64,000 nt of DNA from Glandiceps talaboti (taxonomy: Eukaryota; Hemichordata; Enteropneusta; Spengelidae): positions 16,783,484-16,847,483 of the forward strand of contig NC_135550.1 of NCBI RefSeq assembly GCF_964340395.1, in the 5' to 3' direction. The position numbers and the translations under genes were made by a program. Position 1 is the first letter of the stretch. Each line of letters begins with the position of its first letter. The notes under the pieces were generated by a model, which saw only the letters and a program-made list of their open reading frames with translations, was not told where the DNA came from and made no database searches. Of this stretch, positions 1-64,000 are shown piece by piece.

Positions 1-289
1 GGAATATAACACCAATCTAGTGGAGCATGTCATATTTATTTCTGTTCAAATCTAACTGCACCTTCTTTCATTTCTATTTTATTTGTTTCTTTGTCACCTT
101 TTGGTTCTAAGTATGTACAATATGTGCACATTCATGCCTTGACCTTTGGCAAAATTTTATGATTTATCAAGACAGGATGTGGCCAACTGTTGCCATTGAT
201 CGCTTTCATTACACAAGTATTATTAACATCATTAAAATATTCAGATACTGAATCACTGCTGAATGAATGACGTTCACGATGTAATATTT

Positions 290-760
290 TTTCCTTTCTT
301 CTCGAGACTTGATTCTTAAGTTTGAAAGAGGAAGTTTGGAATTATTGAACAGAAATGGTAAAATTTAAACATCAAATGATAATCTTGTATGATTTAATTA
401 TTTTGATAAGCAATTATATTAAATTCCCAAAGTAAATATCAAAATACAATATTTTTAATTTCTTCTCCAGACTTGATTCCTGGGGGCAAAAGAGTAAGTT
501 TGGAATTATAGCACAGAAATGGTGAAATTTAAATGTCAAATGATAATCTTTAATAATTTTGATAAGCTATTATATTAAATTACCAAAGTAAATATCAAAA
601 TACAATAATTTTAATTTCTTCTCCAGACTTGGTTCCTGAGGACTAAGAGTGAAATTATAATTATTAAACATATAATAGAAAAATTTAAATATCAAGTGAT
701 AATTTTGTATAATTTGACCATCTTTAAAAAAAATATCATATTAAGTTCTCTTGAAGTAAA
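290..760. repeat. Three-copy tandem repeat, unit about 160 bp
   Basis: Copies begin near 296, 458 and 613. Each starts with ttctt..CCAGACTTG or a close variant and continues through the shared stretches GAAATGGTAAAATTTAAA, CAAATGATAATCTT and CCAAAGTAAATATCAAAATA. The third copy is the most diverged. Copy starts resemble splice acceptors (ttcttctccag), but the following bases do not keep a common reading frame. Confidence 0.8.
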
Positions 761-1604
761 TCGCACACAATGGGGTATGTCATAATTTGGAGATCAGATG
801 TCATGGATAGATTAGAAATCCATTCCACTTGAAATTTTATTAATGTTTGGATAGAAATGTAGATATAGTAAATTGTGAAAACATATTATTTCTTTGATTA
901 TTCTAAAGTACTAAAAAACAGAAAATATACAATTTAGAAATAAAACATGTTTCTCAAGTTTATTTAAGAGAAAGCAAGAAAAAAAATGACAATTAAAAAT
1001 ATTAATTTTAGTATAGTTAATTAGATTAGATTAGATATACTTTAGATTAGATTAATAATAAAATTGTGCTAATTACTATACTGTACTAATTCAGACAGGC
1101 TGAAAACTGTTGAGAATTAATAATATTAAATATACATGAACAAGAATTACAACCAAAAAATAATTTCAGGACTAATTTTATAATAGGAGATAAAATAATA
1201 GTGAATTAATTCACTGTAGGTGGAATTTAATATCTTTTTTTAATTGTTTACGTGCTGATATCCTAAGTGGCTTTGTGATAGATACAGATATTGTGTGTCA
1301 TCACCATATCCTGCCTTAAATACGTCCTTTAAGTCTACTCACTTGTAATAAATGATAAAGACATGTGATATTACCAAATAAGGCTAGGTATATCAGAGGA
1401 TACTGAGGTATATGATTATGTATACTGTATAGTACAGATACAGAGGTCATTGTCTATATGTATGCATAATAATATCAATAATTTGGGTTTACATTTCAAA
1501 GATTTGCATATGTATTTTTATTTTATTCATTTTTAGCGCAACTGGACTACAGGGTTCAGACAGTAGTGCTGTGGGCGTGGTAGTGTCTAGACATGTCTAC
1601 GAAT

Positions 1605-1605
<1 letters not shown>

Positions 1606-1639
<34 letters not shown>

Positions 1640-1664
1640 TGTGTCTGTGAGTGTGTGTGTAGTG
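1606..1664. repeat. (GT)n microsatellite
   Basis: About 55 bases of nearly pure GT repeat with a few interruptions toward the right end. Confidence 0.95.
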
Positions 1665-1779
1665 TGTGTCTTTAATGTAAACAACTTAAAGTCAGGAACC
1701 ATGGGGCTACTAACTGATATATAATTATATACTTTTCAGTGTCTAGTTAGCAGAAGTAGTTTTGTCAAGGTAGCATGAT

Positions 1780-2400
1780 CAGATCAGCAATATGCAAATT
1801 AGGTCATTCTATTGATTTGTGGTATGGAAACACTTTAAATCAAAATCAACTGGGCAGATTGTTCTCAAAAGTTTAAGTGTTGGTGAGGACATTTCTTAAG
1901 TGGTGACATGACATCTAGACGAGATGATCACATTCATATGCAAATGATGTTGATTTACAAAAATGTCAGTTTTAGTCAATAACATCTGCAGTCAGATTTA
2001 TCTGAAAATTGATGGGGATAATTCCAGGGATGTCAAGATGATCCCATTGTTCATATGCAGATTAGTTCTAAAAACATGATATTTTTGTTAACTGGTCTGA
2101 AACTTGATTTAGATGTTTTGAGGGGTGTCCAGTTGTAAAATTGATCAAGAAATTATCTTTCCTTTGTTGATGTACAAATTAGATCTAAAATTGTAATTTG
2201 TGGAAAAACACAAACATTTTAACTCAAAAACTGTTAAGCAGATGAGTCTAAAATTTATGTAATATGTTGCTATGGCTGTTTAAATTTAGATTTCTTCAAC
2301 ACAAGGTGTGACCTCATTATTCATATGCAAATTATGATTTTGGTCAAAAATTAACACTAAAAAACTACCAGTCAGATTTTGAATTTGGTAGCAATATTTT
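1780..2400. repeat. Diverged tandem array with ATATGCAAAT core, unit about 125-150 bp
   Basis: Related blocks recur with the motif CATTCATATGCAAAT (near 1792, 1930, 2050 and 2315; a weaker form near 2172), followed by TTAGNTCTAAAA and, later, TCTGAAA and CAGATT stretches. Divergence is high, so the array looks old. Weakly similar sequence occurs near 31930 and 56280-56560. Confidence 0.6.
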
Positions 2401-2790
2401 AGTTCAACACACATGGACACAATAATTCTTAGCAACCATGACCATGTCCATAGCAACAGGCAAATGACAATGTCTAGTTCGAAGATATGTAAGATACAGC
2501 AGTGGTGGACAAGTAAATAAACATAAAAAAATGGAAACATATATACCTAGCAACAAAGACCATGCACACTCACAGTGACAGCTTAATGACACTTTCTATT
2601 ACAAAGGTAGTAATACTGATCGGGTATTTCAGTGAATGACCACATATAGATAAATAATTAAAAAAATATGTATAATTATATATAATGATATGCAAATTTG
2701 CATAACAACCATTGTCGTGCCAATAGCAACAACCAGACTACTATGTCTAGTGAAGATAAAAAGATAATTCAGTGTATCAATTACCTATCT
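2400..2790. repeat. 'CCTAGCAACNAAGACCA' repeat family, copy 1
   Basis: Contains repeated phrases of the form CCTAGCAACAAAGACCATG, CATAGCAACAGGCAAATGAC and ACATTCAAAAAATGGA in roughly 95-base steps. The same family recurs at 7895-8440 and 38330-38720. No transposase or terminal inverted repeat was recognised. Confidence 0.7.
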
Positions 2791-4063
2791 CGGCTAAATG
2801 ATTGTATAAACCTTTTGAATTATCAATTTATCAAACCCTCGTAAAATGCATCCATATAGTTTACTTGCAGCTGTGCGTGTATGCCATATATATTGGCTTC
2901 CACAAACATTCTGCCTGGGTCTCCAATAAAAATGATGGTTGGTTTTACAAAAAAAAGTGTATATATTTCCTATAAAAACAAAGAAAACCTTACTGAATTT
3001 CATTTTTGTACTGACTAAAACAGCCAAAAAATTGAATATGCAACAACAAAAAATTAAGACATCTATCTCTATATGACATCTATAACTTGTGAACAAGAAA
3101 TCCAAATTTACAAATATTAATGTTTGTAATTTCTAAACAGTAAACTGAGGTAAATAACACTGTTTTAAAATAATAAACAAAGCATAATTACATAATATAA
3201 ATATTTTAAATAAAAATGCTGGTACTATTATTATTGTAATTTCAGGCTAGAAAATGTGGGAAATGAATACAAATGTGTGTTTAGAACAGCAGCTAGGGAA
3301 ACAGTAGCATCTGGAGTAATTATTGGAATTGTTCATATTTCAAAATATTGGTATTCTTTGCTAAATATAGTTACTATTATTTCAGTACATAATGAAATAT
3401 GGCAGTGAATATAACGTTAGTCCACTTGTCAGTCCACTTATGTAACAACTGGCTACCCACAGTTGAAGCATATTAAGTAAAAACAACCACTTTATCTTTC
3501 AGGCTATGTAGATGTCTAATTTTACATTTTAATGTATTAAACATAAAACTTTGAAATAGTGATGCTAGATTTACTGAATTGTTTTTATTGACGTTATTTT
3601 TCTTCCACCTTCTCGTTGCCTTATTTTGTGACTTGTAATCTGACTTTAAAAGTGATGGTCATTTTTTTCGTCAAGAGCTTGAGAGACAGACTAAACTTAT
3701 ACTTGACTGTAGAACAGGTTGCAAGTTTATGTAAATGTTGTTTTGTAGAACATTTGGCACTGTTGCCAGCAGTCACATTAGAAACATGGGGTATTTTTGT
3801 CATTATTCAGAAGAGCCATAGTTGGGCATCAGTATGTTCAATATTGGGATGTATATGAGCTGTAATGATAGACATAAGCAGAAGTGTCCTAAAAATGGTA
3901 TTAGTCTTCACATTCACTGTTTTATGGTTACAATGAAATTTCATAGAGAAATCAACAGTTTAATACTTCAAAATAGAGTTTATACATGTACATGAAATAG
4001 GGTGTCTAAAACAGTTAACCTTGAAGCTGCTATAACAAGACATTGTATTCTGCTTTCTTTTAG

Positions 4064-4762
4064 GTACAAACAGAGTCACCAAAAGAAGAACCAAAACCAG
4101 TTGAGGAAAAAAAAGAAGAAGCTGTTCCTGTTCCAGATCAGGTTGAAGTTGCTGCTGAGGAGAAAGCTGAAGCACCAGCTGCAGCTGAAGAAACAGCAAA
4201 GGAAGAGCCAGCTGCTGTAGCAGATGAACCAGCAAAGGAAGAAGTGCCTGCTGCAGCAGATGAACCAGCAAAGGAAGAAGCTCCTGTTGCTGCAGATGAA
4301 CCAGCAAAGGAAGAAGCTCCTGCTGCAGTAGAAGAACCAGCAAAGGAAGAAACACCCAGTGCAGCAGTGGAACCAGCAAAGGAAGAAGCACCCGCTGCTA
4401 CAGAGGAACCAGCAAAGGAAGAAGCACCTGTAGCAGCTGAGGAACCAGCAAAGGAAGAACCTGCTGCAGCAGAGGAACCAGCAAAGGAAGAAGCACCTGC
4501 AGCAGCTGAGGAACCAGCAAAGGAAGAAGCACCTGCTGCAGCAGAGGAACCAGCAAAGGAAGAAGCACCTGTCGTAGCAGATGAACCAGTTAAGGAAGAA
4601 GCACCCGCTGCAGCAGAAGAACCAGTAAAGGAAGAAGTACCTGTTGCAGCAGATGAACCAGCAAAGGAAGAAGCACCAGCTGCAGCAGAAGAACCAGCTG
4701 CAGCAGAGGAACCAGCAAAGGAAGAAAAACCTGAAGAACCTAGTACAGAACCAGTTAAAGAG
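4064..4762 (+). CDS. Exon A of the glycogen-binding-domain gene: EEPAKEEAPAAA repeats
   Basis: Acceptor ttttag before 4064, donor AAAGAG|gtaatt after 4762; 699 nt, 233 codons, phase 0 at both ends. The unit GAACCAGCAAAGGAAGAAGC recurs about every 36-39 nt, so the exon is a coding minisatellite expected to vary in copy number. The opposite strand is also open because of the repeat; that is a shadow. Confidence 0.88.
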
Positions 4763-7700
4763 GTAATTAAGTTATTACCAAAATCCATTGTTTGTTTGAA
4801 ATGTGGTGTAGATTTTGAGTGATTGCATTGTTGGTAATGGAATAACATGTATAATGTACTTCATAAAGTACATTTTAAGTACATGTCAGCGTTCCAAATA
4901 CAATATACTTAAAGTACATTGTAAAGCATACTTTAAGTATACTTAAAGCGTACTTTAAGTATACTTTTTTTGTACTTATTTTTACCTAATAAGTATACTT
5001 TAAATGTACTTTTCGTACACTAAATTTTGGTAAGGGAGGTTGTCAAGTGAATGAGCTTTCAAAAATTGAGATATACCTAGCAAACTAATGTTGGACTCAT
5101 GTAATTAGTTAAAATGTTACTTTGGATTTAGTTGTCAAAGCAAAGTAGCAGTATTGATTTTAGTGTAGCTGGTTGTGCTACAATGCTATCATAGTGTGAT
5201 TGGGGGCTATGGGAATATCCATGCAGGTGTTCATTGATACCATCCATAGACAGCTTTATCTCAGACATTGACAACTCAATTTCAAGCAAACCTGGCACAA
5301 AAGCCAGACATTATTATGACACATTTTATGCACATTTTCCATAGGTAACTGTCAAAGTTTGATATGTATACAGACACCGGCATGCAAGTGTCTGGTCTCA
5401 CATTATCAATGGCAGCTTCCTAAGAGACTGACCTTGACCATCATGTCCAAGGTCAAGTAGCCAAGAAATGTCTGTTAACAATAACTCAGTAAGGTGAATA
5501 ATTCATTGCCCAAAGTTCACTCAAGTATACCCATACTGTTAGAGGTAAATATCAGCTATATTGTTATATTTTGACCTTGACCACCATCTTCTGGGTCAAA
5601 TAATAGCAAAATGCCCAATAAGTTTGAAAGATTTCTAACTTGAGCCTTTACATAAGTGTCTGCGCATGATATTTATAAAGAAAACTTTCAGACATAAGCA
5701 TTCAACTTTGACCTTAATCTTCAAGGTCAACTAGCAAGTCGTCAATAGCTTCTTTTACAGATACTGCACCATTCAAGTATGTACATCCACATTGTTAGAT
5801 ATAAGCTAGCTTTCTTTTCAAATACTGACTTTGACATTGACATTCACCTTCATTTTCAAAGTCAAATTGAAATTTGCACAGTTAAATTTGAAGTTTTGTT
5901 CATATGGTCACTATTATTGTCAATATCATCACATATGTCTTGTCTCCTTCTCCTGATCACACAGCATACAGGTCAACACTTTATTAATTTAGAGGACTGT
6001 CGTCAAGTGTAGTAAAAATTCATATATAAACTTTTTTGTGTGATGATCTTGAGTATCTATTTTAAGGATCTGCTTGAAGGATTTTAAGGAAACATACTAC
6101 TGCAAAAGTTTAAGATGAGTTATCTTCTTTGTGTTTCATTATCTTGAAGTGTAAATTCTTTAAGATTGAAAAGACTAAGGGTTTCAATTTTATTTTGCAA
6201 CGCAGCCAGAAGCTACTCCAGCTGAGGCAGAAGAAGGAAAGCAAGTTGAGCCAGAACCTGCTACAGTGGAACAACAACCAGAGGTGCCAGCAGAAGAAGC
6301 TCCATCAGAGGATGTGGCAGCTGCACCTGTTGAGGAGCAAAAGACTGAAGAAGAGCCAGTTCAAGCTGAAGCTGTTCAGGAAGAAAAGCCCTCAGATGGT
6401 CCAGTAGAAACACCTTCAGAACAGCAACAAGAGTCAGTTGAAGAAACAAAAGAGGCTCCCACAGAAGAAGTAAAAGCTGAAGAAAAACAAGAAGAAACAC
6501 CTGAAGCAAAAGAAGAACCCACAGAAGCTCCAGCTGCTGTTGATGCTGCTCAGGAAGAGAAGACTGGAGCAACAGAGGTTGCACCAGTGGCTACTGAAGC
6601 AGTAGAAGCAGCTACATCTGAACAGCCTGAGGCTGCTACATCACAAGCAGAAGCATCCGTTGAACAAAAAGAAGCTGAATCATCAGAACAACCTCAAGAA
6701 ACATCAGATAAAGAGGAAGAAAAAACAGAAACATCAACAGAACAAACAGAAACACAAGCAGAGTCTGTAGCAACAGAAGAACAGGTAGCGGAAACAATAG
6801 AGTCACAACCTGCAGAACAGAAAGAAGAAACAGTTGAAGCAGTGCCAGCACCAGAAGAACAAGTAGCTCCAGCAGAACCAGCTCAAACAGAGGATCAATC
6901 AAAAGAACCAGAAGTCAAAACAGAAGAATCAACAGAAAAATTAGAAGATCCAGTAGCAGCACCAGAAGAAAAACAAGAAGTTCCTGCAGTGGTTCCAGAG
7001 GCATCAACAGAACAGAAAGAGGAATCAAATGCTGAGCCAGCAGCACCAGTTGAAGAGAAATCAGAAGAACAAGCAACAGAGCAGAAAGAAGCACCAACCA
7101 CAGAATCAACAGAACAGCCAGCACAGGAACCCACAGGTGATGCACCTCCAGAACAAGAAGCACCAGCTGTGGAAGCAGAAACACCAAAAGAAGAGCAAGC
7201 TGCAGAGTCACAGAAAGAACCAGCACCAGAATCAGAACAAACAGAAGCTCCTGCTGCAGTGACAGAAGCGACAGAAGTCAATGAAGAAAAAGTTGAAACC
7301 CCATCAGAGCAGAAAGAAGAAGAGTCTCAGCCAGCACCACCAGAACAACAAACAGACAATGTTGCTGAAAAGCCAACACCAGCAGCAGAATCATCAGAAG
7401 CACCTGCTGAACAAGAAAAGCTTGCAACAGAGGAGCAGAAAGAAGAAGCTCCTTCAGAGCAACCTTCTCAAGAGACACCTGCAGATGCTGTAGCTGTAGA
7501 ACAGAAAGAAGCTGTCCCAGAACCAGACTCAGGTAAAATCCCAACAGTTTTCACATGGTGCCATGGTGGTAAAGAAGTTGCTGTTATTGGAAGTTTCAAT
7601 AGCTGGCAACCTACAGCAATGACTGAAAGGTAAGGTCTGATCCATGCTAAAGTACGCTGTACATACTGTAATTTCTTTTGATATGATTTGTGTTAGAAGG

Positions 7701-10700
7701 CTTGAAGTTATGAACTTCTGTTCCTATACTAGATAGGGATGTTATTTTGGGTGTCAGGTTTAGTGTAATTCTTCAACACAAAGATCACACCGGCTAAGAG
7801 TGGAAGCCAAGAAAAAATACATGGACCGGATTAGCCAACACACTGATTTCCCTCAACATGATCCAAATGAAAGTGAACAAACATTCAAAAACTTTACACA
7901 AATATGTCAAGCAACCAGGAACATGCCCATAGCAACTAGCTAATGACATTCGATTGTAAAGTTAACAGTAGTGATAGGCAGCGAGAGTAGTGGAGAAACA
8001 TTAAATAAATGGATCCAAATATGACTAAAAACTATAAACCTTGCCCATAGCAAAACCAAAAGGAGTGTCCAGTTCAAAGATAACAACAGTAATTTGTAGC
8101 CCAGTGAACAGATATTCAAAAAATGGACACTAATATACCTAGCAACCAAGGCCACACATAGCAACAGTGAAATGATAGTGTTCAATTCAAGATAACAGTG
8201 ATGGGTATAGTCACATGAACATTCAAAATGTTGACTCAAACATGCCTAGCAACAGAGACTACACCCATAGCGACAGGCAAATTACTACCTATTTCAAAGA
8301 TAACATGGATTGACAAATAAGGAGACTTTCATAAAACAGTCACAAATATGCCTATAGCAACAAAGCCAACATCCATAGCAACAGCCAAATTACACAGCCA
8401 AATCTACAAGGATAGCAACACTAATGGATTTTCCACTTAATTAAAATTCAAAAATAAATACAAATATTCTGGGCAAGCTTGGTCACACGGTAACACCCAT
8501 CAGCAACAACTAGACTAGTCTTGTGCCAGTACCAATCAACCCACATATAGATGTCACATTTACAAATCCTAGATACAAATATTTGCATTCTATGTACATG
8601 TATGTAGTTGTGCTTTGATGCTGTTGACACTATTCTTATCATTTATCATTAATTAAATTGATCTGTATTTGATTTGTTCATAACACAGTGATGGAGAATT
8701 CAAAGTTACTATTGATTTAGAAGAAGGAAGTCACCAGTTTAAATTTGTAGTTGATGGTGATCAGAAGACAAATTCTGCATACCAGGTAATATTATAGTTT
8801 GATCCAACTGTGTGCAAATTCTACTGAATAATAATCTGGCTGCATATATATATCAGGGTTCGTACACTTAAAGCAAAACAAAATTCCAGGACTTTCCAGG
8901 GGTTTTTCGTCAGTTTTCCAGGGGTATTCATATTAATTTTGGCCATTTTCCAGGGGTGTTGACACTAAAGTATATTTTTTGAATGACATCTAATTGTCTG
9001 ATGTGGACGAGAAAAATCAACAACAGTTCCCATAATATGTGACAAAACATTTTAAAGACAATCGACACTATGCAAGATGTTGGTTTCAAAACCGCGTTTA
9101 CACGCTAAGATTAACGGAGAAACCTCTGTCCTACCCCCTAAGTAGCCGTTTCGTCAAGCTTGTGCATTGATCGTGTAAGATTGAGTCGCAGCATTCGTCA
9201 GTCTAATTCAGACATATCCCGAAAAATAAATCAAAAACTAAAGTTTGTCCTCGTTATTGTATGGTTTGATGTTACTAGATTTATAAGTCACCTAAAATAA
9301 TTTTTTTCTTCAAAATTGTGAATAAAAACGTCATTTACGTTACGAAAATTCGAGCTATGAATAACTAAATACATTCATCACTTGCGTCTCGATGTTTATG
9401 TACCGATGCCACGAGTTGCGGAACATCGCGATTTCAACTCAAATTTGACCATTGACGATTGTTACTGTACCGACAACATAAAACAGTAGTTTATTCTTTT
9501 AGAACATGTAACACAAATACCCATTTCTCGACAAAATAAAAGTCACAACCGTACTTCCACAACCCGGAAATTCAACTGCACTAGGCCCTAGCCCTAGCTT
9601 GTAGTATCAGTCGACTCGTGCGCCGAACTTGTAACAATTTCTAATCGAGGTTGATGATGCTTTGATACTCGCTACAGTGTTACGATAATCTTGTTAACAG
9701 ACCTACTGTACATGTTACCCCGGCCGGGACTGTTATAATATCATGTCCCTGAAATGACGACTGGGAGATGTACGGAGTAGCAAGATCGAAAGAAACCCTG
9801 CGGCGCCCATTCAACTAATACGCACGGTCTGTGGGGCAAAGTGTCTCGTGGAACGATCGCTTGACTGTCTGGGTTCAATCGGCGTGAATTTTAATTCATC
9901 ACCCAGCGTGGCGAATGACTTTGAAAATATTTTCGCGATTTCACATTTACGAGATTCAGAATCATATGAATGGGTGGCTCGAGCACGGACATGACGATCG
10001 TCAATATTAATCGATCGATTGAACATGATCATTTTCCAGGGTTTTCCAGGGGTAGGGCGCATTTTTCCAGGGTTTTCCAGGGTTTTCCAGGGAGGGTTTG
10101 AAATTCCAGGGTTTTCCAGGGTTTTCCAGGACCGTGCGAACCCTGATATATGTGCCATGGTGTGAACAAAAAAACTTACCTTACGTTGTTGAAGTGTTGT
10201 GTGTTATGTATTGATAAGTAACTCATATCTTCTGAATTTTTACAAGGATTTTAGAGTATGGTAGCATTATTATGTAGTGAGAACAAGCGTATGAACAATC
10301 CCAAGCAACTAGACTTACGTCAGTTTCTTTCTCACCAGTAGTTAAAATGTGGAATTACATACTAAATATTTAACATTTTAACTTTTGATGAGCTGACGAT
10401 ACTAAAATATCATATAACATAATTATATAAAATATATAATATCTAAAAACTATATAATATATCATCAGCTTTATTTCAACACCACATGCCAGAAGTGTTT
10501 TTGTTGTTCATGTGGCATGGCTCTGGATGATATTTGATATATTTTATGATTTGGGAAGAGTGAAAATGGAATACATGGAAGAATTTGTTGTCATATACTC
10601 TCTGCAGATAATGCTGCTACTCATAATCTTCTGTTGTTACACTGCAGCCAATCTTTACTGAAAGCTTGTTGTTTGGGAATTTGTGTTCCTGGTATAGTCT

Positions 10701-10900
10701 TTTTTACCTGGTACTTTACAATTGATGAGGTAGGGTATAGTATAAACTTTAATTATTATGGATATAGTAATTACTAGATAATACATTTCACTAGTGTTTC
10801 CATTTTTGATCTGTTTATTTAACCTTTCTTTGTCCTGACTTTTTAGGAATTGGCAGGTGACTTGGGTCCAAATAATATAATTGAAGTGAAGAAATCATAA
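4064..10900 (+). CDS. Glu/Pro/Ala-rich protein with C-terminal AMPK-beta-type glycogen-binding domain (partial, 5' end missing)
   Basis: Four exons join in frame: 4064-4762, 6206-7629, 8689-8785 and 10847-10900 (phases 0, 2, 0, stop), giving about 757 residues. All introns are GT-AG. Residues 1 to about 670 are low-complexity and charged: about a dozen 12-residue units like EEPAKEEAPAAA, then an E/Q/A/P-rich stretch. The last 80 or so residues form one AMPK1_CBM (CBM48-like, E-set) domain starting at IPTVFTWCHGGKEV, with GSFNSW, HQFKFVVDG and GPNNIIEVKKS, ending at the stop. The Trp of FNSW and the Lys of QFKF match the AMPK-beta sugar-contact residues; the second Trp (DGQW in vertebrates) is replaced (DGDQ). 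The protein lacks the AMPK alpha/gamma-binding region, so a kinase subunit role is unlikely. By analogy with other disordered-plus-glycogen-domain proteins it may tether something to glycogen; this is inference. The first exon was not found because the exon at 4064 has no in-frame ATG. Confidence 0.85.
4855..5035. repeat. Cluster of AAGTATACTT palindromes
   Basis: The core AAGTATACTT and variants (AAAGTACA, AAGCGTACTT) occur repeatedly in both orientations over about 180 bases, so the segment can fold on itself. It looks like a miniature inverted-repeat element or its remnant. Confidence 0.6.
5225..6000 (+). repeat. 'TTCAAGGTCAAGTAGC' repeat family, copy 1
   Basis: Shares ordered blocks with 20430-21270: ATCTCAGA..CAACTCAATTTCAA, then repeated TGACCTTGACC..TTCAAGGTCAA(G/C)TAGC units. 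The internal unit recurs about every 130 bases (near 5428, 5570 and 5708). Family not recognised. Confidence 0.7.
6206..7629 (+). CDS. Exon B: long acidic E/Q/P/A-rich region plus first strands of the glycogen-binding domain
   Basis: Acceptor gcaacgcag before 6206; donor CTGAAAG|gtaagg after 7629; 1424 nt, entering in phase 0 and leaving in phase 2. The first 440 or so codons are almost entirely E, Q, A, P, T, S, K and V and are predicted to be disordered. The folded domain starts near 7534 (GKIPTVFTWC) and runs into GSFNSWQPTAMTE. The split AG|T codon at the 3' edge encodes a Ser aligned with the drug-site Ser of AMPK beta, exactly as in the PRKAB gene downstream. Confidence 0.9.
7630..8688 (+). 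other. Intron carrying a 'CCTAGCAAC' repeat copy
   Basis: From about 7895 to 8440 it consists of diverged units of the same family as 2400-2790 and 38330-38720 (CATAGCAACAG, ATGACAGTGT, TTCAAAGATAACA). The rest shows nothing recognisable. Confidence 0.75.
7895..8440. repeat. 'CCTAGCAACNAAGACCA' repeat family, copy 2
   Basis: At least five diverged units of about 95 bases, each with CCTAGCAAC, CCCATAGCAACAG and TTCAAAGATAACA phrases. Confidence 0.75.
8689..8785 (+). CDS. Exon C: central strands of the glycogen-binding domain
   Basis: Acceptor aacacag before 8689, donor TACCAG|gtaata after 8785; 97 nt, enters in phase 2 and leaves in phase 0. Encodes DGEFKVTIDLEEGSHQFKF and VVDGDQKTNSAYQ. It is equivalent in position and phase to the PRKAB exon at 28428-28521. 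Confidence 0.93.
8786..10846 (+). other. Intron mostly filled by a hAT-like element
   Basis: The element occupies 8854-10145. The remaining 10146-10846 is AT-rich with no recognised feature. Confidence 0.8.
8854..10145. mobile_element. Non-autonomous hAT-like DNA transposon, 1292 bp
   Basis: The left end CAGGGTTCGTACAC and the reverse complement of the right end (CAGGGTTCGCACGG) match at 10 of the first 11 bases. Flanking octamers are atatatat and atatatgt, consistent with an 8-bp target duplication of the hAT class. Both subterminal regions carry arrays of TTTTCCAGGG, a typical transposase-binding layout. No transposase frame is present. A short minus-strand frame through the terminal array (SWKTLENPGK units) is a by-product of the repeats. 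The interior is richer in CG than the surrounding intron. Confidence 0.82.
10847..10900 (+). CDS. Exon D: last strand of the glycogen-binding domain and stop
   Basis: Acceptor ctttttag before 10847; 18 codons ending TAA at 10898-10900 and encoding ELAGDLGPNNIIEVKKS. The stop lies right after the motif where AMPK beta continues with DFEVF, so the protein ends with the glycogen-binding domain. Confidence 0.92.
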   Translation, partial: ELAGDLGPNNIIEVKKS

Positions 10901-13900
10901 ATTACACTGCAGTATGAAGAGGAAATTCTTCCATGTCAACAACAGCTTTTCAACATAGATGAAGGGCAATTGAAATATCAGTTATGAGTGCATCACTTTG
11001 GTGTATTATTACAGTTGTGAGTGTGCACATCGACATTAGTCTGAAATTATGAGACATCTGGAGTAGTTATACTTAGAATTTAGTGAAAAAGTGTAGGTTT
11101 ACTTTGAACAATGACAAGTTAGTATATGTAGGCTATAGGGATAACTTAATTTTAAGGAGAACAAAGTTTAGTGCAAATTTGTCACAAAGTTGTCATGTAT
11201 TTTGCTCTGTGTAAGGAGTTTATTGTCCTCCATTTTCTACCATAAAATCCACCTATTATCAGATGCATTATCAGGTCAAAATAGGGGCCACATAGATGTT
11301 TGAAGCGATCTTCTTTATTGTAACATTTGCCTGTGTACATATTTTCGATGACAGAAACATGGCACTTACTAGGGCTCTTACAATTCAAATTTTGATGATG
11401 AACTAGCCCAGGCCAGTATTGGCTTGCTTGGTATAAAAATCTAGAAGGCATACATTAAGTTTGCTCATGTATGCTTATGAAAATGTGCATTAGATATTTT
11501 CAAAAGTATGTATACTATATACCGTAGTATACCATCCAATAATTGACTTGATGTTGTGAGGCCCCTATATACATGCAAAAGACCAAGTATAGCTATTAGC
11601 TATGTTCAAATCTTAGGAGTGATTGATTCCCATTTGTGTCGGGCATTGGTCAATAAACAGATACAGGAATGAAAAGGAGTGACTGTGTGCCTGGATATAT
11701 GCTATGTGCTATGTGTCAAGCTTTTGATGTTAATGTAACAATTTTATATTATCATTGTTCTGGCTGGAAAATATTATATTCCTGGTGTTCTGGCTTTTTT
11801 AATGACTGTTTATGAAAGCGTATATCTGGGAACAATTATTTTGTAGCTAAGCTTTAATTAAGAAATTATGTCATCTGGAAGAAAACTTTACAAAAAATGG
11901 TCAACATGTTTCGACTTTATGTGCAAAGATTTTGCCATTTCATACATGGTGGCAGGACTTTTACAAAGGAATTAATTTTTTTGACCCTTCAAACTTTTGT
12001 TTTGAAATCTGTGGCTCAGCATACTGGTATTTATAGCCGACACCAATGCGTTCATATAAAACTGCATGGTGAACTCGTTGAATAACAGTGATATAGGTAG
12101 GAGTTCAGATTTTACATGGCCCTTTAGAGGACCTTCAAATAAAAGATGGTAGGCAATATAGTCGAAGTTTTCAAGATTTCTTTCAGACCAAAATTGACTG
12201 ATTTAAAAATAGCCTGCCTATATAAGCGATGTAACTGAACTAGTCTGATTTACAATCATTTCTGATTTCAGTGTGGTGCTAGTATGATTTTGATTTTTTT
12301 TAAATCCATTGTGTGTATGAACTTTATAAAGGTGATTAATACAAGTCATGTACTACAAGAAACTTAATAACCAGCCATGGTATTATTCATCTCACATTCT
12401 TGTGTTCCATGATTCACTACGCATTGCAATAAATCAGCACTTTATGAGCTAAATGCAATAATCGAAAAAAAAAAATATTAGAATATCTGTGGTTTTACAA
12501 TCAAGACATTCCTAAGTGATGTGTGTGTAGTTTTCTTTCCTTTGTTTTAAGTTATTGACCAATGTTGTAAACTGCACTTTCTTTAATAAAATTGTCCAAG
12601 TACAAGAAAGTATAACTCGCATACCAGATTTAGAGAAGTAATGTCAAGAACAGTGCCTTCTAACTTGATTAATGAAATAAAAATATTTGCACTTTTTAGC
12701 AAGGATGGAATATAATTGAAGAATGAATTTCTGTTGGATGATGTTGTTACATGTAACATTAATATGTCATGTCACGAGTAATACAGTTTATGAATTCCTG
12801 ATATGTTCATTATCTTTAGAGTTGTTCTCTAACGTAGATTTTCATAAATCTATTCATTACATAGCTTTTTTCTAAACCCAGGGGTCTGTGCCTTTAAATT
12901 CTATGCAGTAAAAGCGTGCAACTTGTTGAAGAGCCCCTAAGAGTACTCACTTGAGGGATGGCATATCTGTTGACTTTTAAATGACATATAATGTTCTTCA
13001 ACATCCATCATTTCAAAGGCATTGTATCCTAACGGTTTTCCAAAGGGATGGAAGATTGACCAGTCATACAGCCTAGGGAGCCTTAAGTTAAAGGTTTTCC
13101 AAAGGGATGTAGGACTGACCAGTCATAAAGCCTAGTAGGAAACCCTAAGGTTTTCCAAAGGGGTGTAAGACTGACCAGTCATACAGCCTACCGGTAGTAG
13201 AAAACCCTAAGGGCATTCCAAAAGGGATGTAAGACTGACCAGTCATACAGCCTAGTAGGAAACCCTAAGGCTTTTCCAACGGGATGGAAGACTGACCAGT
13301 CTGTCATAGTCAGCCTAGTAGGAAACCCTAAGGTTTTTCCAAAGGGATGGCAGACTGACCAGTCATACAGCCTAGTAGGAAACCCTAAAGGTTTTCCAAA
13401 GGGGTGTAAGACTGACCAGTCATACAGCCTAGTAAGAAACCCTAAAGGTTTTCCAAAGGGATGTAAGACTGACCAGTCATACGGCCTACAGAACCTGCAG
13501 GGTTTTCTAATTGGATGGAAGACTAGTCAAACAGCCTACTAGGGAACTTTAAGGGTTTTCTAAAGGGATTTCAACATGTATATGTAATTGTACAGTGTCC
13601 AACTTTACTTAGTGTTGGATACTGGTGCTTTATGAATGACTTGATTGATTGATAGATTGATTGATTAAATTAAGGCTAGTCATTACAGCCTAGGGAACCT
13701 GCAGGGTTTTCCAAAGGGATGTAAGACTACTACTAATTATAGCCTAGGTGCACACAAGTTCCTTTACAAATCTTAAGGTACCTGTCTTTGTCATATGTAT
13801 CAATTCAATGGTTTGCCCATTTTTGTTAGGAACCAAAAGGATGGCTAAAGGAATAGTGATGTTGCTTTTGTTATATGCAGTGGTGTTTCTATCATAGAAC

Positions 13901-14144
13901 TCAATTCAGATATAGTGAATTTCCTATTAGTATTAGCTACTATGTGCCTTGGGGCAATTTCAAAATTATTCACATCTCTCTAAATTTTACCATATGAAAG
14001 CTTGTTCTCACTCCTTTATGAAAATGATACAAGAAATTTTGGGGGGTTCACCACCTAATGTTTTCAATATAAGGAATTATTGATATTCTTTTATTTTCCC
14101 ATTGAGTTGCATGCAATCTTCAGTGGCCAATTCTAAAATGAGTT
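10901..14144. other. 3' UTR of gene 1 and intergenic DNA
   Basis: The 3' UTR begins after 10900; AATAAA signals occur near 12430, 12588 and 12678. No second gene is seen. A minisatellite occupies 13025-13755. Confidence 0.6.
13025..13755. repeat. Minisatellite, unit about 58 bp
   Basis: About a dozen units of the form GGTTTTCCAAAGGGATGTA / AGACTGACCAGTCATACAGC / CTAGTAGGAAACCCTAA. The core GACTGACCAGTC is a short palindrome. Most units differ by a few bases. A 100-base unique stretch near 13570-13670 interrupts the array before a last copy. Confidence 0.92.
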
Positions 14145-15927
14145 CCCTTACAAAACTTGCAGGCCTGCGCTTAACCTTCATATTAGCATGTAAAGGCTAA
14201 GATATTAACCTTTAAACTGTTAATTTTGCCCATAAGCAGTACATAGGGCCTTAGCAGTTCACTAGCAGTTCCTTAGCATGTGTATAGGCCAAAATATTTA
14301 AATGAGCTAAGCAGTTCAACTGCTAGCAAGTCCTGCTCCTTAACCTTCAAGATTAGCAGTTCAACTCCTAGTTAAGCCTTCACAGTTCACTAGCAGTTCC
14401 TTAGCATGCGTATAGGCCGAAATATTTAAATGAGCTTGGCAGTTCAACTGCTAGCAAGGCCTGCATGTGAAGGTTAAGATATTAGCCTGTATACAGTTTG
14501 TTATTCAGCAGTACACTGGAATTTGACAGCTTGCAAATGCACAAAATATATGCCAGTGAGTCCACTTCATGAATGTGATGTAGAAGTGCAATTGGTTTTT
14601 TTTTTTACCTCTTTGAATACATATTTAAAAGGATGTCCACTACTCACCAGATTAGACTTCACTACAGAACTTGCATACACAATAAACCTGCACGGAATCA
14701 AAATATACTAAGAAATCTTCATTTATTTACTTCTTGTTACTATACTGTTGAACTAAAAATAGATGATAAAGTACAATTGGAAGTGATATATCTAAAAATC
14801 ACTTTGATACAGGCTCAAAACTTACAGAAAAACAAGAACTTTTGTTCTAAAACATTCAATGGGAACTATCGGTATTACAAGATATCAGTCTTGCCAGGTC
14901 ATGCATGCTTACGTCTTGCGTTGCTTATTTTATTGGTAACTTTTTTATTGAAAGCTGTCTCTGTGATGTCATATTTCATTCCGGAATCCTGTTCTCTCGC
15001 TAACAGGTACTCTATAGATAAAACAAAGGTGTACATTAGTATCTGATTGAAGTCACGGATGCATTTTCATAGGAACACCAAGCTCAAGCATTTGCATTTT
15101 AAAGTTATAGTGACTTGTTAAAAATCAACTTATTAAACTCATAATGCATATTATATCTTACACACAAAAAGCTGACAAATGGGTTATTACATGCATAGTA
15201 AATCCAAAGAAACAACCATTGCTCATTAGACATCCATTTGCATCTGTAGTCTAGTAAATAATGTAAATTCATGCAATCCAAATAGCTGCTATGCCATATT
15301 TCATGCCACACTTGAGGTCAGAGTGGAACAAGTATATTTGTTGCTATGCATGGCACCATGGGATCCGGCAATTAGTGGAGTTGGCATATTTGTGCTGCAC
15401 AAAATCAGACGGTTTCTTTTTTCTTTAAGTTTGTGGTTGCTTGATTTTATGACAATTACGCCTCTATTTGGGTGTGTAACTCTTTCTGGTTATACTATGA
15501 AACTGGAAATTATTTTTAGGCAGTTTTAATTTATGCCCAATCATGAACATGAAAATAAAACTGTGTGACTGTAGATGTAAATTATTTTGGATGCAAGTCA
15601 GTCTCAGGATAACATTTTCATACAGTGTTACTATCGACTGCCATCACTATCATGGTACAAGGAGAAACAAATTTATATTTAATGCACTGTATGTACTTTA
15701 CAGTAAGCATCTATAATTACAGTAGCCTAATGTCAAACTTCATTGTTCTCAACACATTGTTTATGTGCACAAACAACACTGAATACCTTGTTGGCTCTAA
15801 AATTAAAATGTGCATAATCAACTTGATTTCCTATAGCATGAATATAACATTGCATGTTAATATCTCAGTTCACTGTAATACAAGATAAATAATTATCAAT
15901 ATACAACGCTCCTTTTAATTGTCTTAC

Positions 15928-16068
15928 TTTTTATTGCCTCGATTCGATGGCTGTCCAAGGGTACTTTAGATTCCACACCACTTCTCTTTAACCGCTTCCC
16001 AATGCCACAACTATTTGCAAGCTCTTCAAAGGTGAAGACAATGTCAATCAGTTCATTCAATAGAACAC
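15928..16068 (-). CDS. BEN-domain core exon (part of the remnant)
   Basis: Acceptor tatctgtag before 16068, donor AAAAA|gtaaga after 15928; 141 nt. FTFEELANSCG and PLDSHRIEAIK match the conserved 'F..eeLa.s..tG' and 'LD..kl.aIk' positions of the family as I know it. Confidence 0.65.
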
Positions 16069-16174
16069 CTACAGATATTGATAACAAAAAAAAAATGTCA
16101 AAAAACTAAACAAAACATATTTATCATCACTCAAAAATAAAATTAGTATGTGTTGACAAAAATAAAATACTGAC

Positions 16175-16395
16175 ATTTGGTTGTTGCTAAGGGTGCGTCA
16201 TGGTTGCTAGAGCAAATTTTGCTGATTCTTTTAGGAAAAGAACACTTTTAGAAACATTGCACCAAGTGCATATGTATTCCATAGTATGTTGTCCTTGTGC
16301 AAAGTTTGAGAGAAATCGCTTCAGTCATGTCTGAGTCATGACTCCGGACGGACCCTATTGTATAAGTCCCCATCCTGGACTTCATCTGATTGGGA
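16175..16395. repeat. Remnant of a dispersed element ending in a GGGACT inverted repeat
   Basis: Ends with GACTCCGGACGGACC, then AAGTCCCCATCCTGGACTTC..GGGACTAA, the snap-back tail common to abundant invertebrate miniature elements. The left boundary is uncertain. Confidence 0.4.
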
Positions 16396-17675
16396 CTAAA
16401 AATAAACATCATAATTGTGACAGTTGTAACTCACTGCTCTCAAGTGTAAAGAATAGTCGGCCTGTGTGAGTTATAAAACAAATTATTGATAAGCCAATAT
16501 TTCTTCTAGTGTCATATCTATTTTACTCACCTAAATCTTTCGACTATGAAGCCTTCTTCTCTGCCTTGGACAGCTTTAAAGATGAGACTTTGACATCACC
16601 ATATAGATTTGGGTTGTTTTTAATCTTAACAAGAATCCTTTCCTGCAAAAGTAACAACATATGATTAAGTATAAACTTCCTTAACTTGAAGGATTGTTAC
16701 TTTTTAAAGCAACACAAGCTAAGTTTATGTGTAAGGGAATTTCTTTTCCTCTTCTTTTAAAAAAAATTAGAACCTTCGTTTCTGTAATAATAACTGTAAT
16801 TCAATGTGAACACACTCTACATGTATTATCACTCATATCCATACATTTTTAAAAAAACATTCTTTCATAATAAATCCAAGCACACATACACACTATGTTT
16901 AGAAAGGATGTTTTCAGATTATAATTGAACTAATGTTCTTTCTCAGTCTCAGACTTTTTTCTAGTCAGCCTTTGATAGTTTTCACAGAAAATTTGCAATG
17001 CTTTGAAAATAAATATCAAGGGCATTAATAATTTCAAAACAAACAGAAATGTGCAAACTACACATAGGAATATCGTCTTGATGAATCCTGTGGTACATGA
17101 GACTTGCCATACCTTACTGCTGAGCACTCCAAAGCTGTGAGATAGTTAGGTAATTCAGCATCATACAATTTACGATGTTAAACTACAGCTAGTAGGTTTT
17201 CGGATTAAATTTGAACAGATAACTAAACATCTGATATAATAACGGTATTACTTTGACGACGTTGAAGAATGCAAGTCTGCACTAATTTGCCAAATTCTCT
17301 CGAGCTCGTTACTGTGACACGTATCAGTGACAATGCACTGTGGTCATGTCATACTTTGTCTTTGTATAAGGTCACTTATTTTTCAGTTTTAATATTGTTC
17401 TTTCTTCAAAATCATGTTTCCAATCTCTCTTCAACGTAGTACACTGTAACAGTCATTGATGACATTGACTGACTAACAGGTGACAAGTCAACGGCAAATG
17501 CATTGCGTCCCGAACGTTGAATAACGCACCCCATGTGTATGAATCTTTGATCAAAAAGCCTTATTATTATTAACTGTAAAATGTTCAAATTGTTACAGAA
17601 TTTATCATAACCATATATGTCACGTAATACAACAGGCATTGGAAATCAAATGTGGGTTGAAATAAGATAACTTAC

Positions 17676-17886
17676 CCGCCGAATGGTATACCACCACCAC
17701 TCCCTCGTATTCTTGTGGGTGAACTACCGCTTCGCCACTTTCAGTTATTTCCTCTGTTTCGAAGTTACATGTAACCCTCACTCCTACTTCGACATTTGTA
17801 TCGTCGTCTAATTCATCGGCCCTTTTTATGATCAATGTACTGTCGAAAGGGAAATACAGTTGGACGAAAGTGTGCGAGGCTGCCAT
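17676..17886 (-). CDS. First exon of the BEN-domain gene remnant
   Basis: Starts at ATG 17884-17886 and ends at donor GGCGG|gtaagt (17676); 70 codons plus one base. The encoded segment contains KRADELDDDTNVEVGVRVTC and is acidic in the middle. It is the only intact piece with a start codon and could still be expressed. Confidence 0.6.
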
Positions 17887-18779
17887 GTTGAATCACAAAC
17901 GTACACTGCCGTTGGAAGAAAAGACGCGGCAAGCAAAATGATTGGTCAGTTTCAACTGGGTCATAGGTCAAATATTTGTATATCTCATGTCGCAAAATCC
18001 ACTGCTAAATTGCCAACCCTATTCCACGTATTTATATCGTCTGCATAGTAGCAATGATGCACAAGTGTAACTCTTTTTCAATAGTGTATCAATCAAATAC
18101 CATGGACTTCCGTGTGGACCACGACTGGTAACATTTTATGACGTCACACTTTACCCATTTACGTTACGTATTCTCACCCATTTACGTTGTTGGGGTACAC
18201 TGTAGCTCTGGATGTATGCGCTACGATATGTCCGACACGTCGTTCCATCCAGAGCTAGGGTACACTGTAAAAAGGAAGGCAATTGCACCGATCGCGATGG
18301 AGTTGCTGTGTTCAAGAGTTCGAGAGTGGGCATGTGGCCAGCCTATTTGATGATTAACGAACCCCCAATTAAACAAAGGAAAGCTCGTGAAAATATTGTA
18401 TGGAATATAAGTATTTCTTTTCGTTTTTTGTACTTGTATTTGTAGTTGCAAAACTGTAGTAGTAACTGGATACACGATAAATATAGCGAACTCTAGACTG
18501 TTGTACCTTTAGTATTTGACTCTTGATCAGCTCATGCTCTTAGCTGTACTTGATATGATAATATGATATGATATTAATAAACCAATATGTATTAAACTGC
18601 AAACTGATTATTGTAAAACGTTGTCTAACATCAATGTGGAATTATTACATTAAGTTAATAAATGACTTAGATTTCAAATGTTACACTGTTACAGCAACCA
18701 CGGGCCAGTTTTAAACAAAACACAGTATAAATACTCAGAGATCTCTGTTCCAGTACTTTGAACTGTTATTTTTTTGCTA

Positions 18780-19010
18780 CTACACCAGTTACACTTAGCA
18801 TGCACGATTTTCAACTGCTAGGGCCTAGTCATAGTAGCAGTTGAGCTTAGCATGCACAATCTGCAACTGCTAAGGCCAAGTCATAAAACCAGTTTTGGCA
18901 GTTGCACTTAGCATGCACAGTTTTCAACTGCTAAGGCCTAGTCATAGTAGCAGTTGGGCTTAGCATGCAGAATTTGCGACTGCTAAGGACCATTCATATT
19001 AGCAGTTCGA
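18780..19010. repeat. Subterminal tandem repeat (about 62 bp unit) of the inverted-repeat element
   Basis: Four units of the form AGCAGTTGCACTTAGCATGC / ACAGTTTTCAACTGCTAAGG / CCTAGTCATAGT. Each contains inverted CAGTTG/CAACTG pairs. Confidence 0.8.
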
Positions 19011-20429
19011 ACTTGTGCTTTACATGCTAAGAGCAATATACTAGCAGTTCAAATTTTTAGAAATTTCTCTAACTGCTAAGATATTCCAACAACTGTTAAA
19101 ATTAGCAGTTCGACTGTTAGTACTAACAGTTCACAGGCCTGCAAACTGTTAACTTAGCAGTTCAGTTTTGTAAGGGTTAATTTTAAAATGACTTTTGACC
19201 TCTATTTGAAAACTTTGCATGTGACCCATGATTCCCCCCCCCCCCCTTACATGATTTTAACTGAGAATGGGTTGGCGTTCTCTTGATTCATGTGTTATTT
19301 CTGAGTTGCATACTATCTATATATTCATTAGTGTCATATTATTATAAATTTCTGTGACAGTATCACTTTCAACTTCAACTCGTGCCAAAACCATTCCTCT
19401 TGGTTGCCAAATTGAAAAGTTTTTGAATACTAGTAAACTTTGAAAATGAAAAGAACTAACAATAAAATGGAGCAGCATTAAAAACATATAAGAAACAATG
19501 AAATTGACTGAATTAAAGTGAAAATGTTTACATGCAGATATATTTTTAATATTTCATCACTCTTCAACATCATAACTGTTATTGTGATCTATGTACAGCA
19601 TATCTTGGTGAAGTTTGAGTGCAACAAATTTGTAGACCAAAAATAAAGAAATTTTATGAAACACACTGTAAATGCATTACATTACAATATTGCATTTAGC
19701 ATACTTTCAAAAGAGGCCAGTGTTGTGACATATTGTTTAAGCATGCTACTAAAATGACAAAACTGGGTCAACACTGGCATGGTGCTAGACAGTCCTGGCA
19801 GAGACTTGGATTTCAACTTGTGACAAATTGAATTTTGTTAACCTGAATAGCCCAGGAAGGCTTTGGGACCCAGTAAGCAGAGAAATGTTTGCTGAATTGG
19901 AAATTACCACCAAAAGCTGTATTATAAAAATATTAATATAAACTGATATCAGTATTGTGCCCCCACATGACTATATAAATATGTCTTGGAACCAGGGGAC
20001 AGAGTTACAGTCATAAAGAAACACAGACTTATATTGAATATTATTCAATAACCATTTGAATGAACTTAATCTGAGTGAGTGAATTACAAGTGCATGTCAA
20101 TATGTGATGGATTTTATGAACATCATGCCCTGTTGTAAACAATCCCTTACTGAGGCTATTTCCATCTGCACAGCTGGCAGGAAGTCCACATTAGTCTCAA
20201 CATGGTATTTCAGATGAACAGGCTGAAAGCTATAAAGTCACTGAGCAAGCAAGATTTATCATGTACAGAATGGAGGGTTTTAGCCACCAACGTTCTGTGC
20301 CCGGAGGGTGCTATGAGAAAGACCTATGAAAATTTAATGCCTCTCGCACAGCTTTCCTGCACAGCTGCTGCATTAGAGCCACACAGCTCTGTACAGCCAA
20401 TGGCTCAGACTTGAGAAGGGTATAAGAAT

Positions 20430-21270
20430 GACCCATTTCCATCCATCCATTCATTGACAACCATATCTCAGATATCCACAACTCAATTTCAACCAAACTG
20501 GTGCTATAGTATAATGTCACACATGAAGGTACATTTGATTGTCAGTTAATTTTTCAACCTTAACCTTTATGACAAAATGGCTGCCATATCCAAAAACGCA
20601 TATTTTTCCACTGGCCTCCAAAGTTGAATACATACAGTTACACCATTCATGTGGTTATCATATCATTATCGATGGGGTCCACTAGTGTCTAAAATGAGAC
20701 AATCATATTCAAACATCAATAGCAAAAATTTGTCTTTGTATCATTAAAACTCAATAGTTGAATACAAAGATACTCAGTTCAAGTACAGTGCACCCGTCTT
20801 GTCAGAGGAAAGCTTTCTTTTGATAATTTGACCTTAATACCTCCATCAAGGTCAAATATCAAAATGCTCAACAACTCGTGATGAATCATTATATCTAAAG
20901 ACGCCATTCAAATGTGATTTATATAGAAACCATTTAAACCAGACACTAAGATCTGACCTTGACCTTCATCTTCAAGGTCAAGTAGCAAAATTGCTTACAG
21001 GATTTTAAACATAGAGAGGCCCATTCAAGTTTGTACAACCACATTATTTGATTTAAGCTTTCTACTGAAATGCTGACCAGAAATTTGCACAATAACTAAC
21101 AATTCGCAAGTTTTATTTGCAGGGTCTAAACCAATATTATCTGAGGTAACCTTCCTTCAGATACTAACCATGACCTTGATCTTCATATGCAAGGTCACAT
21201 AGCAATTTACTCCATACTTTTCAAGTTTTACATAACATATAGACACAATTATTTCAAGTGTATATATCCA
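20430..21270 (+). repeat. 'TTCAAGGTCAAGTAGC' repeat family, copy 2
   Basis: Same order of blocks as 5225-6000, including ATCTCAGATATCCACAACTC, CATCAAGGTCAAATATC and CTTCAAGGTCAAGTAGC. Same orientation as copy 1. Confidence 0.7.
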
Positions 21271-22436
21271 TACTTTTAGAAATGAGGTTTTAGCCCCCCC
21301 ACCCCCCACCCCCAAAGCGGATGCTATATTAACCATGGGTTTTGTCCATCCTATGTCTGCGTCCGTTCTTGATACATCATTTCTCAAATATGCAATATTA
21401 TCCAATTTTATTCAAGTGTCAGGTTTGTCATAGTCACATCTTACAAGTTCTGTTATGGTCAGCCTGTTGATTGTTGAACAGGTCTCCCTCAGATAGAATA
21501 ATTCCTAATTTGCAAAAACCATTTGTAAGTACATTCAATTGGTGATTTTTTTAAAACAACAATCCATTGAAGGTCTTCAACATAAAGGTCAATATTTTAT
21601 AAACTAGTCCAAAGAGAGGAAAAGTATGGAATCATTAAAAGTTTAGTAGAAAACAAATACACAATGTAGTAGTTTCTTTTAAATTATGTTAATTATAGGT
21701 CCATTTTTGTTCTGATTTTATAAGTCTTGAATGTGACCCAATTTTTTTGAAATTTAATTATTAAATACTGACTCGTGTGTTCAATAAACAAGTATCTTTA
21801 TCTGCAGTATGGCATAGTTTAATTTTAATGGATAGATTCAAGGTAAGATTATGTTGACTTTCATAACTTTGAGGCGTGTAATTGCTTTCTCCACAATCAC
21901 TTGTACTGGCTTTCACATGCTTTTATACAGACTTAAAAATAAAAGCAATATAATGGAAAACATTTCATGTTTCTTTTGTTAATGTATTTGTACTTGAAGA
22001 ATACATCTTACCAGATCTATGTAAACTGAATGTTTTTCATATATCTTATTGTTATCACCAACATATTTTACCAAATTGTATGAAAGTTGAAGGATGCATT
22101 GTGTGCACAAAGTTGTTTGAAATTTGAAGCAATGTTTACTGCAGCTAGGGTTTTGAAACCTGTAATTATTTCTGCATACCACATAATAGTGTGAAAAAGA
22201 ATTGCAAAATTGAATCATATATAAATTGATGGCAAATTATTATTATAAAGAAAAAATAAAGAAATGTATAAGATAATTATAAATGATAGTAACAAGGTTT
22301 AAAGTTTTCCAAATTAATTGTTTAAACCTTACTTTTCAAATAAAATTACATTTGTTTTGACCCCCCCCCCCAAAAAAAAAAAAAAAAAATAAATAAATAA
22401 ATAAAAAATAAATAAAAAATAATTGTTTGGTTCTGG

Positions 22437-23050
22437 TTACCTGACCCCAACTAGTTTTTCACTGCTGACCCTAAACTTTGTTTTTACATATTCAAGGAAA
22501 AAAATAATGAAGTAGCAAAATTTGTGTGTAGTCTCATGAGAAATAGTGGATGCAGAAACTGACATAAACTTAAAACGACAATATAACACTGTTTTTCCAA
22601 TCTGTAATGGCTGTACATTTGACAGGAAGAAATAAATAACACAGAGACCATTGGAAAACAACAGAAAATATAACTACCTTAACTAGACACTCACACATGA
22701 AAAAAAAATACAATAAAAAAAGGCCTAATTAGTGGTTCTGATAATCCTCAATTTTAGAATAGGTGGGTAGGGAGATTTTTATTTTATTTATTTCATTGTT
22801 TTTCATGTGTGAGTGTCTAGTTCAGGTAGTTATATTTTCCGTTGTTTACCAAATGGTCTCTGAGTTAGTGCTTTCAGTCCATCAGATGTACAGCCATTGC
22901 AGATTGGAAGAACAAATTTATATTGTCTTTCAGTTTCCACATCCACTAGTTCTGGCGAGACTTCACAATTTTCAATACTCTATTTTTTTTGTTAAATATG
23001 TAAAAAAAAGTTTAGGGTCGACAGTGAAAAACTAGGTGAGCTAGGTCGGG
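22437..23050. repeat. Two head-to-head copies of a ~300 bp dispersed repeat forming an inverted repeat
   Basis: The left arm (22437-22715) reads, reversed, as the right arm (about 22765-23050). Shared blocks include TCATGTGTGAGTGTCTAGTT, GATGTACAGCCATT, CAGATTGGAAGAAC and AGTGAAAAACTAGGT. A third copy of the same unit lies at 61445-61800. The outer end carries a C/A-rich homopolymer and (TAAA)n tract. No coding capacity; class not recognised. Confidence 0.85.
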
Positions 23051-25404
23051 TATCCGGAACCACACATTTTTTACAAGCCTTAGGGGTATTTTATGACTAA
23101 AAATTGACTAGCAGACGACAACTACCTTTGTCATGTGATAAATTTTCAAAATGGCAAAAAATGATCGATAAATGTACTGTTGTTATGGAATTTTGAATAC
23201 TAAATAAGTGCATTAAATGAATGGGTCGGGTAGTTTTGATGTGGTTCTGACGGCAAATTTTCCATGTACTGGCAAAAATCCATTATGAAATTATGCCATT
23301 GGTATTAGTACCACTGACTCCACTGAGCTGACAGCCGCCAGCTACCGAAAAACATTGCGTATTAAAGTTGCATTTATCAATCGTGTTATGAAAAATACTA
23401 TAAGCGGGAGTTTACTGGAACACATCAACAATGTATGTACTACTTCACGAAGTTCAAATGTTTTGTTGTTGTAAATATCTAAACGTACCTGTGAGAGCGT
23501 CTGTCATACAGTCTACCCTCAGTTCAATACGTGACCTTCGATATGACCCCCCAGGCCCCTGTAGTGGAAACATTTTGTACGTAGATGGAGTATGACAGCA
23601 TGATGACAGTAAGTGTTCTATAATACCACTGTGTGCCAAGTAATTTTATTAAATCATATACAAGTATTTATTCTATAAACTTTAATTGTGAAGAGAAAGC
23701 TACTTGTTTCCATCTTGAACACGGGCCACACGTTTTGTTATATAGCATGGATCTCAATCTGGATCTGGATCTGGATAAGTACTGCATAACACCCCCAAAA
23801 CTTCAGTGGAGTCAAACAATCACAGCCACTTGAAATCTTAGTCTTAAACTTGTGCGATCACAGAAACAAATGTAATTTTACCCTTTTCATATACAGTTGG
23901 CTAAATACGTTAATATTATCGATACTATCGACATTTTATTGTATTCTGATAGAAATATTCTAATACATATCTCGGGAAACAAGTGCCTGTACATAAGAAG
24001 TGTCAAACCTCGTAGCATATACATCCAGAGCTAGGATCTCAATAATAGATGGTTTTAGTGACCTTTTCACAGGTCAGGCTTTAACTTAATAAGTTAATGT
24101 TTACGAAAACGCACAACACATATAAATAAACTAGCTTACAAAAATAACTTTATTTCCTAACACAAAATAAACAAACAAACAAAAAAACAGACAAACAGAA
24201 ACCAAAAACAAAAACAAAAAACAACAACATATAAACACTGACAAACACGAACGACAGGGCAGATAACAAATGAATACAAGCAATGTTCCCATGCAATTGC
24301 AACAAGAATTCAAATATGTTTTCCTATTATAGATATTGTCATAGGTGTATGACAAAGTGACTATTTCACACATACATAATATAGGAACATTTATTGTAAT
24401 TCTTGTTGTATAGAAACATTGTTGATATTGATCTGTGTAATTACCTCGTCGTTCAGTGTTTGTCAGTATTTATATATTGTTTGCTGGATGGTTTATTTGT
24501 TTATTTTTGTTCGTTTGTTTGTTTAACTTTTTTCGTAAACACAACTAACTAAGCCTGTGCAATCGGAGTTTTCCCCCCACAACCTTTACTCCTATACTAT
24601 TATTTTCAATTATAATATGGGGAGAAGAATGGACTAGATATGTCTTATTTTGTCGATGAAAATGGACATTCAGCTGGAATGAAGGAAACAAACAAACAAC
24701 ATAAAATTCAGGTTTTACTTCACTGCCAAAAAAATATCTAATATATCAAAACATTTCTAACCACATTTTACATGTAGATAGACACTGACACTTTACCTTG
24801 CATCTTGATTGAGGGCATACCTATCTCGCCAGCTTTAATAATAGCTAGGCCATTTTAAATACGGAGCGATGGTTGAGGGCGCTAAATACTTGATCACTTT
24901 TGGTGGTGCTAGCATTCAAGTTGTTGATCTTCCATGTAAATGTTCCATGATTTTTGTCTTTAAATAGTTCCAATAAAAATTATTAAAATAGACAGCTATT
25001 TTTTTTGTTACATGGGTTGTACCGAAAGTGTACTTCAATCTGATTAAAATCTTACAAGTTACACTTACAGCTTGATTCCAGCTTTATTTACTTCGTATAT
25101 TGTCGTTGCTTTGATTTTGTCATCTTGGGATCCCCGGGAGTGAGGTGACCCATCAACTCCACCAAGTACAGCAAAATAAAGAAACCAAACTCGTAGTACT
25201 TATGAGCTGCAATAAGTGTAGCCTTGATTTTTTGGCGATAAAACTTTTTTAAAGATTTTTTTGTAAATTGAAGCTGCAATCTATAAACTGGAGCTATCTA
25301 AAATATCTTGGAAATTAGCATTCCTTCCTTTCATTTCATTTCATTGCAACTTTGATGACTTCAACCACAGGGATTTACATGTAATATGTGTACTAAATAA
25401 ATAC

Positions 25405-25462
<58 letters not shown>
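25405..25462. repeat. (GATA)n microsatellite
   Basis: About 14 perfect copies of GATA/TAGA. Confidence 0.97.
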
Positions 25463-25463
<1 letters not shown>

Positions 25464-25849
25464 GCAAATGTAATGTAACAGTAATGTAATATTATCTTTT
25501 ATAACCTTTGCCTCAGTTCTTTCTCAGTTCAAAGATGCTCAATATTTAAATCTTGTTCACCGATTTTAGTAACAGAACTATGTCAATCTATACGGAAGTG
25601 CATGAAGTGTAGTATTTTGAACGTTTAGATTTTTTCAAGCCAGTTAGGTAGTCATAGCCGCCATATTGTTTTCATTTTCGGGACACAGATAGTTCACATA
25701 AAAACACCTACTGCATCGATTGATATAAGAGATAGATCAAAAAGGAGTGTCACTTTTGCTATCAACTATACCTTTTTTAGAAAATTGGACATGTGATGTG
25801 TTGGTACTCCTGGCTTGATAAGACGGAAAAGGCAACCTTGAGCCAGAGG

Positions 25850-25966
25850 TGACCGTACGTGCGTGCACATACGGTGTGACAGTCAAAGTTCTGTGTTCAA
25901 TACGAAAAATACTGTCTAAGATTTGGAAATTGTCGACCCGCTCTCGACTATTGAACATCACACAAG
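25850..25966 (+). other. Candidate non-coding first exon of the AMPK beta gene
   Basis: The sequence ends in a strong donor, CACACAAG|gtaagt, at 25966/25967, and the first coding exon downstream begins at an acceptor about 1.3 kb away. The left edge is a guess because the transcription start cannot be read from sequence. Confidence 0.4.
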
Positions 25967-27292
25967 GTAAGTACAACATCTTTCGTTAATATAGACAGAT
26001 TTCATGATCTGTCCAGTCACTGTAATATAGCTTTTGTATGTCTTTGGTACCAGTATATTGGCAATGATGTACATTTTTTTGTATCCTTGGTGAAACGATT
26101 TCAATATTCGTAACGTTACATCACTGTATGTAGCAGTTATCATGGAGCCTGGAGGTATACCTCAATGCAGTTAGTAATATGTGGTGAATACAAACTGGGA
26201 GCAAACTTTTCTTATTTTGTATGAAACTCGAATGAACAGATAAATTAATAGAGTAAATTAGTGCTTTGATTGCAACAAGAATAACTACAAATAAATTACA
26301 GTAATGCATTTCATAAGTTCATATAAGTTGTAACGAAACAAATGCAGTAGAACCGTGTTTGACAAAACTAGTCTATACTACATTGTAGTGTACTATAAGA
26401 TATATTTTGATTAAGTTTATCAAAACAAAAGATATTTTATTTATACAAATTGTCTTACGAAATTCATACATTTTAATGTGATGCAACAACTAAACACACT
26501 GGGTACAAAATGATTGCTGTAGCTTTGGACCAAAACACTATTTTGAGACACTCAAGGTCTTATTAAACAGAAGAGCTTGGCCACTAAGGTATGCTGTATG
26601 ATGGCAGATTATACCAAAGTTAGTCAAAGATTAACAAAATTTCATTTTATATTACTGTCAACTCATCCCATATAAACTAAGGCCCACAATTACACCGTTG
26701 AAGTTTGTGAAAGTTGGGACCAAGCTATAGGAATATTCATCTTTGTCTGACTATCAGTATTCAATCGTGTTGCTTAGTTTTTATTAAATGGAGACTATTG
26801 GTTGACTAGATTTCACTAGTGCAGAACAAAGTACACATTTTGAAACACTCCCTGTACTATCTGATGTACATAATTTGATGCATAATGATATTTTTCCTCT
26901 CACTCTCATGATTTTGGCTATGATGGTATAATTTATTCAGGACTTTAGATTGCACATGCTAGATACAAAGTTTATATGCAAAAACATGCACATGTAATGA
27001 TGTTAGCCAAACTTACGAAGCAGTAGCTTGTCAGACTAGAGTCAGTCCCATACAATGTTGGGATTATTAAGTAGTAGTTGGTCTAAGACCCGAGACAGTC
27101 AAGACTGTCAGTTCCATATAATTCAGAGATTATTAGTTTGTCTAAGATCCCACATTGACTCATGAGTTGTACTGCTGCTACTGTCTACTATAGTATTTAT
27201 TTCAACACAGAGTGCAGTAACTAGAACACAAGGTATTGTGGACGGATTTTGAATAACTAACTTTTGTGTGTTCCCATCTTGTCTTATTGTAG

Positions 27293-30200
27293 TGAAGTTG
27301 TTAAGTTTTGTAGAGTTGTGAAATCATGGGTAATACCACTGGTAAGAGAGAAGGTAAAGATGGTGGACCACCATTATCACCCAAGGAGTCACCAAATACA
27401 TTTGATTTTGGGTCAGCTAAAGCACAACTGATCCATGACCCAAGTAGTTTTGATGACTTTGAACTTCCACCAAGGGTAAGTTGCTATTAGTATCTGTATT
27501 GATCTCAAATATCAAGAAATTGATTGAGCAATAACCCCCCCCCCCCACCCCCCCCCCCCCCACCCACCACCACCACCACCACTCCACAGGTGGGTATACA
27601 TGAGATTTGATACAGTATACAATGTACAGCAAGAGCAATATGAATAAAGAAATTATTACAAATAATGAGATATCATGTTTTGATTTATACTGTAGTATAT
27701 AGGTGACATTTACAGTGATAAGTGACATTTAGAGCTACTACTAAACTGTAGCTATTATTATCAGTAGTCTGGATATGTAGGTCAATGATTGACATCTATC
27801 AACCTAAGCTATCTAATAGGTTACACAATATACTAGTACTATGTGATGTCCCAGTACAATGACGCTATCTTTTAATATTTCTACACACAGGATGGTCCAC
27901 ATCGACCAAGAGCCAGCACTATTTCCCAGTCGTCGTTGCAATCTAATGCATTACCAACTGTCTTTCATTATGAAGGAAGTAATAACAAGACTGTGTGCAT
28001 TTCAGGCACTTTTAATAATTGGGATAAAAAAATACCAATGGTTAAGAGGCAAGTGATTGTTTAATAGTATGGGGTGATTTATACTGTAAACGTACCTATT
28101 TTGGCACTTGACAAATTTGGTGGAATGGACAAGTCAGGTGCATTTTAATCGGCAGACACTGTAAGAGTGTACAGGGAAATTAGACATTACTTCAACCCTT
28201 GTACTAATTCAGTTGTCCAGCTGTATTGTTGACACCTTTCACCTTTAGAAATATGCATAATGTAAGTAGCAGGACATATTTCTGTGGACAAAATCCTGTT
28301 TTTTGCATATTTAGCTAAACTAAATTTAGTACCGGAATTCTAACAACTACAGTATTCTAATGAATATCAAGCAATGCATCAAAATATTATAACAAATTGA
28401 TGATATCTACATATTTTGTTTTTGTAGTCAAGGAGATTTTTCAGTGATCATAGAACTGCCTGAGGGTGACCACCAGTACAAATTCTATGTGGATGGAAAC
28501 TGGGTACACGATCACACCATGGTAAGTTAAACATCATCCTTTAATAACACTGTAAGTTTTGGAAGCCAGTCTTCACTAGCTGTAAGCTTTGTGTGTGTCA
28601 CCTCACAGGAACTGAGTCTTAAATCTACTGCAAAAAAATGCAAAATTATTTTTTTGTTTTTTCTGTGACTTTATAGTATTCCAGTTGCATAACTGGCATT
28701 GAATTTGTAGATGTTTTCATCACAAGTAAAGCAATTGTGCACTTATAAGTTACAGTAATTGAAACCACCATAAGACTGAGTCTGAAGACAACTTCCCAGG
28801 TAGATTTTACCGTCTTAACAACCTTTACAATACACTGCTATTAAATTGTAGTTTCTATTGAAGGCAACAGGTATACAAGAAATAATGAATTTCTTGAACT
28901 CGAATCCCAAATATTCGCTGACATCTTGTCAGCATTGTCAGGGGTGTACTACAAAGGACTATTGTCACCTGTCTTGTAAGAGACAATGTTGTGACTATGA
29001 CTATGAGTAGAAATTTTCATTCAACTATAAAGTATGAACCCATACATTGTGTAGTCCATGAACATTCATTCTTGTAAGAAATAACAACTTTGTTGTGATC
29101 AAACTGTCACTTATTTCTTATTTCTTTCTTTTGCGTCAGCCAACCTTGGTGAATGAACATGGCACTTACAACAATATCATTAAAGTCCAGAAATCCGATT
29201 TTGAGGTATTTGAGGCCTTAGCTATTGACTCAGTAAACAGTGGTACTAGTCCTAGAGGTGAGTGAGTTCACTGAATTACTTACTATCTAAAAAAAGATAA
29301 TGTAGTTTTAAAAAACCAAGAAAGGGCAAAAGTTGTTCTCTAAAAAAAAAAATGAACAGTTTTAAATGAATTGTTGATATGGAAGTACTTGTCAATATTT
29401 CATTGAGACTAAATTACATCTTCTAAGTAAGGTACTGGTGATTCTCGGAGACTATTATTTTTCTTTAAAATTCGGTTTAACTGACTGTTAAAATATTGTC
29501 CTTATATAAGGTATACAGAATTCTGTAGAAGGTGATTTATTTTTAGGATGGCTTATGCAAAACTTGCACGATTCATCTTGTTGTCAAAGAATTTTTTTTT
29601 AATGATCATCTTCATAATTTGAAAGTTACTAAAAACATAAAATGTATGCAACATTCATCATGAGTCATTGCATGAGTTTGAAAGTTTTATATCCATAAGA
29701 GATGATTTTTTTTTTTTTTGTAATTCTTTTTCAGTTCCACCTTCCAGTTTATCTTCAGGTGGTTATGTGTTTCAGAACTTTGGGGCTTCATTTCATTTTG
29801 TGGTTAATACTATAAGTATAACAACATAATTTTAACACATAACAAAGCATGGCCAAACAGTCTAGTCTTCTTGAATTGTGCTGTGCTGTGTTATGTTATG
29901 TTGTTATTTTCCCTTCATCCTAGATTTGTGTTTTGTTTTTTTCTTTAATCATTCTTTCATAGAAATCTTTGTGTTGTATGTGACAAACTGAGATCACACA
30001 CTTACTTGGTGGTGGTGATATTGTCTTTTGTAGGTACTGCATGCTGCATGGTCCTCACATTTCACCAAAACTGTTTTCTACTTTGTGCAGTCTAGATTTG
30101 GGAAGTTCATTTTATGTGTGGTGTGTCTTAGGATCAATTGGCTGATATTGTTGAGATAGATTTTCTAAGAACACAAACTAAGACTTGTCTTTTAGAACAA

Positions 30201-30551
30201 CTGAACAAAGATCCAGTTGTACTACAATGTATATAGATGCCAAACTGTATGTCAGTCAATGTGTGCATGTCTGTCTGTCTCTGTCTATCTGTTGATGTGT
30301 ATTTGTCTGTCTGTTCTGTGTATACAGTCAGTGTTTGCATGTATATGTTGTATGTGTCTGTCTGGTAGGATACGTGCGTGTACATTTGGCATGCATGAAT
30401 TGATGTCTGCTCCATATTCAATGTTGAGACATCACAGTGAATTTTTTGATTGTCTTTAACTTTCTTTCAGCATCACCTCCAAGTACATTGAGTACATTGT
30501 CATCGTCAGGTGGTTATGTCTGGAGATATCTTTTTTTTTGTTTATTTACTT

Positions 30552-30586
<35 letters not shown>

Positions 30587-33500
30587 AGGTGTTTGTATCA
30601 AGGTATAGTGATATATCATAGTGGAAAGTGAGAAATGTTGTGTTTGTCTTTTCTGGCAAACCATAGCATATACTACTGGGATGTTTGTCTTAGAGTTTTA
30701 ATGTGTTACAATTATTGCTGTTGTTGTTGTTGTGACGTAAAGTGTGTTCTTTGGTGGAGACATAGCCTGTATACCTCACAATCTGTGATTTTGCATTGCT
30801 TCTCACTAACTGCTTGTAATACTATTAGTGTCAACCCATCATTGTGGTTTGAAAATTATGCATTCACACTGATTGGTTTGAAAATACATACATGCTCAAT
30901 TTGATTGGTCGCAATGGGGGAATGTAACACTATTTGACTATATTCAAATGAAGTCATTATGTAAGTGATCATTGTATACACTGTTACTCAGATGAACACT
31001 GGAGATGACAGTGACATGATTTACAAAAAGGCTATTATTATGAAAACAGGCATATTGATTACAACCAGTGGGCCATGGCTAAGTGGTACAATATTACAAG
31101 CAGTTAGAGAGTAGCAAAGCAATATCACAAATTAGATGATCATTGATGTAGACAGGCTGGTGGAGGCAGTGTTGGTTGGTACGGGCAGTGTTGTGTTGGT
31201 ACGGGCAGTGTTGTGTTGGTATGGGCAGTATTGGTTGGTACGGGCAGTATTGGTTGGTACAGGCAGTGTGTGTTGGTACAGGCAGTGTGTGTTGGTACAG
31301 GCAGTGTGTGTGTTCATACTACCTGGGGTAGACAACTGACGAAGAAGCCAATCGTATCTTGTTTTGTACAATCATGAATCTCTCTGAATACTAAGTTTAT
31401 CTCTTTTAGTTATATAGAAACAAGTTCACAATAATAGTGGTAAAAAAAGTCAAACAGTGCATAATGGTTTCAGATATATACTGTAAAGAACCTATATAAA
31501 ATTGTATGTACATCATTTACACTTTAGTGTGACCAATCTGAATTTAACAATAGAAAAAATACAAATACATAAATTAACATAAACTGAAATAAGATCTATA
31601 TTATGGTACCCTGCACCAACAAGAATGACAGTTGCCAAACTGGAATACAGGTAACAGTTAGAATTTTCCACAGTTTTAAAAAACCTCGCTGCTTTGTACT
31701 TGAAACAAACATGTTTAGCTGATGATGTGTATTTGATCCAGCAAATAGTGTAAGTATTAAGGTATAGTGAGATAAGACCTAGCTGGGTACTAAGAATTAT
31801 TTACTTACACAGATAACATTTGAGGTATTTAGGTCACTCAAGTAGGAGAAGAGTCACAGAGAATGTAAGAAAAATGGCGTCCACTAAAAATATCCCAATC
31901 TATGGCTGAAAAGATGTTATTTTTGGTCAAAAAACTGATTTTCACAAACCATTACTAGGTTGATTGGTCTGAAATTTGGTGAATGTAGGATGTAAAATAA
32001 CGGAAATGAGAACCAAGTATAGAGTGTCAAATACTTATTCTAAGAGTTGGTTGCACCCTGCTTTTCTCTAAGTTTCACACCATGTAGTATAGGTTACATG
32101 CTTTATGAACCTTTCTATTTTGCAATCTAAACCTAAATCATGGCAAATTTCACCTTTTCTTCCTTTTTCAAAATGTATATTGTTGTAAACTATATCAAGC
32201 ATAGACTGCAGTGTAAAGTTGTTGTTCTCCTTCCTGTAACTGTGCAGCAAACAGTCAAAAAATGTCAACAACTTCCCGCACACCAGTGTGTTCAAATATT
32301 GAAAAAAAAGCTATATGTACTATAGTATAATCGAAATTTGATTGAAGAGTTTTTACAGTAGAAAGGTGAGATTGGTGTTGTTGAATGGTTGACTTTCATG
32401 ATCTCTGTGTGACACCAGGATAGTATGTTTGGTGCCATCTGTAAATAATTTCAAATGAATTGTAAACATACTGGCCAAATTTTGTATTCCTAATTGCTAC
32501 AAAACTGTTTCCAAGAACCAAGATTGACATTTTGTTGTCCTCTAAAGCAAAGTTTAAAGTTAATTGAAGAAATTTACAATTCTCAATAGTGGTGGGCTTT
32601 TTTTTGGTACATCCAGGCATGCTCAGATGTGGGTCACAAAGAGGTCATGAAAAATGGTGTTTTCTCAGAGTCGACTTAGAAAATAATATGTATATTTTTT
32701 GAAATTTCTTTTTCAGTTCCACATTCAAGCGTGTCAGGTGGTTACATGTTTTGATTGTTTTCATTTCTGTGTGTCTACTCTTACATATTGAGTATCATAA
32801 ACTTGTAAGGTGTACATAATTGGTGATGGCATTGATTATCCTGCTTCACTGAGTACTTTGTTAGCTGTAATATATATACACGTAAATATTGATATGGCAC
32901 ACCCTAGCCAAGTAAATGTTGATATTGAACACCCTAGTCAAGTATATGTAGATATGGAACACCCTAACCAAGTAAATAGTGATATGGAACACCCTAGCCA
33001 AGTAAATATTAATATGGAACACCCTAGCCAAGTAAATATTCAAATGGAATGCCCTAGCCCAGTACATGTAGATATGGGACACCCTAGCCAAATAAATATA
33101 GACATGAGACACCCTAGTTGAATAAATATAGATGTGGGACACCCCAGCCTAGTAAATGTGCATACGGGACACCTAGCCAAGTAAATGTAGATACTAGTAT
33201 GAGACACTCTAGCCTAGTAAATGTAGATATGGGATACCCTAGCCTAGTAAATGTGGATATGGGATACCCTAGCCTAGTAAATGTGGATATGGGATACCCT
33301 AGCCTAGTAAATGTAGATATGGGACACTCTAGCATAGTTAATGTAGATATGGGACACCCTAGCCTAGTAAATGTAGATATGGGATACCCTAGCCTAGTAA
33401 ATGTGGATATGGGATACCCTAGCCTAGTAAATGTAGATATGGGATACCCTAGCCTAGTAAATGTAGATATGGGACACCCTAGCCTAGTAAATGTAGATAT

Positions 33501-36500
33501 GGGATACCCTAGCCTAGTAAATGTGGATATGGGATACCCTAGCCTAGTAAATGTGGATATGGGATACCCTAGCCTAGTAAATGTAGATATGGGACACTCT
33601 AGCATAGTTAATGTGGATATGGGACACCCTAGCCTAATAAATGTAGATATGGGACACCCTAGCCAAGTAAATGTAGATATGGGACACCCTAGCCCAGTAA
33701 ATGCGAATATGGGATACTCTAGCCAAGTAAGTGTAGACACAAAAGAAGTATTACATGAAAGGAAACATTCTTGTTGTAAATTATTTCAAATTATGGTAGT
33801 TTTTGAAGGGGAGGTAGTCAGTGAACATTTCCTCTCTACATGTAATCCCTTCTACATGTGTTACATGATATATTTTGTCTGAGGTATAACATTTTCATAA
33901 AGTTATGACATTCCACACTAAGTAGTTAATAATATGATTTTGCTGTGAAAATAATCTTTTTAAGATATGGTATAATAAATATATGTATGTAGTGTACACT
34001 TAGATTCATCATGAACCAATATAGTTAATATAGTATACTGTGTGTAGTTACGCATACCACCTTGTAGAAGTAATGAATCACAGTTTAGAATTCTTGTTAA
34101 CTAGAACTATGCAAACACTGTAAAAAAAACACAACTGTTTTCTCCATCACTGTAATGTCAAATGTGTGTGCAATATGCACTTGATGTCTATGCTTATTCA
34201 GAATGAAGATGCTGACTATAGTTCTGCTGATGTTGCCTGTCTACTTTGCTGTGCATGATGGACAGTTTTTACATTTTCCATAGTTGCTGCATTTGATAAA
34301 GAGAGAGAGAGAGAGAGAGGGAGGGAGAGAGTGTGTGTGTTCCAGATTTGATGGTGATGATATAGACCTGCTATCAATTAGGCAGTGTATGTATTATGAT
34401 GATGATGGTAGTGCCCACTTGTCATTTAGAGCTAAGTCAAATTCAAAGTGCATGGATTAGAGTGTGCACACCATGTGCGTGTGGTTGTTGGTCACTCAAC
34501 TAACATTCAATCCTTCTGTCTCTTATATACCACTTCTCCCAGATATATCAGGTTCTCCACCTGGTGAATACAACCAAGACATACCACCTAGGAGACTGCA
34601 TGAAAAGACTTCAGGACCACCTATCTTACCACCACATTTATTACAGGTTATCTTGAATAAAGATATTGCACTACAGGTATGTTGATAATGATATGGGGGG
34701 GGGGGGAAGGGGGGGGCTAGTAGTTTGATATAATAATATGTGTTTAGCATGATGTTATTTCTAATGTCAGTGTTACAATCATAGTGATGTATAAGTTGAA
34801 GAGTTTTCACTGGAGGTAATAAACACTTTGGAGTCATGAATATTCATTGCTCACCTGTTGCATAAACATTTTGTTGACAAGCAGTGTTGCCCATCGCAAA
34901 GATCCAAAAAATGAGGCACAAGTTCAACTTGATGTTTCTCTGAAATCACATGTAATGTAGGTGATGTAAATCCATGAAATGAGTCTCCAAAAACCAAAAG
35001 TTAATGAAAATGCCTCTATTTCCAGGAGTGGGTTTCCCCTTTAAACATTGTACATGCAGAAATCACGAAAACCCTGCAATACATATTATTCAAGTCAACT
35101 TCACATAACTTTTAAGTGAGCTAAGAATAAAAAACAAACTAAAAAAAAGTAACTTTGATTAATCGATTTCATACCTGAAACAGGAACTGAGGATGTCAGA
35201 AACCCAATTAATGGATTTACTTTCGAAAGATAATCCAAACTTCCAAAAAAACAACAAAAAAACGATTCATGATTGTGTTTGACTTTTACAGTGTGAGCCT
35301 TCCTTATTACCAGAACCCAATCACGTTATGTTAAATCATCTGTATGCATTGTCAATCAAGGTAAGAACTCAACACATATATATATAATCTCTGCATCTTT
35401 ATTCACGCATAGAGTCTTGCTTCAGTTCACAATGACACCCAGTGTTATGAATATACTGAGAACAAGTAAATACTGATGACACCATGTCAATCAATATATT
35501 AAAAAAACAAAGAAATATAGATTACTCCTAGTCAGTGTTATTAATAAACTGAGAACAAATGAACTCGGACATATTGATCATATCCTGATTTACAAGATGA
35601 ATGAAATAACAACCTATATAGAGGATCAGTGTAATATCGTAGATTTGAACCAGTCATAGATCAGAAAATTTTGATGATATTTTTACTGTGTTCACTTCAT
35701 TTTGCAAATGTTATCTTAGCTTATTAACCTGCTGTATCTCTTACCACAAACAGTTATTAACTGTACCTAATAGTAATAATGCAACAGGTCACGTTTTTCT
35801 CAAAATATTGTTTTATTGAAAAAAAAGACACTGTAATTTTGTTGTGGCGAGTGCTACTTGTGTTTGCTGTATAGTGTTTTACTGGTAACTGTGATGGTGT
35901 TAAAACGAGTGACTTTTGTGTTGTGGTTGTTAATTGTTTTATTTGTATGGTTACAATACATATCCATTTTGATGTAGTCATCAGTGTTACATCAGCAACC
36001 ATTTCCTATTCTCAAAATTTCATAACTTTTGCAACGGAAAATAGCTGCATGTGTCCAGATTTTTGTAACATTTAACTTCATATCATAGCAACATGTTAAC
36101 ACATCATTACTAGTTATATTGTCGTATCTAAAAGCTGTAATAATGCTTTTTTTTCAAAATCTATTGTTGTCATTACTTTTCAAAGTAGACATATTTACAT
36201 GGAAAGCACGAGGTAAACCTATGATGCTGGACTATCATGTCCTGAATCATACCTGTATTTACCATCATCGTTGCCAAAAAGATGACCATTATCAAACTGG
36301 AACATTGTCAACCATTCTGTCAACTAACACACTGTGTATTTTAATACATGCTTCATGCACATATACACACACACACACATGCGCGTGTGCACGTCCACAC
36401 ACATACATGTACACATGCACACACACATCTGAAAAGTCTAACTGTGGCTCAGACATTTTTAAAAAATCATTAGCACAGCATGCTGCACTGCAAACTCCTT

Positions 36501-39500
36501 CAACTGCGCTGCAGTAAATGGCACTGCCCTGATCACCACTTCCTTATTGGATGCTGCATGGATATGAAGATTGTAAGTCAGTGCAAGCCTGATATTGTGT
36601 TCTGTTTCCTCCCTCAACACTTTTCATCCCAACAGGATGGAGTCATGGCGTTAAGCGCTACACATCGTTTCAAGAAGAAATTTGTCACCACATTATTCTA
36701 CAAGCCCATTTAGAGCTAAAAGACTAAGGGTAAATGGTTTATGGCAGCATGATATCCATGTTTGGTTTGTCTTGCATTGGTTTTTTTTTTGTTGCTTTTT
36801 GTTCAGATATTTTTTTTTGGTTGTTGTTTTGTTTGCATTTTTCGGAAACAAATGTAGTGATTTTGATATTTCAGGATGGAGTTATGGCTCTAAGCATAAT
36901 TCAACGATACAAGAAGAAATATGTGACCACGCTGCTGTATAGACCTACTTGAGTGAATTAAAGACAGATATTAAATGTCACTGCATCAAGGAATTAATAC
37001 TTTACAGGATCAGTTGTATATTTGCACACATTTGTCTGCTGACATATTGTAAGAATTATTGCGAAACAGTGACCATGGGTGCTTTTTTCACAAGTACTAG
37101 AGATATTGTCTAATATAGTTTAGCTAACACTTGTATAGAGTGAACAGGGAATGAGCACAGAAGAATTACAAACATACATAATCAAATCCCTGGAATTTCT
37201 TTTCAGAAATTGCCAAAAATTGTCAAGTAGTAAGTTTAGACAGATTATGTAGTAAGCTTGTTTGCAATTGTCATTAAAGTTCCATAGTTTCTGTACTATT
37301 GAGGCTCAAAAAAACAGAGACATTCATGTTTGCTTAGAGTGTGTAGAAGTATTTTTTTTTTTATATCAGATGTACTGTAAGTAAACTTTAATATGCTGCA
37401 AAATATAGTCTTGAGATTTACACACACAGAAGTAGTGCTTTGAAAGACAGAGGTACAGGTTGACTTTGTAGCAGAGAGTAGTACTTTGAAAGATTGAGAT
37501 AGGTTGATGTTGTAGACTGTAATACTTTGCTTGAAAGATTGAGATAGGTTGGCTTTGTTATAGACTGTAGTACTTTGAAAGATAGATAAAAATAGAAACG
37601 TACAGAAGTATCATTTACAATAAACTAGTCTTTAATACACAAGAAAACTTCAGTTTAAATGAATATTAATATTTGAAATGTGTCAAAACCTTCAAGAATC
37701 ACAGTACTGGTATTAGAAAATTTACCTCAAGTGTAGAACCATTTATTAGTACTGTTTTGTACATCATGCAATAGGTGGATAATAAGAAAATTACCGTCCA
37801 CAGTAATAGAATAAGAAGAAAGATATAGAATATTGTTAGTTATTGCATAATGGTCATGAATATGAATTGTGTTTGGCCATTTTAAATTTCTGTGCACACG
37901 TTATTTACGCTTGTATGTGTGCTTGTTTTGATGTGACAACTCACGTTGTATTAATTTTATTTAATTTTATTGTACATTTTAACAATAAGTGTAGAAGTGT
38001 ATTTATAAAGTAGATGGTAGCCGAGTGACGTTTATCTGTATTCAATATTTTAAGGTTTTTCTTTTGTTTCAGATGTTGTGACCTTGTCTTAGTGTGTAGT
38101 AGTTGTTTGATTTTTATTTCAGAATGACTGACTTTGTAATCAGTGCATAGTAGCTCTGTAGAATTGTACAGTTTTTTTTTTTAGCACAATTGAACTGAGG
38201 TTCAGTAGCACTCTAGGCATGGTGAAATGTCTGTGTATGCGTATGTCAAAAAGTGATTTCTTGGAAACTACTGGGTGAATAGGTTTGAACTTTGGTTGGG
38301 GTGTTTCTAGAGGTGACAATCTGCAGACGTTGTACAAGACATTGACACAACTCTCCCTAGCAACTATGACCACACCCTTAGCAACAACCAAATGCCGGAA
38401 TATTTTGCAAAGACAACATTATTGGGTAGGCAAATACATAGACATCCAAAATATGAACAGATATATGCCTAGCAACAAGAACCTGTCCATAGCAACAGTA
38501 AAGTGATGTTGCAAAGATAACAAGACCGATAGATAGGCAAGTAGATAAACATCCAAAACCTGAAAAACATATATGTTGAGCAACAAGACCACACCCATAG
38601 CAACTGGGATAGGATGGGTATGAATGAACTTGCCAAGACAGAATAATGTCCCACCAATCAAACCCTGACCAGCCATTTCCCAAAGTCTGCAGTTGTGCTA
38701 CAATGCCATTGGTGCTATTTTGTTTAGTTGTGGTAGAATCACAAATGAGTAGTTTCTTTTAGTGCGTGTTTTGGCAACTTGATGTTAGTGAAGAATTCTT
38801 TTCGTAGAAAACAAAGTGATTTTTGGGGTAATAAAATGTAAGCACAAGACTTCCTGTGCTGCTGATGTGAAAACTGTGTGTCTTTCCTGCTGGCTTCCTA
38901 TGAATGTAGATCATGCTTTGCATCATTCATCATTTCATCTTGTCTTCTTCTTTGTGCAAACCTCAAGATACTGGTAGAATTGTAGAACGTAGTAACCACC
39001 ATGTACACAATGTAACTATGCTAGTTTTCTTAGAGTATTTAATCATGGTCATTTGTGCCATTTTGTTCAGTTAGGAAAAAATTTAAAAAAAGGAAAATTG
39101 AAAATGAGTGAAATTAATTAGAGAAATCAAAGCTGCACTAGCTGCAACTGGTCTATCTTTTGAAACAGTGTTTATTAGATATATAATTGCTTCTCATTAT
39201 TATACACCATTGAGATGTATTGAATCATGTATGAGAAGACTTGTGTGTGTAGCTGTACACATAACATGATAAGAAAACGTAACGAATTTGTTTTTTTTAT
39301 GGTATGGACCATAAAATCAGTGTCATCATCGACCAGACAGTGTTAAATTTGCAGACAAAACATATGAATCACTCACGAGATCGCGAGACACGCCTTGAAA
39401 GAATACTTGGCGCTGTGACTGCAAGTGTTTGACCTAGCGTGGGCTTGCCTTCGATATTGAGTATTTATTGAGCACCACCATATATAGGTATCAAGGAAAG

Positions 39501-40639
39501 TCAAACTAGAATGGTGACGGATTCAAAACCAAGCTTTCGTTCAAGATTTAAACGTTATCACTCTACCTATGGATAAAATCAACCACTAATTATACAGGTA
39601 CAATACCCTTTTATAAGTAACTGAAACTTTTCTCGTTTTTTTCTCACCTGCTGTAACAATACAAAGAATGATTACTTATTGAAAACCTCAATTCAGGTTG
39701 ACTAACACAATCAACATCTGATCAAGATTAACTATTTGAAAACTAGCATACATGACATTGTAATTGTTAGAAGAAGTAATAGACCTGACTAGTTATAGTG
39801 CCCTCTAGAGGTGCAGCTTGTCCATGATATATGAAGGGTTGTTCTCACAGATCAAATATACACTCAAATTTCACTTGGGTACTAATAATTACTAACGACA
39901 GACAATAGCCTACTGAGGGGAATATTACATATCTAACTGTACCACACAACACCACATCACACCACACCACATATGAGAATGGTGTTTTGACAGTGATGGG
40001 TGGAAGTGTTTGTGTTGTCATTTAGTATGAGATCTGTGTTGTCAAATTACTAATGTTGCATGAAGGTGAGAGAGTACTCGGGGTTTGAATTTAGCAGTGG
40101 TCTTGAGTCCACTGACCACTGGAATTTCGTTTTGGACCATCCAGTGAAAATTGTAGTTGTGCATATTGACCTCTTGTTTTCAAAGCATTACAAAGTTATG
40201 TTGTTTTGGAAAAGTATGAAGTATTGTTGGTTTATAATCACAATGTGATCATTATTGACTGACTGTGTACATAAAGGTTTATTAGATTCTGATGACTGGA
40301 AAACCAGCTGCAGGAAATTATGAGTTTAACATTGATAGGTGACTAAAAATATTGACTACCGACATCTTACTGTGGCGTGTCTACATCATGATCTGTGATT
40401 TTTTGTTTCACTTTTCACTAACCACTTGTACTACTATCAGTGTAAAGCCACATCCCTAATAGCTGATATATCAGAATGTTTGACGATATGTACAGAATAT
40501 ATGCAAATGATATTGATGTTAAAGCCTGTGTTAATAAGGATAGTATAAGTGTACACTTACAAAATGACTTCATTTGAATATAATCAGGTATAGCTGTCGT
40601 GTTTGTGTCTTTTTTGCTTTTGTAAATAATTGTCAAAAT

Positions 40640-40726
<87 letters not shown>

Positions 40727-41921
40727 TTGGTAGTACTGGAACTCTTTCTTGGTTGTAACTCGGAGTTTCATGCATAGTGCGATCATCAGACAACTCAGTT
40801 ATCTGATGATCGCACTATGCATGAATCTCCGAGTTACAACCAAGAAAGAGTTCCAGTACTACCAAAATTATTACGCTCTGCCACTGCGGTATAGAGCACT
40901 GTCTTAGCAGATTGATACTTACCGAGTTATATATATATATATATATATATATATAATCAAGTAGTGTAATCCCTCCCCATTGCAACTAATCCGTTAAATA
41001 ACAAATTTTCAAATCAAGTTTGAAAATAATGGCTTGACACTGATAGTATTACAAGCAGTTAGTAGGAAGTGAAGCAAAAATAACAGATTGCAATGTAATG
41101 AGGCCATGCTGTGGAGAAATCTAAAATTGATTATCAATATGGACAACTTATAAATGAAAAAAAAATTTCAAACCCTGATACTGTGTGTGTGTTTGTATGT
41201 TTTGTCATATCTAGTTATCAAAGTCTCTTAAATCAAAATATATCCATTGAAGGAAATAAGTATGAAGTAATTGCAAATAATTTTCTTAACTGAATAATTA
41301 AAAAGGCAGTCGACAATTAGTATTGCAATTTTACAGTTTAAAGCTACCATTGCTGCAACTGGAAAGTTTTCTGAAACCGTTTCTTAGATAGAATGATTTA
41401 TTCATAATGTTGTACACCCAGAACAGTGTTGAATCACATGGAGTAAACATATTTGTGTAGCTGTACATATAATCTAATCAAAGCAAGTTTTTGGTCTACA
41501 CCTAAAAATCAGTGCAATCATGATTTGAACCGTTAATGTACTAATTATGGACAAAATTGACCTCAAATTAACATATACAATGTCTATTTATTCATATTTA
41601 CATAATTTTCAGTAAATATTTTGTTGATTTTTGATTTAAAAAAAATAATACACCAGTTACAGCTAGTGCAGCTTTAATGAAAACAAAAATTGGAAATTTT
41701 TGCTTCCAAAGAGCTCAGTTTTATGAGAACTCTTTCTGAGAGAGCTCTATTTTGTGAGAACTTTCTGAAAGAGCTCTGTTTTAGTGAGAATTCTTCTGAA
41801 ACATTCCTCTTTTTGTGTGATTATTTTCCAGGACGGAGTCATGGTACTAAGTTCCACTCATCGGATCAGAGGCAAGAAATATGTGACCACAGTATTCTAT
41901 AAACCTATTTCAGAAATCTGA
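27293..41921 (+). CDS. PRKAB: AMPK beta regulatory subunit, with tandem microexons and three alternative last exons
   Basis: Beta subunit of AMP-activated protein kinase: scaffold joining the catalytic alpha and nucleotide-sensing gamma subunits and binding glycogen. Coding exons: 27326-27475, 27891-28048, 28428-28521, 29140-29257, optional 29735-29758, 30471-30509 and 32717-32737, then 34543-34676, 35292-35360 and one of 36636-36713, 36875-36952 or 41832-41921. All phases agree. Without microexons the protein is about 267-271 residues, near the family size. It starts MGNTTGKREG (an N-myristoylation site), then the glycogen-binding domain (TVFHYEGSNNKTV, GTFNNW, HQYKFYVDGNW, TYNNIIKV), FEVFEALAIDS, the Ser/Pro linker, GPPILPPHLLQVILNKD and the C-terminal strands. 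Sugar-contact Trp (FNNW, GNW) and Lys (QYKF) are kept; the Leu of vertebrate SQLGT is His. Lineage copy number of the gene is unknown, so beta-1 versus beta-2 is not assigned. Confidence 0.96.
27326..27475 (+). CDS. PRKAB: PRKAB coding exon 1 (myristoylated N terminus)
   Basis: ATG in good context (aaatcATGGG); the exon probably begins at 27293 after the acceptor ttattgtag, giving a 33-nt leader. 50 codons, ends CCAAGG|gtaagt, phase 0. Gly2-Asn3-Thr4 fits the N-myristoyl-transferase signal shared by AMPK beta proteins. Confidence 0.95.
27476..27890 (+). other. Intron with poly-C tract
   Basis: A 45-base run of C with few A (27533-27582), followed by CCACCACC repeats, starts about 55 bases after the donor. 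Nothing else recognised. Confidence 0.9.
27891..28048 (+). CDS. PRKAB: PRKAB exon 2 (start of glycogen-binding domain; GC donor)
   Basis: 158 nt, phase 0 to phase 2. Encodes DGPHRPRASTIS, then LPTVFHYEGSNNKTVCISG and TFNNWDKKIPMVK. The donor reads AAGAG|GCAAGT, a GC-AG intron with an otherwise perfect consensus. The only frame-correct alternative to the homologous split codon would lose the family motif, so the GC donor is well supported. Confidence 0.93.
28428..28521 (+). CDS. PRKAB: PRKAB exon 3 (central glycogen-binding domain)
   Basis: 94 nt, acceptor tttttgtag, donor ACCATG|gtaagt. Encodes QGDFSVIIELPEGDHQYKF and YVDGNWVHDHTM. The split first codon is a Ser aligned with Ser108 of vertebrate beta-1. 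Confidence 0.96.
28522..29139 (+). other. Intron, AT-rich
   Basis: No exon seen. The block around 28930-29060 (AGTATGAACCCA, CCATGAACATTCATTCT) resembles 57600-57700, suggesting a dispersed repeat. Confidence 0.6.
29140..29257 (+). CDS. PRKAB: PRKAB exon 4 (end of glycogen-binding domain and start of linker)
   Basis: 118 nt, phase 0 to phase 1. Encodes PTLVNEHGTYNNIIKVQKSD, then FEVFEALAIDSVNSGTSPR. The donor AGAG|gtgagt leaves one base that any of the three microexons, or the exon at 34543, can complete. Confidence 0.95.
29735..29758 (+). CDS. PRKAB: PRKAB microexon 5a (24 nt, linker)
   Basis: Acceptor attctttttcag, donor CTTCAG|gtggttatgt. Phase 1-1, adds VPPSSLSS plus a regenerated Gly. 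Closely related to 5b and 5c in exon end and downstream intron, so it arose by tandem duplication. The length, a multiple of three, makes it an in-frame cassette. Confidence 0.75.
29759..30470 (+). other. Intron between microexons 5a and 5b
   Basis: T-rich with repeated TGTCTGTCTGT phrases at 30260-30370. No further exon recognised. Confidence 0.7.
30471..30509 (+). CDS. PRKAB: PRKAB microexon 5b (39 nt, linker)
   Basis: Acceptor aactttctttcag, donor TCGTCAG|gtggttatgt. Phase 1-1, encodes ASPPSTLSTLSSS. It contains an internal AGTACATTG duplication that makes it longer than its relatives. Eight of its 13 residues are Ser or Thr. Confidence 0.78.
30781..31132. mobile_element. Miniature inverted-repeat element, family X, copy 1 (352 bp)
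   Basis: The left end ATCTGTGATTTTGCATTGCT, with CACTAACTGCTTGTAATA, is repeated inverted at the right end (TATTACAAGCAGTTAGAGAG, CAAAGCAATATCACAAAT). The arms are about 50 bp. A second member lies at 40391-41088 in the same gene. Confidence 0.8.
31150..31315. repeat. Minisatellite GGTA(C/T)GGGCAGT(G/A)TTG, unit about 18-24 bp
   Basis: Eight units of TTGGTACGGGCAGTGTTGTG or ACAGGCAGTGTGTGTTGGT. Confidence 0.93.
32717..32737 (+). CDS. PRKAB: PRKAB microexon 5c (21 nt, linker)
   Basis: Acceptor tttctttttcag, donor GTGTCAG|gtggttacat. Phase 1-1, encodes VPHSSVS plus a regenerated Gly. The acceptor tract and the first bases (TTCCAC) match 5a. Confidence 0.72.
32738..34542 (+). other. Intron dominated by a 30-bp minisatellite
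   Basis: The array spans 32880-33745. A GA-rich tract lies at 34303-34335. Otherwise AT-rich with no exon. Confidence 0.8.
32880..33745. repeat. 30-bp minisatellite, about 28 units, open on both strands
   Basis: Unit GATATGGGATACCCTAGCCT plus AGTAAATGTG. Because 30 is divisible by three, the array reads as NVDMGYPSLV repeats on the plus strand and as STFTRLGYPI repeats on the minus strand, over more than 200 codons. The left third is more diverged (GAACACCCTAGCCAAGTAAA), and the middle units are nearly identical, so expansion was recent there. It lies inside a PRKAB intron, and I do not treat the frames as genes. Confidence 0.95.
34543..34676 (+). CDS. PRKAB: PRKAB exon 6 (C-terminal domain start)
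   Basis: 134 nt, phase 1 to phase 0. Encodes ISGSPPGEYNQDIPPRRLHE, then KTSGPPILPPHLLQVILNKD and IALQ. PPILPPHLLQVILN is the hallmark of the AMPK beta C-terminal domain. Confidence 0.97.
34677..35291 (+). other. Intron with poly-G tract
   Basis: A G-rich run lies at 34696-34717, shortly after the donor. No exon is seen. Confidence 0.8.
35292..35360 (+). CDS. PRKAB: PRKAB exon 7
   Basis: 69 nt, phase 0-0, encoding CEPSLLPEPNHVMLNHLYAL and SIK. Nearly identical to the vertebrate sequence. It is the common donor exon for all three terminal exons (donor AATCAAG|gtaaga). Confidence 0.97.
35361..36635 (+). other. Intron before the terminal exon cluster
   Basis: Carries a CA-rich tract at 36362-36430. 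No exon recognised. Confidence 0.75.
36636..36713 (+). CDS. PRKAB: PRKAB alternative last exon 8a
   Basis: Acceptor atcccaacag, 25 codons plus TAG. Encodes DGVMALSATHRFKKKFVTT and LFYKPI, the version closest to vertebrates. These are the final beta strands that pack against the gamma subunit and complete the alpha/gamma-binding fold. No AATAAA or ATTAAA occurs before exon 8b, so an 8a message probably carries 8b in its 3' UTR. Confidence 0.95.
   Translation, partial: DGVMALSATHRFKKKFVTTLFYKPI
36875..36952 (+). CDS. PRKAB: PRKAB alternative last exon 8b
   Basis: Acceptor tgatatttcag, 25 codons plus TGA, starting 161 bases after the end of 8a. Encodes DGVMALSIIQRYKKKYVTT and LLYRPT. ATH of the family becomes IIQ, and the final residue is Thr rather than Ile. 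Many differences from 8a are silent (GTC/GTT, GCG/GCT, TTA/CTA, ACA/ACG), which indicates selection on the protein. Confidence 0.92.
   Translation, partial: DGVMALSIIQRYKKKYVTTLLYRPT
38330..38720. repeat. 'CCTAGCAACNAAGACCA' repeat family, copy 3
   Basis: Phrases CCCTAGCAACTATGACCAC, GCCTAGCAACAAGAACC, CCATAGCAACAG and AGATAACAAGACCGATAG recur in about 85-base steps, as at 2400 and 7895. Confidence 0.75.
39129..39320. repeat. Partial copy of the element at 41338-41677
   Basis: Begins AAGCTGCACTAGCTGCAACTGG and then shares GTGTAGCTGTACA and AAATCAGTGNNATCAT blocks in the same order as the downstream copy. The right inverted end is not seen. Confidence 0.6.
40650..40723. repeat. (TA)n microsatellite
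   Basis: About 36 perfect TA units directly abutting the hairpin. Confidence 0.97.
40725..40867. mobile_element. Near-perfect hairpin (66-bp arms, 11-bp loop)
   Basis: The left arm 40725-40790 and right arm 40802-40867 are reverse complements with one mismatch. The flanking 40868-40927 (ACGCTCTGCCACTGCGGTAT, then GATACTTACCGAG) is followed by TA repeats again. The unit resembles TA-microsatellite-associated miniature elements of marine invertebrates. The near identity of the arms implies a recent origin. Confidence 0.9.
41338..41677. mobile_element. Short inverted-repeat element, about 340 bp
   Basis: The left end TTAAAGCTACCATTGCTGCA, followed by ACTGG, is matched inverted by the right end (CCAGTTACAGCTAGTGCAGC then TTTAA). 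No coding capacity. Confidence 0.65.
41832..41921 (+). CDS. PRKAB: PRKAB alternative last exon 8c
   Basis: Acceptor attattttccag, 29 codons plus TGA, 4.9 kb after exon 8b. Encodes DGVMVLSSTHRIRGKKYVTT and VFYKPISEI. Relative to 8a it has one extra residue in the basic turn (IRGKK instead of FKKK) and a three-residue extension, SEI. Confidence 0.93.
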   Translation, partial: DGVMVLSSTHRIRGKKYVTTVFYKPISEI

Positions 41922-44635
41922 GTTAATACAACACCGATGTGATGAGAAATGCACATTGAGAGGTCAACAACACAAATAGAAATGTTGTGTTCATTTATAG
42001 TAAATGTACAGGGTACCAGTGGCTTGTTTTTGTGATATATGATTGATTTTGATTACATTTATAGACAGTACTGTTATAAATATATGTATTTAGATTAGAA
42101 AACACCTTCCAAGTTTGCTATTTTTAATTTGAATGGAAATGAACTCACTGGTGCAACTGAACAAGAGTCTGTTACATGTTGCACAAACATAAAGTAGTTC
42201 AAGAATAAATGTTCATCAGTGGAATTTGCTTCCAAAATCTATTTGACCTAGCGAGTAGAAGTGTTCATTTATACTATAAAATAGTTATTATTACTTCGGG
42301 AAACTATAGGGTCAGTTACTAGTAATTACAACTCTCAATAAATACAATCTACCGATATATATATATATATAAGTTTACAATGAATGTATAAATTAGTCTG
42401 TAAGATACAATGCCATGCTATCAGCAGTGACTCAAAAAACAGGGGGTTGACCGATGTGCAAGGCAGTCCTGACGCAGTGTACCTTACAGACTATGTAGAA
42501 ATATGAATGGGAAAGACAGTTTTTCCTCTATGGACTGTTCTTTTTGTGGTTTGTAAATCTCAGAATTTTCCAGTGCTATGTGAATAGATAACTTTCAAGT
42601 GTAATCTTTAAGTAATACTCCTACAGTAGATTTTCATTGCTGTCTGATAATTTTGTCTTGACGACTTTCACTTTTACAAAAAACTGTATGGACAAACAGT
42701 ATATAGAGCCTGTCATCACCGGTAACCATGATTTATGAGCTGTGCAGAACATTAGATATTAAAGAAAAAATTCAACTGGGAAAATAAAAATTTGAAAAAA
42801 AAGGTTCAGCAGAATTAGTACTGAACATACAGTAAATGAATGATATTTGATGTTCCATACCACTGACCAGGACAATCTGGAATTCCAGTAGAATACCTGG
42901 TATTTCATTTCCTTAAAACTACTGTACAATACAAGACTGCATTGAAACTGATGTATTCTACAGTTACAAGCAGTATAAATCAATGATTGCAACTGATTTT
43001 ATTTTAGTTTTCTTTTAAAGTGCAGAATGTTGTTGTTGTATATTAAAATGGATTGTTCTGCATGTACTTTGCGATTATATTAAATAAAATTGGTTAAAAT
43101 ATGGAAATGTTGACTTGACTTTCCTTGTAAGGAGAATGAATGTATGATTGTGGGCGAGTGCAATAGAAAACCAAATTGCTGTCAAGTTTGATGACATGAG
43201 CACTCACTAAGTTAAGTTATACACAGATGTTGGAATGTCAGTGCTAGCTCAGTCAATTTGGCACGAACATTATCATTTTATGTATGGACATTCTTACCTT
43301 TGTCAATATTTTGTGCATGTAACAACAGGTCAAGTTATGCATGTGAAAACAAAAGTCAAAACTACACATTAGAATGCTTTCAAAAGATGACATTTATTTG
43401 TTGAGTACTGCTGCATATACATGTATATCTATCTATTTATTCAATCAGTCACTTCAGTACTGTTTAGGTTGATAACTAACACAGAAGTATTCACAGCTTT
43501 TGATATTGAGTTTGTCAATTAATTAATCACATGTACATAGACATACCCCATCCCTGTGGTGTCTGTCTGATAGTGAGTGGGGGGGGGGGGGCTATTACAA
43601 TGGTACGTCTTTCTGTCCATCCATAATTTCTTTGTCCTTTAGTTTCTTTCAAATGTAGAATTAATAGAATGATCAGACACAAATCCTTCACAAGTGATCG
43701 TGAATGCTGCTTTCCTATTATACTATGCATAATTTAATTACATTTACTAAAAATGGTGATCTTACATTAATGGATACTGTCCAAACTTGTTATGTGCTTC
43801 ATGATATCAATACCAATCATTTTACATTTCAAAAATGCATTATCTATATCACAACAGACCATTTCAGATTTCAGATACACATTTAATACATCATTTTTTA
43901 ACAGGCAATGCATGCAATTACAAGAAAGAAAAACTTCACATCATTCTGGCAGGAATTCAGTTTACATGTGGTGTTTCAATACATGATATACATGTGGATA
44001 TATACATGTGGTATTTCACTGCATGATATACAGGTGTTTCAATGCATGATATACAAGTGGAGTTTCAATGCATGATATACAAGTGTTAGCAAAAAGAACT
44101 ACAGGAAATATTTGGTTTGAACGGTATGACAAAGTCTATCATTTATAGCATCATCTATACATACAGAAGTATGTGAAATATTTGGTTTGAACGGTATGAC
44201 AACCAAGTCTACTATGCATAATGTAGAAAGTTGAAAATATAAATATGATAGCTATTCTAAAATGGAAAAAGTTTTGACAAGACTGGCCAGCACTTGTTAG
44301 TTTTAAACAAAATAGCAAGTAAAATATACAGATACACCAAGTTTGAATTCTGTTTGTACGTACATGTACCTCTTACACCCTTGTACTTTCATAAACTCTT
44401 GTCTCAATGTAAAAGTCAAAATGAAAAACTGAAATTAGATACTGCAGTCATGAATGACAATGTTCACCAGCAATGAAATTCTTCAATTACGAATAATTCA
44501 CTTTATTCAAATACAGAAAGTAATTGTAGAATTATTAAAACTATCAACAGAAAGAATCCAAAACAAATTTGAGTATTAAATGCAGAAGACACAACACACA
44601 AAGTCATGCTGTTTGACATATGGTAAAATCATGTT
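41922..44635. other. 3' UTR of the 8c form and intergenic DNA before PRDX5
   Basis: AATAAA occurs near 42206, 42336 and 43084; the last is a plausible gene end. From 43090 to 44635 lies the gap between convergent genes, with short TGCATGATATACA repeats at 43975-44090 and no gene. Confidence 0.65.
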
Positions 44636-44741
44636 TTACAATTGTTCCAAGACTGCATTGGCCAAACTACAGGTTAGTCCAGTACCATCAGGTTCCAAGT
44701 TGACATGTTTTACCACACCATCATCAATAACAAGTGAATAC
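44636..44741 (-). CDS. PRDX5: PRDX5 exon 6 (resolving Cys, stop)
   Basis: Completes the split Arg codon, then YSLVIDDGVVKHVNLEPDG and TGLTCSLANAVLEQL, ending with TAA at 44636-44638. Confidence 0.97.
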
Positions 44742-47700
44742 CTGGTATCAAATCAAGAATGAAAGGTTATTACATTGGGTGATAGGTAATAGATATTATT
44801 ACAAATGTATCAGTGATTATTTGCATCGATGTGTGAATACTAGTGGTATTTGCAATGCAATGCTATAACGAAAACATTATTGCATATCTGGATGCAAATG
44901 ATATGCAGATGATGGCTTGAAAGTGTGTGACCGCACAATTTGCCATTTCAGATAAAACATATGTAATAATAACAGAATCCCATGCTGTGTAAGTGCCAAT
45001 GTTGGTACTCCATTATTTGCACTCGTGCTTGCACTGTTTTCTGTTTCACTTTCACTTACTAAGCTCATGAAATTATGGCTGTAGAGAACACTGCATGCCT
45101 TTATGTAAATATCACAAGTATGCCATAATTGCACTCACATGTCAAGAGGTTCTGTCATATTCAAACAGTGTTTGATGTCAGTGCCATGCTTGGATGTAAC
45201 AGTGGATTTCAGAAATATGGCTGTCCATGGACACACAGACATATGAGGGACAACATTTACTATTGGGGTTAGTTACTTACCGTTTAGAACGAACATTCCC
45301 AAGAATTGCTGCTGCATCTAGTTCCATATCCACTGCCTGTTGATAACACAAAAGTCTGATAGTTAACACACAATCCTGCACACAATCTTTTGTAGGACTT
45401 CCATAATCTTGGAATACATGTAGGTCTTCTAATCATACTAAACTGACATTCATAATTCATACGACCCATTTACAGGTAGGCATAAGACTGAGGTTAGGAC
45501 AGATTTATGTTTACACATAGGGCAGTCAATGCTTACAACATAATAACTGCTGAACTCACCTTTGTGAAGTCTCCTTTGAAATCTGCCAACATACGAACCT
45601 GAAATGACAATTCAAGTAATGATTTCCATTCAATTTGTCTGGCACCAATAAACCACAAAAAGACACCAAAAGTTTCAAACTCAGTTTAAAACTTTTTGAT
45701 GAATGTTAATAATAATAATAGACAAACTAAATACAAGAATTGGCTATGAATTTGAATTCTATGTCAAACTTATATAAAATGTCCACTTCTTTATAATACA
45801 TATTTATCATTTTGCTATTAGAGTCAAAATGGCAAAATAACAGTGACATGCATGTATCCTATAAGTGTGCCAGGTTTGGATGAAATTGAGTAGTGAGTGT
45901 CTGAAATATGGTTATCAATTTGTAGACAGACACAAGTTATTTGTATACCCCTTTTTTTATTCAGGGTGTACCCATCGAGGGCTAATGAACACTTCCATGA
46001 GAAAAAAAAATAGTAATTTTTTAATTGTTTCATTATTGATCATATTTACTGACCTTATCCTTGGCATTATGAGCATCACCCCATGCATCCATAACAAAGA
46101 CATCGTTAACTGAAACACAAGCAACAACGTCTACACCCTTGGCTTTCAGTTTATCATGATCTGCAACATAGCCTGGTAGATGGGTCTGAAATACAACAGA
46201 GAGTAACAATAAACTGTCTGCTATTAGTTTAGGTAGATGGATCCGAAATACTGTATCACGTATGCTGCACAAAATATTAATACTAAAAAGTGTCTGCAGT
46301 ATAAAAGAAACTGGTGGATTTTGGCGATGATTTTGAAGGTCAAGGTCCTAAAAGAAACCTTGCACTTGAAAATGGGAGGGTACACATTTGAAGGGCGTCT
46401 CAGGGTATATGTATCAAATAAGTAGTTGAGTTATGGAGTAAATAGTGATTTTTGAAAGACAATTATGGCTGTCATTCAATCTTATTTCATAATGTCATTG
46501 AACAAGGTTACAGGAATATAACTTTCTATGACATGACACCTTTATGCCAGGTTTGAATAAAATTGGATATTACATATCATAGGAATGGTTTATTAAGAAC
46601 AGGAAAAAAACAACAATGTACAGTCCCCTTCTGGGCACAGTTTGCAATAAAGTAAATCTTGAACAGTAACAAGTTTAATGCCCTACCCCATGTAACCAGG
46701 GTCTATGATGTAACAGACTGTTCAGTGCTGTTTGACTTACAATCCAAAGTACACCAACCCTACTCCACTCTAAGAGTGAGTGAGTAAATAAAATTGACAC
46801 CTTAATTGCTTCTGGTAGTACTACTGACATCTGTTTATTTTTTTTTACTAAAAATGTATAAAGCTCTTACATACGAATTCTGAATACATACAAGTTTGTA
46901 GCAAAGTTTTGTTTGACAAATCCTTGTCTCACCTTGGAGCAGCCTGGAGTGAAGGCACCAGGGACAGCAAATATTACACCTTTCTTGCCAGCAAACAGCT
47001 CTGCAATGTTGACAGTTGTACCTGGTGTACCCTCTTGTAATACCACACTGGGTAATTTATCACCAACCTGGTATTTAAAACAAGTATGGTTTAGCACATG
47101 AAATACGAGACATTTAGGTGTTCAACTGATATGATTCAGAAGAAACTTATTAATGAACAAGGGGCACATTAAATAGTAACATGATTATATCGCTAACTTT
47201 TTTTTATATCTACTGAGGAATGATTCATAAGAACAATTTCTTAGGGACATTTACATCAACATATGAACATTTCTTTAATATCAACATATGAAGTTTTCCA
47301 CGGATGGATAACCATGGTCCTTTAGTTATTTCTACCAGGTAAAAACAACAGCTTTGCAAATTTAAAGTTACTCCAAGTACCTTCTATTTTTTTAAAAATA
47401 TCGTATGATGTCTTGAATATAGGATAATGGCTCAGGTGGTACATCCCAGGGGTACACCATGGCGTCGGTTTTATCGCCCCGCCCACTTTATTCCATGATC
47501 CACACGTGTGATTTTGAGTTACATTACAGTCCTATGCGTGCAACAATTATGATCGCCTTTATGCCACGTCCATCCTAATTTTTTCTATTCTGCTTCATCT
47601 ACAAACATTAAATAGAATCATCGTACTTCCATGTATACATATGTAGCATAGGCCCTATCGTGTAGAGTCTATGTATGTTAGTCCTGCTTACATGACGGTG

Positions 47701-48155
47701 CACGAGTCTATATTACTGTATACTGAGAATGACACCAACAGCGTGCACAGTTGGAGTGTAAAACGAGCCTCTATTTTACACCTCCTCCGTGCACCAGAAA
47801 CTTGTATATAATTAGTTATAACTGTGGTCTCATTAAAAAAATCTCTGGTCGATCGTGACAGCTGTAAACTTGTAGTGTATAAGTCGTATTAAACTTCCGA
47901 CACATGGCAACCACACTAATCTAGAACAAGGAAGTGACTGGGTGAGCAAGGACGAGGAGATCCAGACGTGAGCACTTGGGAAATCCCTGACTAACATTAC
48001 AGTACGGCTCGCTACCACTGTACAAATGTACCAGTAATCACTGTGCTAGTTGCAACAAACTTTTTGGTTTATAAACGTACCTTGATAGGCATTCTGAGAG
48101 AAGTCGCTGTGAAGAAGGACCGTGAAAGTACACGAATTGACGCCGTAGAAAGCAT
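44636..48155 (-). CDS. PRDX5: Peroxiredoxin-5 (thioredoxin-dependent peroxidase), six exons, complete
   Basis: Minus-strand exons 48081-48155, 46933-47067, 46054-46185, 45560-45598, 45281-45336 and 44636-44741, all GT-AG with agreeing phases, encode 180 residues. Residues 1-25 (MLSTASIRVLSRSFFTATSL..) are rich in Ser, Arg and Thr without acids, a likely mitochondrial presequence; a second Met at 22 could start a cytosolic form. PGAFTPGCSK holds the peroxidatic Cys (residue 68) with the conserved Pro and Thr; TGLTCSL holds the resolving Cys (170); GNVRSKR supplies the conserved Arg. A third Cys at 93 (VVACVSVND) is also shared with vertebrates. The enzyme reduces hydrogen peroxide, alkyl hydroperoxides and peroxynitrite. 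The C terminus is EQL, not the SQL peroxisomal signal of mammals, so peroxisomal targeting is doubtful. Confidence 0.97.
44742..45280 (-). other. PRDX5 intron 5
   Basis: 539 bases. The segment 44836-44886 (CTAGTGGTATTTGCA, then AACATTATTGCATA) recurs at 63948-64000, marking a dispersed repeat. Confidence 0.65.
45281..45336 (-). CDS. PRDX5: PRDX5 exon 5 (56 nt)
   Basis: Encodes AVDMELDAAAILGNVRSK plus two bases of the next Arg codon. Donor AACG|gtaagt. Confidence 0.95.
45560..45598 (-). CDS. PRDX5: PRDX5 exon 4 (39 nt)
   Basis: 13 codons, VRMLADFKGDFTK, phase 0-0. Donor ACAAAG|gtgagt. Confidence 0.95.
46054..46185 (-). CDS. PRDX5: PRDX5 exon 3
   Basis: 44 codons, phase 0-0: THLPGYVADHDKLKAKGVDV, VACVSVNDVFVMDAWGDAHN and AKDK. 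Donor GATAAG|gtcagt. Confidence 0.97.
46186..46932 (-). other. PRDX5 intron 2
   Basis: 747 bases; includes an ACTCTAAGAGTGAGTGAGTAAA stretch but no exon. Confidence 0.75.
46933..47067 (-). CDS. PRDX5: PRDX5 exon 2 (peroxidatic Cys)
   Basis: 45 codons, phase 0-0, from VGDKLPSVVLQEGTPG to PGAFTPGCSK. Donor CCAAG|gtgaga. Confidence 0.97.
47068..48080 (-). other. PRDX5 intron 1
   Basis: 1013 bases, more CG-rich than the rest of the locus between 47440 and 48080. No exon or repeat recognised. Confidence 0.8.
48081..48155 (-). CDS. PRDX5: PRDX5 exon 1 (presequence)
   Basis: ATG at 48153-48155; 25 codons; donor ATCAAG|gtacgt. A longer open frame on the same strand here is in another phase and does not join to exon 2. 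Confidence 0.9.
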
Positions 48156-49447
48156 TAAAGTGAAATATGTAAATGAGTGGCTCTGAGCTCGATTTAGATA
48201 TCTCGCGATGTGCAGTGGTGGGCTGGCCGCCAGTAATAGACTGTACAGCGCATGAGGCAGCTTTCACTATTTTTAGGGGTGTTTTGAGGTTGAAGGGGCA
48301 TATTCCACCACATGGACACGTAACTATAGACCACAGGCAAGTGAGAAATTACTTGTCTGTGACTTTATGTAAGATTACGTTCTCATGTTCGCGATGATAA
48401 GTTCACCGTGGTGATACTTCCATGGTTCATACATGTAGAAGAATACGATAGCACAACGTACCGGGAAAACAATGATCAATTCCAAGTGCAACGAACTCGG
48501 GCTTTCGGCCATTGGCGGACAGAAGTACTTCCCAGGTTTGCTTCTGGTGGCATGTTGGGGGGGGGGGGCAAACCATAGACGCGACCATATACGGGGAGGG
48601 TCCTCCAGACAGAGGTTTTTTTGTGTGTGTGTTCACACGGTATGAGAAAGGGTATACTTTTCAGCAAAGTAAGATATCCAGTCAGTACTATAAATTGTAA
48701 ATTAAAAAATAATGAATGGAAACCATGTCATGCTCGGATTTCGTTGACCGTCAATATCGTGTTTTGATGTCTTCTTATGACACTTGCTCTGACACTACAT
48801 TGTATTTACAGTGCGTTTCCCTAAAGCGAGTCTGTAGAATCTGTTAAAGTAGTATGCATGCTGTTACTGTATCATTAACTAAATACAGAGCCCACACAGT
48901 GTAAGTGATGTTCGTGTGTTATCTTTCTGGTGTCTATCTCAACATGAAACCTTCTGATCAGGCTCACTGATCTTGATACTTCTTTGACTCGCTTTGAGGA
49001 AAAACACTGTAGTACCTTTGACGATAATAAGATGAAAACATCATTATTACTACAATGCGCCATGTTCTTGCAAATGGGACACTTCAAAGCAATCTATGGT
49101 ATCTATTTTGTATGACACAGTTGGTAGATATGAGAGAGGGTATCTTTTTTAAATTTTTGGTATGAAAGTTTGGGTTTAGAGGTCTCAGATGAGCCCTCCC
49201 CCTGTACCATTTTATCACCGTTGCCCCCCCCCCCCCCTTCGGGTTTTGCCTCCATGTCAGGGTTCACTATATAGATACATATATCAAAAACAATTTAAAT
49301 TCCTGTCCAAACTTGTCGCATCAAAACGAGTACAGGAAGTATTCAACAGATTGCTGTATACCAAACTATTACATGTACCGGTAATACTCCAATTCATTGT
49401 TTATAATTTCAATTACAAGTGTAATAATGCATACTAGTATCTCTATT
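48156..49447. other. Upstream region of PRDX5
   Basis: Holds the presumed PRDX5 promoter (start not resolvable), a poly-G tract at 48557-48568 and a poly-C tract at 49224-49238. No gene is seen. Confidence 0.55.
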
Positions 49448-49606
49448 AGTCTTGCTGCTAGACGTTCGGGCTTTCTTTCGATGCTATAACTATAAGCGAA
49501 CGAAGTTCGCATGTGAGGGCTTGCCCGAATCCTCGATAGCGTTGTTCGGCTGTGTGTCGTATTTTATCGGAAGAACATCCGAGGGCTAGCTGATAGACTA
49601 TATCTC
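49448..49606. mobile_element. Miniature inverted-repeat element, about 160 bp
   Basis: The left end AGTCTTGCTGCTAGACGTTC and the reverse complement of the right end (AGTCTATCAGCTAGCCCTCG) match imperfectly over about 23 bases. The interior contains GCGAACGAAGTTCGC. It directly abuts the LINE fragment. Confidence 0.6.
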
Positions 49607-50518
49607 TAAAAAGAACCTTTCTTTGCCCACTTCCTTTTCTGTTTTCTATAACAACGCGTCTCTTTCTTTCAGCGAAGTTGAAAAATCACTCGGACTTATC
49701 ATTGACTCTACACTCTCATGGACTTCACATTGTCAACATTTGCATGCAAAAGTATCTTCTAATCTTGCAGCTCTTCGTCACATTGCTAAATACTTAGATG
49801 TATCTACTAAAAAACTTTTCTACTTTAGTTATATTCAGCCCTTTTTTGATACTTGTTGCAACATATGGTCTCATGCAAGTAAAGGTGATATTGACAAATT
49901 ATATAAACTTCAGAAGCGTGCAATCCGGCTAATTTTAAATATTTCTACCATTGAAATGCAATCCAAAGGGATTTCCAGTATTGACCTTTTTAAACGACTT
50001 CATATTTTACCACTTGAAAAGAGATTTCTATTTAATAAGTACATTCTGATTTTCAAATGTCTACATAACCTGGCTCCTATGTACCTCTCTGACCTCCTTC
50101 ATAAAAGGAGTTCAAGTAACCAAATGGGCACCCGTTCCTGCACCAACAATCTTTTGTATTTACCATTTCCAAATTGTCGTATTTTTACTCAGTCATTTAG
50201 TTTTGAAAGCTCCAAACTTTGGAACATTTTACCTACTCACCTTATCAGTATTACGAATTTAACTTGTTTCAAAAAATCTTTAAATTCATACCTATTTGAA
50301 TCTCTTTAATCCTTTTACATTGTCTGTGGTCATACAATTTTATCTCTTTTACGTTTCATACTTTTTAATGTTTTTCAATTTTTATGTGTGTTACCTTGTT
50401 TTGTTTTTGTTGTTGTATTGTATACATTTGCTTTAGGGCCCCTGGGAAGATTAGGCTGGACCTAACAGGGTCACCCTTTTTCTTTTTGAAATAAAAGTCG
50501 TTATTATTATATTATTAC
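49607..50518 (+). mobile_element. 5'-truncated non-LTR retrotransposon (LINE; CR1/L2/Jockey-like)
   Basis: An open frame ending at 50309 (about 228 codons) has the features that follow the reverse-transcriptase core in these LINEs: KSLGLIIDSTLSWTSHCQHL, YIQPFFDTCCNIWSHAS, LYKLQKRAIRLILN, KCLHNLAPMYLSDLL and a tail with SFESSKLWNILPTHL and FKKSLNSYLFESL. The 3' UTR carries GGGCCCCTGGGAAGATTAGG and GGGTCACCCTTTT, then AATAAAA and a (TTA)n tail, typical of the group. The endonuclease and most of the RT are absent. The intact frame suggests a fairly recent insertion. Confidence 0.87.
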
Positions 50519-50701
50519 ATACTGACAACAAACGGTGATCTCAGTCATGTCCGATATTAGCCTATAGGTGAACTATGGCTGGTGATTACGAAAGGTGATT
50601 GTCCCAACTGTTTTACGTGGTGTTCATGAGTGCGTCACAAAAAAGTCATTTTCACCACGTGCACCAACTTCTTTTAAAATGTGAGAAATAACAAATCCGC
50701 T

Positions 50702-50914
50702 ATACATTAGGGAAGGGAATTCTGGGTAAGCAAACAATGCAGGTGTTTGAATACTTATGCTTACGTCACCGGTGCCCACATCTATCAGTCAGTCTATTGT
50801 TTTGATAAAATCCATATGGAAATAAGTATAGACACTTATGCTCTTGGTGACATCAGCATAGATAATTGGGCACCTCGATTGTTTGCATACCCAGAATTCC
50901 CTACCTCGATGTAG
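50702..50914. mobile_element. Miniature inverted-repeat element, 213 bp
   Basis: TACATTAGGGAAGGGAATTC, TGGGTAAGCAAACAAT at the left is matched inverted by ATTGTTTGCATACCCA, GAATTCCCTACCTCGATGTA at the right, arms about 42 bp with few mismatches. An inner inverted pair, ACTTATGCT..AGCATA, extends the fold. TA at both outer edges is compatible with a TA target site. Confidence 0.82.
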
Positions 50915-51290
50915 AGAGATTGGCTAATCTGAACAATGTTACTTCATTTATTTATTAGAGAAGTCGCATGATGATATGAAAGTGATTTTTATGACCAATG
51001 AACTAAATCAGCCATGCCTATCATTGACAGGTAAAAAAAAATCAGTTTCATCCCTACATAAGTCCATTTGGTATGACAAGAACTGTAGACCACTCCCTTC
51101 TCCTTATTTTAATCAGATGTAGATGTTGATACAATAAAATACATCCAAGTCATTCATCCCTCATCCATCCATCCACCCACTCTCACATTAATCCGACCCA
51201 TCCATCCATCCGTCCATGCATCCATCCAAATGGTTTTCAGTCTCACTACACTTTGGCTCCAATCTGATTACAATCTGTTGCAATGAATAG

Positions 51291-51400
51291 GCTAGATTTC
51301 TTTATTTATCTCTGTGATTGCCACCTTGGGAGGCAGCAATATGATCACTCGAAACGACACATAAACGAATGAAAGAGAGGTAAATAAAGAAATCTAGCCA
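51291..51400. mobile_element. Hairpin element, 110 bp
   Basis: The ends GGCTAGATTTCTTTATTTAT and the inverted TAAATAAAGAAATCTAGCC form a 24-bp stem (CTCT/AGAG continuing). Confidence 0.78.
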
Positions 51401-52154
51401 TATTGACATCAGATTGACTTTGGCTCATAACACAGGCAATCATGGAATGAATATTTTTGGACATTTTATTCCATAAAATTGGCATGAATATATAATTACA
51501 ACATCTCTAACCAACAAAATAGTTGTGTATGTATGTATAATGTGCAAATAAGATCAAACTGTAATACTGCAATACTTAGACAAGTTTTATAACTTTCAAC
51601 TCTAGAGGGCAGTGTAACTAATAATTGATGCTGCCAACAATTTCCATACATAATTGTAATATTTTCTGTAAGACTCTTTTTGTACTGTATGTCAAAATAC
51701 TGACAATCGTAGGACATTCCCATCACCTACTAGAATGTCACTGATAATGAAAGTGCCAACTGTAACGATTTTTAAAATATAATTTTGAGCGGTTTTTTGT
51801 ACTGAATTACTACTGTAAAATACCATTTCAGAAATCAGTGACTCTAAGTTCAAAGTCAGTAATACAGGTATAGATATTATTATGATATTAAAACATGGAT
51901 ACTGTAATATAGAATATGAAAACTTAATAAAATGTAACTTCATTCTTTTTAAATGTTAAGTTACCAGTACTTGTGTATAATGGAAAAAATCTACACCATG
52001 AAACACTATTTCAGATACTTGAATTTCTGTGCAAGTTAGTGAATGTCTCAGTTCAGCTTTATAGTACAGTTTTAGGTGTGAAACCTAATGGTTGTCTGAC
52101 ACAGCTTTAGAAGAAGTTGGTCTCAACAGAAACAAGCGACCTATCGGTCAGAAT

Positions 52155-54442
52155 AGCTCCGCTGTTTTTTTTTTTAATTTAATTTTTTATTTTGGTGACA
52201 TGTAGAAGTGGTTCAGGTCTTCACTATGCAGTTTTGTTTTAGCGATGCAATAAAGTGGTTAGTGGTTTCATATGATGTCTCACTATAAAACACATTTTAC
52301 ACAGAAGTTGGTAATGTATTGTACTTTTATACCATAGTCACCATTTTATAACAAAAATCTACTGTTATGAAAAATTGCACAAAATCTCAGAAAAAAATGA
52401 CTGGGAAATGCACACAAGAAAAAGAAAAAAAGAGGATTTTGAGGTTGGCTATAAATAATTCCAGTGTCTTACAGCTGTAACCCTTGAAAATTTTAATGAT
52501 GAATGAAATAAACTAGGGATCTAAAATAATTTTGAGGCAATTTGAATTTCAATTTTCTAACAAATTTACAAAGTCAACAACATTCAACTTGTACTAGTTG
52601 TGGTAGATATATATAGGGAAGAAATGTATTAATCGCCATCTTAGTTTCCGTACGGCGACAATCTCAAGTTAAGTACCCGGAAGAGAGTCATTCTCAGCCA
52701 TACGTTACAGTGGTAACACTCGTTCATGTTCGGTTACCTTTCACAAAGAAAACACAACGAAATGGTTGAAATGATCTTTTTTTTTAATTTCTTTTCATCA
52801 CAACAACAAAATCTGCGTGATTGATCAAAAGTGTTGTAAACTAAACCAGAAAGAATTATCGGACTGGCTAAACTTCCCGATGAACTGGAGTAAGGTCCTA
52901 CTACTTCCAAGTAAGCCTCGATAGTACTATAGTACGTGAGAAAATCGTCTCAAACTAGCGATACAACTTTCAAAATATAACTTGACATGTCTTCATTTGT
53001 TAGAGTTATACAATTCAAGACGGGTTTTCACTCGAAAACAACAATTCTGTGAATAATGACACTCTGAACGCAGCGATTTCTCGGACGATGTTACCACTGT
53101 AACGTATGGCTGACAACGACTTGCTTCCGGGTTAGTCCCTCATGCATACGGGTGGATTGTCGGCGATTAATACATACATCGTCTGATATTTTAATTCACA
53201 GTATTTCTTGTGACCGGCGCCTGTCAGCAGACTCTGCCATTTTTTTCATCATTCCATTGTATTTAAACCTTGTACTTGACATTTCGCAATATTTATAATT
53301 CTCAACAAAATACCTCAACATGCCTCACTTCGCTCGTACTCAAAGCAGCCCCGCGCGGTATGATCACTGACACTGATGACATGATGAGAGAGAACCTTTT
53401 CGGATTTACATGTAAAACGGGGAAAGATACGCAAAACATAATGCAAAGTCTAAAGCCAAATTAAAGTTGTAATTATTTTAATTATTTTTACTTGCCAAAT
53501 ATTTGCATTTTGGAAAGGCAAGACACGTTCATGTCGTTTAACTTTACATGTGAACTGTCGGCCATAACTTCAACCGCATGTCTGGCATGCCCTTCCTTAC
53601 GCAAGTTGTCTGAATTCTGGTTCACTGTCATTCCAAATTGCACGACAATATAGAATTAACCACAAGTTACATGTTATCTGAAAACATCACACTTTTATAG
53701 TGGGTCTGAAGTGTGATTTTAGTGAGTACCAAGAACGTCCTGTGTTGATACTCAAGATGCTTGCTGTGGAAAATCGCTCGGTCAAATGAGGTCACCTTCA
53801 GCTTCTGGTCGAATCAGGATAGAGTATGCAAATGAGGATGTTGCGGACTGATTTGAAGTTTACAACCCTGTTTCGAACAAACGCTTGTCATTTGGGCGCC
53901 CAATGCGTAGAATTATGACTATAGCACATATTACATTGCTTGTTTGACGTCAATAGTGTCTTTTGAAAAGTGGCAGTTTACTTAAAGTCTCGTCGACTGA
54001 TTTCCAATATGGCGTCGGTCATTATGCTCATTAACATATTCATTTTTTTTTCAAATTACAAAAAAAAAATCATAAAAAATAAAAATGAGGATGTGCTGAC
54101 TTGAAATTAACAAATCTGAGTAAGCTACCCCCTGCGCATCAACACGCCAGATATCAAAGCAATCTAATAAGAGGTTTTCAAGGAGTTGATGAAAATGACA
54201 TTTTATGAAAAAAAATCATAAAAAATTGAAAATGGCACAGATCAACTTGGCATGAACAAATCTGAATAGCCTCCCCCCAGGGAACATGCACACCAAATAT
54301 CGAAGAATTCCGACTGTCACTTCCGGAGTAGATAGTAAAAATATAAAAGTTTGACGGACACCTATGATTCACTCTACTCTCTATACCTCAATACCCACCT
54401 ATACCTAAAGCTACGCTTTCAGCTTTCGCTGACAGCGGAGCT
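52155..54442. mobile_element. Putative 2.3 kb inverted-repeat element with nested MITE
   Basis: AGCTCCGCTGT at 52155-52165 is matched inverted by ACAGCGGAGCT at 54432-54442, and an A/T-rich run adjoins both ends. The right part has two tandem 125-base copies (54055-54190, 54190-54320) starting AAAAATCATAAAAAAT. The pairing rests on 11 bases, so the outer limits are uncertain. No transposase was found. Confidence 0.45.
52624..53176. mobile_element. MITE with long (~95 bp) terminal inverted repeats
   Basis: The left end ATGTATTAATCGCC and the right end GGCGATTAATACAT are perfect inverts. The arms extend inward with TCAGCCATACGTTACAGTGG on the left and CCACTGTAACGTATGGCTGA on the right. About 550 bp; no coding capacity. 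Confidence 0.85.
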
Positions 54443-54485
54443 AAAAAAAATGATCCCGTGTAAACCCTATGGCTCCACTAATAAC

Positions 54486-54892
54486 ACTATTGCCAGAACC
54501 AGAACCTAGGCTAGGATAGCATCCCAAACCAGAACCTAGGCTAGGATAGCATCCCAAACCAGAACCTAGGCTAGGATAGCATCCAGAATGAGAACCTAGG
54601 CTAGGATAGCATCCAGAACCAGATCCTAGGCTAGGATAGCATCCCAAACCAGAACCTAGGCTAGGATAGCATCCAGAACCAGAACCTAGGCTAGGATAGC
54701 ATCCAGAACCAGAACCTAGGTTAGGATAGCATCCAGAACCAGATCCTAGGCTAGGATAGCATCCAGAACCAGAACCTAGGCTAGGATAGCATCCAGAACC
54801 AGAACCTAGGCTAGGATAGCATCCAGAACCAGATCCTAGGCTAGGATAGCATCCAGAACCAGAACCTAGGCTAGGATAGCATCCAGAACATA
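54486..54892. repeat. 30-bp minisatellite, about 13 units
   Basis: Unit GAACCTAGGCTAGGATAGCA plus TCCAGAACCA. Each unit contains the palindrome CCTAGG. The array is open on the minus strand as GCYPSLGSGS repeats because the unit is divisible by three; no evidence of a gene. Confidence 0.95.
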
Positions 54893-55484
54893 AATTGAGT
54901 TTACACATTTTATGATTCCTGCATTGATTATTAAAAAGTATTTGTATTCTAATTACTGAAGAATACATAGCCATCACTTGGTAGCGACACACATCTCAAA
55001 CTTGGTAGTTTAATAGGCATATATATATATAAATACATATTAAATAATTTGATGATCCACTGGATCATCTCAGACATTCAGTATGATTGCTAGATTGCTA
55101 GCCAACAACAAGTCTCTAGGCTACAGTAAAGCTTACATTCAGTATGGCAACATGATATATATTTATCATAATGTAACCCGTAGGCATAGTGGCCAGATTT
55201 GCCTACCAATTTCACTTTTTATAAATATAAATATTATAGCATCTACTTGGCAATCATACATAAAGAGTTACTGTTAGGATTGCTGTCCTGCTCAGCTTAG
55301 AAGTCATGAAAAGTAAAATCTGTGTCAGTGTGATATCCTGGAGAACATGGCCTGGTCAGATTGTTTGAGGAAGCAGTGTACACCAAAATGACACATCAAG
55401 AATCAGGTAAGCTTAGCTGTGTAATTATGGGATGTCTTGCCTAGCAGCCTGGAGACTTGGCCATCTGGCTTGAAAACATTGTTC
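54893..55484. other. Unremarkable AT-rich spacer
   Basis: Nothing recognised between the two minisatellites. Confidence 0.6.
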
Positions 55485-56195
55485 CCCAGAACATATACTG
55501 TCAAGCCAGTATGTTGAGTCAGATAAGCAAGGCTCTGGGATATACTGTCAAGCCAGTATGTCAAGTCAGATAGCCAAGTCTCTGGGATATACTGCCAAGC
55601 CAGTATGTCAAGTTAGATAGCCAAGTCTCTGGGCTATACTGTCAAGCCAGTATGTCAAGTCAGATAGCCAAGTCTCTGGGATATACTGCCAAGCCAGTAT
55701 GTCAAGTCAGATAGCCAAGTCTGTGGGCTATACTGTCAAGTCAGTATGTCAAGTTAGATAGCCAAGTCTCTGGGCTATACTGTCAAGCCAGTATGTCAAG
55801 TTAGATAGCCAAGTCTCTGGGCTATACTGTCAAGCCAGTATGTCAATCAGATAGCCAAGTCTCTGGGCTATACTGCCAAGCCAGTATGTCAAGTTAGATA
55901 GCCAAGTCTCTGGGCTATGCTGTCAAGCCAGTATGTCAAATCGATAGCCAAGTCTCTGGGATATACTGTCAAGCCAGTATGTCAAGTCAGAGAGCCAAGT
56001 CTCTGGAATATACTGTCAAGCCAGTATGTCAAGTCAGATAGCCAAGTCTCTGGGTTATACTGTCAAGCCAGTATGTCAAGTCAGATAGCCAAGTCTCTGG
56101 GATATAATGTCAAACAAGTATGTCAAGTCAGATAGCCAAGTGTCTGGGATATAATGTCAAACAAGTATGTCAAGTCAGATAGCCAAGTGTCTGGG
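55485..56195. repeat. Minisatellite, unit about 46 bp, about 15 copies
   Basis: Unit GGATATACTGTCAAGCCAGT / ATGTCAAGTCAGATAGCCAA / GTCTCT with scattered variants (TGCCAAGCC, GTTAGATAG). It begins and ends gradually. Confidence 0.95.
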
Positions 56196-57961
56196 TCACA
56201 TATTTTTACATATAACTAAACTTGCATATAAACAATCTGGTTATTCTGTCCTGAATAATCCTGGCACCCACCTACAGACACTTGGAACCTTCCCCACTAA
56301 ATTTCACACCACTCTCTAATAAATTTTCCAGTTTCAAGTTTTTGATTTTGACCCAAAAAAGTTATACTTTAGACCTGATCTGCATATCAATAATGAAGTT
56401 ACCTTATACTGGATACACAGATATTCCTACCCGGCAAATTTTAGACAATCTGCAAGGTACAGTCCTTATGACAGCCTTAGAAACATCCCCATCAATATTC
56501 ACACCAAGTTGCAGAGCATTTTTTGAGTTTACATATGTTTTTTAACCCCAAAATAACATTTTGACATAATTTGTATTTTGTTGGTCACTTTGCCTTGGAA
56601 AATTATCAACCAAACCCAAGAGTAACACCATAACCAAATTTCATGGTGGGTATTTTACTTTACTGAACTTTATCTGTATTATGCTTTCTTTAAGAGTTGA
56701 GGTATTAACTCCTATTATACATGTAACTTTTTTGTTAACATTGCCAAAAGACTTGAGTTTTAAATGCAATCGAAGTCATCATTAACATTATTACAAAATC
56801 TTAATACTTTTATATCCTTGCTAATAAAATTTACGTGACATTTTTGTCAATAATAAGCAGTGACACATTTTACACATCAACTTGGAATCATTATTGCTTT
56901 ACATTGTAACTAAAAAAAAAAATACTTGAAAGATTAGAGTTTCAATATTTCAAATATTCAAAAATATTTCTCAATGTGACCCCTTGTGAATGCAGAATTG
57001 ATGGAGCTTTCTTCAAGGTGTTGTGTAAATTTGAGAATGTATAGTTTAGCCATACGTCAATTCATAGCTACGTTGTCATGACATGTCAACCTATAGACGT
57101 TGGAGAAAGACTTCTATGGTCGACCCCCATGTATCATTGAGGCAAACTTATATATTTGTTATACTGCCCTCTATAGGTCAGCACAGGAAAGGTTTACCCC
57201 TCACTCTAATAGATTCTTGCACTATATTTGTGCCCATTAAAGTTTGTTCAATTCCCAGGTTCTACGTCTGTAAAGGAGTGTGTGGTTGACTACTGAAGGG
57301 TTTTCACTGATGAAACTATACGTTGTAACATAATTTCTTATCCTATAGTCTTGGTGTTTTGGGTATGTGGCAGTGGTCACCAACAATCTTAGACAGGTTA
57401 AGAATACCAAGCCTTCACATACTTGTTCCTGGCAATCAGAATGATGTATTAATATAACTGATCTACTGATACAATATAAGATAATATACATCTTGATTGA
57501 TAAAGACAATCCACCCGATTTCACATGTCTCTTCTGAGACACATGACAAATGGCCCATTGTAGTACTACATCCCTTGCGATGCTGACAAAATGTTGCCAA
57601 AAATTTCGGATTCACTTCCAAGAAATATTTTGACTTTGTGAGTAGAAATGTCATTACTAAGTATGAACCCAAGGTCCATGAATATTCATTCTCGCAATCC
57701 ACATGATAATTATAAATCTTTTGTAACAGAAATTATGACAAGACAATCAGAAGACAATCAACCAAGATGGTGAGGATTTTGAAACATAGCCTATGACTGG
57801 CTAAGAAAATGAACCCAGTTGATAAAGTCGTTTGTAACATGTACAGTGAGTCGAGGGATTGTTGTGTTTTATTACACACGCTGTGATTGGTACATGATAA
57901 ATAGTGGTCTATTCAACATAAGGAGTGCCTGTTTGAACACAACATATCAACAAGCTAGTTA
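56196..57961. other. Intergenic DNA
   Basis: No gene seen. 56280-56560 contains two diverged copies of a repeat with CCAAGTTGCAGA / TTTCACACCACT phrases. 57600-57700 resembles 28930-29060. Confidence 0.55.
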
Positions 57962-58135
57962 TGCAGACATCAAAGGATTGCCATTCCCTCCTGTGATTGG
58001 TCTATGTAAACATCAAAGGATTGCCATTCCCTCCTGTGATTGGTCTATGTAAACATCAAAGGATTGCCATTCCCTCCTGTTATTGGTCTATGCAGACATC
58101 AAAGGATTGCCATTCCCTCCTGTGATTGGTCGGTG
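57962..58135. repeat. 42-bp tandem repeat, four copies
   Basis: Unit ACATCAAAGGATTGCCATTC / CCTCCTGTGATTGGTCTATG / TA. Copies start near 57967, 58009, 58051 and 58097. It lies 25 bases beyond the PPP1R21 stop codon, in its 3' UTR. CCAAT/ATTGG is present in every copy. Confidence 0.95.
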
Positions 58136-58159
58136 TATACTATCAAATATTAAGAAGTC

Positions 58160-58189
58160 TTATTTGTTCTTTCCTTTCTTGTTTGTTGG
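58160..58189 (-). CDS. PPP1R21: PPP1R21 last coding exon (30 nt)
   Basis: Acceptor tttttttccag, then nine codons PTNKKGKNK and TAA at 58160-58162. The short Lys/Asn-rich tail matches the basic end of vertebrate homologues. Confidence 0.85.
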   Translation of the reverse strand, partial: PTNKKGKNK

Positions 58190-58580
58190 CTGGAAAAAAA
58201 ATGGAGAGAGATTGCATTATATTACTTATTTTAAAGTAATGATTTGACATAATTGACGATAGACTGAAATTGATATCAACTTTACATCAATTACTATTTC
58301 ATAGCTCCTTTGTTTTCCTCGCATTGAGGAACACTAAGTGAAAGTTACATACGTGTGGTGGTAGAGGGGCAATGGGTAGCCATACTACTTTTAATACCCA
58401 AATTACATTTTGTGCTTATTCACTCAATAACACTGATAAGTGAGTGTAACACCATGTGAACATTCTATATACATATGTGTGTGTATGTGGTGGGTAACAC
58501 TACTGTGGATTTGAATTGTTTGGTTATTCCTCCTTGAAAATATACAGCTGGAATTCAACTCATGAAGTTTTACTCCAACA

Positions 58581-58646
<66 letters not shown>

Positions 58647-58653
58647 TGTGTGT

Positions 58654-58718
<65 letters not shown>

Positions 58719-59508
58719 TGTTGAATATCAATCTACTCACTTTAGAAGCAGCTGTCATTTTCAGAGCATCGATTTCATCTTTCTGTGACGTTAGTTGTTC
58801 ATTCATACTGCATAGATGATCACTCATCATACTCAGTTGAGACTCGTAACTACGGGTTGTTGTCTGAAGTTCATCCTGAAATCACAATAATGCCGAGTAC
58901 AGTGTCTGGTTCACAATGATCAACATAATACCCATTTGACCCACAGCAAGGTGAACAAATGATAATCTCTTTTGATGTAATCATTTGTATTACATATAAG
59001 ATATATGTACCAGTGATTACTCACACAGGTGCATGCACATACTAGTGGAACTTTCACCGATAGTAATAATATGTCATCCCCCAATAATCTACAAACAAGA
59101 GTGGAAATACCCTGACACACCTCTACTGTCAGTGGACTAATCCAAACACATCTCTATCGCTAGTGGACTAATCTAGCAGCTACTGCTATCTCATTCTCAA
59201 ATTCCAGTCTCAAGCTGGGTGATACCATTACAGTATGGAAGGTACATATTTCAAGGTCACTATAAATGTCCATGTATAGAATCATCACAGTGAGGTGACT
59301 TACATCCCTCTGAATGAAATCAGATGTTCTTGAATTGAATGACTGGATTAATTGTTCACCTTTAAATCTGTACCTTAAATTAGAAATTATACATTATATG
59401 TATACTCACCCTCAGTTGTGATATACTTTGATTTGATGTGGATAATTCTACTTGCATTTTTTCTTTTCCTTTTTCTGTCAAGGCAAGCCTTTTCTGTAAT
59501 GCACGACA
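58160..59508 (-). CDS. PPP1R21: PPP1R21 (KLRAQ-motif coiled-coil endosomal protein), C-terminal exons only
   Basis: Three minus-strand exons, 59410-59508, 58741-58875 and 58160-58189, all phase 0, encode the last 87 residues: CRALQKRLALTEKGKEKMQV, the heptad-rich ELSTSNQSISQLR, the signature SYESQLSMMSDHLCSMNE followed by QLTSQKDEIDALKM, and a basic tail PTNKKGKNK. The signature is nearly identical to that of vertebrate PPP1R21, a coiled-coil protein known as a protein phosphatase 1 partner and part of a Rab5-linked early-endosome complex. The exon upstream of 59508 was not found in this window, so the intron there is at least 4.5 kb or the exon escaped notice. Confidence 0.92.
58582..58714. 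repeat. (GT)n microsatellite, about 130 bp
   Basis: Nearly pure GT on the plus strand, thus CA in the PPP1R21 transcript. Confidence 0.98.
58741..58875 (-). CDS. PPP1R21: PPP1R21 penultimate exon (signature coiled coil)
   Basis: 135 nt, phase 0-0, acceptor gatttcag, donor TCTAAA|gtgagt. Begins DELQTTTRSYE and ends KMTAASK. A long CA repeat (on this strand) starts 26 bases after the donor. Confidence 0.95.
59410..59508 (-). CDS. PPP1R21: PPP1R21 exon (third from last)
   Basis: 99 nt, phase 0-0, acceptor attttttttag, donor CTGAGG|gtgagt. Amphipathic coiled coil beginning CRALQKRLAL. Confidence 0.9.
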
Positions 59509-59990
59509 CTAAAAAAATATCGTGAGAAAAAAAAAATGTTCTATCACACAGATGAACATAGAACAGAGAAACATGATGTGAAATGTCTATAAATATATAT
59601 TTGTTTCTATTGTAATATCATAAATCTGATGGACAGAAGGGTGACAAAGATTTGAGCCAACTCTCAAAGATTGTTCACATTTCAATGATTCAATTGTCAA
59701 CAAATTAGCATAGTACTAGCATAGTACTAGCACAGTATGTCAGGTAGTTCGAAATTCAAAATGTTTTGAATGAAAATCTTATTTTTATACCTAATTTGCA
59801 TATCATTATAAGATTAAGTCTATTGTCTATGTGCACCACCTAGAATTAGAAACTTCCCCATAAATGTTTCAGAAGAATCCCATTTTTGACCCAAATCATA
59901 CACCTGACGTCAGTGTGGTGCAATCATTTTGAATAATTTCGCAAATAGACACCATAAGAAATATAAGGTCTGGAGGATTTAGACATTACG

Positions 59991-59992
<2 letters not shown>

Positions 59993-60086
<94 letters not shown>
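59993..60086. repeat. (CA)n microsatellite
   Basis: About 45 perfect CA units. Confidence 0.98.
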
Positions 60087-60087
<1 letters not shown>

Positions 60088-60257
60088 TTCACAACATGCC
60101 TTGCTATTGAATCAACATGCCAACTACCCAGAAATATGTGTCCATTTCCTCTTTCCCCTCTCCCTATATTGCCATACTTCCACTTCTGCACCTGACACTT
60201 CATCATATTGCCTGTAGTATTACTGAACCTTGGTAGATTTTGTTTGGTCGATCATGT

Positions 60258-60293
60258 GTGGGTGGGGGTGGGGATGGGGGTGGGAGTGGGGTT
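60258..60293 (+). other. G-rich tract with quadruplex potential
   Basis: Six runs of three to five G separated by single T, A or TG-type spacers. This satisfies the simple four-run quadruplex pattern on the plus strand. Confidence 0.6.
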
Positions 60294-61444
60294 GTTTGAG
60301 CTGATTATTATGTCACACATAATGGACAAGGTTTTTGCTAAGGTTGGTTGAACACTGGTAACACAGAAAGGGAGAATATGATAAATCTGGTATAGTATCA
60401 TAATTTTGGTGGGGAACCCTGGTAAAATGACAGGGGAACTCTAGTAGATTTTACCTATACTGCCCTTAAAAACACTGATGGACCAACTATGTATCATCTT
60501 ATTTAAAGTAAACACCTTTTTATTGATATTGCAAAGACACTGGTTATTCATACATATATAGATTAGAAGACTGCAATTGTAAGTGTATTAACCCTGTGTT
60601 CCATACATATAAACTATCAGTAAATGCACTTTCTAGTTCATTCACCCATTATCTGCATGTACTGTATCATCTACAAAGTAGGACACACCATTGTACTGTA
60701 TACAAGGACTTTCCTTAGGATGGCAAACCATAGTCTGGATGATACGACGTGATGATGTGTTGTGTCTGTGTCATGTCGTGTTGTGTACATCGTGCGACGG
60801 GTATCAGTCAGTAAAGACAAAAGACTAATCCGGGCTAAAGCTTAAGGACACGACACATCTCAGTCTATGTCTTGGTAAAACCATGGATATATTATTTCTA
60901 GGTAAATACCAATACAGTACAGTACATGTCAAAAGTGTTGCACTATTTTATCATTAAACAAATACATGTTACTTTCAAAACCCTCATTTCATCAGTTTGT
61001 TTCAATCAAGTACTCTGTATTAAACAGCATTTGGTACACAAACATACAGCAGTGTTTTGGAATAGTTTGGTCCAACATGGTACACATAACACTCCTCTCT
61101 GTATAATGGTTCAGTCTGATAAAGGTGACCGGATGACATACTTCTCATTGAAAAGATGGAAGATTCCATTTTATTTTGAACAACCACAACTCTGTTACAA
61201 CCTAAAAATAAAGGAATAGTCTGCAGTCGGTGTCCTTTTTCTGACCTTTTCTATCAACCTTGAGCAAAAAGTACAGTCTGCTTTATTCAATTTTAATACA
61301 GACTTTGGCAGTCTCCCAAAGTGTGACTAGACTGACACACATATATAGACCATGGAGTTGACTGTATAGTCTAAGACATATGACTGTAACAGTCAATAAG
61401 GACACAAACAAGGCAATATATCTTGATAAGACCTAACAAAAAAT

Positions 61445-61800
61445 ACTGTGTGGTTTCAATTATACTCAATGTTAGAATAGGTGGGATCGGTAGATTATTT
61501 ATTTATTTATTTATTTTTTTTCATATGTCAGTGTCTAGTTCAGGTAGTTGTGTTTGATCTGGTCTCTGTGTTATGGGTTTCTTCCCATCAGATGTACAGC
61601 CATTACAGATTGGAAGAACAGTTTTATGATGTCTTTTTAATTTGATGTCAGTTTCCACATTCACTATTTCTCCCAAGACTTCATAATTTTTGTGATTTTA
61701 TTTTATTTTTTCTCTAATATGTAAAAAAAAAAATAGTTTAGGGTTGGCAGTGAAAAACTAGGTGGGGGTCGGGTAACGGGAACCAATCAACTTTTTTAGG
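61445..61800 (+). repeat. Third copy of the ~300 bp repeat of 22437-23050
   Basis: Shares AGAATAGGTGGG, GTGTCTAGTTCAGGTAGTT, CATCAGATGTACAGCCATTA, CAGATTGGAAGAACA and GGCAGTGAAAAACTAGGT in the same order as the right arm at 22765-23050. Confidence 0.88.
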
Positions 61801-62682
61801 CCTAATTATGGGGAAAATGAAAAAAAAAGTCATGATTTTTGTCAGTTTCAAACTCTATTAAAATGTTAATAAACCAGTCTTCTAACTAGTCAGATCTTAA
61901 AATTTGTTCAGTTTTTCTAAAACTGAAATTCACAAAATCAAAATGGCAGTTAGGATAGCTGAAATAGTGTAGTAGTGTAGACTGCACAATGTTTGATCAA
62001 TTTCTACATTTTTAACATTTGGCTGCTGCTAAGCTAAGCTGACATTCAGTCACACAGTTATCGTATATAATGTTATTCACGTCAAATGATGTATGAAATG
62101 GATTCTTTTAGAAATGTAGTATGTCATACCCTAGTTGTTGATGATATCCGTCAAACCATGGATGTATTAAGTGAGAAACAAGGACAACAGAGCTGGACAG
62201 TTTAACTGTTCCTGCCCAAAGATGAAGAGAACCGTTAAGACATTCACGTAGACTATCATCATATCAGAAGACTGACGATAGAAAGTGACAATATTAAACG
62301 TAGATCAGATGTGTGTGGCTGACGATAAGAAGTGACAGAATGCCGTCAGCTGTATATACAAGAATTCTTTATCTAATATTTGAATCTAAATGGGAATATG
62401 ACAGATGAAGATGACTTCAATGTGAGAGATCACTTTGTTAACAGTTAGGTGTAATAATTGTGATAGCGATGATTGCTATATTAATTTTGAGTGAACCACA
62501 CGAAAAGTGTTGAGCTGTTCCTCCTACAAAACAAAAAGTTGGCGTACAAAGTATTCAGTAAATAAACAAGATATGTGGATAATGTCTGATAATTTGTTGG
62601 TAGAAATGACTTACTGCACTGTCAGTATTCAAGTGAACAGCTGCATGAAAATATGACTTAGTTTGAAGTTGATTCAAAGTTT

Positions 62683-62848
62683 GTCCCCACTATAAACTGA
62701 TTTTTTTTAATACTTTGAAACAAACACCCTTAGGTGGTTTTTAAATCAATTCAACAATCAGTTTGACACCGTTTTTTATAGTGCATAGGGAGATTGGAGA
62801 ACTGATTTTGAAGCACTTTTGAATCAATTCAGATTTCTATGTGGGGAC
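62683..62848. mobile_element. Miniature inverted-repeat element (GTCCCCAC ends), copy 1
   Basis: The ends GTCCCCACTATAAAC and ATGTGGGGAC are inverted. Inside, AAATCAATTCAACAATCAGT and TTTGAATCAATTCAGA also pair or repeat. Confidence 0.6.
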
Positions 62849-63633
62849 AGAGTATTTATTCCTGCATGTCAGTTTGGCACATGTACATGACATGTGCATT
62901 TGATATTTAGAGTACAGCCGCCCTAATTTATACTATCATTCTTCTTCTTTGCCATGTTAATTATTTCGTACTAATGAATTCAAGTCAGACACTGTAGGGT
63001 TGTATGATGTGATAGTCGTCTGTGGCCTTCTACGAACTCTGGAAGAAACCATTGTGAAAATGAACAGTCTTGGCTCAGTCTGAAGCTGCTCTGCCCATGA
63101 GAAATGCAGATGATATTGACCCACCACCTAAACACCCCATTACATAGTGGTTGACTCTGAAGCATGGCTGTGTGAATGTCTCTTTCACAATGACGGGATT
63201 CATCTGTTGTGACCTATATCGTTATAATAAGTGAAAGTGATAGGTTCGAAAGTTCATTGAACTGAAGTATGAATCATCATTTGAATATGGGAAGTAGATC
63301 AACGAAAAAAAACTAGTGTAAGCTGAGACTGTAACATCATTAGCACCTAATCCAGCACTTTGAGATAGATTTATAGTTTAGGAACTAGGTCACATGAATA
63401 GTTTTTTAACGTTTATGCACTCTAATTTTAGCTCCATTGTACTTTCTCTGAACCAGATATGCAGAAATTACAGAAATCAACTTGCCATATTGTAGTAGTC
63501 TCTGCAAATGTTGGTTTATGGTGTCATGGCAAATTTTGTATCTACATGGAAACAAACGTGAGTTCTACCTATGTATCATGCAACTCTGAATTAAATGTCA
63601 TTTTTTGGAACTTGGTCGAAGACTATAAACATA

Positions 63634-63836
63634 TCCCCACATGTCATGTTGAATTGGTTGAAAATCAAATTTAAGACAGTTCTCCTATCATTAGGGGGTG
63701 GTTTTGAACCAATTCAAAGTAAATTGCTTCAGAACCGACCAAAAAGCAGAAGTAAACTGGGAACAGGAACAGGTTTCTAATTGATTTAAATGAATTGATT
63801 CAGTTTGAATCAGCTTAGAATCAATGCAGGTAGGGA
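63634..63836. mobile_element. Miniature inverted-repeat element (TCCCCACATG ends), copy 2
   Basis: The ends TCCCCACATGTC and GCAGGTAGGGA are inverted, imperfectly. Shares the GAATTG/AATCAATT and CTTCAGAACCG interior style with copy 1. More diverged. Confidence 0.5.
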
Positions 63837-64000
63837 CTGTTTGGTTAATATTCCCAATTCTAGGTATACACACACATCCATTATATTAGTTATCACAAAC
63901 TACTAAAGAAACAATCCTTACTACATATGTACCACTGGTGTGTGCACATACTGGTGGTATTTGCACTCCAGTGCAATACAAAAAAACATTATTGCATACA

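Follow-up and report, generated by a model that had tools for sequence, protein, structure and literature searches.

The gene for the AMPK beta subunit of the acorn worm Glandiceps talaboti probably possesses three homologous and mutually exclusive C-terminal exons, of which two (8a and 8b) form one terminal unit and the third (8c) is a separate last exon, giving three versions of the joint between the beta and gamma subunits. The gene lies in a 64,000-nucleotide stretch of contig NC_135550.1 (hereafter the window), to whose numbering the positions below refer, and all exons and candidate signals described are on its forward strand. In animals, few pieces of AMPK are as uniform as the C-terminal 25 residues of its beta subunit, where 7 of 25 positions are invariant in the 302 tails that we compared, and three natural, conserved tails in a single gene would represent a ready-made mutant series for the effect of the beta-gamma joint on nucleotide sensing. 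The gene also illustrates a way of obtaining AMPK isoforms that needs no gene duplication. On a more tentative reading, splicing would do in acorn worms what subunit paralogues do in vertebrates. We infer that the three exons are used in a mutually exclusive manner in vivo, that 8b is among those used, and that the choice among them affects enzyme activity.

Gene model and terminal exons

Judged by its sequence, the gene is that of the AMPK beta subunit of G. talaboti (Hemichordata, Enteropneusta, Spengelidae), and its product is predicted to bind the alpha and gamma subunits and to be subject to AMP regulation. When exon 1 (27326-27475), exon 2 (27891-28048), exon 3 (28428-28521), exon 4 (29140-29257), a 21-nt microexon (32717-32737), exon 6 (34543-34676) and exon 7 (35292-35360) are spliced in silico to exon 8c (41832-41921), the translation agrees at 277 of 277 residues with the top match of our protein search, which carries the NCBI name '5'-AMP-activated protein kinase subunit beta-1-like isoform X2 [Glandiceps talaboti]' (P0001). 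Exon 1, which ends at a GTAAGT donor, supplies residues 1-50 of P0001 and opens with MGNTTGKREGK, whose Gly2 fits the myristoylation-type start of AMPK beta; myristoylation itself is a prediction. The first part of the glycogen-binding module is encoded by exon 2, a further part by exon 3, and its end by exon 4, where the linker to the C-terminal domain starts. The exact splice to P0001 confirms the GC donor (AAGAG/GCAAGT) of the intron at 28049-28427. Within the linker, the microexon contributes VPHSSVS to P0001; this insert is absent from the second-best match, isoform X3 of Ptychodera flava (P0002; family Ptychoderidae), and Saccoglossus has a related insert of eight residues. The C-terminal interaction domain starts in exon 6, and exon 7 encodes CEPSLLPEPNHVMLNHLYALSIK and ends at the donor common to the three tails (AAG/GTAAGA).

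The gene resembles other animal AMPK beta genes (PRKAB1, PRKAB2 and invertebrate orthologues, with PF16561 plus PF04739) in its Gly2 start and in both domains, which exceed their Pfam cut-offs. The glycogen-binding module (PF16561) of P0001 reaches 104.6 bits against a cut-off of 26.8, and the C-terminal interaction domain (PF04739) scores 92.5 bits in P0001 and 101.9 bits in P0002 against a cut-off of 24.3. Genome stretches carrying 8a and 8b are each above the PF04739 cut-off by themselves.

Three exons would compete for the donor at 35360. Exon 8a (36636-36713) encodes DGVMALSATHRFKKKFVTTLFYKPI and a TAG stop, 8b (36875-36952) encodes DGVMALSIIQRYKKKYVTTLLYRPT and a TGA stop, and 8c (41832-41921) encodes DGVMVLSSTHRIRGKKYVTTVFYKPISEI and a TGA stop, with a hairpin turn one residue longer and an SEI extension. 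The initial annotation had placed the three at these positions, each with an acceptor, a phase 0 DGVM start, the family pattern and a stop of its own, and every element was found as described, including the AG ahead of each exon. With a human beta1 probe, tblastn against the window recovers all three at levels well beyond chance (E values of 1.9e-9 for 8a, 5.6e-8 for 8b and 2.8e-7 for 8c), and a search of the 64 kb with the exons themselves found no additional copy better than E 0.25. The claim that each acceptor is good is borne out by a rough home-made matrix, on which they rank among all AGs in the top 0.6% for 8a, 2.2% for 8c and 4.0% for 8b, the weakest acceptor, within the range of 0.1% to 8.7% that the same matrix gives for five other acceptors of the gene, a set that leaves aside the microexon acceptor.

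The exons are homologous, tandem, of equal phase and equivalent to the same domain segment, as is characteristic of mutually exclusive homologous terminal exons. All six combinations of microexon (in or out) and tail remain in frame from the donor at 35360 with one terminal stop each. Because 8a, 8b and 8c each carry their own stop, at most one of them would be translatable as the tail of any given transcript.

Tail sequences, constraint and origin

At least two of the three tails are already present in automatic annotation, so the sequences themselves are not new to databases. Exon 8c is the tail of P0001 and was seen in Glandiceps only, and 8a matches the P0002 tail in 25 of 25 residues and was seen in Ptychodera only; overall, P0001 and P0002 are 81% identical, in contrast to this perfectly shared tail. 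Both are pipeline names and sequences, such that the support they lend is that of a protein record and not of RNA. The sole Saccoglossus record found (S. kowalevskii, P0003) ends at the end of exon 7 and holds no information on a tail exon. The searches gave the best 120 of 1224, 120 of 913 and 120 of 823 matches, chosen by likeness to the query, and no 8b tail was found among these proteins, which are representatives of 90%-identity clusters, so that an 8b isoform could be hidden. The cluster of P0001 comprises six sequences, a number that is suggestive of two microexon states times three tails, and suggestive only.

The many silent differences among the exons had been taken as a sign of protein-level selection, and a codon comparison and a simulation agree on this, with 8b-8c as the weakest pair. 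Over the three pairs, the NG86 method gives pN of 0.10-0.21 versus pS of 0.55-0.82. For 8a-8b, pS is 0.82 and pN is 0.155, with dS saturated; dS is 2.4 and dN 0.11 for 8a-8c, and 0.98 and 0.25, respectively, for 8b-8c. Exons 8a and 8b differ at 23 positions, yet they specify the same residue at 17 of 25. A simple neutral simulation of 5000 runs attained the protein identity seen between the exons in a fraction of 0.0004 (8a-8b), 0.0012 (8a-8c) and 0.038 (8b-8c) of runs. These comparisons support protein-level constraint on three homologous, in-frame, stop-bearing C-terminal exons, of which the 8b-8c pair appears only modestly non-neutral.

None of the three tails is canonical. Of 307 proteins fetched for comparison, three hemichordate sequences were set aside and two were dropped (P0022, one residue short, and P0230, which did not match the pattern), and the remaining 302 tails fall into 46 distinct types that are closely similar and near-canonical. 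The Glandiceps gene differs from these in having three alternative, non-canonical versions of its last 25-29 residues. In human beta1 numbering, 8a has three residues found in 0 of 302 tails (V250A, Y261F and L266F), whereas 8b has two such residues (V250A and A253I) together with T254I, which occurs in one of the 302. Exon 8c has Y257I and L266F, again in 0 of 302, in addition to one inserted residue and the SEI ending. All seven positions that are invariant in 302 of 302 tails (S252, R256, K260, V262, T263, Y267 and P269) are kept in 8a, 8b and 8c. The novelty of L266F and the invariance of S252 are valid for the 302 only, because in the dropped sequence P0230 position 266 is F and position 252 is G. 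In AlphaFold models of P0001 and P0002, the exon segment forms a two-stranded hairpin (in P0001, strands 252-260 and 263-271, at low confidence), and the extra glycine of 8c sits in the turn, where confidence is likewise low. Values of pLDDT are about 50-67 for the hairpin and about 43-67 for the C-terminal domain, too weak for claims about interfaces; low values in the hairpin are unsurprising for a domain folding against its partners.

In the 120-nt flanks of the exons, pairwise likeness is no greater than that of shuffled sequence, and the duplications are therefore old. Tails from echinoderms and lancelets among the matches listed (P0014, P0024, P0043, P0055, P0063, P0033, P0054 and P0108) are near-canonical. 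A hemichordate origin of the variants is therefore most likely, and 8a most likely arose before Glandiceps and Ptychodera split. We set aside a recent duplication by way of a mobile element, as the flanks are no more alike than shuffles and the inverted repeats in the 8b-8c interval do not contain the exons. These repeats include a near-perfect palindrome at 40721-40871, with 75-nt arms that are 96% complementary and 1 nt apart, which has a foldback or MITE-type look and is nested in 51-nt inverted arms at 40400-40450 and 41030-41080. Another pair (39126-39161 and 41643-41678) consists of inverted 36-nt arms with 86% complementarity, separated by 2.5 kb; it ends some 150 nt short of 8c. The repeats look like mobile elements, and one pair encloses the AATAAA at 40637. 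A search of the whole window against Rfam gave no match.

Choice among tails and the beta-gamma joint

The layout of the 3' end suggests two levels of choice. There is no AATAAA or ATTAAA in the 161 nt from the 8a stop to the 8b acceptor, which points to a choice of acceptor within one terminal unit. The first AATAAA after 8b (37619-37624) is a candidate poly(A) signal that 8a and 8b transcripts would share, followed downstream by AATAAA at 38830 and 40637, with ATTAAA at 36957, 36970 and 37273; for 8c, the candidate signal is the AATAAA at 42204-42209, the next being at 42337. The initial annotation had described three tandem last exons. This description holds for 8c as a separate last exon, but 8a is not clearly independent, with neither motif ahead of 8b. 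On the simplest reading, 8a and 8b would be rival acceptors in one terminal unit, and transcripts with the 8a tail would either retain 8b as part of the 3'UTR or splice it out. A weak donor-like GT (AGG/GTAAAT, 36730-36731) that lies 16 nt past the 8a stop might serve a 3'UTR intron of this kind.

In the mechanism that we propose, the donor at 35360 would join one of three acceptors. The decision between 8a and 8b would be made between two acceptors 239 nt apart, most likely within one shared terminal unit with one poly(A) site, whereas the choice of 8c would skip that unit in favour of a last exon 5 kb downstream and would link splicing to the choice of poly(A) site. In every case, the only part altered would be the C-terminal hairpin of 25-29 residues, the equivalent of human beta1 246-270. 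The resulting AMPK complexes would have one gamma and three kinds of beta-gamma joint, which most likely differ in their grip on gamma and in how they relay the nucleotide state.

In a review that cites Iseli and others (2005), beta1 residues 186-270 are reported to hold the trimer together, and residues 246-270 to bind gamma1, gamma2 and gamma3, to be sufficient to bind gamma, and not to bind alpha (PMC8535671); the beta-gamma joint has been approached via truncated constructs. Every exon 8 variant replaces exactly the 25-residue segment equivalent to 246-270. The segment had been said to complete an alpha/gamma-binding fold, of which the gamma part agrees with the reported binding and the alpha part does not (PMC8535671). 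In another review (PMC6274893), the beta C-terminal domain is described as sandwiched between alpha and gamma, and H235 of beta2 touches the activation loop. The equivalent of H235 (numbering of the 272-residue chain) falls in constant exon 7 and the exons 8 correspond to 246-270, and hence a swap of tails would be expected to change the gamma joint while sparing the activation-loop contact. A tail switch might alter nucleotide sensing.

At 34657-34676, each of the three hemichordate proteins has Ile-Ala as the equivalent of beta1 Thr219-Gly220. This pair occurs in 3 of 282 matched proteins, hemichordates only (25 of the 307 had no match here and were left out of the count), and other residues are also common at these positions. 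Thr219-Gly220 of beta1 are reported to contact the alpha hook (PMC3905731).

Given that the exchanged piece is the gamma-binding one, the tails could conceivably choose between gamma subunits, and such subunit choice had been put forward in the initial annotation. The 590-Mb genome argues against it. All PF04739 matches (at least three) and all matches to P0001 (at least eight) are in this gene, and no other beta gene ending in a canonical tail was found in the 590 Mb, these counts being lower bounds. A human gamma1 probe gave at least five matches, which define one locus on contig C5 (23.166-23.185 Mb), and the gamma stretch 29-57 is matched once in the 40 kb around it. Because one gamma locus was found, a choice among gamma genes is highly improbable, we set it aside, and the tuning of a single joint is favoured. 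The exons might otherwise exert their main effect on RNA, by coupling alternative 3'UTRs (8a/8b versus 8c) to the level or place of expression, with protein differences that are nearly neutral. Exon 8c does have its own downstream region with AATAAA motifs, 5 kb from 8b. However, two acorn worm families share the 8a tail at 25 of 25 residues, and yet this tail is off-canonical at positions that hardly vary elsewhere, and this makes an effect mainly on RNA distinctly unlikely.

The standing of 8b and the ends of 8a and 8b deserve separate consideration. Only 8a and 8c might be functional, with 8b an old duplicate losing its use or read just as 3'UTR of 8a transcripts. The lack of its tail among the proteins listed, its acceptor, its rare residues at 250, 253 and 254, and the weak b-c comparison all lean this way, although 8b is open through 25 of 25 codons, has every one of the seven invariant residues and an acceptor that ranks among the gene's others, and retains a likeness to 8a that very few neutral runs reach. 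An 8b isoform would, moreover, be hidden inside the six-member cluster of P0001. We therefore consider the loss of 8b unlikely. It is also quite unlikely that 8a and 8b are stop-bearing cassette exons that splice on to 8b or 8c, with the sole poly(A) site, and thus a common 3' end, after 8c. The donor-like GT at 36730 scores 5.46 bits (top 4.5% of GTs) versus 9.6-12.3 bits for five constitutive donors, no GT above 3.7 bits is found within about 100 nt after 8b, and several AATAAA/ATTAAA motifs follow 8b. What speaks for cassettes is the absence of both motifs between 8a and 8b, as well as a donor-like site near enough to the 8a stop to escape nonsense-mediated decay under the usual 50-nt rule.

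If the gene does carry three mutually exclusive C-terminal exons, as we believe, acorn worms could have put a near-invariant beta-gamma joint under splicing control, with complexes that differ in nucleotide sensitivity by tissue or stage. We offer this extension tentatively, as somewhat less probable than its opposite. The same tentative standing applies to the idea that the three hairpins differ in grip or geometry through phenylalanine in place of other aromatic residues in 8a, a remodelled first strand in 8b, and a longer turn plus tail extension in 8c.

Related systems and neighbouring sequences

Other genes, too, are known to have homologous alternative terminal exons, and tropomyosin has a C-terminal exon 9 set. 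Like the gene described here, tropomyosin swaps homologous coding exons within one gene in a mutually exclusive manner, but it encodes a muscle filament protein and is regulated by tissue (PMC4465641). The same source describes homologous alternative 3' exons of CAPZB (F-actin capping protein beta) that change the C terminus only; CAPZB has two such exons whose products are placed differently in heart cells (PMC4465641), whereas here there are three, in an energy-sensing kinase, and they are known from gene sequence. Tandem duplicated, mutually exclusive terminal exons are also described in another paper (PMC9013439) for the Drosophila pip terminal exon clusters and the PGRP-LC 3' variable regions, the latter reported to use competing RNA structures; these exon or exon-cluster units are larger than the AMPK beta tail exons. 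Among the matches listed in open-access titles and abstracts, no published AMPK beta with homologous alternative terminal exons and no paper on AMPK in hemichordates were found, and as an AMPK feature such exons were found unreported.

Several other features were noted in the window. A 228-aa open frame at 49623-50309 gave no Pfam match at E 0.001, and by eye it resembles the terminal part of a non-LTR reverse transcriptase. Open frames at 33114-33882 and 54441-54992 encode short tandem peptide repeats on repeat DNA and are probably minisatellites rather than genes. Upstream, at 4100-8791, long Glu/Pro/Ala-rich repeats of the PAKEEA type lead to a second, half glycogen-binding module, which reaches 27.1 bits with the AMPK1_CBM model (cut-off 26.8) and is continued by a match to the second half at 8687-8761. 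From its sequence, this region is probably a separate gene that lies outside P0001.
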